From assembly GCA_037355855.1 (NCBI GenBank), contig CM074760.1, forward strand, positions 3,774,501 to 3,838,500: 64,000 nucleotides of DNA, read 5' to 3'. The stretch is from Pseudo-nitzschia pungens (lineage: Eukaryota; Bacillariophyta; Bacillariophyceae; Bacillariales; Bacillariaceae). Position 1 is the first letter of the stretch. The number at the start of each line of letters is the position of its first letter. Of this stretch, positions 1 through 64,000 are shown in pieces. The position numbers and the translations under genes are program-made. The notes beneath the pieces were generated by a model that saw nothing but the letters and a program-made list of their open reading frames with translations, made no database searches and was not told the origin of the DNA.

Positions 1-185
1 GCTTGAAGTACTTGCAGTTTCATTCGCTGATAAAAATACCTTCCATATCGAAGAGGTTGTAAAAGTATATCCAGTATGTGTGCAATAGTCGAATGAGTGC
101 TTGTGCATCTACATTAGTTGACGAACACGGTGAATCGAATGGCAGTCGATTGGACAGCCCAAAGATACAGCATTTTCAAACCTAC

Positions 186-812
186 CGGGCTAACAAGTGC
201 AAAGGATATTGCCACCAATGCAGTTTCGAGAGAATTGCTGTATGTTCGAACGAGAGTGTAGGCGTTGAACCAAGAACTAAGACTGCAGAATACACACCAA
301 AACACGACGTCCATCCGTTTATCGTTCTGAGTTTTTTCCGTCTCCCCCAAAATCCTTGGTTTCATCCACCGTGATGAGTACCAAACAGCCCAATCGGTAA
401 TAGCTGCTACAAAAATTGCATTTACGATCAAAGGTCCCCTTGAGACCATCCACGACGAATCCCATCGATACTTCCGAAGAATTGCATAAAATACCAACGT
501 GGGTAGAATCGATGCAAACGAACGAACGGGACCTTCCAATCCAAAAGCTAATGCCTCCGTAAAGGGATGTATCCACTGTTCTACCGATTCATTTTGTTGA
601 GGAACTTGACGCCGTCTCTTCCATTCCCATGTCAATCCTGGACAAGACGAATCTTTGTCAAATGTTGCGTCGTCTTCGAAAACACGACAATAGGAGGGTT
701 CTAGATTCTGCCAGTATTCGTCAGGATCAAATTGAGATTGAATGAGAAAAACGTTTGCTATTCGAAAGGCAGCAAAGAACAAAAATTGTTTGAATGCCAT
801 TGTTCCCGTCAT
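186..812 (-). CDS. GPI mannosyltransferase (PIG-B/GPI10-like, GT22), 5' exon only
   Basis: This is the N-terminal part of a GT22 (ALG9/PIG-B type) ER mannosyltransferase, which uses dolichol-P-mannose to add mannose to the GPI precursor in the ER lumen. What is seen: an early hydrophobic stretch followed by FDPDEYWQNLE, the acidic DxDExW-type catalytic loop of the family, then LTWEW and later RTYSNSLETAL, a signature of PIG-B/PIG-Z proteins. Several hydrophobic segments fit a multi-pass protein. The first ATG is at 812, with a second at 800. The frame meets a stop at 114, but a good donor (GTAGGT) follows codon CCG at 186, so I end the exon there. The remaining exons should lie toward and beyond base 1, and the next acceptor was not settled. 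Family is fairly sure; the exact GPI step is inferred. Confidence 0.8.
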
Positions 813-1539
813 TGCTTCCGACGACAACAATTTCGAAATGTACTCCGTGTGACTTGGAGCACGGGTTGGTTTCGAGCTGCCATATAAGTTGTTGCATCGG
901 TATCAAGTACAGTAGTAGAATTGGGTAATCTTACCGTAATTACGGTAATTACTCGTAAGGTTACTGGAATGGACAAACGACAAAAGGACCGAAATTCTTC
1001 CTCGTTTTTAAAAAGATTTTGAGATACGGCACACACCAGGGGTCAGGCACACACTACGTATGAACTGTGAATAACTCGTACTCTAATGCCGACGCCTGAC
1101 ATTACGTTCGACCGATTCGACTCTTGCTTTGAAACCTACTACCGTAGTAAGATTTTTCATAAGTACCGGTAAGGCCTTACCGGTAGATCTTTTTCATCGC
1201 ATCAAAATTAGTTCGTTCTGCCCATCGTTCGTGGTTTGGATACAGGTAACCTTACTTCACATGAAAAACTGAGCAGTTCGCTCGTAATTGCCGGTTCGAA
1301 TGAATTATTGTTCGTGTGTCAGCTGTCCGTTAACGGGTTTAAAAGGGTTTACAAAGATGACAAGGACGGCAGAGTAGTTTAAAACATCGAAAAGAGAACG
1401 GTTGCCAGACGAAAAGGAATGGCGACAAGGTACAAACGTCGATAGAGAACAGTTGCAAAGGTCTACCTTGCTCTCCAGCGGCATAGAGACTACAACTGGA
1501 GATCTCCTCGTTCGCTGCGTTACAAGAAAGAGTGTTAAC
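813..1539. other. intergenic, divergent promoters with palindromic repeats
   Basis: This lies between the minus-strand GPI mannosyltransferase and the plus-strand TLC gene, so it should hold both promoters. No coding frame is convincing. It contains short interlocking palindromes built on TTACCGTAATTACGGTAA (around 931-950) and CCGGTAAGGCCTTACCGG (around 1166-1184). The same word family recurs in other host intergenic regions of this window. Confidence 0.5.
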
Positions 1540-2424
1540 ATGAGTTCAGTCCTAAATGCTTTCACGACCGAGTGGGATCGCTTGGCAAACGAGTTTCGAA
1601 GTATACAGGAAGGCAGTCCTTTCTGGTTCCAAAGCTCGCGCGAGTATGAAAAGGCATTCTTGGCCATCGCCGTGACAGCAATTTCGTGTACTACCGTTTG
1701 GTTCTTGTCATTGCACATTTATGAGAAATTCGTTTCAACGAAAGAGACACCAGATTGGAAGAAGAAAAAGACCTGTTATCAAATGACCAATTTTTGTTTC
1801 AATCTCACCATTGGTTGCTTAGGAGCATATCAAAATTATTGGATCCTCCCTACTTTGCCTGCATACCATGCATCAAGTAGCATCGAACAAATACCCAACC
1901 TATTCGACGAGTTCTACTTGATGCCAGCCATGCAACTCGGATACCAATGCTGGTCCATTCCAATTGGGATTTTTGTCGTAAATGAATCCAAAGAAATGAT
2001 CCTTCACCATATCGGGGTGGTTTTAGCTGCTTCGTGCGGGGCTTTCAGTCATTTTGGATTTCGGTATTGGCTTCCATTCTTTTTTGGTGTGTTCGAACTT
2101 TCTTCTGTACCTTTGGCAATTATGAACACTTTCAAAGATCACCCAGATGCTGCGAAGAAACATCCGCTGCTCCATCATGCTTCACGAGTATCTTTTGTTG
2201 CTAGCTTTTTGTATATTCGCGTGTGGAAGTGGCTTCCCGTAGGCCCTCTATATATGCGGAATAACTTCTTCCTGTTCCTAACAACGGATTTCGGGTTCAC
2301 TAAAGTTTTTGTCTTCATGCAATTTATTTTTGGAGTGTATCTGGGGTATCTTCAGCTGTACTGGGCGCTGATAGTGGCCAAATTGTCTTTCGACGCTGTG
2401 GCAGGAAAGAAGAAGAACAAATAG
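1540..2424 (+). CDS. TLC (TRAM/LAG1/CLN8)-domain membrane protein
   Basis: A 294-residue multi-pass membrane protein. The frame is open from 1402, but the first 46 codons look like leader sequence; the ATG at 1540 (MSSVLNAFTTEWD) is the natural start. After a short soluble N-terminus there is a TM segment (AVTAISCTTVWFLSLHIYE), then a series of TM helices. The TLC pattern is recognisable in QLGYQCWSIPIGIF, followed by the histidine-containing LHHIGVVLAASCGAF and the FELSSVPLAIMNTFK region. TLC proteins include ceramide synthases and the TMEM56-like group, generally in the ER or other endomembranes. There is no homeobox and no clear ceramide synthase Lag1p motif, so a TMEM56-like protein of unknown substrate is more likely. 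It ends in a lysine-rich tail (AGKKKNK). The stop is TAG. Confidence 0.75.
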   Translation: MSSVLNAFTTEWDRLANEFRSIQEGSPFWFQSSREYEKAFLAIAVTAISCTTVWFLSLHIYEKFVSTKETPDWKKKKTCYQMTNFCFNLTIGCLGAYQNYWILPTLPAYHASSSIEQIPNLFDEFYLMPAMQLGYQCWSIPIGIFVVNESKEMILHHIGVVLAASCGAFSHFGFRYWLPFFFGVFELSSVPLAIMNTFKDHPDAAKKHPLLHHASRVSFVASFLYIRVWKWLPVGPLYMRNNFFLFLTTDFGFTKVFVFMQFIFGVYLGYLQLYWALIVAKLSFDAVAGKKKNK

Positions 2425-2628
2425 TCTGTTCGCGTCATGGACCGATTTTGACCATGTCGTTCATATATCACCATCTGCCTTCAATGGGAACCATGAATAA
2501 ATTATGAATTACATTTCCAAGTTGCTGCTGCGATATTTCAACCAATTATTCATGTGATTTGACTGCGTTACGAAAGGTAGTAAAATGCTATATGCTAGAC
2601 TGGCATTTGTTTTGATGGGTGTTCAATC

Positions 2629-5600
2629 TTAAATTAATAGTGAGGCCTTCAGAGCCCGAGTACGTCCAACACAGAATCTATCAGAGAATCCAGTCGGGCG
2701 TGGCTGAATCCAAGATGGGCGATAGTGTCGACTCGTGAGACACATTTTCATCCCATCTGTTTTTTCTTGCTTGTCGGAATCGTTGCCGTCACCAATAACT
2801 CCACCATCAGTTTTGGGTAGATTTCGTTTCAATACAGAATTCACCCACTGCGACGCCGTTTGATCGTTTTTCTGATTCTCGCCTGTTGCTGATCCGAGAA
2901 ATAATGGGCCGTTCTTCGAGCTATATCTCTTCCTTTTCACATAGAAGTCTTGCAGCGCAACATCATTTCCGCCACCAATAATTCTCAACACATCACCACT
3001 TGGCCCATCGGCGACATTGTTATACAATTCAAGAAGCTTTTTGTCGAGCTCAGCTGGTGAAAGTTCCAAACGCAATTTAGGAGATTCTAGTATGACATCG
3101 ATATCCAAATCCAACCTTTTGTCAAGTTCTTTCATTAAGCTGTGCTTGACTCGGTTCGGCAGGACTTATGATGGTAATCACAATGAGAATGTGAGAAACG
3201 AATCAAGGTCTCCATAATTTAATAGTGAAATCTAACTTAACTCACCATTGCTCTGCGAGACTTCTTGCGACAAGCGTGAACGGAACATGCGATATCTTGC
3301 TCGAGATCGTCTTAACCCAGATGCTATGACATTCCTACCTTCGACATCTTCGATCAACGGGGGTAAAGATATCTGATGAAAAAGAAACCGAGGTCGAGGT
3401 TTTAGAAATATGAAAAACAAATCGAGATACGAAGCTTCAATTTTTTATTCACAACGTACCTCTATGCCGGCATCATTTGAAGATAACGCTTCGGCTTTTA
3501 ACTTAGCCTCCTCCACGGGGATACTACCAGCAGCCTCTAAACGTTGTGTGGCGGCCTCCCAACTCAATGCATGTGAGTATTCAGCCGTTAGCGGCTCGGG
3601 TGAATGTGTTAGGGCGTAGTATAGATTTCCTGGAAAGAGAAACAGTATCAGAATAATATCAGATGTCGTGCTCCACTTAGCTGTCTGTAAGAAAATATTC
3701 CATCGCACTTACCAACAAATTCTTCCTTGTTGGAATACACAAGGCAGTTGGGAAACGCGGCAAAAAAGTCATTTGATGGGTGTGATGGGATAACCACAAA
3801 CTTTCCCATACCGAGGGCTTCTGCAACCGTTGTGCAAAGTACCTCACTAGTGGATGGATTGATGAAAATCTGCAATACCAACAGGCGTAAGATATTTGTC
3901 TCCAGATGCACGAGGGAATTCATATGCATTTATCACGTATCAGTAAAGCTGACTACAAACTTACCTTGTGCGTGAAAGCCAATTCAGCGTGGTCAATGGG
4001 TCCGTGGAATACCATGTCAACATCTAAGGACTTCGCTCTGGATTCTGCCGCATCCTTGTCGGGGCCCCCACCATACATGTCAACTTGAATCTTGATACCA
4101 GCATTCTCTTCGGCATATTGTAGTAGCTCCATTAATGAGCCAATGCCCTTCGACCACAACATTTTCCCTATGAAATATACTGATGAATCCGCCTCCGCTC
4201 CAAAAACTGGATCGCTGTCAGGAGATGTTTCAATGCGTTTTCTTACCTCCGATCCTGCATCAAGGAAGCTCCCTCTGATACCATGTACATTTTCTATAAG
4301 TTCCTTTTCAGGTGCAAACTGCCCTAGTGTTCCCGACAGTTTCACTATACGGTGGCAATGCGCCCTGCACATCCAAGAGCATAGGAGACGCATTGCTGGC
4401 GCCTTTGAGAAGAGCGGGGATGCATGAATAAGTTGAGAGAACACAATGAGTGAGAAGTCTTTCGCTCATATATGGACTATAGAATGCATTCAAACAGCTT
4501 GATGGCGAAAGAACTTACACGAATGAAGGCTGCTGGTTGATCCTGTGCATATACAAAGTAGTTCGTGTGGATGATTCCAACGACATGTTTAAATTTATCT
4601 GTCCACGAGTCACCCGGTGCCCGATACCAATTTAAATGTTCAGGTTCTTCCAGGATACAGATATCAACTTCATCTTCCGATATCAATGCTGTGATATCGC
4701 CCATAGAGTATACTGAGTTTTCTGCTTTGTTCTGCCATGCTGTGTACCATTTTATCTGAAGCTCCTCACTCGGTATTGGCAACTTCGCCGATTCTCGAAG
4801 CCATTTACGGATAAATACCTCTTGTTCCTCTGGGCTTTCGAACAGTTTGTCTGAGCCATATACTTGCACTTGGTCGTGCCTTCTTTCGAGCCATGGAAGC
4901 ATTAACGTAACACTTCCACCTGCTTCGCTGCGTCCAGTTGTCATATACGCAGCACGTAACAGAGGATTGACGGCAGTTCCTGTCATCCACGGCAACGCAG
5001 CTGTAGTGACAATCAATATTCTCTTGGATTTATCACCAATATCAGTGTATGGAACTACATCCTCCCCATCCTTCCTCGGGGAAGGAACCGGTAAGCTTAT
5101 TGATTTTTTGGGGGTATTGTTCATCGGTTCCGATTCATCACCGAGTTTTGCAGACGAAACATATTTCTTCTCTTCGGTGATCTCATTGGAGAATAGAGTG
5201 GTTGTCGTCTTTTTGGATAATTCTGCTGCGTCATCATTGGGAGGAGGCACCTGGTTTTTCTCTGCGTTTCCAAATGTAGACATTGGATACCCCTTGTTCT
5301 CTAGTTCTATTTTCTCCATGTATTCCTGTACATCATCTGCCCAATCTTGCAGTGTTCGTTCCCAAGACGCAAATCCTTCAAAACGAGGAGTCGTCAACTT
5401 GGCTCCTGTCTTGGGGTCAAGTTCAAGTTTTGTCGGCTCATTCAAAAGTGATCTCCACCGTCGAAATGGACTGTTTGCGCTCTTTTTGGAATCGGCATCA
5501 TCGGACGGTGATCTGGGGATAGCCAAATTCTTAATTTCTTGCAACGCTTGTTCCCATTGATCTTTCGTGGTGCTGGATTTCTCTGATCCTAAACCTTTAT

Positions 5601-5847
5601 TTCTATTATTTTTTATTGTTTCAGCCAAACTCATGAATTTGATGCTCTTTCCGTTTTTCTTTGGAGGCAGCGATGATGCTTTCGTGACATCGGTGGTAGC
5701 TTCATTCGATTCATCAGAAGATGAGGAGGGAGAGGATGAAGGAGATGAAGATTCCTCAGTTGAATGAACCGATACAACCAAACACGCATTTGTCAGTAAG
5801 ATCCATCGTATGACGAACGTCAGTAGGGTGGATTTGACAACTTTCAT
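2629..5847 (-). CDS. DGD: digalactosyldiacylglycerol synthase (six exons)
   Basis: GT-B glycosyltransferase that transfers galactose from UDP-Gal to MGDG to make DGDG, a major plastid membrane lipid. Exons by reading frame and GT-AG sites: 5847-4519, 4402-3965, 3869-3713, 3629-3460, 3372-3246, 3164-2629. The phases fit throughout, giving 918 residues. Residues 1-27 are a hydrophobic signal peptide. Residues 30-270 are Ser/Glu-rich and poorly ordered, longer than I would expect before the catalytic part. The GT domain starts near residue 275 ([16 protein letters not shown]). Family hallmarks are EEPEHLNWY followed by [13 protein letters not shown], then [13 protein letters not shown] and ENVHG (exon 2), and [20 protein letters not shown] with HPSNDFF (exon 3) and LSWEAATQR (exon 4). 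The signal peptide fits a gene product entering a complex plastid through the ER. The family is secure; the DGD1 versus DGD2 subtype is not assigned. Confidence 0.9.
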
Positions 5848-6627
5848 GTTACTCCAACTTCATACAAGAAGGACTGGTTTATTTTTATTAGATTCGAATG
5901 CAGATCAGTGGTCAGTGTTGGGAGACAAACGCATGGACTTTGAAAGGAAAAGCTATACCATCAAAATCAATATTCCTAGTCCTGCACTAAATTTGAACAC
6001 TTTATCGTTTCAACAAAACTATCGTGTCCGGCTTCTTTTAATAGTGTACGTGTGTATTATGCATCTGTAACATCGAAAGAAAGCTTAGCTTGAATTTGCT
6101 TCCGAAGATTGGTTCCGATGCTTCGTGTTTCGCGTCGACATGAATAAACATCAAGCGTCAAGAGGAGAAGAGATTTTGATTCGACCTTGGGATCATCATT
6201 TTTTTCAATCTCAATCTCAAAAGATGTCACCGCACTGTCTTACGTCATGGTCGGGATGGACGAGAAAATCGGACTTACACCAAAAATTCTTTCTCCACGG
6301 AATTTTCATGATGATTCCCTAGTAACTAGTGAATCAAATCAATCTACCACAGATTGTCTAGAATGAGAATCCGATCTCAGTCAATAACCTTAAAAAATGG
6401 TAAATCTTACTCGTAGTACGTACGTAAGGCTTACTCGTACTCACAGTCAAACCGCACCGATGACTGAATACGAAGTAAGGAAGTACTACGTATTACTTCG
6501 TACTTCGTAGAAAAGAGTTCGCTTTCGTGACCATCATTCACGTCTGTTTGTGTTTTATTTTCGTACCTTTCCGTAAGGTCTTACCGTAAGGTTATTCATC
6601 ATCCCGACACAAAATTCTTGTCTGCCG
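5848..6627. other. intergenic, divergent promoters
   Basis: Between the divergent DGDG synthase and guanylate kinase genes. A few short open frames exist but none looks coding. From about 6400 to 6600 it is dense in palindromic words of the TACGTACGTAAG, CTTACCGTAAGG and TACTTCGTACTTCG type, close to the guanylate kinase start. Confidence 0.45.
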
Positions 6628-7359
6628 ATGCTACGGATAAAATCATATTTTCTGTCATCAATCGTTTGCTTCTTGACTGTAGGAATACCAATAATCAACA
6701 ATCAGAGAGTCATGGCGTCTAAACTTCTTCCAAAGCCTATCGTGATCTGCGGTCCTTCCGGGGTGGGAAAGGGAACGCTGATTGAGATGCTCTTCAAGCG
6801 TTTCCCAAATGACCAATTTGGCTTTAGTGTGTCCCATACGACGAGAAAGCCTCGTGAGGGAGAGGTTGATGGTAAACACTACAACTTTACGACGGTGGAA
6901 GATATCAAGAAGGAAATTGCCGATGGAAAGTTTGTTGAGTACGCAGAGGTTCATGGAAACTATTACGGGACATCCGTAGCAGCCGTCGAAAGCGTTCAGA
7001 AGCAAAATCGTATCTGCATTTTGGATATCGATATCCAGGGAGTAATGGAGGTGAAAAAATCATCTCTGGAACCCCTTTACTTCTTCGTGACCCCACCTTC
7101 CCTTGAAGAGCTTGAGAAAAGGCTTCGTGGACGTGGAACTGAGACAGAGGAATCGATCAAGAAACGACTTGCCAACTCCAAGCAGGAGATGGACTACGGT
7201 CATGAGGCAGGAAACTTTGATCGAATTTTCGTCAATGCCGATTTGAAGGAAACTTTTGAAGAGTTGGCCTCAGTTATTAGAGAAAACTATCCCGAGCTCG
7301 ACGAAGTTGCTCCGGACGATGAACAAAAGAGCTGTACGTCAAACTGTGTAATATCATAG
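6628..7359 (+). CDS. GUK1: guanylate kinase with N-terminal extension and CaaX-like tail
   Basis: ATP-dependent GMP kinase, supplying GDP for GTP synthesis. The family's main motifs are visible. The P-loop is GPSGVGKG (residues 42-49). The GMP-binding region is SVSHTTRKPREGEVDGKHY. It is followed by GKFVEYAEVHGNYYGTS, the Walker-B-like ILDIDIQGV, and the lid arginines in RGRGTETEESIKKRL. The catalytic core matches eukaryotic enzymes of about 200 residues. Two starts are possible. ATG 6628 adds a hydrophobic leader (YFLSSIVCFLTVGIPII) that could be a signal or anchor. ATG 6712 (MASKLLPKPIVIC) gives a conventional cytosolic enzyme. The C-terminus reads SCTSNCVIS, so it ends in a CaaX-type box with a second cysteine four residues before the CaaX cysteine. 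Lipidation is inferred. The stop is TAG. Confidence 0.92.
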   Translation: MLRIKSYFLSSIVCFLTVGIPIINNQRVMASKLLPKPIVICGPSGVGKGTLIEMLFKRFPNDQFGFSVSHTTRKPREGEVDGKHYNFTTVEDIKKEIADGKFVEYAEVHGNYYGTSVAAVESVQKQNRICILDIDIQGVMEVKKSSLEPLYFFVTPPSLEELEKRLRGRGTETEESIKKRLANSKQEMDYGHEAGNFDRIFVNADLKETFEELASVIRENYPELDEVAPDDEQKSCTSNCVIS

Positions 7360-7764
7360 GACACTGCCTGTCGTGCGATGAAGAGTTGGTTCTAGGCTCT
7401 TCATCAATTGTTTCACAGTTTGGTTGATTGAATCCATTCGAAAGGCTTGTATTGGTATCAACAGTCGCTACATGAATGACTCATTTGCGTTTTCCTGGAC
7501 TACTCTCGGTAGGACAATAATTGTGAAATAAACAACAATCATTAAACTGTTTACGTGTAGGATTCTACAACATTCCCTTTGTCTTGCTGTCGCTGTGTAT
7601 CAGATCTCTACCAACATAGAATTGATCTATTTGGTAGAAATGCTCCCAAAAACTCTCGGTGAGTAGTCGTTTGCATAGCTGTGCAATTCTTCGATACGTC
7701 GCCTTTTCTAGATCGATTCAACAAACAGTTGATTCACTTGTGGAACGATGCCGCGTGATTCATT
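7360..7764. other. intergenic between convergent genes
   Basis: Holds the 3' ends of the convergent guanylate kinase and NAT9 genes. I see no coding frame, repeat or RNA gene in it. Confidence 0.4.
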
Positions 7765-8683
7765 TCATACGGCGCAAGCAATCGCTGAGTAACATCCACC
7801 GTGTTCTCTGAAAATGTTCTCCATTTCGGGTAGGGACTTCCGTAATTCCATCTCGACTTGCTTGAAACATGCGGCATAGCCACACTGTTCAAAACCAATA
7901 CTTTTGAACAGACGAATTGAACCAACATTGTCTTCGTTTATTCTGCAAAAAAATCGATGGATTCCCAGTTTCGTTGCCCCGTACTGTAGCATTGAGCAAG
8001 TAGCTGCTCGCCCTAGTCCTTTTCCCTGGTATCCTTTCCTAGCTATCATGATGTCAATCTCGGCCTGCATAAGTGGTTTCGTTGATGTTACCTCTTGTTC
8101 TGCTTCGATCTTCGCTTCCGGGATTGTCGAGGTTTCATCTGTTTCGCTTTCGTCCTCGTCATCGATTTCACTCAAAAACAAGTTCACATCGCCAATCATC
8201 GCGTCCAAGTTATCTTCCACCCGAAATGGTACACCGTTTTCGGTTTCCGCGGTTTCGGATTGTTCTTCGATGATGCCGCGGCATGCTTCTCTGGCGTGAA
8301 CAATAAACGTACACTTTTTTTCATCGAGATGCCAATCCTTTTGCATCTCTACTTCCTCTTCGTAAGACAGTGGTTCGGATCCAGTTGCTTCTAGCAAGGC
8401 AGGATCTTTCATCCACTCATGGTAATTTGGGACATGTTCTGGACCTAAACCGTCAGCCGATGGCGGGAACAGCAGAGAAATTGCAGTTTACAAGTTTGAG
8501 TTTGCAAAAGTGCGCAAAGATTTGAGAACGAGAGTGATAACCATTTCGCGATTCTCGGAGAAAGTGGATTGCATCCTTGACTCCGTCAAGATCGCCATCG
8601 TTCCAGCACGTTTCAGGTGACTCACGATACGGAACGAGGACAACTTTCTCGCCGACTAGGCATGTCTCGTAGTTAAGTTTCAT
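7765..8683 (-). CDS. NAT9: NAT9-type GNAT acetyltransferase (two exons)
   Basis: GCN5-related N-acetyltransferase of the NAT9 family, 245 residues. The exons are 8683-8626 and 8444-7765, and the intron (GTGAGT...TTTAG) splits an arginine codon, so the joined N-terminus runs KVVLVPYR into PEHVPNYHEWM, the usual NAT9 opening. Then come SEPLSYEEEVEMQKDW, KKCTFIV, MIGDVNLFL, the acetyl-CoA loop RKGYQGKGLGRAA (Q-x-x-G-x-G type) and NVGSIRLFKSIGF. An acidic insert of about 30 residues after NLFLSEID is longer than I recall for animal NAT9. The substrate is not evident from sequence; animal NAT9 has been linked to microtubules. The stop is TGA, showing UGA works as a stop in this genome. Confidence 0.88.
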
Positions 8684-9210
8684 CGTCGTGATTGGTTGAT
8701 GTCAAGGTGTGGCGTACCGTCTATTGAGCAACTGGTCGTTTACAAGACCTGGCTAACGGTTGCTTTAGTCTATCGTCGACCGTCCTTCTAACTTGAATAT
8801 CTCCTTGTCATGTTCAATTTTCTTCGAAAACTGGATCATGGTCGTGACAAAAAGTTGTTGGGCTTGTGGCGAGAATCAATTCATGAATGGGACGGTAAGC
8901 TTCACCCGTGACTCGTAGATGTTCGGAGTGATGGCGCGAAAATTCAGGGAACATCAGATGATATCAGAAAAGAAACGCTAAGGTTACGTTCAACATGCTT
9001 CGATCTTTCGGAACACGATCGGTGCTTCATTGTTCAAATTTTGTCCAGGACAATGATGTCGACGAGAGCATACCGGTATTGTTGATTGTTGAAACATTTC
9101 GGAGCTGACAATATCGAAGGATTTTTTTTGTGAGAGCAATGTTCAATAGACAATTCAACAATAAAGTCTAGGTTGGAATTTCAGTTGTTCATTCTGCGAG
9201 GGAAGCGAAA
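8684..9210. other. intergenic, divergent promoters
   Basis: Separates the divergent NAT9 and methyltransferase-like genes. I see no convincing coding frame. A run of T at 9121-9129 lies about 80 bases before the next start codon. Confidence 0.35.
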
Positions 9211-10155
9211 TTGGAAACGACGATGCATTCTGTGCTGACGATTGTCTGGTCAACGATGACGCGAAACGATTGCAGAAGATTCGTGCTTTTGCTGTGTTGT
9301 GTATTCACTGCACCAAATAGCGCTTGGGAGATGAAATCTGTGACTACGACGTCAAAGCTGCCGACAACAAATTTGCCAAGACGGTCTTTCCTAGCTTTGG
9401 CGCCCGTACTTCCATCGGCAGCTGCGCAAGCACTGGATGCAGGAACCCCCAGTGGCGACAACAACAAAATATCATTGGAACAACAGCAAAACGATGCCGA
9501 ACGACCGTTCGTTTCCGCTGCATTCCCCCGCAGGGAATTAACGAATTCCATTGTTGCTTCGCGGGACACAAACATTTCACCCGCGGAAGTATACGAAACG
9601 ATTTTGAGATTGAAGAAGGAAAGCTCCGACGCCAGTGCAAGTGGATCGACCGGTGCTCCCCCTCGTGCGCTGGACGTGGGAGCGGGAGCTGGGGTCAGCA
9701 CTCAGGTAATTTACGAGCAACTGGGTTACACCAATATCGATGCCCTCGATTGGAGTGGAGAGGCATGGAGAATAAATGTCGTCGAGGGTGGATATTGCCC
9801 TCCGACCGTGCATTTTTACGAACTGGACGACGAACGATTCGTGGAACAATGGAAAAAGGAAAATCTCGGAAAATACGACGTTATCGCCTTCAATTTTGCA
9901 GTCAACCGCGAGAAGGCTCTGTACTTTTGCAAGAATTTGCTCAAACCAGATGGTTTGCTGCTGGCGCCCGTAAACGCACAGCAGGATTATTGGTTGAAGC
10001 AAACCTATCAATTGCTCAATGCAAACGGCGAAGTGGCATGGTCGGCGGCTGATGTTGGCGCATGGAGCGTCCAGTTTCAGCCCGACGTAACGCAAGACAC
10101 CTGTCAAGGAATTTGGTGCAGCCCGTTCAACGGATTTCAAAAATTGCGTCGGTAG
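9211..10155 (+). CDS. SAM-dependent methyltransferase-like protein, predicted thylakoid lumen
   Basis: A 314-residue protein without introns. The catalytic part has class I methyltransferase motif I, LDVGAGAGVST (about 153-163), then the acidic strand-2 loop NIDALDWSGEA, the strand-4 region YDVIAFNFAV and LLKPDGLLLAPV, a usual post-motif III strand. The N-terminus is layered. A hydrophobic segment (FVLLLCCVFTAPNSAWEM) ends in NSAW, like the ASAF-type plastid import site of diatoms. Next come RRSFLALAPVLPSAAAQA, a twin-arginine, hydrophobic, AxA-like thylakoid lumen signal. The start could also be the Met at residue 16 (MTRNDCRRF). Substrate unknown; a fold match does not prove it is an active methyltransferase. 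Confidence 0.72.
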   Translation: METTMHSVLTIVWSTMTRNDCRRFVLLLCCVFTAPNSAWEMKSVTTTSKLPTTNLPRRSFLALAPVLPSAAAQALDAGTPSGDNNKISLEQQQNDAERPFVSAAFPRRELTNSIVASRDTNISPAEVYETILRLKKESSDASASGSTGAPPRALDVGAGAGVSTQVIYEQLGYTNIDALDWSGEAWRINVVEGGYCPPTVHFYELDDERFVEQWKKENLGKYDVIAFNFAVNREKALYFCKNLLKPDGLLLAPVNAQQDYWLKQTYQLLNANGEVAWSAADVGAWSVQFQPDVTQDTCQGIWCSPFNGFQKLRR

Positions 10156-10374
10156 CGACGACTCCTGATAATAATGATCTGCTATAATATTTTTCGGAGA
10201 CCTAACCATCGGATATCTCCCGACTGCATTCGAAATTGGACAAATCTATTCAATTCGTAATTATGTTGTCATTCTAGAGAAAAATTCAATTTTCAATTTG
10301 TGAAATATACTGGCTCAACCACCAATGACGTGGAAATTGTTGTGTTAGCCTACCGGGAAATGGAATGGGTTTTA

Positions 10375-10512
10375 TTATTTCTTCTCTTCTTTTGCTGCGT
10401 TCCACTTAGATTGATCCTCTTTCGTGAATATTTGCCCATTGTCGCGATTCGTCCAGTATGTGTACGCTGCAACGCCAACAATAGCAACGGCCCAGGATGC
10501 TGCTCTCCCGCC
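10375..10512 (-). CDS. possible last exon of a small one-TM protein
   Basis: Read on the minus strand from a CTAG acceptor at 10513, a 46-codon frame gives a hydrophobic helix (SWAVAIVGVAAYTYW) followed by a charged tail (TNRDNGQIFTKEDQSKWN) ending in KKEE-like lysines and TAA. The composition is that of a small organelle membrane protein with its tail on one side. The upstream exon was not found with certainty; candidates lie between 10520 and 10700. The alternative is a chance open frame. I do not recognise the family. Confidence 0.35.
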   Translation of the reverse strand, partial: GGRAASWAVAIVGVAAYTYWTNRDNGQIFTKEDQSKWNAAKEEKK

Positions 10513-10990
10513 CTAGCGTAATTTTGGTGAGGAATGCCAACAAATCAGCCATGAGTCCTTGTAATTTTGCATGTGAATTGGAACGCAAATGCGAATGGGA
10601 TGCGGCAAACTACCCGAATCGATTCAGAAGTTTCGCAGTCGACGCATTGTAAACAGTGTCACGCGTCCATCATTCACCAATCGACGAGCGATACGGTACT
10701 TTCTTGTTTGGTTGTTGTTTCTTTTTCATACCTTTCCTAGATTGGCGCTAAAGACGGTGTTAAAGTTTGCTTTTCCCTTTTTGTTGTCCATGGTAATAAC
10801 ACACTGTGTCGCGAGGAATCGTTTTGTTGCTTTTGAGAGTAAGGTTACGAGTACAGCGTGCAACGGCTTTTCGGAAGTTCAGCGAGGAGTTGAAAAGAAC
10901 CACGAGCCATCTGCTTTGTGCTTCTTGGATTGATCGGTTGAAAGTCATGAAGAAGATGATTCATACCGTAACTTACGTAATTACGGTATT
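10513..10990. other. intergenic, Copia target region
   Basis: No confident gene beyond a possible upstream exon of the small TM protein. The last 30 bases contain the palindromic word TACGTAATTACGGTA, and the Copia element sits directly after it. Confidence 0.35.
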
Positions 10991-11288
10991 TGTTGAAACA
11001 GTAGAGAATTCTACGAAACCTGAAAGAACGATGTAAATGGTCCTATTGATTAGATAAAAGAGAAAAGTATGACACCATCGGATTGTCAATCTAGGGACAA
11101 TCCTTTCATGTGGATGGCTGATAATGTCCATGTCCGACATCTGTCTTGACATCCCTCCATGTAGCTTAGATATGATTGGTGGACATCTTGTGGCTGTGGT
11201 GAGGTGTCATACGTTTCTTCGGCTGTCATATGTTTCATATTATATGTAAGTACGCATCGATGTATGTGAATCGAGATATATTCCAACA
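10991..11288 (-). repeat. Copia 3' LTR
   Basis: 298-bp LTR at the 3' end of the minus-strand element, one visible mismatch to the other LTR. Confidence 0.93.
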
Positions 11289-11315
11289 CACTCCTGTTGA
11301 TCAAGCATGTTTCCC

Positions 11316-14300
11316 TCATGGTTTGGTTAATACCTGGGATATCATCTCTTTCTTTCTTCTGTTCTTTGCGGCATAGTAGTTATTCTTGTAGGCCAGGTAC
11401 TCAGTCTCCGTAACCCCCAGAATCATGTTTCGAAATTTTCTAAACAAGCTTCCTTGTAGTGGCTTAGTGAAGAAGTCAGCAATCATGTCCCCGGTGGGAC
11501 AATATTCCACTGAGATCTCCCCTTTCTTGACCCTGTCTGTGATGAGGAAGTAGCGTATATTTATGTGTCTTGTTCTTTTAGTGCTGGAGGACTTACCGTT
11601 TGTTTCCAACTTGATGGAGCTGGTGTTGTCCTGGTAGAGGAAGTTCTCCTTTCCCAGGCGCGCTGCTCCTTCTTTGATCTTGGCCTGGTACCCCTGCCAT
11701 TGCAGATAGTAATGGCACCAGAGATTATATGGCAGCGTGTCGTCCACTCCAACCAGCTCGGCCTCGGTTGAGCTCCTGGTATTCAGCTTCTGCTTGGTGG
11801 AGATGGCAAGCACCGCCCCCACTCCAAATGTTAGTAAACCCCCGGTGTGGCTCTTCATGTCCGTGTGGACTGCGAAAGACGCATCAACATACCAATAGGC
11901 GTTACCTGTTTCATCCCACCCCAACACAAGGGGAAGGAATATGGTGTCGCGGACATACGCCAACACTCGCTTCAGCTTCTTCCAGTCATCCTCGTCTGGG
12001 CTTGCAACTCTGGTGCACAGGAACGCGATGGCAGTTTGAATGTCGGGTCGAGCCCGCTTGCTGGCGAAGAGCAACTGGGCAACAACTGAGTGAAATGTGT
12101 CGGCGTCTACCTTGTTAAGCTTTACACCCTCTGCATTGGCCTTGAACAGGTGTTCTGCAGCAGGTGTTGGTGTAACCCTGGCCTCACGCAGGGTGTCTGG
12201 AATGTCTGTGATAATCCCTTCTAGATAGTCAAACATGTTGAACTTTACCTTTCCTTTTGTGGAGTAATCTATGGTCATACCAACATAGTCGTGCACTTTC
12301 CCCCTGGTCACAGTGAGCGGCGCCTCCTTCCCAAACTCTGTGTTCAAGTCTGCAAGTACCTTGGTGACGACTCCACTGTCCTTGTGGGAAATTTTCAGGT
12401 CGTCTACATGCCATACGATGGTACACTGGCTTCCATTGATCATCTTGTTGGCGGTGCATGAATCATATGGATTCAGCTCGAAGCCCCACTTGATGAGTGC
12501 GCTGGACAGCTTCTGCCAAAAGAGGATGGCTGCGCGAAGTGTCCCATAGATTGCCTTGTCGGCACGCGCATACAAGGTCTTGGTGCCTCGCTGATTTATT
12601 ACATACGGCTTGTAGAGACCAGGATCAATCTTGCTGAGGATCTCTGCCATTGCCCCGTCCAGGCGTATATGCACTATTTCTCCCTCGGGCATTGGTGTCT
12701 GTAGAAATGCCCCCGGTATGTCGGCTGTAGCTACGTCCCGACCCTCAATTGCATCAATAACGCAAGTCAACATGAGCGCATGTAAGGAAACCGTTGGCGA
12801 GTAGGTGTCTTCTCGGGCGATATAGTCACGTTGGCTTCGGCCGTCGGCACACCCCCTGGCCTTAATCTTCCCGCATCGCTTACGTTTCAAGAACATGAGG
12901 TACGGGAGCGCTTTTTGGATCTCCTCCCGCGACATCGTTCGGATGTGTACAGGTGTCACTACCTTCCGATCGTGTAGTTGCTTGAGTTCCTTGAGGACAG
13001 CGTCCACACCGGCCGCTCCGAACAGCTTCAGACCAGCCTTGATCCCGTACTGCCTAGTCACAAGCGTCGCATCAATGTTATTGTACTCGCCGATTGCATT
13101 TGCAACAAACATGTAGCGCTCATGAGTTCGTGAGATAGCTCGCACGGCGTTGGATAGCCCACCAGAAAAGAACGATCCTGTTGGTTCGGATATGGTGGTG
13201 GCGAGGCGATGATGCACTGTTGACGCGTAGCCATCCGCCTCACTATACTTGTTGTGGGTTCGACTTACCCTTGGTCTCAGCTCCATGTGGTGCCCATTGT
13301 CGGTGGTGGTGTTGGTATCGTCCCCACTGTTGGATTGGTTGTCAACTGTGTTCGTACTATGAGTGCTGTCTGCAACTGACTCGTCTCCATCAGCGTCGTG
13401 CTGATCCTCGAGTTTCGGTAGCGTGTCGTGTCCACGGTTGTCGCATCCGTTGGGCTCATATGAAGCAGACGGGACTGTGGTGTCCGTCTCGAGATCCCGA
13501 CAGTTGGGTTGGTCCGTTGTCGTGCCGGCGACGGTTGCACTATGGATCCCATCGGCATTGGTGGTGTCTCGGGGCTCGGCGTGCGCTGTGTTGGTCCCGC
13601 CTGTACCCGGTCCACTATCTTGTACGCCACTCGTTGTGCCGTCGATAAACTCGGTATCGTTATAATTTGAGTTCTTGCTGGATTCTAAAGAGCTCTCCTC
13701 ATCATAGTCCTCCAGGTCAGACTCAGTTCTTGTCGTTGACAATGAGTATTCCTCGTCAGAATCATCCTCGTCGCTTGCAATGGAGTCGGTTTCGATGTCG
13801 AGAATGGTCGAGTGCCCCTGGGCATCTCCAAAGGTGAGTCCGATTGGTGCCTTCATGTTCTTGGCGATCTGTTCCACACGCGCTATCACTGTGTCGGTCA
13901 TGTGTGCCAGAGTCGCTGTTCTCCGGCGAATTCGCCGCTCGGTTTTGAGGTCAAATAAAAACATTGCGCCTTGTACATCGCCAGTTGGTCGCAAGTATAT
14001 CGCATCTCGCGCTCTAACGTCCAGGGAGTTGTCCCCTGCCTCTTCGTGTCCGAGGACATAATCGCCGAATTGAAACCGACAGTGTTTTCGGGCGTCAAGT
14101 CGGGTCCCTGTCATGATTTGTCTGGGCGGCATGGTTCGAGACACTCCTACTCGGTTACACCAGTTATTCAGGTGGAATGTTACCCCATTAACCAGTTCTA
14201 TCATCATTCTCGGTGGGATACGCTTGAACGGAAGGGACGCGAAGGTGGTTCGCACTCGGTCACGAGTGGTGCGATTGTCGCGCTCGATGTCGGGTTGGTG

Positions 14301-16625
14301 CTCGTTGGGTGCGACAGCATGAAAGGCCACTGGTGGCTGTAGTTTGAGGAGATCATCCTGAAGGCAGTTGAACTCATTGTCTCCCCAGACCTGTGTCACC
14401 GTGAAACCTCGAGATCGATATATCCCAATCACGGTGGTGATGGTGCTGAGAAGCGTTGCTTGTGAGGCGTCTGGCAATACACGGCTCGTCCAAAAGTAGA
14501 GATGTCGAGAGATTGTCCGAAAGAACTTGATTCCATTGACATGAAACACGTCAACACATAGGGTGACGCTTTGGTATTGGCGCAGGATTCTTGCTGGGAC
14601 GGGGGAGACATCCTCCCGAACGTGCCTCGGTTGTTGTCGGACTGTCTTGCCCTTAACGACACTGGTGTTTACCCCGAATATATCTCGCGCCATGAGCACG
14701 TCTCGTCGGGATACCGGACAGTTGGCAATGAGGTTATTGTCAACCATGTGGAGGAAGTCTCTATCACTTGGAAAACCCAGGCTATCCTGCAGTTTTCGGG
14801 CCTTTTCGGCCCGTCGCAAATCAAGGTCCGAATATGTTTGTTTCTTTCCACTGACCGTGGTGATGTTGAGGATGGTCTCCTCGGTTGTTGTTATGTCTGC
14901 AAAATACAGGCCACATGCTGATCGATCAAAGCGCCTCGTGGTTCCATCCTCTTTGTGCACAAAGAAGGATTGTGCGACGGACGTGTCGAGGGTGACCCGG
15001 TACGAGTCGGACACTAGGCCGAGGGATAACACATTTGCCAGACCCCCTTCTTGGTACCACACGGTGCCAAATCCCGGCAGGTCTCCTACCATGTCAACAA
15101 GGACTGAGCCTGCGTTACAGTGGATGCGCACCCGCCCGCCGTTGGGGTGTGGTCGAATATTCTTGAGGAGTTTTGGATTGGCAACACAGTTGCATGTTGC
15201 TTGGCTGTCCAGGAGTATCCAGTTGGGGTTCACACGGCCATTTGATTGTGATAGGATTCGCTCAACCGGCTCGCTCTGCCAGTGTTCATCAGGTTCACAG
15301 GCGCGTATGCGCCCAACACTCCTGCCCTCTTCCGGGCGTTGTCCTGTCTCGCATACTCCGTTTGATACAAAGCACAATTCCTCTCCGTCATCCGCCTCAA
15401 GGATTCCATTCATTAGCGCCTGTGTTGCTTGCTTCACGGGTTCTGCCTCTTTCTCGTCCTTCGGTTCCTCTTCCACTCCTTTGGTAACAAAGGATGTTCC
15501 TTCGGTTGTCTTCTCTGATCGCTCATTACTGTCTTGGGTTGGCGACTTCCTGTCTGCGTGTGTGGCATGTTGGTCACCGCCTCCGCTTGTGGTGGGGCTC
15601 TTCTGGGACGACTTATTGGACTTGTATTGGTTCATAAGTTCGAGCGCTTTTGGCCCACTTGTTGGGTATACGTCCGTCCCGAGGCTGTAATTGTCTTTTA
15701 GGACTCCTGGTAAGTTTCTGTAGTTCTTGATGTTGGCGCCGTTGGCTGTAATGACTCCAATGAGTGTGTGTTTTACTGCCTCACGATATGGCGCCTTCTT
15801 GTCGTCTGTTAATGCTAAATACTCGTTGTAGGTGATCCTGGGTGTGGATTTTTTTAGGATGTACTCAGTCATTGACTTTGACTCGATCCGAATGCCGGCT
15901 GACTGCATGACATCGAACCGTGCCTTGGTCTCTTCGACGAAATCCGCGGCTTCCTTGGTGCCATCCTGTCTGCACTGGAAAAACTTTAGAATCTTCTGTG
16001 CTGCATCCAGCATTGGATGGACCCTGGTGCCATTGTCTCGATAACAATATTCTCGTAAGTGTTTGAGCAGTTGGATCGTGTCCTGGTTGCTTTCGATATC
16101 TGACCATTGGTCAAGTGACTTGAGATGTTCTCTCACTCCTGCACTGATTTGACCCTCCACCATTGAGAACAGCGCCTTCAGATCTTCGGTGTACTTGTCA
16201 TAGTGCTTGACTGAGTTCTTAACCTTTTCAGCCCACAGTGTGGTAAGCAAGGTTTGCTTCCTTGTGTCAATCTTGGGGGTACCATCCACAGTTATGGTGT
16301 ATTCTTTTTCCTCTGGCATTGCTGGCGCAAAATCAGTCTCCTCGAGGACGTTCATGGTTAGTAGGGTTCCCCTGACTTTCGAATTCTTTTGTCCGGCCAC
16401 CACTTTAATTGCCTCAAACAGTCTATCATATTGTTGAGAGTTTGACCCGGTAATTACGAGTCCCTTGAGTTCATCTTGGTTCAATCCACTGAACTTTCCT
16501 CCGGTGCTTGTTCCGGGGTTTGTGCTTTTGTTTCGGTTCCTTGACCGATTCTTGCTTGTCTTGTTCGACTGGTAGGGTTTGTTACTGTTGTTGTCCCCTC
16601 CACGGTTCGATGACAGCTTGTCCAT
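11316..16625 (-). CDS. Copia gag-pol polyprotein, intact 1769-residue frame
   Basis: One uninterrupted frame encodes the particle protein and replication enzymes in Copia order. Residues 1-440 are Gag-like: a basic, Asn/Ser-rich start, then a helical capsid-like part. The protease carries WILLDSQATCN (near 475), where most Copia proteases have DSGA. Integrase carries its acidic triad in CVDVF (near 690), WGDNEF and NEHQPDIERD. Reverse transcriptase has TADIPGAFLQTP and WHVDDLKIS (near 1405), an HVDD rather than YVDD box. RNase H has YVDASFAVH (near 1580), STEAELVG and a HINIRYFLITD end. No CCHC zinc knuckle is visible in Gag. Gag and Pol are fused in one frame without a stop or shift, so the Gag excess must come from another mechanism. 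The stop is TGA. Confidence 0.95.
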   Translation of the reverse strand: MDKLSSNRGGDNNSNKPYQSNKTSKNRSRNRNKSTNPGTSTGGKFSGLNQDELKGLVITGSNSQQYDRLFEAIKVVAGQKNSKVRGTLLTMNVLEETDFAPAMPEEKEYTITVDGTPKIDTRKQTLLTTLWAEKVKNSVKHYDKYTEDLKALFSMVEGQISAGVREHLKSLDQWSDIESNQDTIQLLKHLREYCYRDNGTRVHPMLDAAQKILKFFQCRQDGTKEAADFVEETKARFDVMQSAGIRIESKSMTEYILKKSTPRITYNEYLALTDDKKAPYREAVKHTLIGVITANGANIKNYRNLPGVLKDNYSLGTDVYPTSGPKALELMNQYKSNKSSQKSPTTSGGGDQHATHADRKSPTQDSNERSEKTTEGTSFVTKGVEEEPKDEKEAEPVKQATQALMNGILEADDGEELCFVSNGVCETGQRPEEGRSVGRIRACEPDEHWQSEPVERILSQSNGRVNPNWILLDSQATCNCVANPKLLKNIRPHPNGGRVRIHCNAGSVLVDMVGDLPGFGTVWYQEGGLANVLSLGLVSDSYRVTLDTSVAQSFFVHKEDGTTRRFDRSACGLYFADITTTEETILNITTVSGKKQTYSDLDLRRAEKARKLQDSLGFPSDRDFLHMVDNNLIANCPVSRRDVLMARDIFGVNTSVVKGKTVRQQPRHVREDVSPVPARILRQYQSVTLCVDVFHVNGIKFFRTISRHLYFWTSRVLPDASQATLLSTITTVIGIYRSRGFTVTQVWGDNEFNCLQDDLLKLQPPVAFHAVAPNEHQPDIERDNRTTRDRVRTTFASLPFKRIPPRMMIELVNGVTFHLNNWCNRVGVSRTMPPRQIMTGTRLDARKHCRFQFGDYVLGHEEAGDNSLDVRARDAIYLRPTGDVQGAMFLFDLKTERRIRRRTATLAHMTDTVIARVEQIAKNMKAPIGLTFGDAQGHSTILDIETDSIASDEDDSDEEYSLSTTRTESDLEDYDEESSLESSKNSNYNDTEFIDGTTSGVQDSGPGTGGTNTAHAEPRDTTNADGIHSATVAGTTTDQPNCRDLETDTTVPSASYEPNGCDNRGHDTLPKLEDQHDADGDESVADSTHSTNTVDNQSNSGDDTNTTTDNGHHMELRPRVSRTHNKYSEADGYASTVHHRLATTISEPTGSFFSGGLSNAVRAISRTHERYMFVANAIGEYNNIDATLVTRQYGIKAGLKLFGAAGVDAVLKELKQLHDRKVVTPVHIRTMSREEIQKALPYLMFLKRKRCGKIKARGCADGRSQRDYIAREDTYSPTVSLHALMLTCVIDAIEGRDVATADIPGAFLQTPMPEGEIVHIRLDGAMAEILSKIDPGLYKPYVINQRGTKTLYARADKAIYGTLRAAILFWQKLSSALIKWGFELNPYDSCTANKMINGSQCTIVWHVDDLKISHKDSGVVTKVLADLNTEFGKEAPLTVTRGKVHDYVGMTIDYSTKGKVKFNMFDYLEGIITDIPDTLREARVTPTPAAEHLFKANAEGVKLNKVDADTFHSVVAQLLFASKRARPDIQTAIAFLCTRVASPDEDDWKKLKRVLAYVRDTIFLPLVLGWDETGNAYWYVDASFAVHTDMKSHTGGLLTFGVGAVLAISTKQKLNTRSSTEAELVGVDDTLPYNLWCHYYLQWQGYQAKIKEGAARLGKENFLYQDNTSSIKLETNGKSSSTKRTRHINIRYFLITDRVKKGEISVEYCPTGDMIADFFTKPLQGSLFRKFRNMILGVTETEYLAYKNNYYAAKNRRKKEMISQVLTKP

Positions 16626-16793
16626 GGTTGCCGGAGGACGCTGTGTCTACTGCGACGGCTTACCTGTGTTGTTGTTGCTTGTGTGGAGGATTCTGGTGAG
16701 TGTCGACTCAACACACAAAGTAACGGGATGTCTATGGTGACACTTCTATTCAGAGATTTGTAATCGATCTGATACCGATACTTTTCTCTTTTA

Positions 16794-17091
16794 TGTTGAA
16801 ACAGTAGAGAATTCTACGAAACCTGAAAGAACGATGTAAATGGTCCTATTGATTAGATAAAAGAGAAAAGTATGACTCCATCGGATTGTCAATCTAGGGA
16901 CAATCCTTTCATGTGGATGGCTGATAATGTCCATGTCCGACATCTGTCTTGACATCCCTCCATGTAGCTTAGATATGATTGGTGGACATCTTGTGGCTGT
17001 GGTGAGGTGTCATACGTTTCTTCGGCTGTCATATGTTTCATATTATATGTAAGTACGCATCGATGTATGTGAATCGAGATATATTCCAACA
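16794..17091 (-). repeat. Copia 5' LTR
   Basis: 298-bp LTR at the 5' end of the minus-strand element, TG...CA ends, paired with 10991-11288. Confidence 0.93.
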
Positions 17092-17583
17092 GTATTACTA
17101 CTTCGTAAACCTTACTTCGAACTTTGTACTCGTAAGGTTACCGTATACCGTATTTCTCTGCATGGTTTCTTTCTCATTTTGTTTCCCAGTCACAGTTTAC
17201 TCGTGACTGTCTGGAGGTCCAATCAATCATCAGCACATCACACAACAACATAACTGTTAACTGTGAACATGAATGAAATCATGAATCTTCCAAAAAAAAA
17301 ACTCCGAACTTCTAATAATCTTAGTCCCTTTCTTCACGAGGGGATAGTTGCGTCTCAATTTGATTAACGGTACAAACAAGCCACCACTACCCAAGCATCA
17401 CTGACGCAAAGAAAGCGACTATAGAGCAATATTCAAAATCAGAGCTTTAGGTGATAGTTTTGCTCTTCAAACCAACCCTTACCCTTCCGCCAGATTAAAC
17501 ATCCATCTTCGCGCGTTCGATGACGACGAGAAAAGACCAAACTTTTATATCCGTATCAATCTTCCGTTGGACGAGCTATTGAA
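17092..17583. other. intergenic, PPR gene promoter
   Basis: Starts with the right Copia target duplication, then another cluster of palindromic words (CTTCGTAAACCTTACTTCG, CTCGTAAGGTTACCGTATACCG at 17101-17153). No coding frame seen. Confidence 0.4.
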
Positions 17584-20500
17584 ATGATACGTAGAGCGGG
17601 CAAAATTCCTGGCTCTCTGGGGACTCATCGTCGTTGTTACGAACATAGAACTATCCGACGTGGGAACACACGGTTGGTTCGAAAGTTTGCAGCGAATTCG
17701 GAAAATGAACAGAGTCACACGAGGGTTCACCACGCCTTGTCGAATAGATTCATCAATTCTCGGCGCAAAGGCTCTATACGGTCCTCTTCTAGCTGTGTTT
17801 CCGACGACAGACCACCACACGAAAAGGAAGCGGGCAGTGGGACGCCGCCAATTGTTGCGTCGAATGCATCTTTGTCGTGTGCAAATGTTGAATTGGATGG
17901 TAACGAGTTATTGATATCGTTGCTGGAAACCTTCGCCGAAACGATACGACGAGATGTGAATGACATCATTTTCAAGCTCGATGCAGGGGCCGTTGCTTTC
18001 GAAGACTTGATCACGACAAACGAACCTCTGATTCATTCCGATCAAAACACCCAATCGAAAATCGAAAACAGAGCAAAAAATGTTCCGACGAAAAGTTTGT
18101 TGCGAAAACGATGGGAAAGAATATTGAGAAGAGAGGAGGAGCGGCACTCATCACGCAACAAAGCTGGATTCGATAAGAAGCACGGAACAACAAAATTGTC
18201 GATGGAAGAGTTATGGGACGAGTCTCTTCGACGGTATGGATATTGTGTCACTCGGAAGTCTCCCGCGGTGGATTCTATCGTCAATGGGGAAAAAATAATG
18301 GATAGCGAAAAGCCTTTGGTAAAAGAGACAGATAGGTATTTAGAGGCGGATCATCTCCACTTATCCCCAATCTTCCGATTCCCCGTGTACGAGCAACTGA
18401 GTTTGGAAGACTTGGAAGCATGGATGTCACAAGAAATCAAAGATAATGAAAACTCAATTGATGAGAGAAAATTTGAGGTCAAACCTATCGTTCCGAATAG
18501 GTCGGTCGGGGACGGGAGTATGCGCCTGAACGGAAACGATTCCTACCTAAACAGTATTCACCAAAGTATTTCCTTGCTGATTGCCATGAAGCCGAAAGAC
18601 TGGCGACAGTTTGACCCGGACATGCCCAATAAAGTGGAGCTCGAAACAGAAAACAACGACGTCAAGATCGACTCCGATGCCTTTGATGAGGAAACATCTG
18701 CACACAATGAATTGATTGGCGATCGAACGAATATCACTGAAACCCCAAACAACATGAGTGAATTTCGCCAATTCTTACACCTCGTTACAGAGCAAAAGTA
18801 TGGTCTTACAACATCAATGGCAAATCTTTTGTTGGCTCGTCTGGTCACCTCTACCGAATTGTCAAATAGGGAGATTGGTGACGCCTGCTTGCGAATTTTT
18901 GAAGAAATGAAGCTATTGGCCGAGAGCGGCCTACGAAAGTGCGAACCTGATTCTACAACGTACCGTCTTCTTATTCTTGCGTTCGGTCGCAGACTTCAGG
19001 GGATCGGTGAAGCCATCGGCATCGTACAGGAAATGATTGATAATCCATCAATTCACATTTCTCCGGAACTTTTGAACGACGCATTAACGGCGTGTCATGC
19101 GAAGACAGAATTTTCGGTTGCAGCGTCACTTATGGATACCGCTCTGAGTGATCATCGTGTTCGAATAAATGTTGGTTCTTGCATTCTTTACACCGAAATG
19201 TTGAAGACTCAAAAGTCAGATCAAGAAGCAATCGATTTCTTCAATCGCATCGAAGAGGTAAGGATACTTTTCTGCAATTCAACATGATTCATAGTGCTGA
19301 CATACTGCTTCACGTATCTTTAACGAGCGTCCGCTGCTATGCTGTCGTATAGGCGCGTTTGTTGGGAAAATATGACGAAGATTTGTATCTAAAATGTCTC
19401 TGCCAATGGCCCAAGAGAAATCGTCGAGGAGATATTCTTGATCTTTCCTCCTTCTGGATAAAGATCCTTCGCATCTTGGAAAAGAGAACCAAGTCATCTG
19501 AAAAGCCCGATATTCAAGTTTGGATTACGTTTTTGCAGGGGGTTTACGACTCCGCAAGGAATGATGATTCACTTTGGAAAATCGTTGGAGATGCAACGAG
19601 GACAATTCTTAAGTCTTACCCCGGGAATTTTGTAGGTGGAAAGCTAATGACTATAGGTCTTGAGGCGAGTTCCTCCATAGAAGATACAGAGTTGGCTGCA
19701 ATGATCCTGAGAAGAGTGGCGAATGAACCAAGGAATCCTGACGCTGAGTTAAATCGTCCTGCAATCGTGCCTCTCCGAGCCCTAAAGCGTTCTCTCCAAA
19801 TTTGTCTGCAAACTTCAGATGCAGATAGTGCGAGGTCGATCCGAGAATCGCTGGAAAAAATTGATGATCCTTACCCAATTGGAGCAAAATCTGAGCTCCA
19901 CTCGCTTGTCCTTTTGTGTCATGCCAAATGTGATGATGCTGACAATGCAAAACGGGATCTGAACATGTTGATAGACAGCGGTTTAAAACCACGGTACGTA
20001 CTCCTTTGACCGTTTTGATTTGTACTTTATATAGAAGTTATTCTCTGACCCCGATTCCTTCTGCATATCTACAGTGAAGAACTCTACAGTGCAGTGCTTC
20101 ATACTATGGCAGTGACGGGCAAGTATCGTGAAATGGAGGAACTTTTTCAATCCATGAAAGAAACAAATAGCGACGAATCAAAACCTGGTGTGTCGTCATA
20201 TGATGCGATCCTACTTGGTCGAATTCGAGCAGGTTCTTGGGATGAAGCTATTGCAGTGTTCGAGCAAATGAAAGTAGGAGGTGTAAAACCTAGTGCACGC
20301 ACAATTCACGGTCTATTAGTTGCAACTAATCAAAAGGGTGGACGACTTTCTGTCACAAAAACACTTGAATCCCTTTTGCAATCCAATGCTGAATTCGACG
20401 AGACAGCTTTTCGACTCGCGACCAATACTTTGTTCGAGGGGTTTGATGGATGTCTCGAAGAGTTCCGAAAAACTATTCGGGATATCGGAGAGCAGAATCA

Positions 20501-20684
20501 AAATCTTCGAACACCTTCACTCAATCTAGGACGTTCCATTCGTTCTGCGCAAATCGAAGACAGCAGGCCAAAAGTGACACCCAAATCAGAACCAGAAATG
20601 AAGCGAAAGCAAACACAAGCTTGGCAAACAGCTGTTTCTCATCTGTTGGAATTTGTCAGGATTTGGTCTGAAAATGAAGGATAA
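17584..20684 (+). CDS. pentatricopeptide repeat (PPR) protein, three exons
   Basis: Exons 17584-19257, 19353-19993 and 20075-20684 join with consistent phases (GTAAGG...TATAG; GTACGT...TACAG, splitting an Arg codon) to 974 residues. PPR proteins bind organellar RNA through helical-hairpin repeats of about 35 residues. Repeats are seen as DSTTYRLLILAFGRR... (exon 1 end) and SSYDAILLGRIRAGSWDEAI followed by FEQMKVGGVKPSARTIHGLL (exon 3), with weaker ones between (ELYSAVLHTMAVTGKYREM). The basic, acid-poor N-terminus (MIRRAGKIPGSLGTHRRC) fits mitochondrial import; a plastid signal peptide is not obvious. The first 400 residues are charged and low in repeats. No DYW or SMR domain is visible. RNA target unknown. 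Confidence 0.85.
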
Positions 20685-21844
20685 AGCATCCCTCTATGAT
20701 TGGGGCACACCAACTTTCTGAACAATTATTTACTAGCTAGAGAATGAAAACAATGTAACCTGCTGTTCCCAAAAGAAAGTACTAGAACTGAGTACTGTTG
20801 TAGATTTGAATAAAGTGGAATTTCATATATTGTGTTGCAATTGGTTTGGAGTGCTGGAGTCAAGCCACTTCATTATTGATGTTAGGGGTTGCATGATGAA
20901 GGGATTGAGGTGTAATACTGTCACATAATCAATTTCCAGTGCATTTAATTAGGTAACATGTCTGTTCCTCTGCTTGTGCCTTCTGTGGATTGTCCACAAG
21001 ATTGACCTATCCACTGGAGGAGAAGTCTTCATCAAACATATCGCTGACAAATTGTGAAAATCTAAATACAATTCCAGTCACATTACTATAAAAGAATACC
21101 TACCTGTAGGAAATTCTCTGGAACCCTTCATGGGTGAATCTTCCTTCTAAAGTGTGATTAGTACATCAGTCAAAACGAATCCCAACAAAATACTGTTTTT
21201 TTATTTCCTTGACAACAATTCAAGACATTAGAATATTCCAATCACAACTTTTGCGAAATGGTATAAACGAATTTCAAGGATACAGCCAACAACATAATTG
21301 CAGTTATTTTAAATTGAGATAAAAAATATACCGGGAGTGTACATTTTATAAATATGACAAACAATACACAGTACACAACACAACCACGTACAATACACAC
21401 AGGAACGGAAGAAAATGTAGCGCACCTTGAAAGACATCAAAGACTGTTGGAATTTCTGTCAAAAGAAAAAACACAAGTCAAAACAACGACAAAAAACACA
21501 TTATTGACATGGTTTGGGGACAGAGTTGACAACAATGACGGGTCAAACACATGGCAACAGACCCCCCCTCATTCTCAATTGGAAGCAATAGATCAGACTA
21601 CGTAGGCTGGTACAGTTCACATGTATACTTTTTTTACTACAGACATATTACACTACACAACACTCAGCAAGTAATGGCAGAGGCAAACAATCAACCCAAC
21701 AGATTGATCTGAAGATCAAGCAAGTTGATACTCATGCCAAGGGACAACAATAAACTTGAAAGTAAAAACAGCTGATGGCAGCAACAACAGGGGTACTTCC
21801 CCTATGCAACAGCTGCTGTGCCAGCAAGAACCAGAAAACAATAA
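20685..21844. other. intergenic / Crypton 3' flank
   Basis: AT-rich stretch after the PPR gene. The part next to 21845 probably belongs to the 3' non-coding end of the Crypton-like element. An 83-codon open frame at 21354-21605 is Thr/Gln-rich without a recognisable domain; I do not call it. Confidence 0.35.
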
Positions 21845-22836
21845 TCACTGAAGATTGGCATGACCTCCTTGCTTCTCATCATTTCTCATCGTGTTGATCA
21901 ACTTGGTAATTGTTACATCATACGGTACTGCCTTTGAATCCTCTGGATTGCTGTGTTACCATCATCTCCTCTGTGTGTCAGTTGATCCATACATCCCCAA
22001 ATAATCTTCCTCCTGCAGTATTTGAATCAACACTGACCTCTCTCCACCCGTGTGAATTCTCTTGCAGGTTTCCTTCCACCAATTCCATTGATGTAGTTGT
22101 CCCACAAGACATGGAGCCTTCCGGGAGTTGGATGGAGTGTTGCAGGTCTTTCTGTATCTGCCACACCTGGTCTTGTTGTTCTGACAGCAGCAACAAGAGC
22201 TCCAACACGCCGCGCTGGGGCAACAGCAATACCTTGAACAATTGAAGTCAGTGTTTGAACCATTTGCTTCAGCTCAGCAATCTCTGCCATTTGGTGATTC
22301 ATGATAGTTGCAACATTCAATTGAATAGTGGAGAGCTTGGCATAAATTGCGTTCCTCCACTGATGGCCCCCCATTGCTGCTCCAAGGGCTATCTCAGCTT
22401 CATATGCTGGGATCTCATCCAAACTGACTGCACCATTCATATTTGACGCCACCACTTTGATCTTTTGGATTGGATTATTGCCATCTTCCAACCGGTGCTC
22501 AAGCAGCTGATATCTTTGAACAATTTCAGCTCTCATAGCAGCAGGCACCATATCAGTGCAGTTGGCATCAAAACAAGCCCACGACAGTGGCTTTGCCAGG
22601 ATCTCAGCAATGCCATCACCAAATGTTTGCCAGATACCAGGTGTTACAACTGTAATAAGCTATTGAGGAGTGACCCCGCTGCCATCCTTCTCCCTGTATT
22701 TACAGATGCTTTGGTGACAGAGCTTCTGTGCAGCATTGATATCAGGCCAGTCAAGTTAGAGATCTGTGTAATTATTTTGCTGTCTCTTATTCTTCCATCG
22801 AGCCCGATAATTGATATTATCTTTTGGGGCACCACC
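21845..22836 (-). pseudogene. Crypton-like tyrosine recombinase copy 1, C-terminal half
   Basis: Continues, in the same frame, the fragment at 29060-30210 once the intervening LTR insertions are removed. From 22831 it reads GAPKDNINYRARWKNKRQQ, then LDWPDINAAQKLCHQSICKY, the tyrosine-region signature of Crypton recombinases. Next are ILAKPLSWACFD and MVPAAMRAEIVQRY. A C-terminal LHVLWDNYINGIGGRKPARE and FKYCRRKIIWGCMDQL block resembles the GCR1_C-type DNA-binding domain known from Cryptons. Stops inside: TAA at 22756-22758, TAG at 22660-22662, TGA at 22027-22029. One small indel near 21940 moves the last part (TITKLINTMRNDEKQGGH) to another frame, ending TGA at 21845. Confidence 0.7.
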
Positions 22837-23042
22837 TGTAACACTCTAGGGTAGAATTAGATGGAGTTGTACGCGATAGAGGTATTTTAATGATGAATGA
22901 TTAATAAATTGTGTTACAGAAGAGAATGGTTGAATACTTTACGAAATGGGAATGATTTCTTGAGTATGGAATGATGAATGAGTGATTGAACAATAATAAT
23001 GTTTGTTGGGCATAATATCAATAATCAGCGAGTCACGGGAAT
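22837..23042 (-). repeat. solo LTR, left part (Gypsy-2-like termini)
   Basis: Begins TGTAACACTCTAGGGTAGAATT, nearly the terminus of the Gypsy-2 LTR at 36784. It is preceded by CCACC (22832-22836), which recurs at 29060-29064 after the other part of the same LTR. The LTR is split by Gypsy-1, whose GGAAT duplication is its last five bases here. The interior differs from the Gypsy-2 LTR, so it is a related family. Confidence 0.75.
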
Positions 23043-23231
23043 TGCCGTACACCAAAATACAGTCACGAGTACATACGGGACTGGATTAAGGATAAGGATA
23101 AAAACAATCGGCGAGTCGACAGAATCGCTGATTCGGAGGGCTCTTAGAACTATAACAAATAGACTAACCAATAGAGCTCACAATTTGCATATCACTACTA
23201 TTCTAATCACTAGTAGACCCGGGGTATGGCA
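23043..23231 (+). repeat. Gypsy-1 5' LTR
   Basis: 189-bp LTR, TGCCG...TGGCA, paired with 28702-28890. Confidence 0.9.
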
Positions 23232-23980
23232 TGATTTTAAAATCAAGCTGAGCGCTGATGACCACGAGCAGAAAAGGGACTGATCGAGCGAAAAGGACCG
23301 ACGAGACCGAAAGACTGCCAAAAATGGAGGCGCAGAGAAGCAAAACAGGGAGAAGGATATCCGGTGTCTGCAGCACCAGGAAGACCAACCCCAGCAACTG
23401 TTAGTGCCATTAGATGGAACAACAGCAGCAACAGAGACACCTAAGTACCCAAACAGGACCATGGTCGACAACAGGAAATAATCGAAAAATTCGAAAATAC
23501 ACACTGAAAAAGTGACACATAATTCAACGAGTGGACTAATTGGACCAACTCTGAGTGGATGGACAGACCGTAAAGGGTATGCCAACCAAAACCGTAATAT
23601 ACGGATATCCGGAAAGGTATATAACAAATACCTAAACACCACTAACCCCACGGGAAACGGGAAGTGGGACCGGCCCGGTGACGGCTTAATAGGGAAGCAA
23701 CGCCGGAGAACCACGGGAATCGAATCCCACGAAATAGAAACAGAAACAACTCCGGGGAACCACAGGATTCCCGTGAACTAAAGAGAGAAACAACTCCCAC
23801 CACTGGACAAACCAGGGGGGAAATCAGTTATAACACGAGTTATCGCAAGAGCAGTGGAAATCCAGCAAGAAAAACTGGAGGAACTGAGCAATCACTTTTT
23901 GCTCAATTTCAACACAAACAGCAAAGATAACAGAAATAGTGTAACTAAATTAAACCTAATAGAAAACTGATTAACCCACC
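23232..23980 (+). other. Gypsy-1 long leader
   Basis: About 750 bases between the 5' LTR and gag, with no long convincing frame on the plus strand. It is unusually long compared with the 135-base leader of Gypsy-2, and probably holds the packaging and priming signals. Confidence 0.4.
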
Positions 23981-25416
23981 ATGGCGACCAAGGGAACCAA
24001 ACTGAAGCCCTTTAACATCACACGGGAGGACTGGCCGGAAGACGCCACCACCGTAAAGATGAATGTAGACAGCGAGCAGGGTGGAATCGCATTCAGCGAC
24101 TACCTGAAAGTTCTCAATGGTACTGAAAGACCAGAACTCTTCCTCATCTGGAAGAGAGACTTTGACCAGAAAATTGCTGGCAATGACAAACTCCACGGAG
24201 ACCAGAAACTGGACGTCCTACAGAGAATCCTCTCTGGGGAAGCGCTAGCGCTTGTCCAGCGGACGCTCACTCGGACCTACTTGGCCGAACCGACCCACAA
24301 GGTCCACCACACCAGACGCGTACAGAAAAAGATCCAGGAAATCGAGAAACGGGACCAAGCAAACATCCTATTATCAATGGGGCAAGACGCCACCGAAACT
24401 CCCACGGGAGCCTCCAAGGAGAAGGCAAAGGAGAAATCTCCAAACGCCGACAAAACCGACACAGCTACGGCGAGATCGGACAAAGAACCGGAGGCCGACA
24501 ACCTCGACTCTCCAATCCCAAAGAAAAGGGTAGCGAGCGCCCTCACTGAGTACTACCGATCCCAGGAGTACAGGAAGGATGTCATGGAGGAATGCATGCA
24601 TGTCCTCAAGCTCAAAATCTTTGGCAACGACCAAAACGGCAAACGCTCGTACATCGTCCTCCGCAGATTCATGCAAGGAATGCGAGTGGAACTCAAATAT
24701 GGCATCAGAGCCTGGGCCAATCGAATGGCCGAACTACAAAGCTATCTCCCAGAATGTCTCTGGGAATGTGGCAGTGACCAAATGGAAACACCAACCAGTT
24801 TCACACAAGGCGAATTGAAGGAAATATTGGATTCCAACATGACCCACTCCCAACGCGAAAAGTTGGAACACATTGGAGGGACCTCTACACCCAATCCTTT
24901 AACACCACTATCGACAAGCTCGAAAATTTGGAAACCACCATCCGGAAGGAGGCAATACTCCAACAACGCATCACCGACCTCGAAAAGAAGAATGGCGTCG
25001 CCAAGAAGACTCCCAAGGCCGCCTCTGGGGGAGGAAACCACCACGGGAAGTCCCCTGGCAAAAAGAAGCGACCTGTGGAAGGCAGCAACAAGCAGCTATG
25101 CAAGACCTGTGGCAAGGTCCATGCCGGCAAATGCTGGAAACTAACCGGTGGCCCCTCCAAGAAGGGAAAGTTCGACCGGGAAACCATCAACTTGCTCAAG
25201 GAGCATTTTGTGGCGAAAGAAGACTCAGATTCTGAGCAGTACTCCAAACCCCACTGGGGAAGGAACCTATCGAACCACGAGTACTCTTATGTGCTGGCCA
25301 CGGCCCAAGCTGACCACAAAGTTTCTGATGACGAGATCGATATCTCCGAACGGGAACTCAAAGAGTACAGAAGAAAGTACAGAAAGACCTTTAAGAAGAA
25401 AGGATCCCACAACTGA
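23981..25416 (+). pseudogene. Gypsy-1 gag with a frameshift
   Basis: The particle protein frame starts at ATG 23981 (MATKGTKLKPFNITREDW). It runs through a capsid-like part ending THSQREKLEHI near 24877, then the coding sense moves to the -1 frame (WRDLYTQSFNTTIDKLENLE), continuing to 25416. The second part has a predicted coiled coil and a compact zinc knuckle (CKTCGKVHAGKC, C-x2-C-x3-H-x3-C) with a basic linker. Without the shift the first frame runs on to 25144 with no recognisable content. A base loss is the simplest reading; programmed slippage is possible but no slippery heptamer is evident. The gag stop TGA (25414-25416) is followed at once by the pol ATG in the same frame. Confidence 0.8.
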
Positions 25417-28400
25417 ATGGCTGATACCATCCACACCGGACCCCGCATTATCAATAGATTTGCGGACGTTTGTGTGGAGGTACTGGACCACAAGGGAAGG
25501 GGGAGGATGCTCCGGGGCCTACTAGACTCTGGTTGCTCCAAATCCATTGTACTACAACGATTTGTCGACCGAAGTCAACTAACGAACCGAGACCAAAGAT
25601 CTGTCACCTACAACACGTATGGAGGCAAGTTCAGAACCAAGTCTGCGGCTTCAGTGGGACTAAGGTTGATAGAATTTTCAAACTCCAAGACCATCAAGTG
25701 GACCTTCCAAGTGGATGAATATCATCACCACGAGGAAGTACCCTATGACATGATCATAGGATCCGACCTAATGGCACAACTGGGACTGGATATAAAATAC
25801 AGCTCCCGAACAATAGAATGGCAGGGTGACTCCATTCCCATGAAGGGGATGGGGGAGCTTGCGGACCCGGACAAATGTGAGGCAGTATTCTTTGCCAACA
25901 CACAAAGTCCAATCCTCCAGCAAGAGGAAGAAAGACAAGCCAAAATCTTGGACGCAGACTACTCCAAAGTCGATATAGACGCTATGGTCAATGACCTGGA
26001 GATTACTGCGGAATCCAAGGAAGCCTTAAAGAAAACTCTGAAGAAATTCCCGACACTCTTTGGAGGAGGTCTGGGACTACTGAAGAATATAGAACCGGTA
26101 TCCATTGAACTCCAACCAGGGGTCAAACCGGTCCGACAGCGGTACTATTCTGTACCCCATGCTTTTGAACAAGCACTTCGCAAGGAGATCACTAGACTCT
26201 GCGATATTGGAGTCCTGGAGAAACTCCCCCACGACGATGATTCACCATGGGCATCCCCTACCTTCTGTCAACCCAAAAAGACAGGGGACATTCGGGTCCT
26301 CACGGACTTCCGGAAAATGAATGCAGCTATCCAAAGGAAGCCTTTCCCACTACCACGCATAGGGGAAACAATCCAGAGGCTGCAGAAATTCAAGTCCCCT
26401 ACGGCACTGGACTTATCCCAAGGATATTATACCATCCCCATTTGCAAGGAGAGCCAAAAGATTTGCTCTACCATCTTACCGTGGGGAAAGTATGCCTACA
26501 AGAGGCTGGCAATGGGGATTGCTTGCGCTCCGGATATCTTCCAATCAGTCATGATGAATCTCCTAGGGGACCTGGACTATGTCCTGGTCTACATAGATGA
26601 CATCTTGATCATCCAACGAGAGGGAGAATCCGAACAGGATCACCTCAACAAAATTGATACAGTCCTACAAAGACTGGATGACGCCGGCTTTCGAGCCAAC
26701 CTCCGGAAATCCTTCTTCATGCAAAAAGAAGTGGAATATCTGGGTTTTCTACTAACAACAGAAGGCATTCAGCCCCAGCCAAAGAAACTGGAGGCGATGA
26801 AGCGCCTGGAAGCCCCAAAGAACACCAAGCAACTCAAGATGTTCCTTGGAATGGTCAACTTCTACCGGGACATGTGGAAGCGACGCTCCCACATCCTAGC
26901 CCCTCTAAACAAACTAGCAGGGAAAAAGGGCAAAATGAACTGGTACTGGGGACCAGCAGAGCAGAAAGCTTTCATGGAGGCAAAGAGAATGCTCGCGGAT
27001 GAAGCAAAGCTTGCATTCCCGGACTTTACGAAACCATTTCATCTCTACTCAGACGCCAGTGACAGGCAACTGGGAGCAACTGTATGCCAAGATGGCAAAC
27101 CACTTGGTTTCTATACGAGGAAACTGAACTCAGCGCAGCTCAACTACACTGTAGGGGAAAAGGAACTCCTCGGAATAGTGGAAGGGCTCAAAGCGTTTGA
27201 AGGAATCCTACGAGGACAAGACGTGATTATTCACACGGATCATCTGAATCTACTGTATCAGCAGATGCCCACCCAAAGGATGGTACGATGGAGACTCCTT
27301 ATGGAGGAGTTCCACCCAGTGGTCAAGCACGTTGCCGGCAAAGACAACGATGCAGCCGACGCACTATCTCGGTTGGATATCACTGACAATCCAGCGGACA
27401 CAGTGGAGTGGTTACCACCAAACAAGCCCCTCACCTACGCGGATGAGGAGGAACACCTCCGGCAACTCCTATTCCCACTTGGAGAAGAACCGCCGGAAGA
27501 ATTCCAGGGCAATAGTGCATTCCCACTTGCCCCAGACATGATTCAGTTCTACCAACAACAGGACACAGGAATCGTGAGTGCTCTGGAAAAAGACAATCGG
27601 CTGACCACCAAAATGGTGGAAGGTTACAGTCTAATCCACAAAGAAGGGAAAATTCTGATCCCGGATAAACTCAAAACTAGAGTTATGGAATGGTACCACA
27701 GCATGTTGGTCCATCCCGGGGAAAAGAGAATGGAACAGAGCATACGCTCAGTGTTCACCTGGAAAGGCCTACGAAAGGACGTCCAGGACCTCTGTAAACA
27801 CTGCCACACGTGCCAGATGTTCAAAAAGAGTGGCCGGAAGAAGTATGGACTACTACCGGAGAAAGCAGTTGAAGTCACCAAATGGCAGAGGGTCAATGTG
27901 GACCTCTGGGGACCGGCAACTGTCCACAATAAAAATGGTAAAGACTACCACATCCATGTTCTCACCATGGTGGACCCAGTGACCGGATGGTTTGAATTGG
28001 CCCATCTGAAGGACTCGCCAAACGCAGCAGAAACTCAACGATTGTTGGACAGTACCTGGCTGGCAAGGTATCTGCGCCCAAAGGAAATTGGCTTTGACAG
28101 CGGGAGTGAGTTCAAAGCAGAGTTCCAAGAGCTCTGTGATAACATGGGGATGAAAAGAAAGCCTAGTGGCGCGTGGAACCCACAATCCAACTCAGTGCTG
28201 GAGAGAATCCACCAGGTCTTGAAGGACTGCCTATTGTCCTTTAACTTGGAACAAAGAGACCTCCACGAGAAGGATCCTTTTGAGGAGTTCACTACCAAGG
28301 CAGCGTATGCTATCAGAAGCGCCATCCACACCACCCTGGGAGACTCCCCAGCGCAATTGGTGTTTGGAAGGGACATGTTTATGCCCGTGAACTTCCCAGT

Positions 28401-28683
28401 GGATTGGGAGGCAATCCAAGCAAGGAAACAAAAGAGTATCCACAAGAGCAACATCAGGGAGAATCGGAAGAGGATCCCCCACATCTACAAGGAAGGAGAC
28501 TATGTCACTCTGGAAAGGAAGGGCATTATTCCAAAACTATCCTTCCCACGGCAAGGGCCTTACAAGGTGCTCAAGGTCCATGACAATGGAACTGTGACTA
28601 TTGAAACTGCTCCCTTTGTAACCGACCGGGTTAATATGAGGAGAGTCCATCCCTATTATTGCAGGGATCCCATTAAATCGTAA
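25417..28683 (+). CDS. Gypsy-1 pol (protease-RT-RNase H-integrase)
   Basis: 1088 residues, intact. The aspartic protease has LLDSGCSKSIV (near 37-47). RT has LTDFRKMNAAI, SQGYYTIPI and VYIDDILII (near 392). RNase H has LYSDASDRQLGA, GEKELLGIVEGL and HTDHLNLLY. Integrase has an HHCC-type zinc region (HPGEKRM ... CKHCHTCQ), then the triad in NVDLWGP (near 828), FDSGSEF and SVLERIHQ. The C-terminus is SH3-like (YKEGDYVTLERKG, GPYKVLKVHDNGTV); no chromodomain seen. It begins directly after the gag TGA in the same frame, so it could be made by UGA readthrough or by restart at the UGAAUG junction. Confidence 0.95.
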   Translation: MADTIHTGPRIINRFADVCVEVLDHKGRGRMLRGLLDSGCSKSIVLQRFVDRSQLTNRDQRSVTYNTYGGKFRTKSAASVGLRLIEFSNSKTIKWTFQVDEYHHHEEVPYDMIIGSDLMAQLGLDIKYSSRTIEWQGDSIPMKGMGELADPDKCEAVFFANTQSPILQQEEERQAKILDADYSKVDIDAMVNDLEITAESKEALKKTLKKFPTLFGGGLGLLKNIEPVSIELQPGVKPVRQRYYSVPHAFEQALRKEITRLCDIGVLEKLPHDDDSPWASPTFCQPKKTGDIRVLTDFRKMNAAIQRKPFPLPRIGETIQRLQKFKSPTALDLSQGYYTIPICKESQKICSTILPWGKYAYKRLAMGIACAPDIFQSVMMNLLGDLDYVLVYIDDILIIQREGESEQDHLNKIDTVLQRLDDAGFRANLRKSFFMQKEVEYLGFLLTTEGIQPQPKKLEAMKRLEAPKNTKQLKMFLGMVNFYRDMWKRRSHILAPLNKLAGKKGKMNWYWGPAEQKAFMEAKRMLADEAKLAFPDFTKPFHLYSDASDRQLGATVCQDGKPLGFYTRKLNSAQLNYTVGEKELLGIVEGLKAFEGILRGQDVIIHTDHLNLLYQQMPTQRMVRWRLLMEEFHPVVKHVAGKDNDAADALSRLDITDNPADTVEWLPPNKPLTYADEEEHLRQLLFPLGEEPPEEFQGNSAFPLAPDMIQFYQQQDTGIVSALEKDNRLTTKMVEGYSLIHKEGKILIPDKLKTRVMEWYHSMLVHPGEKRMEQSIRSVFTWKGLRKDVQDLCKHCHTCQMFKKSGRKKYGLLPEKAVEVTKWQRVNVDLWGPATVHNKNGKDYHIHVLTMVDPVTGWFELAHLKDSPNAAETQRLLDSTWLARYLRPKEIGFDSGSEFKAEFQELCDNMGMKRKPSGAWNPQSNSVLERIHQVLKDCLLSFNLEQRDLHEKDPFEEFTTKAAYAIRSAIHTTLGDSPAQLVFGRDMFMPVNFPVDWEAIQARKQKSIHKSNIRENRKRIPHIYKEGDYVTLERKGIIPKLSFPRQGPYKVLKVHDNGTVTIETAPFVTDRVNMRRVHPYYCRDPIKS

Positions 28684-28701
28684 CAGTCCCATGGAGGAGT
28701 A

Positions 28702-28890
28702 TGCCGTACACCAAAATACAGTCACGAGTACATACATAACTGGATTAAGGATAAGGATAAAAACAATCGGCGAGTCGACAGAATCGCTGATTCGGAGGGC
28801 TCTTAGAACTATAACAAATAGACTAACCAATAGAGCTCACAATTTGCATATCACTACTATTCTAATCACTAGTAGACCCGGGGTATGGCA
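28702..28890 (+). repeat. Gypsy-1 3' LTR
   Basis: 189-bp LTR, three visible mismatches to the 5' copy. Confidence 0.9.
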
Positions 28891-29059
28891 GGAATCTTTG
28901 TTTATCTTGATATTTGAGTATCCAATCAGTATCCGTTGTATGTGTGTATATATACCATATATATTGGAGTACATGCGGGATTCAATAATCATTTAGAGCC
29001 TTTCGTAGTAAAGCTACGCCATAGAGCCTTTCATAGTAAAGCTACGCCAGCATGTTACA
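28891..29059 (-). repeat. solo LTR, right part
   Basis: Remainder of the LTR begun at 22837, starting with the second GGAAT copy and ending AGCATGTTACA like the Gypsy-2 LTR. It contains a direct repeat of about 28 bases (AGAGCCTTTCRTAGTAAAGCTACGCC at 28996 and 29023). No internal Gypsy sequence adjoins it, so it reads as a recombined solo LTR. Confidence 0.75.
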
Positions 29060-30210
29060 CCACCTTGTCGCGCCATTGTAGTAGCAAGCTTCCAAAGGGA
29101 GTGACTTTGGAGCCTATCATTGCCTAGTTTTGTAAACATTTCACTATCAAACACTGCTTTCAAAGCCTTTTGATATGCTTCCTTTGCTTTCTCTGCCTCC
29201 TTGTTCTGCACTTCTGTAGGACTGGTTGGGTCTGTAATACCATCGGCAAACAACCACTGACTAGTAGCTCCACCCTCTATCTGACTGAGCCACACTTCCA
29301 GATAGATTGCAAGAGCATTCAGCACACAGTACTTGAGATCCATTGCCCCAAGCAGATACTGCTTTGGGCAGTCTGCCTCCTCTAATACATTCTTTGACCA
29401 TCTCATTTGAGTAGTCAGATACTCCGGGAATCCCATGCTCTGCTCCAAGTTGTTCTTCCTGATGTGCGCCAGATCGTCTCCTCTTCCAATCATATGTATC
29501 TGGAACTTCACTGATGCAGAGTGCCTTAGATTGACAGCGCTGTGGCCTTGTAACAGATCAACAAGTTGCAGATACTCTCCCTTTGCAAGCAGCCGGTCAG
29601 CTTGTGTTTCTTTGCGTAGTTTGTGCATCTCCTTCACCCTCACTGCTCCAATAAGAGAATGCATTTGGTCTGATTTGGTTGGATTTCCACTTTCTTTGAA
29701 ATCATCCCATTCAGATTTGCTGACACTCTTGTTAAAAAAGTAGCTCAGTGCCTTCTTGTAGTATTGCAGCATACTTGATCTTCCAAGTGTAGGATTGTCA
29801 TCAACACTGGGATCTGTCTTTCCATAGACCTTCTTGCACATTCACTTGTAGATATCATCTGGTCTAACTACGTTGAGCTCAACTCTTGTAAAGACTCAAT
29901 TTGATGCGTATTGAGTGTTGTTCCAGTGTCCCATAAAGTCCAGGAGGATTCGATGATACCGGTATACTTGAGTTGGTGCATTGATGTCGTTTGGCAGAAC
30001 TGGTCATCCTTGGTCCAGATTTGATGGTGGAGGTGGTGGAGAAGCAGGTGGAGAACCCCAGGGTGTATTCTGTGCCTCCTCCTCTTCATCAGAGAAATCT
30101 GGTTGGGGGAACTCTGTTGGTGGGGAGGTGGGCTGAGGAGGATTTCTTTGGAGTGTCGACGGGAGTAAAATTTCATTCCTTTCTATCTCTCTCAAAGATG
30201 CATGTGGCAT
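29060..30210 (-). pseudogene. Crypton-like tyrosine recombinase copy 1, N-terminal half
   Basis: A single frame from 30210 to 29060, broken only by three TGA codons (30004-30006, 29896-29898, 29842-29844). It starts with a Pro/Glu-rich segment, then PNDINAPTQVYRYHRILLDF, YYKKALSYFF, KFQIHMIGRGDD (the conserved first-arginine region of Crypton recombinases), QMRWSKNVLEE, LNALAIYLEVWL and LQSHSLWKLATTMARQGG. In the last motif the family's H-S-x-R-K has W for R, so the catalytic second arginine appears lost. Alignment to copy 2 (32080-36180) shows the stop at 29842 replaces a Trp codon. The gene is interrupted at 29059 by an LTR. The family call rests on remembered motifs. Confidence 0.7.
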
Positions 30211-31019
30211 GTTGTTGCTTTTGTTGCATTCCAGTGTTAATATATTTCAACACATTTGGCAATGAGCTGTGGAGGTGTAATGCAACACGTACCATGCTTT
30301 TTTGTTCTAAAAACAGTCCCTGACCTTCAAAACCAGAGGGTGCTAGAGAGGGGAAAAATTCCTGGTACACTGTTGCACAGTAATGTTATGTCTGCAACGC
30401 ATGTTGCATTTTCAGAATACCAGTACCGTATACCTAAAATGCAAACGTAGTTGCATGTGCTACGCCCTCATGCAACTTGTACTACATAGTACGTATACAT
30501 AGGTACGTCCCTAAGTATGTCTGATCTAGTCACGTAATGGAACGTTTTTTGGCCTCTAAGAGTACAGTATCAGTTGCTCTCTAGACCCATATAACATTGC
30601 TGAAACCATTGTTTTTTGCTCCGTATTTTAACACAAGGTGGGCAACCTTCTGTTGCATTTCTAAATTGAGGATGCTTGTCTATCGCAGAAATTTCTGTCA
30701 AACGCCTCTCTGGACCTTCCGGAACTGTATATATTTTCGCGCGAATCGCGCAATTTTTTGAGTCAAACTTGTCAACTCACATCCCCCTTTTGGAACACAA
30801 TTTGGGGGGATAAACTCACACTTTTTTCTCGCACTTTTTTCGAGACCAAAAAGTGCAAGTTTTCACGGGACTAAAAAACACGTTCTTTTTCAACTCGCAT
30901 TAAATGCGAGTTTGGTTCAACGGACAAAAAAAGTGCGAGTTTTCTTTGCAAAAATTTTTAAGAGAGGCGCAACGACGACGGAGTCGATTTGCTAACAGAG
31001 GTCCTTTTAATTAAAATTA
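30211..31019. other. non-coding region between two divergent Crypton-like genes
   Basis: AT-rich DNA upstream of both divergent recombinase genes. From about 30770 it carries repeated AAAGTGCGAGTTTT / ACTCGCATT words, including the palindrome ACTCGCATTAAATGCGAGT near 30894-30912. These words recur in mirror orientation at 31730-31925. At 30979-31000 GGAGTCGATTTGCTAACAGAGG is the inverted partner of CCTCTCTTAGCAAATCGACTCC at 31487-31508. Confidence 0.5.
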
Positions 31020-31462
31020 TGCTTGCTGTCCCCCCCTGTATTATCGACGCGTTGCTGCTGCTTGCTGCTTGCTGTCCCCCCCCCCCTGTATTATCGACGC
31101 GTTGCTGCTGCTTGCTGCTTGCTGTCCCCCCCCCTGTATTATCGACGCGTTGCTGCTGCTTGCTGCTTGCTGCTTGCTGTCCCCCCCCCTGTATTATCGA
31201 CGCGTTGCTGCTTGATGCTTGCTGTCCCCCCCCCCTGTATTATCGATGTGTTGCTGCTTGCTGCTTGCTGCTTGCTGTCCCCCCCTGTATTATCGACGCG
31301 TTGCTGCTTCTTGCTGCTTGCTGTCCCCCCCCCCTGTATTATCGACGCGTTGCTGCTTGCTGCTTGCTGTCCCCCCCCCTGTATTATCGACGCGTTGCTG
31401 CTTGCTGCTTGCTGCTTGCTGCTTGCTGCTTGCTGTCCCCCCCTCTTGTATTATCGACGCGT
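31019..31462 (+). repeat. minisatellite array 1 (GTATTATCGACGCGTTGCTGC units)
   Basis: About ten units of a 40-60 bp repeat: a C-run, then CTGTATTATCGACGCGTTGC, then two to five TGCTTGC blocks and TGTCC. Length varies by the number of TGCTTGC blocks and of Cs. It is read through in more than one frame, giving long Cys/Leu-rich open frames that I regard as spurious. The same unit forms array 2 at 53595-55003 in the opposite orientation. Confidence 0.9.
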
Positions 31463-31680
31463 TGCTGCTTGCGACTCCGCCGTTGCCCCTCTCTTAGCAA
31501 ATCGACTCCCGCGTCGTTGCCCCTCTCTTAGCAAATCGACTCCGTCATTTTGCCTCTATCAACAAATCGACTCCGTCGTTTTGCCTCTATTAGCAAATCG
31601 ACTCCCGCGTCGTTGCGCCTCTATTTTAACAAATCGACTCCGCTGTTGCGCCTCTATTTTTTTTAAAAAAACAAATCGAC
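31463..31680 (+). repeat. short tandem repeat, CAAATCGACTCC units
   Basis: Six or so units of 31-38 bp, each ending in CAAATCGACTCC and starting GTCGTTGCCCCTCT or GTCGTTTTGCCTCT, directly after array 1. Confidence 0.75.
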
Positions 31681-31940
31681 TACGAGTTTTTGGTTGAAAT
31701 TTTTGTTGAAAACACTCATTTTCCAAAGAAAACTCGCATTTTTTAAATAAAACTCGCATTTTTTAACGAAAACTCGCATTTTAGTGCTGAAAACTCGCAT
31801 TTTTCTGCTGAAAACTCGCATTTATTGCTGTATATACATGTTTTTTTTCTAGAGCAAAAATGCGAGTTTTTTAGACCCATGAAAATCCGCACTTTTTTTG
31901 ATCCCAAAAAATGCGAGTTTCTTTGGGGGAGATAATTAAT
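31681..31940. repeat. AAAACTCGCATTTT repeats
   Basis: At least six spaced copies of AAACTCGCATTT followed by AATGCGAGTTT copies, mirroring those at 30830-30940. With them this forms an inverted frame around array 1. Confidence 0.65.
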
Positions 31941-33098
31941 TTAAGGGGATACCCTCAAAATGACTAACTGCAATAATAAATCGCGCGGTCCGCGCATCGA
32001 AAACTATCTTTGTTCCGGAAGGTCCTGTATACTTCACATAATCCACCATCTGCTCACTAATTTTTGCACAAAAACAGCAATGCCAAGGCAACTCTCTATG
32101 GGTCCAAGAGCTATCTGGCAAAGGGAGAGGCGCGCAAGGATCAGGCAACAAGCAGCGGATGCTGCCCAAAACGCAGCAGCATTTGCAGTTGCATTCCCCT
32201 TAACTGCCACTGATTGGGAGCGGCTTAATAATAGTAGGAGTGAAGAAGACAGGAGAGAGGTGGCAGGTGAAGAACCCCCTGCTGCTCCCGCTCCTGCTCC
32301 CCCCGTAGCAGCAGCAGCCAAAGAGGAGTCCGATCGACCCCCTCATCCAGTTATTCCAAGATGGGAGAATCTTGGACCACCAAACCTCCCCAATGATGTG
32401 AACGCGCCCACACAGATATTGAGATATCATGCCATACTGCTTGAGATGATGAGTCACTTTACAGGGATCAACCACCCCAGCAACAAGAAGTTATTCACAA
32501 ACGCTGAATTCTGTATTGTCAAACCGGACCACATCTACAGCTGGATGTGTTACAGGGCATATGGACTGGAGGATCCTGGCCTGGAGGACAATCCATACTT
32601 TGCAAGAGCCTCTGCCCTGGAGTTCTGGAAGAAAGCTATCTCCTATTTCATGCCAGTCAGTGCAAATTGGGATGATGCTAAAGAGGAAGGGAATCCCACT
32701 AAGTCAAAGAAAATTAACAATCTTATCAAAGCTGTCAAGAAGAAGGAGGCTCGATTGCTAGGTAAGGAAGGACAAACTGACAGAGCGTTTACGCTGGATG
32801 AGTTTATCCAAATGCTGGATCTAATCGGACTAGCTCCTACTATTGCTAACTTGCGCCACCTGGCAATGCTGAAGTTCCAGCTCCATCTTATTGCAAGAGG
32901 AGCTGATACATTGCACATGAGAAAGAAAAGCCGGCAAGAGAGTCTTACCTATCCTGGGTATCTAACTGCACAGATGAGGTGGTCAAAGAATGTAGACAAG
33001 GAGAAGGACTGTCCCCTACAGTTGCTGATGGGCTCCATGGATCCCTGGTTCTGTGTATTGCTTGGTCTTGCTGTCTATCTAGAGACATGGCTCACCCA

Positions 33099-35130
33099 CA
33101 ATTTGCGCATCGCGCATTTTGTCCGACGTTCCGATGTTCCAGTACTAAAAATACGTAGATTTCTACACAACTTTACCATGCGATATCTCGCTCCCTTTTA
33201 CACCACCAATCACAACCCCAGGACCTACATGTATTAACCAAGACCTGCGCTCTTTGTTTCTGCTATTGGTTCAGTTGCTGGCTGCTTCTTTTGGTTGATT
33301 TGGTTGCCAATTCACCACTCGGCCGATCGACAGCAACAACCAAAACAAAACCGACACCTAATTTTCTACAGCACCTCCAGTACCGATTCTACAGCGATTC
33401 GAAAATACTTCTACTACGTAATACTGTTGCCGTCTTACTGTTGCCGTCTGTACTGCTTCGATCTGTTTCCAAGCTCCACCCTCAAGGCCCTTAAGTATAT
33501 ATTATACTTAATGTTCTACATTGTTTCCAAGCTTCCTAAGTGATTTCCACTTAACGTTCTACATTCTTCAAGGTTCCTTGCTAAGTCCCCTAAGTCTTTT
33601 CAAGGTGTAGTTCACGAACAGCCCCTTCCACTGTAGGTATATTTCTACAAGAAATTCCAGCTGTCATCTGTTTTCAAGTCCATTGCCCTGCTGGACCATA
33701 TGTGTTTTCGCTTATGGTCCTACTGTTTCTTGACCCAAGCCCCAAAGCCGCTAAGTACAGTTTGCTTAAGGCTCCACCACCTACATAACCCTCTCAGGTG
33801 TACTGTATAAATGTCATCTGTTTCCAAGTCTACTGCCCTGATGGACCCTAAGTGTTTTCGCTTATGGTCCTACTGTTTCCTGACCCAAGCCCTAAAGCCA
33901 CTAAGTACAGTTTGCTTAAGGCTCCCCTACCTACATATACCTCTCAGATGCATTCTTCAACTGTCATCTGTTTTCAAGTCTACTGCCCTGATGGACCATA
34001 AGTGTTTTCGCTTATGGTCCTACTGTTTCCTTACCCAAGCCCCAAAGCCGCTAAGTACAGTTTGCTTAAGGCTCTCCTACCTACATATACCTCTCAGATG
34101 CACACTTCAACTGTCATCTGTTTTCAAGTCTACTGCCCTGCTGGACCATAAGTGTTCTCACTTAAGGTCCTACTATTTCCTGACCCAAGCCCCAAAGCCG
34201 CTAAGTACAGCTTGCTTAAGGCTCTCCTACCTACATAACCCTCTCAGATGCACACTTCAACTGTCATCTGTTTTCAAGTCTACTGCCCTGATAGTCCATA
34301 ATTGTTTTTGATTATGGACCTACTGTTTTTATGACCCAAGCCCCAAAGCTGCTAAGTACATGTTACTTAACGCACCACCACCTACATATACCCCTCCAGT
34401 TCACAGTACAGCAGAGACCTGTTTTCAAGCCTACAGCCCTGATGGTCCATAAGTGTTTTCACTTAAAGGCCCTGTTTCCAAGCTACTACAGGAGAGCAAG
34501 TTCAAGTTCGAACAGAAGGCCAGCTGTTACGAATTTGAATTTGGTAGTAGGCTCCACCGCCTCTACGTGTCTCCTACTACGAAGTTCGAACAGAAGGACA
34601 GCTGTTACGAATTTGGTAGTAGGCTCCGTACTATATGTACCATACAGTGGTAAGGAATGTGTTTGGGGCACTCGCATTACTGATGCTGCAATACAGCATG
34701 CAGAGACCAGTTTTGCTTGCGTCAGCTGACCACTTGCATTACAGATACTATGTATCTAGGCAAGGGTTTTGCTTGTGTCAGCTGACCACTCCAAGCATCA
34801 CTGATGCTGTACAGTGGCATTCAAGGGACAGTTTTGCTTGTGTTTTCCCTTTCACGTTCTTGTTACCCCGTCTCCTGTACGCTTTGCAACAGCTGTGTCT
34901 GTTGTGCTCTGGACTGGTTCGTTTTTTTCCTGTTTCTTACCAAGGTTCGTTTGCACAATAGCCGTCTTTACAACCTGGGGCCTATTCCCCATGGTTGAGG
35001 CGGCGCGTCGTTCTACAACTTGGGGCCTAACCTCTCTTCGATTGAGGCGACGATAAAGTCTGGTTACAGACTGAGTAGCTTTTAACCACCTTCGGTGGAT
35101 TTTCCTACTTAAATAAGTATATTATTATTA
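33099..35130 (+). mobile_element. 2-kb non-coding retroelement, copy A (LINE partner)
   Basis: Inserted in Crypton copy 2 between duplicated CTAGAGACATGGCTCACCCA (33079-33098 and 35131-35150). It starts CAATTTGCGCATCGCGCAT and ends in TATATTATTATTA. Long target duplications and an ATT-repeat tail indicate target-primed reverse transcription, as for LINEs and SINEs. No frame has a recognisable domain. The last 110 bases match the 3' end of the LINE at 51330-51461, including the stem-loop AGTCTGGTTACAGACT. The interior has about six 150-bp hairpin units, then two near-direct copies of GTTCGAACAGAAGG..GCTGTTACGAATTT and three of TTTTGCTTG.GTCAGCTGACCAC. Copy B (55726-57735) is almost identical. 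Confidence 0.85.
33661..34560 (+). repeat. 150-bp tandem hairpin units inside copy A
   Basis: Units start with CTGTCATCTGTTTTCAAG at 33661, 33811, 33961, 34111 and 34261, with a diverged sixth at 34411, so the spacing is exactly 150 bp. Each has a hairpin: in unit 3 GGACCATAAG (33993-34002) pairs with CTTATGGTCC (34011-34020). In unit 5 GTCCATAAT (34294-34302) pairs with ATTATGGAC (34311-34319), changing both partners at two positions. An open frame across the units (33811-34311) is a by-product of the period being a multiple of three. Confidence 0.85.
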
Positions 35131-36180
35131 CTAGAGACATGGCTCACCCATGGAGCTGGGCGTCTTAGTCAGTGGCTTTTTGCTAAGACTACAGAGCTAG
35201 ATGGAGGACCAAGTTGATGCAAGACCGGTACTTGGAAATCCAGTTGGATTGGCTGGATATTAACGCTGGACGCAGGCTTTGCCACAGAGGGATCTGTTTC
35301 TACAAGGAGAAGGACTCCAGCAATGTGACGGAGGACTGGCTCTGCGCTTCTGTAACTCCAGCGATTAGGGAAGTCTTTGGGAGAGGCTTTGCCATCATCC
35401 TTGCAAAGCCTCTGCTTTGGGCATGCTATGATGCTACTGCTGCTGACTTAGTTCCCCCTGACTTGAGACAGAGGATTGTTAATAGATATGCTGCATCGAA
35501 CGCCGATAGAGAGATTGCAGATGGTGGCGGAGACAACCCAATCAAACAGATTTGAATCATCCCTTCAAACAATAATGGTGTCATGCACATGGATGAGGTT
35601 CCTGATGAGGATACAGAGGACAGAGAGACTGGAGGTGGATTTGGAAGAGGAGGACAAGAGTGGAGGAATGCAATTTATGCAAAGATCTGTACTATGCAAA
35701 CTAATGTGGCAGAGGTAAAGAACCACCAGCTGTTGGAGATTGCTGAGAAAGCAACAGTTGCAAACACTTATTCTATAAATTGTTTGTGGACTGTCGGTTG
35801 CTCCTGCTAGGAGAGCTGCTGGAGGAGGAGCAGTGGCAAGACATGCCACACCACAAGTTGTTCCAGATACTGGAAAGCCTGCTATGCTGTTTCCACATCT
35901 GTGAACCATTGAAGCAATGTGGGATGAGTATCAGAACAGCATCAGTGGTTGTAAGCCAGTAAGGGACTTCAGTAGAAGAGAGAGGGGACGCTGCAAGTTT
36001 AGATATGCAAGAAGGAAGCAGATATGGGATGCTGTAGAGCGCTTGTTGTATAGGGGAAACAACCCGAATACAGCATGTAATAAGCTCCAGCATCTCTTTG
36101 GGGATATGTCAATGACACGTCTAATCAATTTGATCTGGGACGATAACAAAAATGGTCCAAATCTGCTGCTGCTTTACTGA

Positions 36181-36582
36181 GGCGCTGTTGCTGATTGCTG
36201 TTTGTTGGATAGGGGACGTACCTCTGTTGTTGCTCATAAGGCATTTTCTCAAAGTTCAAGTTTATTGTTGTTACCCTTGTCAGTCTGTGGATCTGCTCTT
36301 CAGATTGGATGACAAGATGTCAAGTAAAATCAGATAACATTTGAAGAAAAAATTGATGTCAAATTTACTATGTGATTTTACACGGTGTTTTGAGTTTTTG
36401 ACTTTGAACTATATTTGTGATGCGTTCTAACAGTCTTAGGCATCGCTGACATCCATCTGAGTGAGAGAATGTAACCAAATGAGCTTTGCGTCCCCCTTTT
36501 GAGCCCATGTAGGATTGTACGTGTTTTCTGGTACTCATTCTTTTAGTTGCATATTGTATACATACCAACACCGTACGGTATT
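36181..36582. other. Crypton copy 2 3' flank
   Basis: After the recombinase remnant; no coding frame of note. Ends at the ATT duplication (36580-36582) of the MITE. Confidence 0.35.
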
Positions 36583-36783
36583 GAGTGATTCCTGAAAACA
36601 CAAATTACACAAATTCCTTAATTGCATTAAACAACAGTTATTTTTTGCGCACCCAATGGATGTGCATGAATAATAATTTAATGGTCGATACCAGTTTGTG
36701 CCTATTTTGGGCATTTTGGAATTTGGAATCAAATTTCCAAAAACAAAAAAGTCATTAAGCCAAACCTCTATTGCAGGCCGGCT

Positions 36784-37106
36784 TGTAACACTCTAAGGTA
36801 GAAATTCGGAGTAGTGTATGAAAATTGTGTGTTTAGATATTTTACGAGATATTGTTATGCGAATAAAGAATGAAGACATATAAAATTTCGAGGTCGCGAG
36901 CATAGCCACATTTTGGTATGCTCTGCCATAAATGTTGATTCATTGTCGGTTCCCACGATTAGGCATATAGCCTAATCTGGGACTCGACCATAATAGTTAG
37001 GACACATATTAAATGTATCCGGTATCGAAGATTATATTCGATTATTCAATGCGGGATTCGGTTAATTATCAAGTCGTAACTTACTAGCGTACGCTAGCAT
37101 GTTACA
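36784..37106 (-). repeat. Gypsy-2 3' LTR
   Basis: 323-bp LTR at the downstream end of the minus-strand element. Confidence 0.93.
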
Positions 37107-37136
37107 TAGTGCCCCATGATTGAACGAATCCCATGA

Positions 37137-40100
37137 TTAAGCCAACCAATGGTTCGAAGAGGACTCTGAGTCTTCTGATTGGCTCATTCGAATATCCGGG
37201 ATTTCATTCGTCGTAGACTCCGACTGGTTTGGTTCTCGATACGGAGTAAGTTTTCGGATGTTCACTGTTTCGATTACCGAAGGGGATTTTTGTAACTTAA
37301 CAGTCCCATTATCATTGACTTGAGTGATGGCGAAGGGTCCTATTTTGCGTGGTTGCAGTTTGTCCGGATCGGGCTCTTGGATCCATACCTTGTCATTGAC
37401 TTGAAAGGTGTGGCTGATTCGCTTGGCATTGTCCCTTAGCAAGTTTCTGTTGATTCCCTGTTGTCTGAGCTGTTGTAGCGCGATTAGGTTGGAGGTTAGT
37501 GGTAGATCAACCAACATGTCCCGATTGAAGACTAGGGACCCTGGGGATGCCTGTAAGGCAGCGTTGACAGCACATCGGGAGGCATGCATGCAGGTTGCCA
37601 GGGCATTGTCCATGAGCTGACTGGCTCTGGTGTTGACTTGAGGGGGATTCACATGGACTAGAACTCGGAGAATATCAGCGACTGTATGATGGACGCGTTC
37701 ACAGATGGCATTCGACTGGGGATTCTTCACTGTGGTGGGAATGGACTGAATCCCATACTGTTTGAGTGTTGTCTGGAACTCAGCCCCTAGGAATTCACCC
37801 CCATTATCATGGATACACCTGATAGGTCTGGGGTATCTTGAGAGCCAGCAGTTCTTGAATTGATCCGAGATATGCTGAGACGATTTGTCTCTGATCCGGA
37901 TGATTTCAAGTAGATTGGTGACTGGGTCAATACAAGTGAGGGCTTTGAAGTTGTAGTTCTTGCCTTGGGCTGTAATCTTCCATGGGCCTATAAGGTCCAC
38001 ATGTATCTCGTTGAATGGCACTAGTGGAGCTTCTTTCGGTGGCAGTTTACCATATTTGGAGTGTTGGTTCTTGTATTTGATGCAGTCGTCAGGGCATATG
38101 TAGGACTTGCATAAGTTGGACAGGTTATCAGCATAGAATCGTGCTGAGATAGTTTGATATAGCCTGGTGGATCCACAATGACCCAGCAGGAGGTGATACC
38201 ATTTGACTGTATCATTAATCAGTGTTGGTGGGATATAGATCTTCCAATTATCAGGGTTGGACTGATTCGCATAACATAACATTTGATTGCCTTCTAATTC
38301 TTGGTAGAAGAAGGCTTTGGATTGAATCTTGAACTTGATGGTCGGATCTTGTTGTTGATGAAGATATATGGTTGAGTAGTTCACCGGGCATTCCAAGTCC
38401 TGTTGGTTTGGTAGATTAATTAGACACTCATTGTTCAGCAGGCAAGCCTGTAGTTCTTTGTCTGCGTCATGGCATAAGTGTCGAAACAAATTGGGGAACT
38501 CTGTTAGAAACAGCTCTTCATCTTGTTTAGGGACTTCAAGTTTCAAAAAATCAATAAGAGTGCCTTTACCAAGGGCTTCTTTCTTCCCCACAGTAGGTGG
38601 ATCCATCCGGGGGAGCCTGGAGAAGGCATCAGCAAGAACGTTCTTCTTGCCTTCGACATAGGTGAGGTTAACGCCAAATTCTTCCAGGAATAGTCTCCAG
38701 CGGAGGACTCGTTGGACTGATAGGGTGCGGAAGGTAAGATTCTTATGGTCAGTGTATACGTTGATGATTCCACCGAGGAGCATCTTCCGGTACTCTTTGC
38801 AACAGAGTACAATTGCTAGGAGTTCTTTTTCCATAGTAGTATAATTCTTTTGGGCATCAGATAGTTTCTTGGACCAATAAGCAATAGGCTTGCCGTCTTG
38901 TAATATAGCAGCGCCCAGCTGGAGGTCTGAGGCATCAGTGTACAGTTCAAAGGGCTTGTTAAGATCTGGATAGGTGTTCAGCGCATCTGCTGCCACCATT
39001 GCTTTCATCTCTTGAAAGGCTTTATCTTGAGCAGGACCCCAAATGAAAGCTGAGGGAGCTTTTCTTTGCTTGCCTTTGATGGCAGCTGCTTGGGGAGTTG
39101 TCTTTGGGGTTCCTGTGATATCAAAGAGAGGAGCTAGGACATGAGAACGTCGGGGCCACATGTCCCTGTAGTATCCTACTGCTCCTAGGAAGGACTTGAC
39201 TTGGGTCACAGTTCGTGGTCGATCCATATGTAGAATCGCTTCGATCTTCTTCCTCCAGGGCTTGACAGCTGTAGGTGTCATCCAATATCCAAGGAAGTCA
39301 GTCTCTTGTACAGCCCAATCACACTTGAGTGGGTTGCACTTGAGTCCATTTTGGTTGAGCCGGTCTAGGATTTTGTCTATGGTCTTCATGTGGAGGTCAA
39401 AGGATCCATTGGTCCATATACCAATATCGTCAATATAAACAGTGCAGTCAGTGTCTTGTAGGATATCTTCCATTAGTTGCTGGGCAACGTCTGGAGAGAC
39501 TTTGACACCCATTGGTAGTCTTTGATATTCATAGCAACCATATGGAGTTACTATGGTACAGAGCTTTTTGCTTGCGTCATCGAGTTCAAAGCAGTAGTAT
39601 TGCATTGACAAATCGATCTTGGTAAAGTGAGTATATTTGCCACGCTTGTTCATGATGTCTTGTATCCGGGGGATTGGATATGGTCGGCGCTCAAGAAGTT
39701 CATTCAGTTCTCTAAAGTCTGATACCCATCTAACTCTGTTGTCTTTCTTTGGTACTATGAAGGTTGGGAACGCCCATTCAGCTGGTCCAGTGCATCACTT
39801 GAGTACTCCATCATTACAAAGATTCTGGAGCTCCCTTTTGAATAGGTCTTCTCTTTTGTATGCGACTGGATAAGGCTTCTTGTGTATGGGCTTGGATCCG
39901 GGCTTCAGTCTTAGAGAGATCTTCTTGTGTGGATACTTCCCTAGTTCGCCGTTGAAGACATTAGGGTACTTGCTTAGTATGGCTTGGAACTGTTGTTGCT
40001 CTGCTTTGGACATGTGGGACTGTTGCTGTGCGACTGTGGATGGATCTGTTTCTTGGTAGGCTCTGTCTAGGATCACCTTGGACTTGTATGGATTAGCAAA

Positions 40101-41084
40101 GGAGAGGTCGTCAGCAAAGAGTTCGGCGTCTTCGAGTTCTTCCATGAGCATGGTATGGTTGTCATGGTACAGGGAGGTATCTTTCATGGGAATGGTTCGA
40201 TCCATCCACTGAACTGCTCCTTCTTTGAATAGGAGATTGATCTTTGCTAGGTGTAGGAAGTCTCTGCCTAGTATTAAATCGTATTTGCAGTTCGGGGAAT
40301 GGAAGAGCCTTGCTTCTTGTCGGTCGATGGTATAGTTGCCGAACTCTTGTAGCTTGGTGGTCTTCATGATGATATATTCTGTAGTATCGAAGCTTCCATT
40401 CGCTGTAGTGGTTAGGACTTGATGCTTGCTTCTGATTGGTAGTGTTCCGAATGGTAGAGCTCTTTTGTTGATTAAAGTTCCGGAAGATCCACTATCTAGT
40501 AGTGCGAGTAGTGGTCTTGATTTCGTTGGTATGCCTTGTATGTACTGTACTGTAGTTAAAAGAATAGGAGCCACGTTGCTCTTATTCGGGGATGCCTGTT
40601 CTGCTGTATTTCCAGCAGTCGACAGCAGCTTTAAATAATTTTGCTCCAGCGCACCTCCTTTGGTGTAGTCTTTGGAGTTTCCGGGATTGCAATAGAGATT
40701 TTTTGCTGTACCGGTAGACCAATTTCTTGCCAGGGATAAGGTTGGTCCATTTATTGCTGCTGTCTTATTCTGATCGATTGTATTAATCGATGATGCGTCT
40801 GTACCCTTGGATCGATTCGATTGATTTCGATTCGTATCCATGTTCGGATTGCTCTTTTCGGAGAATCGAACTGTTTTTGTTGCTGCTGTTGCAGTCTTTG
40901 CTGAGCGCTCAACAGGAATACTCCATCCTGTAGGTTCCTTCCCCTCTTTCTCCGGGAGATCCCCTCCTTGCGTCATCCCAGTCAGCTGTGCTGGACTGGC
41001 ATCCAGGGCCTGTGGCGCTGGAGGCAAGGTGATTGCTGGTTTTGGTGGACCCTTGGGTCTCTTGTTGGAGGATTGCTTGTGCAA
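37137..41084 (-). CDS. Gypsy-2 pol, same frame as gag, one internal TGA
   Basis: Protease has ALLDSGSSGTLIN. The RT start follows NLCNDGVLK, where a TGA (39795-39797) interrupts, then WAFPTFIVPKK, RWVSDFRELN, YIDDIGIW and QVKSFLGAVGYYRDMW. RNase H has LYTDASDLQLGAA, MEKELLAIV and YTDHKNLTF. Integrase has HVDLIGPW, HDNGGEFLG and AICERVHH, then an SH3-like tail (FQVNDKVWIQEP, GPFAITQVNDNGTVKL). The region is one continuous frame apart from the TGA, where most relatives have a coding residue. With identical LTRs the stop is either very new, carried by the source copy, or read through. Confidence 0.88.
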
Positions 41085-42119
41085 TCATGGGAGCCATACA
41101 AGCTCACCATCTATGCTCCGTTCAGTTCGGCCGCCATGTTCTTGATGGTAGGATTCCATTGCTGCTCTCATGTGGGCTTGAAACGATTCATTGCTGCCAG
41201 GGGTCTCGTGGCACTGAGAATAGAATGTGTCAGTGTTGGAGTTGTTCGTGTTGCCTGAGCCCTTGTTGTAATTCTTGGAGAACTTGTTCTTCGGGCATTC
41301 AGACCAATCATGGTTGTGTCCCTGGATTCTGCATGGATTGGATTTCTTCTTGTTCTTGTTTTGGTTGGTTTTGTTGTTCGGCCCAGAGCGTTTTCGATTG
41401 TTAGGGCTGTTCGAATTGTTAGAGCGTTTGCTGTTGTTCTTGTTGTTCTTTTGCTTGCTTAGGCGATCGAGGCTGCTCATATGGTCCACAATGAATTGGG
41501 CCGTGGTCTCTGGCGTAAGCTTGAGATGGATTCGTACATAATCTTCGATCCAGCTGTTTGGGTAGCTGTGGAGGAGGATTGTTAGTGTTTGCAAGTGGTC
41601 CAGGTTGGATGCGAATCCATGTAGTTTGGCTGAGTACTTGATTAACGTCATGATTCGATCGGTATGGTCCTTGCAGGTGGATTCGATCTTCTTTTTGCAG
41701 GCACTGCCTCGTAGATAGACGTGCATGATGTCTCTAGCATCTTCAGCATTGCAGTATAGTTTGATAAAGGCTTTGAAGGCTGAGGTGTATCCCTCTTTCG
41801 TGAGTGGATAAACTCGTTGGTTGTTGGCGCGAGTCGCTCGCGTTAGCGCTCGCCACTTGGTCTGAGCATCAACGCATAGACAGCGTCCGAAGTACCGGAT
41901 CAGCGATGAGTCCGGAATGGTTAAATCCTCTGCAGCGTTCAAGAACGCCTCTTCGGTGTGGAGCAATTCTTCTAGCCCCCCCTTGTCCGTGAACAAAGGG
42001 ACCTTGACGCTATCCGAGTGATCTTCGGAGTCGTAGACGGAGAGAGTCACTAGCTTGGGTTTGGAGCTATCGAAGGAGCTCTTGTAGGCTATAGGTGGTT
42101 CTCTGTAGATGCCGGCCAT
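41085..42119 (-). CDS. Gypsy-2 gag
   Basis: 344 residues from ATG 42119, about 135 bases after the 5' LTR. An N-terminal acidic part is followed by a capsid-like helical region (SSLIRYFGRCLCVDAQTKW ... AFKAFIKLYCNAEDARDIM). Then there is a strongly basic, Asn/Lys-rich stretch and a Cys/His cluster (CRIQGHNHDWSEC) in the place of a zinc knuckle. It ends with TGA (41085-41087). The next codon (TTG) opens the pol frame in the same reading phase, so gag-pol can be made only by reading through UGA or by separate initiation. Confidence 0.88.
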   Translation of the reverse strand: MAGIYREPPIAYKSSFDSSKPKLVTLSVYDSEDHSDSVKVPLFTDKGGLEELLHTEEAFLNAAEDLTIPDSSLIRYFGRCLCVDAQTKWRALTRATRANNQRVYPLTKEGYTSAFKAFIKLYCNAEDARDIMHVYLRGSACKKKIESTCKDHTDRIMTLIKYSAKLHGFASNLDHLQTLTILLHSYPNSWIEDYVRIHLKLTPETTAQFIVDHMSSLDRLSKQKNNKNNSKRSNNSNSPNNRKRSGPNNKTNQNKNKKKSNPCRIQGHNHDWSECPKNKFSKNYNKGSGNTNNSNTDTFYSQCHETPGSNESFQAHMRAAMESYHQEHGGRTERSIDGELVWLP

Positions 42120-42254
42120 GGTTGCTTGTTGCGTCGATTGTCTTGCTGGAGATAAAGGGTCCTCTATTGTTGAGGATAGAAGTGTTTTGCTTTTCTTGAG
42201 ATTTCAGTACTGAATTCTACTACTGTTCCTACGTGAAGTGGACAGTAATTACTG

Positions 42255-42577
42255 TGTAACACTCTAAGGTAGAAATTCGGAGTAGTGTATGAAAATTGTG
42301 TGTTTAGATATTTTACGAGATATTGTTATGCGAATAAAGAATGAAGACATATAAAATTTCGAGGTCGCGAGCATAGCCACATTTTGGTATGCTCTGCCAT
42401 AAATGTTGATTCATTGTCGGTTCCCACGATTAGGCATATAGCCTAATCTGGGACTCGACCATAATAGTTAGGACACATATTAAATGTATCCGGTATCGAA
42501 GATTATATTCGATTATTCAATGCGGGATTCGGTTAATTATCAAGTCGTAACTTACTAGCGTACGCTAGCATGTTACA
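42255..42577 (-). repeat. Gypsy-2 5' LTR
   Basis: 323-bp LTR at the upstream end of the minus-strand element; identical by eye to 36784-37106. Confidence 0.93.
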
Positions 42578-43020
42578 CGGCTTGGTTTGGAAATCACATT
42601 GTCTGTTAATGCGTTTGATGACTTTGATGACTGACATCCCTTAGATGACTAAAATTTTGATCAGTTTTTCAATTTTTAGATTCCATTGGGAACTTTTTTG
42701 GAGTATCAGATTATGACAGTTGAGGTGCTTCGACTGTCTAAATTTGATTTTCAATGTGCATTATTTGCACTAATTAGAACTAAATCTTCTCCCAAAAACC
42801 TAAATTTGATCATGTGCAACCATTATTATATTAACTTTTGATGCAATTTATGTTTTCAGGAACCACTCATTGTGTTGCATTATTCCAAAAGTTTGGCTTC
42901 CTACTATGAATACGGTACCGGTACAATTGTTTTTTTGACTTCCACCAAATTGTGACTGATGGTATGATACTTGTGAGCAATAATAGAAAATTTCTACGAG
43001 TGATTAATTACCGTAGGACT

Positions 43021-45300
43021 CGAAAATCTCCAACTGGTAACCGGTTATGGGCTGGGTGTCCAAGCCCCACACACTTTTTCAGCAAGAAGGAGGGTAAAGA
43101 CAAAAAATCCATCCATGATATTTGCCGGACTGCCATCCCTCCTGTTTATGCTCAGGTTTTTCCGGACACTCCAGACTGGCGCAATGCCTCTGTAGCTTCC
43201 TTGGCTTCTATTGCCTCTGCTTGCTTTCAAGACTCTGCCCCAGCCTGGACCAAGCAACCACCTGGCCAGGCTCTGAAGCAATGTCTTATTGGTTTGGTCA
43301 AGATGTCTCCTGAGTGTTTTGATGACCTGTATTGTGAAGGCAACCTTTTGCCTAGCACTGAAGGCAAAGTATGGTGGGCAGCCAATCAGGTGCTTGGTTC
43401 TCATTGGCATTTCAAGCAGCGCCCTCCTACACCTGCGCCACCAGTGGCTGATGATGCTTCCACTTCCAAATCTTCCACTTCCAAATCAGTGTCCTTTCTT
43501 CCTGGTGGTGGTGATGCTACTGTCTTGTCCTCCTCTGCTGGGCATTTCCTCCAACGCCGAGGGGTTTGCTCCAGTGATTCTAGAGCTCCAGTGGATGTCA
43601 CTGCTGGCACCAAGTGTTCTCATAGTTCTTATGTCACTCTGTCCCTTCCAAGGTTGATGTCACAACGCCCTGGGGAACTATATGATGAGCTGCTCAAGTC
43701 TCTCAAGGAAGCTTTGGATCTTCTATGGACTGTTGACAAGCGCTTGGTGTTGTATGTTTTTCCCTCAAGAGCCAGGCTCAACCCCAAGGCCAAGCCTGTT
43801 ACCAAGTTTTGGACGACACTTCCTGACAGGAAGACCTTGGAATTGTATGTTGCTCAGCTCTGGCTTCGCAGTAGAACTGCTCCTCATCTACGATTCTTTG
43901 TGGGACACAGTGCTTCCCTGGAGAAACTCTTTTCAGCACAATTGCTCCAGAGGCTCAGAGACCGTGATATGGACCTGAAATATGACCACATACAGGCCCC
44001 AGTTATTGTCACCTGTGGCTTTCTCCTTGGATCTTACATGCAGAGTTTTGATCTTGACCACTACAACGAATTGCTTCAGACTCATCCCAGGTTTCAGGCA
44101 TGTCCTATTGCTGTTATCAGGAAGAATATCAGCCTTGACAACTCCAGAACTCCTGATCCCAATCCGGTTCTGGCTGCTCATGTTTTATGTGATGCAACAA
44201 AGCGCGCCCAAACTGTTAAGCTCCTCAAAGCCCAGTTCAACCGTTGCAAACCTTCAGACATTGCCTCTTTACCTGATGGTAAATTCTACAAGTTTATTGA
44301 GACAGCTACCAATCCTTCTGACAGACCTCTTCCCCCCTCCAAGCTCAAGACTGTTCGCCAGGCTAAGCACCGCCAAGCCAAATTTATTGAGAGCCATGAA
44401 ACTGCTCCTGTTCTGGGGGTAGTTGATCTTGATCTTCCAGTTGACTTGGGCCAAGGGCTGGGTTTGAAGACACTGCGCAGTGTGCTTCTGGGTATCAGAA
44501 CCCGTGACAATTGGTCATGGCCTCTTTTTCTTTCTGTTGATACCAGTTCATACCGAGGCGAGATCCTTGCTTTGTACAACATCACTACCAAGGCTGAAGC
44601 AACGGCCATGTTGTCTTTCCTGCCTATTTTTCTGGAAGCTCAGTATGGTTCTTGTGTTAGACAATGGTTCTCTTCTGAGTGCTTGACTGAAATGGAAGCT
44701 TACCATTGGGATGCTGCTGTCAATTGTGTTGTGGAAACTGCACCTGCTGCAGATCCAATGCAGGATAACTCTCTTCCATTTTTTGGTGATGGGGATGCAC
44801 GAGATTGGGAACTTGTTGATGATGACTTGTCAGTTGACCTTGCTCCTGATCTCACTTTTGATCTGGATTTGCACTTTAACCTCCAAGCCCGTGCTGACAG
44901 TGGTGGTGGAGGCTTTGATGATTCTCAATCCATGGATACTTTAGCGACCGGCACTTCCAATCTCACTGATGTCCAGGCCTCAGCGCCTGCAGGTGCTGTC
45001 CCTCCTGGCGGTGATCCTACCCATGTGGCCAAGGCTGATGCCTCCCCTGGTATCTCTCCTGAAGTTCCCCCTGAAGTTCCTGACCCTCCCCATGATGCCA
45101 TGGCTGATGACCTCCCTGTGGCCTCTCCTGAGTCCTCAACTGCAGTTCCTGCTGCCGGTGGTGGGGATGATGCAGCATCTGCATTGAGGCTTGGAGTTGC
45201 TGCAATTGCATTCTCTTCCAGTCATGATGCTAGTGTCAGTGATTTGAGCCATGCCAATGTCTCCACCAAATCAGCTCCGGCAACTCTTCCTTCCGTGTGA
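43021..45300 (+). CDS. LINE ORF1, function unknown, N-terminus unclear
   Basis: An open frame crosses the 5' junction of the element: it begins in flanking DNA at 42952 and stays open to TGA 45298-45300. There is no early ATG inside the element, so the true N-terminus is missing or starts elsewhere. The first third is Pro/Ser-rich. The middle (LYDELLKSLKEALDLLW to VLLGIRTRDNWSWPLFLSVD) looks folded and resembles hypothetical proteins of algal LINEs as I recall them. The last 120 residues are acidic and Pro/Ala-rich. No zinc knuckle or RRM is visible. The usual ORF1 role would be nucleic-acid binding; here that is only inferred. Confidence 0.65.
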   Translation, partial: RKSPTGNRLWAGCPSPTHFFSKKEGKDKKSIHDICRTAIPPVYAQVFPDTPDWRNASVASLASIASACFQDSAPAWTKQPPGQALKQCLIGLVKMSPECFDDLYCEGNLLPSTEGKVWWAANQVLGSHWHFKQRPPTPAPPVADDASTSKSSTSKSVSFLPGGGDATVLSSSAGHFLQRRGVCSSDSRAPVDVTAGTKCSHSSYVTLSLPRLMSQRPGELYDELLKSLKEALDLLWTVDKRLVLYVFPSRARLNPKAKPVTKFWTTLPDRKTLELYVAQLWLRSRTAPHLRFFVGHSASLEKLFSAQLLQRLRDRDMDLKYDHIQAPVIVTCGFLLGSYMQSFDLDHYNELLQTHPRFQACPIAVIRKNISLDNSRTPDPNPVLAAHVLCDATKRAQTVKLLKAQFNRCKPSDIASLPDGKFYKFIETATNPSDRPLPPSKLKTVRQAKHRQAKFIESHETAPVLGVVDLDLPVDLGQGLGLKTLRSVLLGIRTRDNWSWPLFLSVDTSSYRGEILALYNITTKAEATAMLSFLPIFLEAQYGSCVRQWFSSECLTEMEAYHWDAAVNCVVETAPAADPMQDNSLPFFGDGDARDWELVDDDLSVDLAPDLTFDLDLHFNLQARADSGGGGFDDSQSMDTLATGTSNLTDVQASAPAGAVPPGGDPTHVAKADASPGISPEVPPEVPDPPHDAMADDLPVASPESSTAVPAAGGGDDAASALRLGVAAIAFSSSHDASVSDLSHANVSTKSAPATLPSV

Positions 45301-48300
45301 CAGACTCGGTTTCCTTCTGATCATGGTTAGCTCTTCTGGTATGAGGTGTGATGGGATGCCTTCCAATCCAAATCCCATCAATGCTTCTCCTGTTTCTCCC
45401 TTTTCCCCTTCCGACTCTTCCCCTGTCCCTCATTTTGTCCAATTAACTCTTCATGGAGAATCTCTTGCTGCTAAGGATTCTGACAGTTTTGGTCATTCCT
45501 TCCCTCAAGCTCCATCCTCTAACTCCACCATCATCACATTCCAAAACATTGGACCACAGCGCAGAGCTGCCTTTATGTCCATGTCCAAGCACAACGCCCG
45601 TCAATTTGTCAAGAGCAATGCCAGTGTGGCTCTTTTAGCTGAACATTGTTTGAATGAATCCAAACTCCTGCCCTGTGATCTTTTCAATCGGCGCATGAAG
45701 AATGTCAGTCCCTCAAGTTTTTCCTATCTTGCTAACAACAAGCATGAAGCTTCTGCCTGCTCTTGGCTTCAGCCTGGCGGCACAGGTTTTTCCATTGACC
45801 AGCTGTTCAGCTCACACAAGGTTGCACATGGAGCTGATCCATCTGGTCTTGGCAGATGGTCCTTTGTCAAGTTTCAGGGCAGGGATGGCTACAATGTCAC
45901 CATGTTTTCTGCCTACTGCCCAGTTGAAAATGATAGGGATCTTGGCTCAGTCTGGAATCAACAGTACCGATACTTTCAAGCCACTGAAAATCTTTTCAGT
46001 CCCAATCCATGCATTCTCTTTAACAGGGATTTAACTGCTGCCCTTCAAGTCTGTCTGGGTGCAGGTGATCAAGTCATTGTTGGGATTGACCAGAATGCTG
46101 ATGTCAGGACTGATGGCTTGTCTTTTGAGCTCAAGGCTCTTGGTTTCAGAGATGCCATTCTTACCCTTCATAGTACGTCTTCTCCTCCTGCCACTCACAA
46201 CCGCAACACTACCAGAACACCAATTGATGCCATTTGGGTCTCTGAGAATGTTGATGTTCTCAGGGCTGGGTATTGTCCCTTTGGAGGTGCCCATGGTATG
46301 GAATCTGACCATCGTATGCTCTGGATTGAGGTTTGTAATAGCAGCATCATGGGCAAACATTTGCCACCTCCTGTGAGATTCTCTCTGTCCAAACTCCAGT
46401 CCTCCCATCCTCATCTGCGACAACGGTATTTCAAGCGAGTGAGGCACTGCTTTCTCAAGGCTGGAGTGTTTTCTCTCCAAGCTAAGCTGGAGCACCTACT
46501 GGCTCAGTTTCAGTCTGGGGATATTTCTGTGCGCACTGATCTCATCACCACATATGAAGTACTCCATGAAACCTCTACCTCTCTCAGGCTCTCTGTTGAA
46601 CAAAACCTCTGCCACACTAGAGCTGGTTTGGTTCCATGGTCACCAAAGCTGCAAGTCTATCGTGATACCATTGACTTTTGGCGGCGTGTTGTTAAGTTGA
46701 GACAGGGTGTGTCCACCAGTCATACTGTTTTGAAAAGGTTGGCCTGCAAGCTTTCTCTCTACAAAGGAGAACACAGTGACCTTTCCAGTGCTCTCCTCCA
46801 TCTGAAACAAGCTTACAAGCAATACCGGGCAGTGAAGAAATTGGCCCCCTCATGGAGAGACTCCTTCAATCAAGGCCTGGTGGATGCACTTCTTGCTGAA
46901 GGCAAGCCTCACAACCAGCATGCTTCTCAGATTCGTGCCAGGATGCGCAGGGAACGTCTTCAACGAGAGCTTGGTCTCGCTGCTCGGTCTATTCGGGGAC
47001 GTGTCAACAAGTCAGCAGTCTTGCGCGCTATTGCAGTTGGCCATGATGGTGTTGAACAGGTCTTGGAATCTCAGTCTACTATGGTTCCAGCTATGGCTGA
47101 ATCCAATGTCCGGCGTCAACAGCAGTGTATTGGCACTCCTTCCATGACTCCCTCCTTCATTCAAGATTTTGGCTACCTAGGCACTGCCCATGCTGCTCCC
47201 CAAGTCCTTGATGGCACATACATTCCTCCTCCTGCCACTGACAAATACCTTTCTGAATTTCTTTCCTGTCTCAAAGTCCCTGACTCTATTCTGAGTTTGC
47301 CCCCCTTTGACTATTCAGTGTGTCCAGCTGACAATGCTGCTGCCTGGAAACGCCAGAGGGAACGCACCGCAAGTGAACCTTCTTGTTTGAGTTTTGCCCA
47401 CCACAAGGCATTTGCCCTGGATCCCCAGCTGAACAAGTTTGACACTCTCCTGAGATCCGTCCCATTGATTGTTGGCTTCTCTCCTTCTGCTTGGCAGGTC
47501 ATCACTGATGTTGAGATCTTCAAGAAACCTGGTGAATATAGAGTGGATAAGATGAGACTCATCCAGTTGATGTCTCCTGAGTTCCAAATCAACAACAAGA
47601 TGATTGGCAGACGAATTCTTGCCCATGCTGAACGTGCCAATGCCGTGGCTGTTGATCAACATGGAAGCAGGAAACATCACAAGGCAATCAACACATGCCT
47701 GAACAAGAAGCTCATATGTGATGTGTTGCGGCAGAAGTGCAGATCCGGTGCTGTTGCTATGAATGATGCCAAGGGCTGCTATGATAGGATCTCTCATCCT
47801 ATTGCAGGTCTCACTCTCCAGAGCTTTGGGGTTCCTGCACATGTGTGTGAGGTTCTTTTGTCTACTTTGCAACTTGCCAAGCACCACATCAAAACTGGTT
47901 TTGGTCGGTCAGGTCCTGTGTATGGTGATGAACCTGTTCCTCTCAGTGGTTGTGGCCAAGGCAATGGTATTGGTCCAACTCTTTGGGCTTTGGTGTCAAC
48001 AATTGTCTTCCGAATGATGCAACAGGCTGGGCATGGTGTCCATCTTCTCACTTCATTGTCCCTGCAACTGGTTTCTCTTGTGGGTTTTGCCTTTGTGGAT
48101 GACACAGATTTGTTTTGTGCTGGCTCTGATTCCTCCACATCTGGTGAGGAATTAGCTGTTGACTTTCAGGAAGCTCTTGACCGGTGGGCTGGTGGGATTA
48201 TTGCCACTGGTGGTGCTATTGAACCTGCCAAATCCTTCTGTTATTTGATTGATTTCAAATGGAATGGATCCGGCTGGGACTATCGTTCCATTGCTGACAT

Positions 48301-51163
48301 GCCCGGTGACTTCTCAGTTGCTGACAAAAATGGCAATCGAGCTACCCTGGATCGTTTTGAAGTTGACCATGCTGACAAGACTCTTGGGGTTTTTATCTCC
48401 ATGGATGGCAATGAGGAAGCACAGATTGCTCACATGAAGTCACAGTCTCAGTCTTTTGGCTCTCAGCTCAAGGCTTCCAAGTGTGAGAAGCGCGCATCCC
48501 TCTACACCTTCAAGTATTCTTTCATGAAGTCTGTTGAATACCCCATGCCTGTCACGCAACTTGATGAGGCCACTTGGACTAAGATAATTCACCCAGCTCT
48601 TGTTCCTGTGCTGAATAAAGCAGGGATGTCACGGACATTTCCTAGACATGTGTTCTATGGCCCTTCCCTCTATCAAGGCTTTGGATTCATCCATCCATAC
48701 CTCCTCCAAGAGTTCAGTCATATTGCCACCCTCTTTCAGGAATCTGTCAGGTCCTCACAAACTGGTAGGATTCTCAGGCTAACTGCTGAGTCTCTACGGC
48801 TCGAACTTGGCATTCCTCTCCATCTTGGTGTCACACCATATCATCCTTTTGCTTCCTACGTCACTCCCTGCTGGTACAAACATGTGTGGAAGTTTTTCTC
48901 TGTTCACCCTGTGAGCTTGTTTGAAGACTTCCCAGATCTTCCTCTGTTACGTTCCAATGACTGTTATCTCATGCAAGCCTTTGTCAACTCTGGCTTCAGA
49001 GGTGCTGACTTGTCCCTCTTGAATCACATGCGCATGTCCCTCAAGGCTATTTCCCTTGCTGACATATGTACCCCAGATGGGAAAAGAATCTCTCCCATGG
49101 CCTTCCAGCTGACATCCTCCAATCACTTGAGGGATCATCTTGACTGGCCGAGATGTCCTCCATCTTGGCCTCCAGCAGCAAAGCGCTTATGGACTAAGGC
49201 TCTTCAGACCTGTTTTCTTCCCCCCTGTCCACCCCCTGCAGCCAGGGCACCGGCTCCTTCTTTTCATCTTGGGCATTGGCTCTCTCACCAGACAGCTTCT
49301 CTTTGGCCTTGGTTTTTGTCTCCATCCACCAACAGAATATTCTTCAAAACTTCTACTGGCTGGATTGTGAGCACCTCCCAGGGCAGGGGCAGATACAGGG
49401 TCACTTCTGAACTCATTTCTGACAAACCAGCATGTGCTGATGTGCTTGTCTGCCCTGTTATCTGTGGCCAAGTTGTACGCGTTGTTGGGTCCTCTGCTTT
49501 TGTGTCTGAGCCTCCTGACATGGATCCTATGGAGTACAATCCATTTGAGTCTCTTCCAGCCTCCCCTGCAGATGCCTTTGATGCCCTCTGTGAGTCTCCA
49601 AGAGTACTTCTCCACAAATATTCCCTACCACAGGCTGGCTGTCAGCACCTTGTTCATGCTATTGAGAGCGGTACTGCCAGTGCTGTATGTGATGGTTCAT
49701 TTGATCCGGACCTTCTCAGAGGAACTTCTGCTTTCATTTTGTCACCTAATACCTCCACCAAGTCTGCTTCAATGTTCCTCACTGGCTGTAATTTTGTCAG
49801 TGGATCCCCTGAGGATCAGTCATCCTACAGGAGTGAACTGGCAGGCATCCTTGGAGTTCTCACCTGTTGCACTGCTCTGGTGAGTATCTTTGATATTGCT
49901 TCTGGCTCTATCACCATTGCTCTGGATGGTGACACAGCTCTCAAACAGGCTGAGGGATCATGGCCATTGGTTATTACCCAGAAGTCTTTTGATTATGTTT
50001 ATGTCATCAGAAACATGATTTCTGCCCTGCCAATCTCTGTGCACTTTCAGTGGGTTCAGGGCCATCAAGCTGGAATCTTTCTTGATTGGTGGGCCCTTCG
50101 CAATCATCAGGTTGACAGCATGGCAAAGGCATTTCTCTCTGTCCATAGAGCTTCTGCCCATCACTATCCCAGACTTGTGTTTGAGCCTTGGGCATTTTCT
50201 CTCAATGGATGCAAGTGTTCAAGGTTTGATCAAAATGCTTTGCATGTTGCCATTTCTGGTCCTCCTCTTCTTCAATATTGGCAGACCCACCATGATATCC
50301 CCATTCCACAACCTGTTTTGAGTTCCATCCATTGGTGTGCCCATCTGTCTGCCTTCAAGCGTCTATCTCCTGGCATGCAAAGGTGGTTTGTCAAGTTTGC
50401 TTCTGGATGCATTGGTGTTGGCAACCAACTCCTTCACTACCAGTATCAGGATCACTCTAGGTGTCCCTTGTGTGATGCAGACAACGAGAAGGTTTCTCAT
50501 GTGCTCTCCTGCAAGGATACTGGGGCTGTCAGGCATAGTGTGTCTGTCTTCACGGGACCACTGCAGAAGAGGCTTGAAGTTGAACAAACTGATCCATCAT
50601 TGGTTGCTGCCATTGTGGATCTTCTCACCAGAGTTCGGAAGGGCCAGAGAATTTATCCATCATCCTACTCACTTGCAATTGCGTCTGCTGTCAGGGCACA
50701 GAGGACTATTGGCTGGCACAACTGGCTTCTGGGTAGGTGGTCTCCTCGCTGGTATCAAATCCAGGCTGACTACTACTCCCACATTGGAAGCAAGCGCTCT
50801 CCCAAACGTTGGGCTACAGCTATCATCCATCAGTTCTTTCTTACCTCCTGGGATCTTTGGACTTATAGGAATGAACGACTCCATGGTCCTGGGGGTACCC
50901 TTGATGCTGAACAACACCAATCTCTTGATGCTTCCATTACCTCTGAATTGGCCATTGGTGCAGCTGGTGCACTTCCCCAGTCACACTCCCTTTTACAAAC
51001 CCCTTTCCAAGTCCTACAAGGTTACACCCTGACTGCCAAGAGGCAGTGGCTTGCAACCATCCACCTTGCCAGGAAGCAGTATGCAGCACCTGTCCAACCT
51101 GTGCAGCCATACCAACGAGAGGCTGCTCTCTTAAGAGCCTGGCTTACTGGACCTCAGGGTTGA
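45251..51163 (+). CDS. LINE ORF2: endonuclease, reverse transcriptase, RNase H
   Basis: 1970-codon frame, +1 relative to ORF1 and overlapping it by 50 bases; candidate starts are 45251 (MPMS) and 45323 (MVSSSGMR). The APE-like endonuclease has FQNIGPQ (near 97), LLAEHCLNE, GIDQNAD, IDAIWVS and SDHRMLWIE. RT has NDAKGCYDRISH, SGCGQGNGIGP and FVDDTDLFC (near 948). RNase H has VCDGSFDPD (near 1480), YRSELAGIL, ALDGDTAL and VQGHQAG...NHQVDSMAK, so all acidic positions are present. A CCHC-type finger CPLCDADNEKVSHVLSC (near 1738) follows. The frame is intact, so this copy may still supply enzyme. The TGA stop is followed by a 298-base 3' UTR. Confidence 0.93.
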   Translation: MPMSPPNQLRQLFLPCDRLGFLLIMVSSSGMRCDGMPSNPNPINASPVSPFSPSDSSPVPHFVQLTLHGESLAAKDSDSFGHSFPQAPSSNSTIITFQNIGPQRRAAFMSMSKHNARQFVKSNASVALLAEHCLNESKLLPCDLFNRRMKNVSPSSFSYLANNKHEASACSWLQPGGTGFSIDQLFSSHKVAHGADPSGLGRWSFVKFQGRDGYNVTMFSAYCPVENDRDLGSVWNQQYRYFQATENLFSPNPCILFNRDLTAALQVCLGAGDQVIVGIDQNADVRTDGLSFELKALGFRDAILTLHSTSSPPATHNRNTTRTPIDAIWVSENVDVLRAGYCPFGGAHGMESDHRMLWIEVCNSSIMGKHLPPPVRFSLSKLQSSHPHLRQRYFKRVRHCFLKAGVFSLQAKLEHLLAQFQSGDISVRTDLITTYEVLHETSTSLRLSVEQNLCHTRAGLVPWSPKLQVYRDTIDFWRRVVKLRQGVSTSHTVLKRLACKLSLYKGEHSDLSSALLHLKQAYKQYRAVKKLAPSWRDSFNQGLVDALLAEGKPHNQHASQIRARMRRERLQRELGLAARSIRGRVNKSAVLRAIAVGHDGVEQVLESQSTMVPAMAESNVRRQQQCIGTPSMTPSFIQDFGYLGTAHAAPQVLDGTYIPPPATDKYLSEFLSCLKVPDSILSLPPFDYSVCPADNAAAWKRQRERTASEPSCLSFAHHKAFALDPQLNKFDTLLRSVPLIVGFSPSAWQVITDVEIFKKPGEYRVDKMRLIQLMSPEFQINNKMIGRRILAHAERANAVAVDQHGSRKHHKAINTCLNKKLICDVLRQKCRSGAVAMNDAKGCYDRISHPIAGLTLQSFGVPAHVCEVLLSTLQLAKHHIKTGFGRSGPVYGDEPVPLSGCGQGNGIGPTLWALVSTIVFRMMQQAGHGVHLLTSLSLQLVSLVGFAFVDDTDLFCAGSDSSTSGEELAVDFQEALDRWAGGIIATGGAIEPAKSFCYLIDFKWNGSGWDYRSIADMPGDFSVADKNGNRATLDRFEVDHADKTLGVFISMDGNEEAQIAHMKSQSQSFGSQLKASKCEKRASLYTFKYSFMKSVEYPMPVTQLDEATWTKIIHPALVPVLNKAGMSRTFPRHVFYGPSLYQGFGFIHPYLLQEFSHIATLFQESVRSSQTGRILRLTAESLRLELGIPLHLGVTPYHPFASYVTPCWYKHVWKFFSVHPVSLFEDFPDLPLLRSNDCYLMQAFVNSGFRGADLSLLNHMRMSLKAISLADICTPDGKRISPMAFQLTSSNHLRDHLDWPRCPPSWPPAAKRLWTKALQTCFLPPCPPPAARAPAPSFHLGHWLSHQTASLWPWFLSPSTNRIFFKTSTGWIVSTSQGRGRYRVTSELISDKPACADVLVCPVICGQVVRVVGSSAFVSEPPDMDPMEYNPFESLPASPADAFDALCESPRVLLHKYSLPQAGCQHLVHAIESGTASAVCDGSFDPDLLRGTSAFILSPNTSTKSASMFLTGCNFVSGSPEDQSSYRSELAGILGVLTCCTALVSIFDIASGSITIALDGDTALKQAEGSWPLVITQKSFDYVYVIRNMISALPISVHFQWVQGHQAGIFLDWWALRNHQVDSMAKAFLSVHRASAHHYPRLVFEPWAFSLNGCKCSRFDQNALHVAISGPPLLQYWQTHHDIPIPQPVLSSIHWCAHLSAFKRLSPGMQRWFVKFASGCIGVGNQLLHYQYQDHSRCPLCDADNEKVSHVLSCKDTGAVRHSVSVFTGPLQKRLEVEQTDPSLVAAIVDLLTRVRKGQRIYPSSYSLAIASAVRAQRTIGWHNWLLGRWSPRWYQIQADYYSHIGSKRSPKRWATAIIHQFFLTSWDLWTYRNERLHGPGGTLDAEQHQSLDASITSELAIGAAGALPQSHSLLQTPFQVLQGYTLTAKRQWLATIHLARKQYAAPVQPVQPYQREAALLRAWLTGPQG

Positions 51164-51481
51164 TTACACTTTGTACTTTGGTTTTGTCTTCTGTTCCTGT
51201 TTCTCATCCTGTCCCATCCCTTTTGATACTGGATCTTATCCCAATATCCACATTCCCATCTCACTTTCTCTCAAGTCCCTATTTTGTGGGACTTGTATGT
51301 CTTTTTCCCTGCTTGATGTTCAAGGTTTGTTTGAAAATTTGTCGTTCTACCACTTGGGGTCCTGACTCTTCGATGGAGGCGACGTTAAAGTCTGGTTACA
51401 GACTGAGTAATTTAGTTCACCTTTGGTGATTAAAGTTATTTAAATACGTATATTATTATTATGATTAATTACCGTAGGACT

Positions 51482-51797
51482 CTCAGAAAGAATTCTTTGA
51501 TGGCATGATAGATTGAGCGACCCAAAGAACTGCAATCATCCCAAAACGCACAAGTAACCTTATGTACGAGTATGGTTTATGTACGTACCGGTACAGTTAC
51601 CAAAATCGAGAAGTCCAACAAATCTACAATGAAATAGGGCCTAAAATAGGCCTTTCACGAGAATGATAATGATGTTATTAACCGAAGTCCAGTATTTATT
51701 TTTCATAAAGGTAATTACCGTACATACCACGTAACTTAGTGACAGAACATTTACTTCGTACAAAATAGAAAACCCATCAAAATGGGTTGTTTCAATT
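51482..51797. other. short flank between LINE and Harbinger element
   Basis: AT-rich, no coding frame; contains TACCGTACATACCACGTAA-type words like the host intergenic regions. Ends at the ATT duplication of the Harbinger element. Confidence 0.35.
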
Positions 51798-52139
51798 ATT
51801 GAGTGATTCCTGAAAACACAAATTACCTAAAGTATTAAATTGCATTAAACAACATTTATTTTTTTGTGCACCCAACGGATGTGAATGAATGAGAGTTTAA
51901 CGGTCGATGTCGGTTCATGCCTATTTTGGGCATTTTGGAAAAAAGTCATTAGCCGAACCTCTACAGCAGGCCGGCTTGGTTTGGAACACCAAAAAAAGAC
52001 CCTTTCACTTGATTTTGCATCCTTAACAACAGGGGGGGATGTCCTCTGGCAAATTAATGTTTTTCGAACAACTGAATCGATCGACCGACAAATCGACAAC
52101 CGAATCGACAGCCTCTCCTCCTGCTGAATTAGTACTACA

Positions 52140-52815
52140 ATGGTGTCAACACTCGAAATGAATTTTTTCTACTACTACTATAAAAAATATAGAATGCCTG
52201 ATTACAATTTTAGGCAGCTATCCCCTGAAGATAGAAGAAGAAGAGACAGAAGAAATCTGCGAATTTCCATCCGTAGATACACATCATCCCCATTTGCTTA
52301 CATGTTTGGATCTGGGGATGACCAAGCCCTTCTCAACTGTTGTGGAGTGGATCATAAAGTCTTTCATGAACTGCTTGGTATCTTTGAGCCCTACTTTGAC
52401 ATGTACACATACGATGAGGTAACAAGACGTGTGGTTCGAAAACTGAAGAAGATGATAGGCCGAAAAGAAGATGATAGGCCGAAAACGCAACATGGACGCT
52501 GTGGGTTGTCTTGGGCTAGTCTTGTTCTGGTTTCGGATGCGAGGCTCAGCAGCAAGATCCATTAGTCTAGCTTTTGGATTAACTTCCACTCCTATGTACA
52601 AGTGGCTTACATTTGCCCGGAGGGCACTTCTTTTTGCAATACAAAAACATCCTTCTGCAGCCGTTCGATTGCCAGATAAAGAAGAAATTGAACATTATAT
52701 CAAAGCTATCGGTGCCAAGTACCCACTATTAGGACAGCATTGAGTCTGGGCAGCTTGCGATGGACTTAAACTCGATTTACAGAGGTCTTCTAACTGGAGG
52801 ATTCAAAACAGATGT
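52140..52815 (+). pseudogene. Harbinger DDE transposase, truncated and frameshifted
   Basis: Similarity to algal Harbinger/DDE_Tnp_4-type transposases: LLNCCGVDHKVFHELLGIFEPYFD, then GLVLFWFRMRGSAARSISLAFGLTST as the helix-turn-helix-like part, LPDKEEIEHYIKAI, and VWAACDGLKLDLQ with the first catalytic Asp. A 19-base tandem duplication (GAAGATGATAGGCCGAAAA, 52449-52486) shifts the frame. A TGA (52741-52743) stands where an Arg is expected before VWAACDG. The similarity ends near 52812 and the rest of the catalytic domain is not found in the window. Confidence 0.72.
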
Positions 52816-53279
52816 GCTCTAGAGTTAAATAATTTAGAAATTCATTTAATTCACTTAAATTAATCGAAACGTCCGAAAACTGTTTTGCGACCCATCGCGA
52901 CCAATCGCGACCAGATCGCGACCGGATCGCTACTTCTCTAAAAAAAACACGACCCCAATTTTTTATTTCATAACCTTTTTTCCATTATTCTCAACTTTTT
53001 TCCATTATTCTCAACCACATTTCTCCTTTTTCTCAACTCCCCCAACGTGTCGACGGAAATGTTCTGTTCTAGACCCTGGCATTCAGTCCCTCTTCACATT
53101 TTCATTCCATTTTACACATTTGACACACTTGACTCAACACAACAAATAATTTTTAATCCAATTTACTTCAATCACACAAAAGTGTTACGTCGTGCACCTT
53201 TGTGAACTTTTTTTTCAGTGGTGTCACATCACATACCGGTACCCCAGCTAAGAATCGCATCACAAAAACACACACCACC
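52816..53279. other. left terminal non-coding part of the nested TIR element
   Basis: Holds the TIR and repeated ATCGCGACC words (52893-52925), then AT-rich DNA with TTTTTTCCATTATTCTCAAC twice. No gene seen. Confidence 0.4.
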
Positions 53280-53765
53280 ATGCCGAAAGCTTCCTCCGAC
53301 CCAAGGCACTTTGCCAATGAGCCCAGAATACCCAAGACATTTTATTGTCGCAACTGCATTGCCCCTGCAAGAAAAAGAAAATCACAGAAATCCTTCAAGG
53401 GATACAAACAAGAATCGAGCCACTTTCACACCTACCGATATGTCTGTAGAGGACTTTCATTTCACTTGAAGTCCAACATTGATTGCGGAACTTATTATCA
53501 TGTGAACAAACTTATGGATTTTATTTCTTCTGTGAAAGAAGAAGTCACCCTCCCTTTGGTCCGACACACACCATCACAGTATGGACTGACAATGACACCA
53601 AGCAGCAAGCAGCAACGCGTTGATAATACAGGGGGGACAGCAAGCAGCAGCAACATGTCGATAATACAGGGGGGGACAGCAAGCAGCAGCAACGCGTCGA
53701 TAATACAGGGGGGGACAGAAAGCAGCAGCAACGCGTCGATAATACAAACAGCAACGCGTCGATAA
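53280..53765 (+). CDS. hypothetical Cys/His-containing protein running into minisatellite
   Basis: From ATG 53280 (MPKASSDPRHFANEPRIPK) the frame gives about 100 unique residues with FYCRNC, a basic KKR-like stretch, TYRYVCRGLSFHL and IDCGTYYH, so a C-x2-C plus Cys/His pattern that could bind zinc. At about 53595 the frame passes into array 2 and ends at 53765 with repeats of the ASSSNASIIQGGT kind. It resembles only loosely the Cys-rich C-terminus of PiggyBac transposases. The true 3' end was probably displaced by the repeat. Not recognised with confidence. Confidence 0.4.
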   Translation: MPKASSDPRHFANEPRIPKTFYCRNCIAPARKRKSQKSFKGYKQESSHFHTYRYVCRGLSFHLKSNIDCGTYYHVNKLMDFISSVKEEVTLPLVRHTPSQYGLTMTPSSKQQRVDNTGGTASSSNMSIIQGGTASSSNASIIQGGTESSSNASIIQTATRR

Positions 53766-55003
53766 TACAGGGGGGACAACAAGCAGCAACCAACGCGTCG
53801 ATAATACAAACAGCAACGCGTCGATAATACAAACGCGTCGATAATACAGGGGGGACAGCAAGCAGCAAGCAGCAACGCGTCGATAATACAAACGCGTCAA
53901 TAATACAGGGGGGACAGCAAGCAGCAGCAACGCGTCGATAATACAGGGGGGGACAGCAAGCAGCAGCAACGCGTCGATAATACAGGAGGGGGACAGCAAG
54001 CAGCAGCAACGCGTCGATAATACAGGAGGGGGACAGCAAGCAGCAGCAACGCGTCGATAATACAGGGGGGGGACAGCAAGCAGCAGCAAGCAACAACGCG
54101 TCGATAATACAGGAGGGACAGCGAGCAGCAGCAACGCGTTGATAATATAGGGGGGACAGCAAGCAGCAACGCGTCAATAATACAGGGGGGGACAGCAAGC
54201 AGCAACGCGTCGATAATACACCAGGGGGGACAGCGAGCAGGAGCAACGCGTCGATAATACAAACGCGTTGATAATACAGGGGGGACAGCAAGCAGCAGCA
54301 AGCAGCAAGCAGCAACGAACGCGTTGACAATACAGGGGGGACAGCAAGCAGCAACGAACGCGTCGAAAATACAGGGGGGACAGCAAGCAGCAAGCAGCAA
54401 CAAACGCGTTGACAATACAGGGGGGACAGCAAGCAGCAACGAACGCGTCGAAAATACAGGGGGGACAGCAAGCAGCAAGCAGCAACAAACGCGTTGACAA
54501 TACAGGGGGGACAGCAAGCAGCAACGAACGCGTCGAAAATACAGGGGGGACAGCAAGCAGCAGCAAGCAGCAAGCAGCAACGAACGCGTTGACAATACAG
54601 GGGGGACAGCAAGCAGCAACGAACGCGTCGAAAATACAGGGGGGACAGCAAGCAGCAAGCAGCAACGAACGCGTTGACAATACAGGGGGGACAGCAAGCA
54701 GCAACGAACGCGTCGAAAATACAGGGGGGACAGCAAGCAGCAAGCAGCAACAAACGCGTTGACAATACAGGGGGGACAGCAAGCAGCAACGAACGCGTCA
54801 AAAATACAGGGGAGACAGCAAGTAGCAAGCAGCAAGCAGCAACGAACGCGTCGACAATACAGGGGGGACAGCAAGCAGCAACGAACGCATCGAAAATACA
54901 TGGGGGACAGCAAGCAGCAAGCAGCAAGCAGCAACGAACGCGTCGACAATACAGGGGGGACAGCAAGCAGCAGCAACGCGTCGATAATACAGGGGGGATA
55001 ATA
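53595..55003 (-). repeat. minisatellite array 2, with higher-order pattern
   Basis: About 30 units of CGACGCGTTGCTGCTTGCTGTCCCCCCTGTATTAT type (minus strand), the same unit as array 1. From 54300 to 54960 two variants alternate on the plus strand, CGCGTTGACAATACAGG and CGCGTCGAAAATACAGG, giving a composite period near 120 bp. Open frames of 370-470 codons on the minus strand are a product of the repeat and its Cys/Leu codons. Confidence 0.9.
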
Positions 55004-55725
55004 CACGAGAATATTTTTAAAGAACTATCGCCGTCTTTCGATCGTATCGGTCGTTCCCCTCTTCAACAATCGTATCGGTCGTTTGTCGTTCGTCGTCGTC
55101 GTCGTCCTTGAAATCGTCGTTGCTCTTCGTTTCGATCGTGTTTGTCGTCCTTGAAGTCGTCGTTGCTCTTCGCTTCGATCGTCTTCGTCGTTGCTCTTTG
55201 CTACGATCTGTGTGTGGTTGTACGGTTGTACAAAATAAACAACGGGCGGTTAGTCGTCATCGTCGTCAGCTCGCTCGTCATCGTCGTCCCCCTCTTCTAC
55301 GATCGTACCTTCGTCATACCTTTTAGTGTCTTCGGTCTTCGTTGTTCCGATCGTCTTTGTCGTCCTCTGCAGGTTCGTTCGCGCGTCGTACTCGTAGATA
55401 TCTGGGTAAGCCAGGTGATTCGAGGACTGCAGCCCACCCTACCTTGATAGCAAAAGAAAACGGTAACAAGGATTTCAAGAGTGATCAGTTCTATACTTTC
55501 TTTGCCGTTTGTCTCTCCAAGATGGTACCAGGCGCCTCGTGGTTCACTTTCAACTGGACCGGCCAGAAAATTCCAACGCCGAAACGAAAATGAAAATTAT
55601 GACACATCCTTCACGAGGGAGATGTGGGGCGGAAAATACAGGATACGTTGAATCTCAAAATTCACCACTATGTTGTTGTACATTACAGTAGTAGTCTACA
55701 GTACTGGGTGTACAGGCTGAGTGAA
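55004..55725. other. repeat-rich non-coding DNA
   Basis: Contains CGTCGTTGCTCTTCGNTTCGATCGT repeats (about 55090-55200). A short frame at 55342-55593 (FARRTRRYLGKPGD ... WFTFNWTGQKIPT) has protein-like composition but no family I know; I do not call it. Ends with the 18-bp duplication (55708-55725) of copy B. Confidence 0.4.
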
Positions 55726-57735
55726 ATAATAATAATATACTTATTTAAGTAGGAAAATCCACCGAAGGTGGTTAAAAGCTACTCAGTCTGTAACCAGACT
55801 TTATCGTCGCCTCAATCGAAGAGAGGTTAGGCCCCAAGTTGTAGAACGACGCGCCGCCTCAACCATGGGGAATAGGCCCCAGGTTGTAAAGACGGCTATT
55901 TTGCAAACGAACCTTGGTAAGAAACAGGAAAAAAACGAACCAGTCCAGAGCACAACAGACACAGCTGTTGCAAAGCGTACAGGAGACGGGGTAACAAGAA
56001 CGTGAAAGGGAAAACACAAGCAAAACTGTCCCTTGAATGCCACTGTACAGCATCAGTGATGCTTGGAGTGGTCAGCTGACACAAGCAAAACCCTTGCCTA
56101 GATACATAGTATCTGTAATGCAAGTGGTCAGCTGACGCAAGCAAAACTGGTCTCTGCATGCTGTATTGCAGCATCAGTAATGCGAGTGCCCCAAACACAT
56201 TCCTTACCACTGTATGGTACATATAGTACGGAGCCTACTACCAAATTCGTAACAGCTGTCCTTCTGTTCGAACTTCGTAGTAGGAGACACGTAGAGGCAG
56301 TGGAGCCTACTACCAAATTCAAATTCGTAACAGCTGGCCTTCTGTTCGAACTTGAACTTGCTCTCCTGTAGTAGCTTGGAAACAGGGCCTTTAAGTGAAA
56401 ACACTTATGGACCATCAGGGCTGTAGGCTTGAAAACAGGTCTCTGCTGTACTGTGAACTGGAGGGGTATATGTAGGTGGTGGTGCGTTAAGTAACATGTA
56501 CTTAGCAGCTTTGGGGCTTGGGTCATAAAAACAGTAGGTCCATAATCAAAAACAATTATGGACTATCAGGGCAGTAGACTTGAAAACAGATGACAGTTGA
56601 AGTGTGCATCTGAGAGGGTTATGTAGGTAGGAGAGCCTTAAGCAAGCTGTACTTAGCGGCTTTGGGGCTTGGGTCAGGAAATAGTAGGACCTTAAGTGAG
56701 AACACTTATGGTCCAGCAGGGCAGTAGACTTGAAAACAGATGACAGTTGAAGTGTGCATCTGAGAGGTATATGTAGGTAGGAGAGCCTTAAGCAAGCTGT
56801 ACTTAGCGGCTTTGGGGCTTGGGTAAGGAAACAGTAGGACCATAAGCGAAAACACTTATGGTCCATCAGGGCAGTAGACTTGAAAACAGATGACAGTTGA
56901 AGAATGCATCTGAGAGGTATATGTAGGTAGGGGAGCCTTAAGCAAACTGTACTTAGTGGCTTTAGGGCTTGGGTCAGGAAACAGTAGGACCATAAGCGAA
57001 AACACTTAGGGTCCATCAGGGCAGTAGACTTGGAAACAGATGACATTTATACAGTACACCTGAGAGGGTTATGTAGGTGGTGGAGCCTTAAGCAAACTGT
57101 ACTTAGCGGCTTTGGGGCTTGGGTCAAGAAACAGTAGGACCATAAGTGAAAACACTTAGGGTCCAGCAGGGCAATGGACTTGAAAACAGATGACAGAATT
57201 TCTTTTTAAAAAAGATTCCTACAGTGGAAGGGGCTGTTCGTGAACTTCGACTTGAAAAGACTTAAGAGGACTCAGCAAGGAACTTCGAAGAATGTAGAAC
57301 ATTAAGTGAGAATCACTTAAGCAGCTTGGAAACAGTGTAGAACATTAAGTATAAGATATACTTAAGGGCCTTGGAATGGAGCTGGGAAACAGATCGAAGC
57401 AGAAATACAACGTTGTTGTCGGTTTTGCTGTACGGTAGAATCTGTACTGGAAGTGCTGTAGAAAATTATGTGTCGGTTTGCTGCTGCTGCTGCTGTTGCC
57501 GATCGACCATGGCAATGGTGAATAGGCACCAAAGCAGCCGAAACAAAGCAGCAAGCAACTGAACTGATAGCAGAAACAAAGAGCGGAGGTCTTGGTTAAT
57601 ACATGTAGGTCCTGGGGTTGTGATTGGGGGTGTAAAAGGGAGCGAGATATCGCATGGTAAAGTTGTGTAGAAATCTACGTATTTTTAGTACTGGAACATC
57701 GGAACGTCGGACAAAATGCGCTTCGCGCAAATTGT
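55726..57735 (-). mobile_element. 2-kb non-coding retroelement, copy B (inverted)
   Basis: Same element as 33099-35130 in reverse orientation, flanked by GTGTACAGGCTGAGTGAA (55708-55725, 57736-57753). Its 3' end is the ATT-repeat tail at 55726. The hairpin units lie between about 56300 and 57190. Open frames across the units differ from copy A by a single residue, so the copies are very similar there; they differ more near the 5' part (57190-57600). Confidence 0.85.
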
Positions 57736-57753
57736 GTGTACAGGCTGAGTGAA

Positions 57754-58099
57754 AAAAATGACATCAATGTAGTACGTAGATTCTGGTAGTGAGTCTACTG
57801 GCTGAGTAGAACAAAAAATGACTGGTGGTGAGTACATGCCCGTACCTAGTAGTATGTACCGAAAGTACGTATAGACAGTACATATTACTGCTGGTACATA
57901 TTAGAGCCTTCCCCATAGTGGCATTATAACATGGCAAGACCCCCTCATTAGCAGTAGCTGACAGTAATAGTGGCACTTTGGCAGGCCTGTAATGTGGTGT
58001 TGTTGGTTCAAGTCCCATCATGGGAATGTCTTTTGCTACATCACGATGCAATAGAAATATTTTTGCTGCGAAGCATTTGTCACCAGGTGATCTATTCAG
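57754..58099. other. short region with a tRNA-like pol III B box
   Basis: GGTTCAAGTCC at 58005-58015 matches the pol III B-box consensus and could form a T-arm with CCCAT. TAGTGGCACTTTGG about 35 bases upstream is a weak A box, and TTTT follows at 58030-58033. A full cloverleaf could not be drawn, so it is at best a tRNA-derived SINE or tRNA relic. Confidence 0.35.
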
Positions 58100-59325
58100 T
58101 TATTCAATGGTGACATCCATACCATTGGTGATTTTTGAATACTTCTTTTTGCATACTCTTGCCCATGCATAGGATGAGAAATATTCACACTGGAATCACA
58201 AAATATTGACTAGATTCATTCACATATTTGATTTTACAGCAGTTTCTACTAAATGCTGCGGTACTGGGCCAAATATTAATTATTCAGTGGTGACATCCAA
58301 ATTATTGGTGATTTTTGAATACTTCTTTTTGCATACTCTTGCCCATGCACAGGATGAGAAATATTCACACTGGAATCACACAAATATTGGCCAGATTCAT
58401 TCTGATATGTGATTTGGTACTTTTTTCTAGTAAATTCTCCAGTAGTTGAACAAATATTAATTATTCTGTGGTGACATCCAAATTATTGGTGATTTTTGAA
58501 TACTTCTTTTTGAATAGTCTTGCCCATGGATAGGATGAGGAATATACACACTGGAATCATACAAATATTGGCCAGATTCATTCTGATATGTGATTTGGTA
58601 CTTTTTTCTAGTAAATTCCGCAGTAGTGGAACAAATATTAATTATTCAGTGGTGACACCCAAATTATAGGTGATTTTTGAATACTTCTTTTTGCATACTC
58701 TTGCCCATGCACAGGATGAGAAATATTCACACTGGAATCACACAACTATTGGCCGCATTCATTCAGATATGTGATTTGGTACTTTTTTCTAGTAAATTCC
58801 GCAGTAGTGGAACAAATATTAATTATTCAGTGGTGACACCCAAATTATTGGTGCTTTTGGAATACTTCATTTCGCATACTCTTGCCCATGCATAGGATGA
58901 GGAATATTCACACTGGAATCACACAAATATTGGCCAGATTCATTCAGATATGTGATTTGGTAATTTTTTCTAGTAAATTCCGCAGTAGTGGACCAAATAT
59001 TAATTATTCAGTGGTGACACCCAAATTATTGGTGCTTTTGGAATACTTCTTTTTGAATAGTCTTGCCTCATGGATAGGATGAGGAATATTCACACTGGAA
59101 TCACACAAAGATTGGCCAGATTCATTCAGATATGTGATTTGGTACTTTTTTCTAGTAAATTCCGCAGTAGTGGGCCAAATATTAATTATTCAGTGGTGAC
59201 ACCCATACCATTGGTGATTTTTGAATACTTCTTTTTGAATAGTCTTGCCTCATGGATAGGATGAGGAATATTCACACTGGAATCACACAAAGATTGGCCA
59301 CATTCATTCAGATATTTGATTTGAT
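58100..59325 (+). repeat. 181-bp satellite, seven copies
   Basis: The word GGTGACAYCC recurs at 58111, 58291, 58472, 58653, 58834, 59015 and 59197, so the period is 180-182 bp. Each unit has TTTTTGAATACTTC, GCCCATG.A.AGGATGAG, TATTCACACTGGAATCACA and ACTTTTTTCTAGTAAATTC. Neighbouring units differ at a few bases. No coding role is seen. Confidence 0.9.
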
Positions 59326-60239
59326 GGTATATTCACTGAGGTAGTACTATTCTTGCTGCTTGTAGTACTAGTAGTACAGTTATACACTGCTGCTACATAC
59401 TAATGCAGTGCGTATGTAGTAGTACATAAGAGGTAGTCCAAAATTATGGCGCAGCAGGGCTGGCTCTCTGTGGTTTAGGTGGCGCGCGATATCACCATCA
59501 GGTTTCTACTGGTTTCTACTAGTATTACTTCAGTACGGTACATACTACTAGTAGTAACTCTACTGCAATCATGTAGAAGAAATCAATTCTCAGCAAATAA
59601 ATGCATGACAGAAAATGCATGTGTCGTAAATCTTACTTCACATAATTTTGGGTCGAAATGGAACAAGAAAGACGGCAACTGAAATGTACTAATGAGATGG
59701 AAATGGTAAGTGAACCACATCAAGGAGGTTGGAGGAGGTATTACTTAATCATGGATTTTGATTGTTGTTCTAAATGTGCATCATTGACTTGCCTGTTTGC
59801 TCCTCCTAATAGGGAGGCGACCGCAACTGCTGATGAAGTAGGATGCAACGGCAAATGAAATATAATGCAACGGTGAGTGAAGCGCATCAAGATCTGGGGT
59901 ATTGATAATGGATTTCAATTGTACTAATTCTGCATTGAGTTGCCTGCTTGCTACTGATAGGGAAGAATCAACTTTAATGCGACGGGGCAACTGAAAAATG
60001 ATGCGACCGAAAATGATGCGACGGGGCAACTGACACATAATGCGATTACAACTAAAATATGATGCAATCGCAACTGAAATATGATGGGATCCCAATTCAA
60101 ATATGATGTGATCGCAACTGAAATATGATGCGATCACAACTTATGAATTATGATGGGATCGCAACTCAAATATGATGGGATCGCAACCGACGACCCCCCC
60201 ATATAAATTCTTGAGAGGGGTCGCGAACCAGTTTTCGGA
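59326..60239. repeat. non-coding DNA with short ATATGATGSGATCGCAACT repeats
   Basis: From 59990 to 60190 there are about ten imperfect copies of a 20-22 bp word such as AACTGAAATATGATGGGATCGC; two more lie at 60646-60690. Before that, a segment of roughly 100 bases (59670 and 59850) is present twice in diverged form. A short plus-strand frame at 59658-59858 is not convincing. Confidence 0.5.
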
Positions 60240-60428
60240 CGTGCCGTTGCCGAGTCTGAAGCTGCAGCCAATAATCCTCCTGGGAATGAGGATGAGGATG
60301 CTGGTGATGCTGGTTCTGATTCAGATTCAGATTCAGATTCGGATGAGGAATTGTTTAACCCCGATTTGGTACCTTCAGAATCAGATACAGAGGAAGAGGA
60401 GGTTTCAGAGTTTTGGCGGAACAACTGA
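60240..60428 (+). CDS. possible acidic protein tail (SDSDSDSD-rich), fragment
   Basis: The frame gives RAVAESEAAANNPPG, NEDEDAGDAG, a run of five Ser-Asp pairs, EELFNPDLVP and a Glu-rich end, then TGA. The opposite strand is also open (Ser/Glu-rich from 60424), so strand and reality are uncertain. It lies just outside the inner right TIR. Confidence 0.25.
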   Translation, partial: RAVAESEAAANNPPGNEDEDAGDAGSDSDSDSDSDEELFNPDLVPSESDTEEEEVSEFWRNN

Positions 60429-61423
60429 TTGAAATAGACTTTCGTTGATTACGATCAAGAGGACAAGGAGGGACGACGAAGACAATCGAAGCGAAGAGCA
60501 ATGACGATTTCAAGGACGACAAAGACGATCAAAGCAAAGAGCAACGACGATTTCAAGGACGACAACAAAGACAATCGAAGCGAAGAGCAATGACGATTAC
60601 AAAGATGACGACAAAGACAATTGAAGCGAAGAGCAACGACGCAATATGATGGGATCGCAACTGAAATATGATGGGATCGCAACTCAAATATGACGTAGGA
60701 AGTAAATTTGTGTGGTGGTGGGAATGAGAAAAAACGAATTGAGAATAAAATTGTTACTATAAATTCTAAAATTTTTTTGAAAGATTGACTGGTTTTGCAT
60801 CACATTAATCCAAAATTTCTTAGGGGAGGGTCGCAATTCGTGTGAGGAGAGGGGTCGCAATTTCTGAAGTAGTCCATAATTTTTGTGAAGAATTTTTTGA
60901 ATGTATGCTGGAATTTCTTGAGGGGTGTGCCGGGAAATAATTTGTGCCGTGTTCAAAAAAAAAGAATTAATTTTTTTGAAAAAGGCACGAGAAATTAGAA
61001 TGGGGTTGATTAATTTGATTAAGTGACTGAAGAAAAAATATTTGAGTCTTAAAAAAAAATTGGGTCGAGTTTGAATTTTATTTTTTTTTCTCGTAATTGA
61101 GGTAGTAACTGGGTCGCGATTGAGGTTGCGAATCGCGAGAGAGCTAGGAATCGAGCTACGTCAAAATGAGCCAGGAATAAATCGCGACCCCCCTAAATAA
61201 ATTGTTGGGAGGGGTCGCGAAACAGTTTTCGGACGAAGAATGATTCCGTCGAAGGAATGATTGTTTCAATGTTCTAACGTTCAATCGATCGATCGAACGT
61301 TGTTCAATCGAACGTTGTTCAATCGAACGTTGTTCAATCGAACGTTGTTCAATCGAACGTTGTTCAATCGATTGATCGAACATTGGATCCAGATCGATCG
61401 ATTCATTTCGTTGGTGGTGGTCC
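60429..61423. other. right terminal region of nested TIR element and flank
   Basis: Contains inverted CGAAGCGAAGAGCAACGACGAT repeats (60470-60640), several GGGTCGCAAT words (60829-60860), the outer right TIR (to 61234), and at about 61279-61385 five tandem copies of the 15-mer GTTGTTCAATCGAAC bracketed by ATCGATCGAT palindromes. No gene seen. Confidence 0.5.
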
Positions 61424-62948
61424 TCATTCACTGTCGCTGGTAGTAGTACTACTACTACTGTTGGAGCATTTATGTTTATGTTTCTTCTTCTTAGTTCCTC
61501 CCTGAGTTCCCTGAGTTACAGCAATGTGAAATGCTTCTAACAACATACTTCTGTCTTCCCGTGCTTCTAACCTTGCCGCCTCCCTCTCTTCTCTTTGTGC
61601 TTCTCTTGCTTTGTTCGCTTCTTCAGCGTGTGCTAGTCTGTCAAGCCTGGCCTCCAGTCTGTCAGCACGTGATTCTTCCATTTGCTTTTGGAACACTTGA
61701 ACAATTGGGTCTTCAGCAGCAATTGATCTCATTGTTCTATAGGATCTCTTTGACGACGTTGATGGAGTAGAAGTAGAAGGGCTTGATGCTCTTTGTCCTT
61801 GCTGTTTAGCAGGCGTCGTGCCAGTTGAAACAGACATAGGGATTGGTGTTGCTCCTCTCGCTGATCTTGGTGTTGCAACTTCAGTATCTGTTGGTACTAG
61901 TGATGAGGCTTCGTCATCGGCATTGACAGCGTCCATCGTGAGTTGTGAAGGTTGTGAATATTGTGATGGTTGACGAAGAGGGGGACCAGCTTGAAATTGT
62001 TGTTGTGTTGTTGTTGGTTGTTCCTGAGCAGTTGGTTGCTGTTCAGTATCAATTATTCCATCTTCCATGGTTTCAGAACGCCTGTTATTAAACTCTCCGG
62101 TCTCGATATCAAATACGTCTTGGCCATCTCCAAACTCTGCCTTTTGACCAATCAAATACTTGATCCTCTTTGCCTCTTTCACATACCAGGAACATTACGG
62201 AAAAAAGTTTTTTTGAGAAAATTTCCATATTCATGCGCGTTGCGCGCAATAAATTTTTAACGGCTGTTTTTTGTTGAATATCCACTTTAACGGCTGTACG
62301 AGTACGCAGAGTGTCCTCAAAACTGTCCTCAAAACGTGTCCTCAAAAAGTGTCCTCAACGATTTTGTCCTCAACAGACTGTCCTCAACCATTATGTCCTC
62401 AACAATTATGTCCTCAACGTTTTGTCCTCAACCTCAACGTTGAAGTCATAGAGGTTGAGGACAAAACGTTGAGGACATAATTGTTGAGGACATAATGGTT
62501 GAGGACAGTCTGTTGAGGACAAAATCGTTGAGGACCCTTTTTGAGGACAATCGTTTTGAGGACAAAGATGACAGTTTAAGACCGTTAAATTATGGTTGCT
62601 CTTCTTTAATTAAAAATATAGAAGAGGCGTTCTTTTTGAGAGTAGTCGCGCGCACAATGCGCATGAAAATGGAAATTTTCCAGAAAAGTTTTTTTTTTCC
62701 ATAATGTTCCAGGGACACTTTGGATCTCCAGTGGGTATGGTTTGGCGGTGGAAAGTTGCATATTTTCTTCTAATTGAATCAACGTCTCTTCCGGGGAACT
62801 TTTCAGAGTGTTTATCAGCCACTGCCTGCCACTCGTCGGGTCCGATGGGTAAGACTTCTTCCAAACAAGCAAACATGTGAGTCAGCTTGGCGTTGCTGTA
62901 GTTGCCGGCCCCATGTTTTCTTCCTTTTCTGGGCATTTTGCTTTGCAA
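61424..62948 (-). pseudogene. Harbinger accessory Myb-like (DUF6818-type) gene split by a foldback element
   Basis: First part 62948-62713: MPRKGRKHGAGNYSNAKLT, PIGPDEWQAVADKHSEKFPG, SIRRKYATFHRQTIPTGDPK, the tryptophan/arginine pattern of the Myb-like DUF6818 proteins that accompany Harbinger transposases. Second part 62186-61424: VKEAKRIKYLIGQK, a Gln/Thr-rich linker, a long charged coiled coil (SRADRLEARLDRLAHAEEA and on) and a basic KKKKHKHK patch. Removing 62187-62712 joins the parts in frame (236 + 763 bases = 333 codons). The protein would bind DNA and help the transposase. Its convergent placement to the transposase supports a two-gene element. Confidence 0.65.
62187..62712. mobile_element. 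foldback (long inverted repeat) element
   Basis: Ends CAGGAACATTACGGAAAAAAG and, inverted, CTGGAACATTATGGAAAAAA. The arms are mirror images almost to the centre near 62443: about nine TGTCCTCAA words on the left (62311-62435) face matching TTGAGGACA words on the right (62450-62565). The outer arms also match (CATGCGCGTTGCGCGC versus GCGCGCACAATGCGCATG). A transcript would form a hairpin of about 500 nt. No target duplication is clear. Confidence 0.85.
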
Positions 62949-63317
62949 GGATCAACAGCAGTTCCAAAACGAGTGATTGATAAGCAGTTCAGGGAAACAA
63001 TTAACCGAACGCAAGAGGTACACATGTTGTGAAATTTGAAACACAACTTGACGATTTACAGAACACATGTTCCAAATTTTTCAATGACTGACATCCCTTC
63101 GCAGACTAAAATTTCGATCAGTTTTTTGATTTTTAGATTCTGTTGGGAATTTTTTCAGAGAATCAGATTATGACAGTCGAGGTGCATCCTCTGTCATAAT
63201 CTGATTTTGAATTTGCATTATTTGCATCAATTAGGACTAAATCCTTTCCCGAAAACCTAAATTGACCATTATTATATAAACTTTTAATGTAATTAATGTT
63301 TTCAGGAATCACTCATT

Positions 63318-63854
63318 ATTATCATTAGAAGTAACCTTAACATATTACCAAAGTACTTCCTCCGTTCCGAAATATGTGTGCGCTTCTCACATACAAGCTT
63401 GTGTATCAATCAATTTTCAACCAATTCAAATCATTCTTTTTGGGTTAAACTCTCCTCAACTAAGTCCTTATGCCTGGTTAGACACTGATAGGCTCACACT
63501 AATGGTCTGCCTTTCATTAGGACTTGAAAATGGCCCGTTTTGCCCTTCAAATGTGATTTTACCGGTTGAAAGGGTTCCACCTGGCATTTGAACCTTGGGG
63601 AAGGTTCTTTCGAAAGCTAAGACACTGAATTTTTGTCCAGGTATAGGTAATAGAAACAAGAAGAGAGTTCTTGTCTTTCATTTTATCATCCAAAGATAGC
63701 CTATTTTTCGTGTCGATTAATTAATTAAAATTAATTAATTCTTGTATTTTGCGTGATAACACTCTTAGTTAATTTTAATTATCACGGTGATTTTGATGCG
63801 CACCTATTATTTTGATGTTTGTGGCACAACTTCTACACGTTTTCTACACAAACG
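63318..63854. other. flank right of the Harbinger element
   Basis: No coding frame of note. At 63355 TACTTCCTCCGTTCCGAAATA resembles a Stowaway/Tc1-mariner MITE terminus following a TA. At 63716-63784 there are TTAATTAATTAAAATTAATTAATT and GTGATAA...TTATCAC inverted words. Confidence 0.35.
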
Positions 63855-64000
63855 AACAGGAACATTATGGAAAAAAGTTTTTTTTGAGAAAAATTTCTAT
63901 ATTCATGCACGTAAAATTGATGTAATTTTTAATGATGTAATTTTTAACGGCTGTTTTTTGTTAAATATACACTTTAACGGCTGGATGTACGAGTATTTAG
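63855..64000. mobile_element. second foldback element copy, cut by window end
   Basis: From CAGGAACATTATGGAAAAAAG (63859) onward it follows the left arm of the foldback at 62187: CATGCACGTAAAATTGATG in place of the GC-rich part, then TTTTTAACGGCTGTTTTTTG and CACTTTAACGGCTGGATGTACGAGTA. It runs off the window. Confidence 0.7.

Follow-up and report, generated by a model that had tools for sequence, protein, structure and literature searches.

A 2-kb non-coding element and a LINE of the diatom Pseudo-nitzschia pungens end in the same structured 3' tail, consistent with mobilisation in trans

We analysed a 64,000-nucleotide stretch of the Pseudo-nitzschia pungens genome (GenBank assembly GCA_037355855.1, contig CM074760.1, contig C3 in our numbering, positions 3774501-3838500; the window below) and found that a LINE and a 2-kb non-coding element, here called the partner, end in a common 3' tail that is predicted to fold into three hairpins. 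A guanylate kinase encoded at 6712-7356 of the window matched a protein of taxid 37318 (P. pungens) at 98% identity and further entries, with names that start with 'Pseudo' or read Psemu1, at 89-92%, as would be expected of a Pseudo-nitzschia host. The 2-kb element is probably a retroelement that is not autonomous and that this LINE family copies in trans, a reading to which we give a probability of roughly 0.86. A sequence-only reading of the window had proposed such an autonomous/partner pair, and the proposal was supported by the presence of the tail in both families, the shared fold, the ATT ends, the junctions at TT and the target duplications. We strongly infer trans mobilisation of the partner by the LINE, and our best reading of the sequences is a stringent-type LINE/partner pair in which the partner is SVA-sized and does not qualify as a SINE.

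The LINE and the partner element in the window

The elements were located as follows.
33099 to 35130, plus strand: 2-kb non-coding partner element, copy A (from the sequence)
33658 to 34407, plus strand: 150-bp tandem repeats (VNTR) with one internal hairpin per unit (from the sequence and folding)
55725 to 57734, minus strand: 2-kb partner element, copy B (from the sequence)
43022 to 51461, plus strand: LINE copy, 5'-truncated (from the sequence)
45248 to 51163, plus strand: LINE ORF2 open frame, stop to stop, 1971 codons (from the open frame and Pfam)

The window LINE is truncated near 43022 and other copies reach further 5'; one of them holds ~2.2 kb more, through tandem repeats and up to Gypsy-like sequence, and this single copy suggests a total length of ~10.6 kb. 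The ORF2 product showed endonuclease-like, reverse transcriptase, RNase H-like and zinc-finger-like domains. The Pfam family RVT_1 matched the window ORF2 at E 1.9e-11, and less strong matches were obtained for endonuclease (E 0.0073, which did not pass the cut-off), zinc-finger (0.022) and RNase H (0.11) families; among 14 aligned ORF2 homologues, RVT_1 was found in 13, zf-RVT in 8, RNase H in 5 and endonuclease in 1. Residues such as D281/N283 and H355 of the endonuclease region, which we take to act as endonuclease residues, were invariant in these 14 homologues, as were FVDD and D1482/E1530/D1560/D1623, presumably catalytic, and C1739/C1742/H1751/C1755, presumably zinc-binding. The LINE is predicted to encode a reverse transcriptase and, by a weak match, an endonuclease. 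We found 74 homologues of ORF2, known as proteins only and compared without their tails, at up to 68% identity, one of them (36% identity) from the diatom Cylindrotheca closterium. Searches of viral_contigs and genome_contigs returned no relatives of the LINE, viral_contigs held no exact match to the tail, and there were no matches in plasmid sequences and no sequence relative in the PDB.

The partner measured 1856-2097 nt in 23 full-length copies, longer than the ~0.7 kb below which SINEs fall. Its description as non-coding was borne out: the longest stop-free run per copy was 120-175 codons (23 copies), and that of the window partner, 166 codons within the 150-bp repeats, gave no Pfam match above the cut-off (best sub-threshold E 0.0036).

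The shared tail recurs across the genome in two families

The common tail blocks of the 2-kb element and the LINE were located where the sequence-only reading had placed them, and the perfect stem-loop AGTCTGGTTACAGACT that it reported is present in both tails. Sharing over the final 110 nt is real, but a longer, weaker homology extends upstream to ~34911 in the partner and ~51289 in the LINE. When we searched the entire 66,883,101-base, 28-contig assembly, a 34-nt tail core gave 972 matches with up to 3 mismatches, while the reversed pattern, used as a control, gave none; a chance origin of the tail match is excluded. Family-specific patterns of 37 nt matched 356 partner-type and 622 LINE-type tails genome-wide, and patterns of 82 nt matched 311 partner and 464 LINE copies. 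Nearly all core-bearing tails can apparently be assigned to either the LINE or the partner, since 356 plus 622 is close to 972, a comparison that is approximate as the patterns and thresholds differ. By the same counts, a third family with this tail is not needed.

We also fetched the loci at the first 20 core matches listed, each with 9.5 kb of surroundings, and each of the 20 could be classed as LINE or partner. At L011 there is a LINE-type tail of ~110 nt alone, and at the 20 loci the overlap of LINE and partner queries was confined to the tail. It had been reasoned that the pair would be doubtful if copies of the 2-kb element elsewhere had tails unrelated to the LINE, or if the tail were a chimeric remnant in these copies. 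Copies across the genome bear the LINE-like tail, as the counts above show, and the tail is no chimeric remnant, as it terminates full-length 2-kb elements with target duplications.

Full-length partner copies were frequent. On contig C1, a perfect tail lay 1.3-2.1 kb downstream of 37 of 45 perfect partner 5' ends, and a perfect 5' end was present for 36 of 67 perfect partner tails; genome-wide we counted 371 partner 5' ends (up to 3 mismatches). The idea that a high full-length rate is peculiar to the partner was dropped, as the LINE reverse transcriptase (366) and ORF1 (329) counts against 622 tails indicate many long LINE copies.

Changes between the two tails largely keep the predicted fold

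Folding the aligned tails themselves gave a three-hairpin structure. The alignment comprised 24 distinct tails, 9 from partner and 15 from LINE copies, with L011 left out because its start is cut off. In the window, the alignment of these 24 tails places the elements of the fold as follows.
35007 to 35051, plus strand: tail hairpin A, partner
35057 to 35072, plus strand: tail hairpin B, partner; invariant between families
35073 to 35110, plus strand: tail helix C, partner, inner stem CCACC/GGTGG
51341 to 51383, plus strand: tail hairpin A, LINE
51389 to 51404, plus strand: tail hairpin B, LINE
51405 to 51441, plus strand: tail helix C, LINE, inner stem TCACC/GGTGA

The model has 33 pairs, and 98.4% of its cells are paired over the 24 tails. 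Pairing in the second stem is kept, as had been noticed before, but each family has 5 bp in this stem (CCACC/GGTGG in the partner, TCACC/GGTGA in the LINE) and not CACC/GGTG in the LINE, and it sits on an outer helix that is likewise kept. The proposed covariance check on the aligned tails was run, and it yielded three pairs changed on both sides, with none to two pairs broken depending on the copies compared. Helix C pair 72-102 is G-C in the partner and A-U in the LINE, its inner pair 80-95 is C-G in the partner and U-A in the LINE, and pair 11-37 of hairpin A is A-U or G-U, once unpaired, in the partner and C-G in the LINE. No shuffle out of 500 and no slid version of the structure reached the covariation score, the number of cells paired or the number of cells changed on both sides, whereas 399 of the 500 shuffles reached the bare count of three pairs with changes on both sides. 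Pair 17-32 was unpaired in 10 of the 24 tails.

At least three double changes were present in 112 of the 135 partner-LINE combinations; 30 combinations had no broken pair and the rest had one or two, the pairs broken in some copies lying in hairpin A. The commonest partner tail and the commonest LINE tail differ at 28 positions, with 3 double changes, 2 single changes and 1 broken pair; random placement of the differences gave three double changes in 3,273 of 100,000 trials, none of which broke so few pairs. For tails E1 and L11, chosen as a close ungapped partner-LINE pair, there were 21 differences with 3 double changes, 1 single change and no broken pair; three double changes arose in 556 and, on repetition, 523 of 100,000 random placements, none of which was as good on both counts. 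When the changes of this pair were confined to columns 67-107 and the rest was kept, 18.6% of placements reached three double changes, and 22 of 100,000 did so with no pair broken. The double changes appear to represent about three compensatory events, because only two clades are compared and the structure was folded from the same sequences. The LINE tail folded better than 199 of 200 shuffles, and the window partner tail (from 35009; z -1.63) was slightly ahead of its shuffles, better than 186 of 200, with 14 of 200 as good. Overall, these data support a conserved stem-loop structure predicted for the tail RNA.

The tail block is a mosaic in which the core is nearly identical and helix C has diverged. 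Such a mosaic would be in line with a different account, in which the tail were the relic of a past chimera, or were kept alike by gene conversion, while another reverse transcriptase moved the partner; gene conversion, however, would not give compensatory changes that keep pairing in the diverged part. We see only a slim chance for this explanation.

Both families insert at the same kind of junction

The ATT tails reported for the window insertions are present, and the target duplications were delimited as follows (from the sequence, without strand).
33079 to 33098: target duplication of copy A, left
35131 to 35150: target duplication of copy A, right
43001 to 43021: target duplication of LINE, left
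51462 to 51482: target duplication of LINE, right

Copy A is flanked by CTAGAGACATGGCTCACCCA, the LINE by the 21-bp duplication TGATTAATTACCGTAGGACTC, and copy B by a duplication of ~20-22 bp when one mismatch is allowed. All three window insertions had been described as having target duplications; these exist, but at ~20-22 bp and not the 18-20 bp given. Both families end in ATT repeats, and in partner copies the duplicated target follows. An exact duplicate of 15-21 nt of the 5' side was found after the last ATT in 19 of 24 distinct partner insertions, and in 21 of 24 with one mismatch allowed; in the control, none of 552 mispaired partner flanks reached 10 nt. On the LINE side, duplications were recovered for the window copy, for L011 and for two copies at L026, and the truncated copies at L010, L015, L021 and L025 had none at the blast boundary. 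Partner copies also lie within LINE copies, and other LINE copies show the unfilled target (L020).

Partner junctions were taken from the target duplications, excluding L012, L020 and L031, for which no duplication was recovered, and LINE junctions from targets within LINE or partner sequence. Of the 21 partner insertions, 14 had TT directly before the junction (p 1e-10), as did 7 of 13 LINE insertions (p 4e-5), against a background of 0.088, the count varying with the cut-off point chosen for the ATT tail. Three 3' flanks were omitted from the junction table as their matches began late; one LINE row at L026 (tail end 2947) had been matched to its own filled site, but its true target is likewise without TT, and 7 of 13 stands. 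Target duplications and the same junction type occur in both families, with few LINE duplications recovered. The comparison covers one LINE family of the genome, which leaves room for a different reverse transcriptase acting on the partner; against this, the two families have the same ATT ends and TT junctions, and the tail counts gave no sign of a third tail class. Two nearly coincident partner and LINE insertion sites in the LINE 3' UTR (51178 and 51183) were not used, being expected by chance, on our estimate, with so many pairs.

Homology upstream of the tail and the origin of the partner 3' end

Upstream of the tail, the partner sequence CAAGGTTCGTTTG corresponds to CAAGGTTTGTTTG in the LINE. 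Among shuffled sequences, 1 of 2000 equalled the score of this local alignment; when gaps were treated more loosely it was 1 of 1000. In the partner the homology is interrupted, between the CAAGGTTCGTTTG piece and hairpin A, by a further hairpin.
34961 to 35004, plus strand: hairpin A', tandem duplicate of tail hairpin A, partner only (from the sequence listing)

Hairpin A' is a second, stronger hairpin of the hairpin A kind and is present in 22 of the 23 full-length partner copies. Most copies carry GCCG/CGGC at a position where two carry GTCG/CGAC, which by eye is one more double change. We consider it simplest and most likely that the partner captured its 3' end from the LINE 3' UTR and then duplicated the first hairpin, the direction of transfer being our interpretation.

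In trypanosomes, RIME/ingi and NARTc/L1Tc each pair a non-autonomous element with a LINE, and the two members share 5' sequence. The 2-kb element could likewise have arisen from the LINE by deletion and internal rearrangement, as RIME did from ingi, in which case its tail was inherited and not captured; the weak homology upstream of the tail fits this origin. Unlike the trypanosome pairs, however, the LINE and the partner showed no common 5' end when compared. The partner body, VNTR included, gave nothing against the window LINE body beyond two 12-nt matches at E 0.73, tblastx of the partner body against the LINE gave nothing better than E 0.05, and the 5'-extended LINE copy at L028 had no match longer than 100 nt to partner copies at E 1e-5. 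In these comparisons the body showed no relation to the LINE, and we consider a deletion derivative very unlikely; capture of the tail is the reading carried forward.

The partner body carries repeated hairpins and no detectable Pol III head

The partner had been judged not visibly tRNA-derived, and the searches agreed: ARAGORN found no tRNA in the window, and Rfam gave no family match up to E 1 in 30000-58500. In six partner copies scanned, the first 400 nt held no B box, and A-box-like strings with one mismatch occurred in all six. TTTT runs numbered 20-27 in each of 23 copies, and among the copies listed the first began at nt 21. Pol III is unlikely to transcribe the partner at full length, because of these runs and the missing B box. 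No Pol III-type head derived from tRNA, 7SL or 5S was found. These observations bear on whether the partner could be a SINE of the classical type, with a Pol III head that decayed or was missed. The A-box-like strings would suit such a SINE, although they are expected of so loose a motif, and the lack of tRNA and Rfam matches and of a B box, the many TTTT runs and the ~2-kb length all argue against it; we regard it as extremely unlikely. In its sequence, the partner lacks two features that define SINEs, the length and the Pol III head, and it is SVA-like in its VNTR and size and unlike SVA in its tail.

Each 150-bp VNTR unit contains a hairpin of ~11 bp. One unit folded with z -3.5 and its complement with z -3.7, and VNTR folding therefore gives no evidence on the strand, nor does that of hairpin A'. 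There were 26 distinct hairpins (108 instances), of which we counted the 18 of standard size (89 instances), leaving out 8 of other sizes that include a common, weakly folding one (9 instances). Among the standard-size instances, 85 of 89 formed 10 or 11 of the 11 pairs. Over the 18 distinct hairpins, two pairs changed on both sides, a number that 124 of 500 shuffles reached; 3 of 500 matched the covariation score. In 6 of the 18, one pair did not form. It is plausible that the body has a conserved structure, and DNA-level repeat turnover could also explain the pattern.

Comparison with known LINE-dependent elements

SVA elements are of kilobase length and end in poly(A). In Entamoeba, EhSINE1 and EhLINE1 share a 3' end, and the EhSINEs are of non-tRNA origin. 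The partner resembles SVA and LAVA of hominoids in being non-coding and non-autonomous with a central VNTR; unlike SVA, it ends in ATT repeats and not poly(A) and has no Alu-like 5' domain (Rfam up to E 1), and unlike both, its tail is a specific structured module common to the LINE. Like EhSINE1, it bears repeats and has target duplications. As stringent pairs we compared the eel SINE/LINE, the tobacco TS SINE/RTE LINE and the Chlamydomonas SINEX-3_CR/L1-1_CR, with the zebrafish ZfL2 LINEs for the recognition mechanism. Unlike the stringent SINEs, the diatom partner is ~2 kb long, has no detectable Pol III head, contains a VNTR in its body and carries the first tail hairpin twice.

The review PMC3747384 counts 58 SINEs whose 3' end is LINE-like, describes stringent recognition and says of L1 that it recognises poly(A) in a relaxed way. 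For zebrafish LINEs, PMC4176376 reports that the ORF2 region between endonuclease and reverse transcriptase binds the tail stem-loop. By these two sources (PMC3747384, PMC4176376), the diatom pair resembles stringent pairs in a common 3' end of ~80-100 nt, a stem-loop and a short terminal repeat. In such pairs, the enzyme of the LINE is presumed or shown to read the tail. SVA and LAVA are presented as VNTR composites mobilised by L1 in trans in the excerpts of PMC4432496 and PMC7353768. In the part of PMC3716655 at hand, EhSINEs have internal repeats, use LINE-encoded proteins and have target duplications; they measure 0.5-0.7 kb with 26-27 bp repeats, compared with ~2 kb and 150-bp hairpin-bearing repeats in the partner. 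A diatom or Pseudo-nitzschia LINE/partner pair did not appear in literature titles or abstract openings, a level at which elements listed in Repbase or subscription papers may not show, and the accessible text of the P. multistriata genome paper (PMC5485032) makes no mention of one. The partner had been called an unusual trans-mobilised element; it is long and non-coding as claimed, but SVA/LAVA and the repeat-bearing Entamoeba SINEs temper the novelty.

Proposed route of partner copying

The partner would be transcribed, probably by RNA polymerase II in view of its many TTTT runs. Its RNA would fold at the end into the three-hairpin module of the LINE 3' UTR, as the sequence and the compensatory changes support, and by analogy with stringent-type LINEs elsewhere this module may be bound by the LINE ORF2 protein. 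Target DNA would then be nicked next to TT and reverse transcription would begin at the ATT repeats, a step for which the junction preference is seen in both families and the LINE enzyme is the putative agent. In the last step the new copy, often a full-length one, would be inserted and ~17-25 bp of target duplicated, as is seen in the copies.

The usual account of SINEs is that short Pol III genes acquired the tail of a LINE. In this diatom, tail borrowing seems to work for an element of 2 kb in which no Pol III head is detectable, and the tail may therefore be the sole real entry ticket. The two tails also form a natural mutational experiment, one RNA module in two sequences with largely the same pairing and apparently one enzyme, which makes the recognition rules of the diatom LINE directly testable. 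More tentatively, the partner might be a separate kind of LINE parasite, a long non-coding RNA, probably of Pol II origin, that is stringently recognised by its tail, with a body selected as a repeated-hairpin RNA and with A' giving it an edge over the LINE; we hold this extended version to be rather doubtful.

Recent copies and a constant tail

Both families contain recent copies, judging from their divergence. Among 23 partner copies, nearest neighbours differed by 0.1-10%, most of these copies having been fetched for perfect ends and looking young for that reason, and the 3' kilobases of 15 LINE copies were 1.2-4% from their nearest neighbour. Eight partner copies were either selected by the 34-nt core alone or came from the window. 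In six of them the 52 nt that follow the core were unchanged, and the other two had a 3-nt insertion and a change in the ATT repeats, respectively. The 300 nt upstream in the same eight copies had a median divergence of 6-14% from other copies, and the tail therefore appears to be held constant while the body drifts.

Nesting of the LINE and its 2-kb partner

At three further loci of the same genome assembly (L031, L036 and L053), the 3' UTRs of LINE copies were found to hold nested copies of the partner, the 2-kb non-coding retroelement, which lie 5' of a LINE tail and in the same orientation as the LINE. At L053 (tail end 358, complement), hairpin A' of a partner copy, the partner-only tandem duplicate of tail hairpin A, is interrupted by a LINE-type insertion. 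The 5' region of the LINE copy at another locus (L028:1081-2124) is made up of tandem repeats, which may be promoter monomers; comparison of these repeats with the partner's VNTR yielded no match of more than 100 nt.

Other repeats in the window

10991-17091, Copia-like LTR element
30980-31472, array of a ~39-nt unit (GGGGGGACAGCAAGCAGCAGCAACGCGTCGATAATACA)
36784-42554, Gypsy-like LTR element
53590-55019, array of a ~39-nt unit (GGGGGGACAGCAAGCAGCAGCAACGCGTCGATAATACA)
58100-59334, tandem repeat (period ~181 bp, at least 6 copies)
62337-62549, long near-perfect hairpin

The terminal repeats of both LTR elements are identical across the listed 298-300 bp, which marks the two elements as recent insertions. 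The ~39-nt-unit arrays, about 22 kb apart, have opposite orientations. The arms of the long hairpin (99 nt each) are 99% complementary and are separated by a 15-nt spacer.
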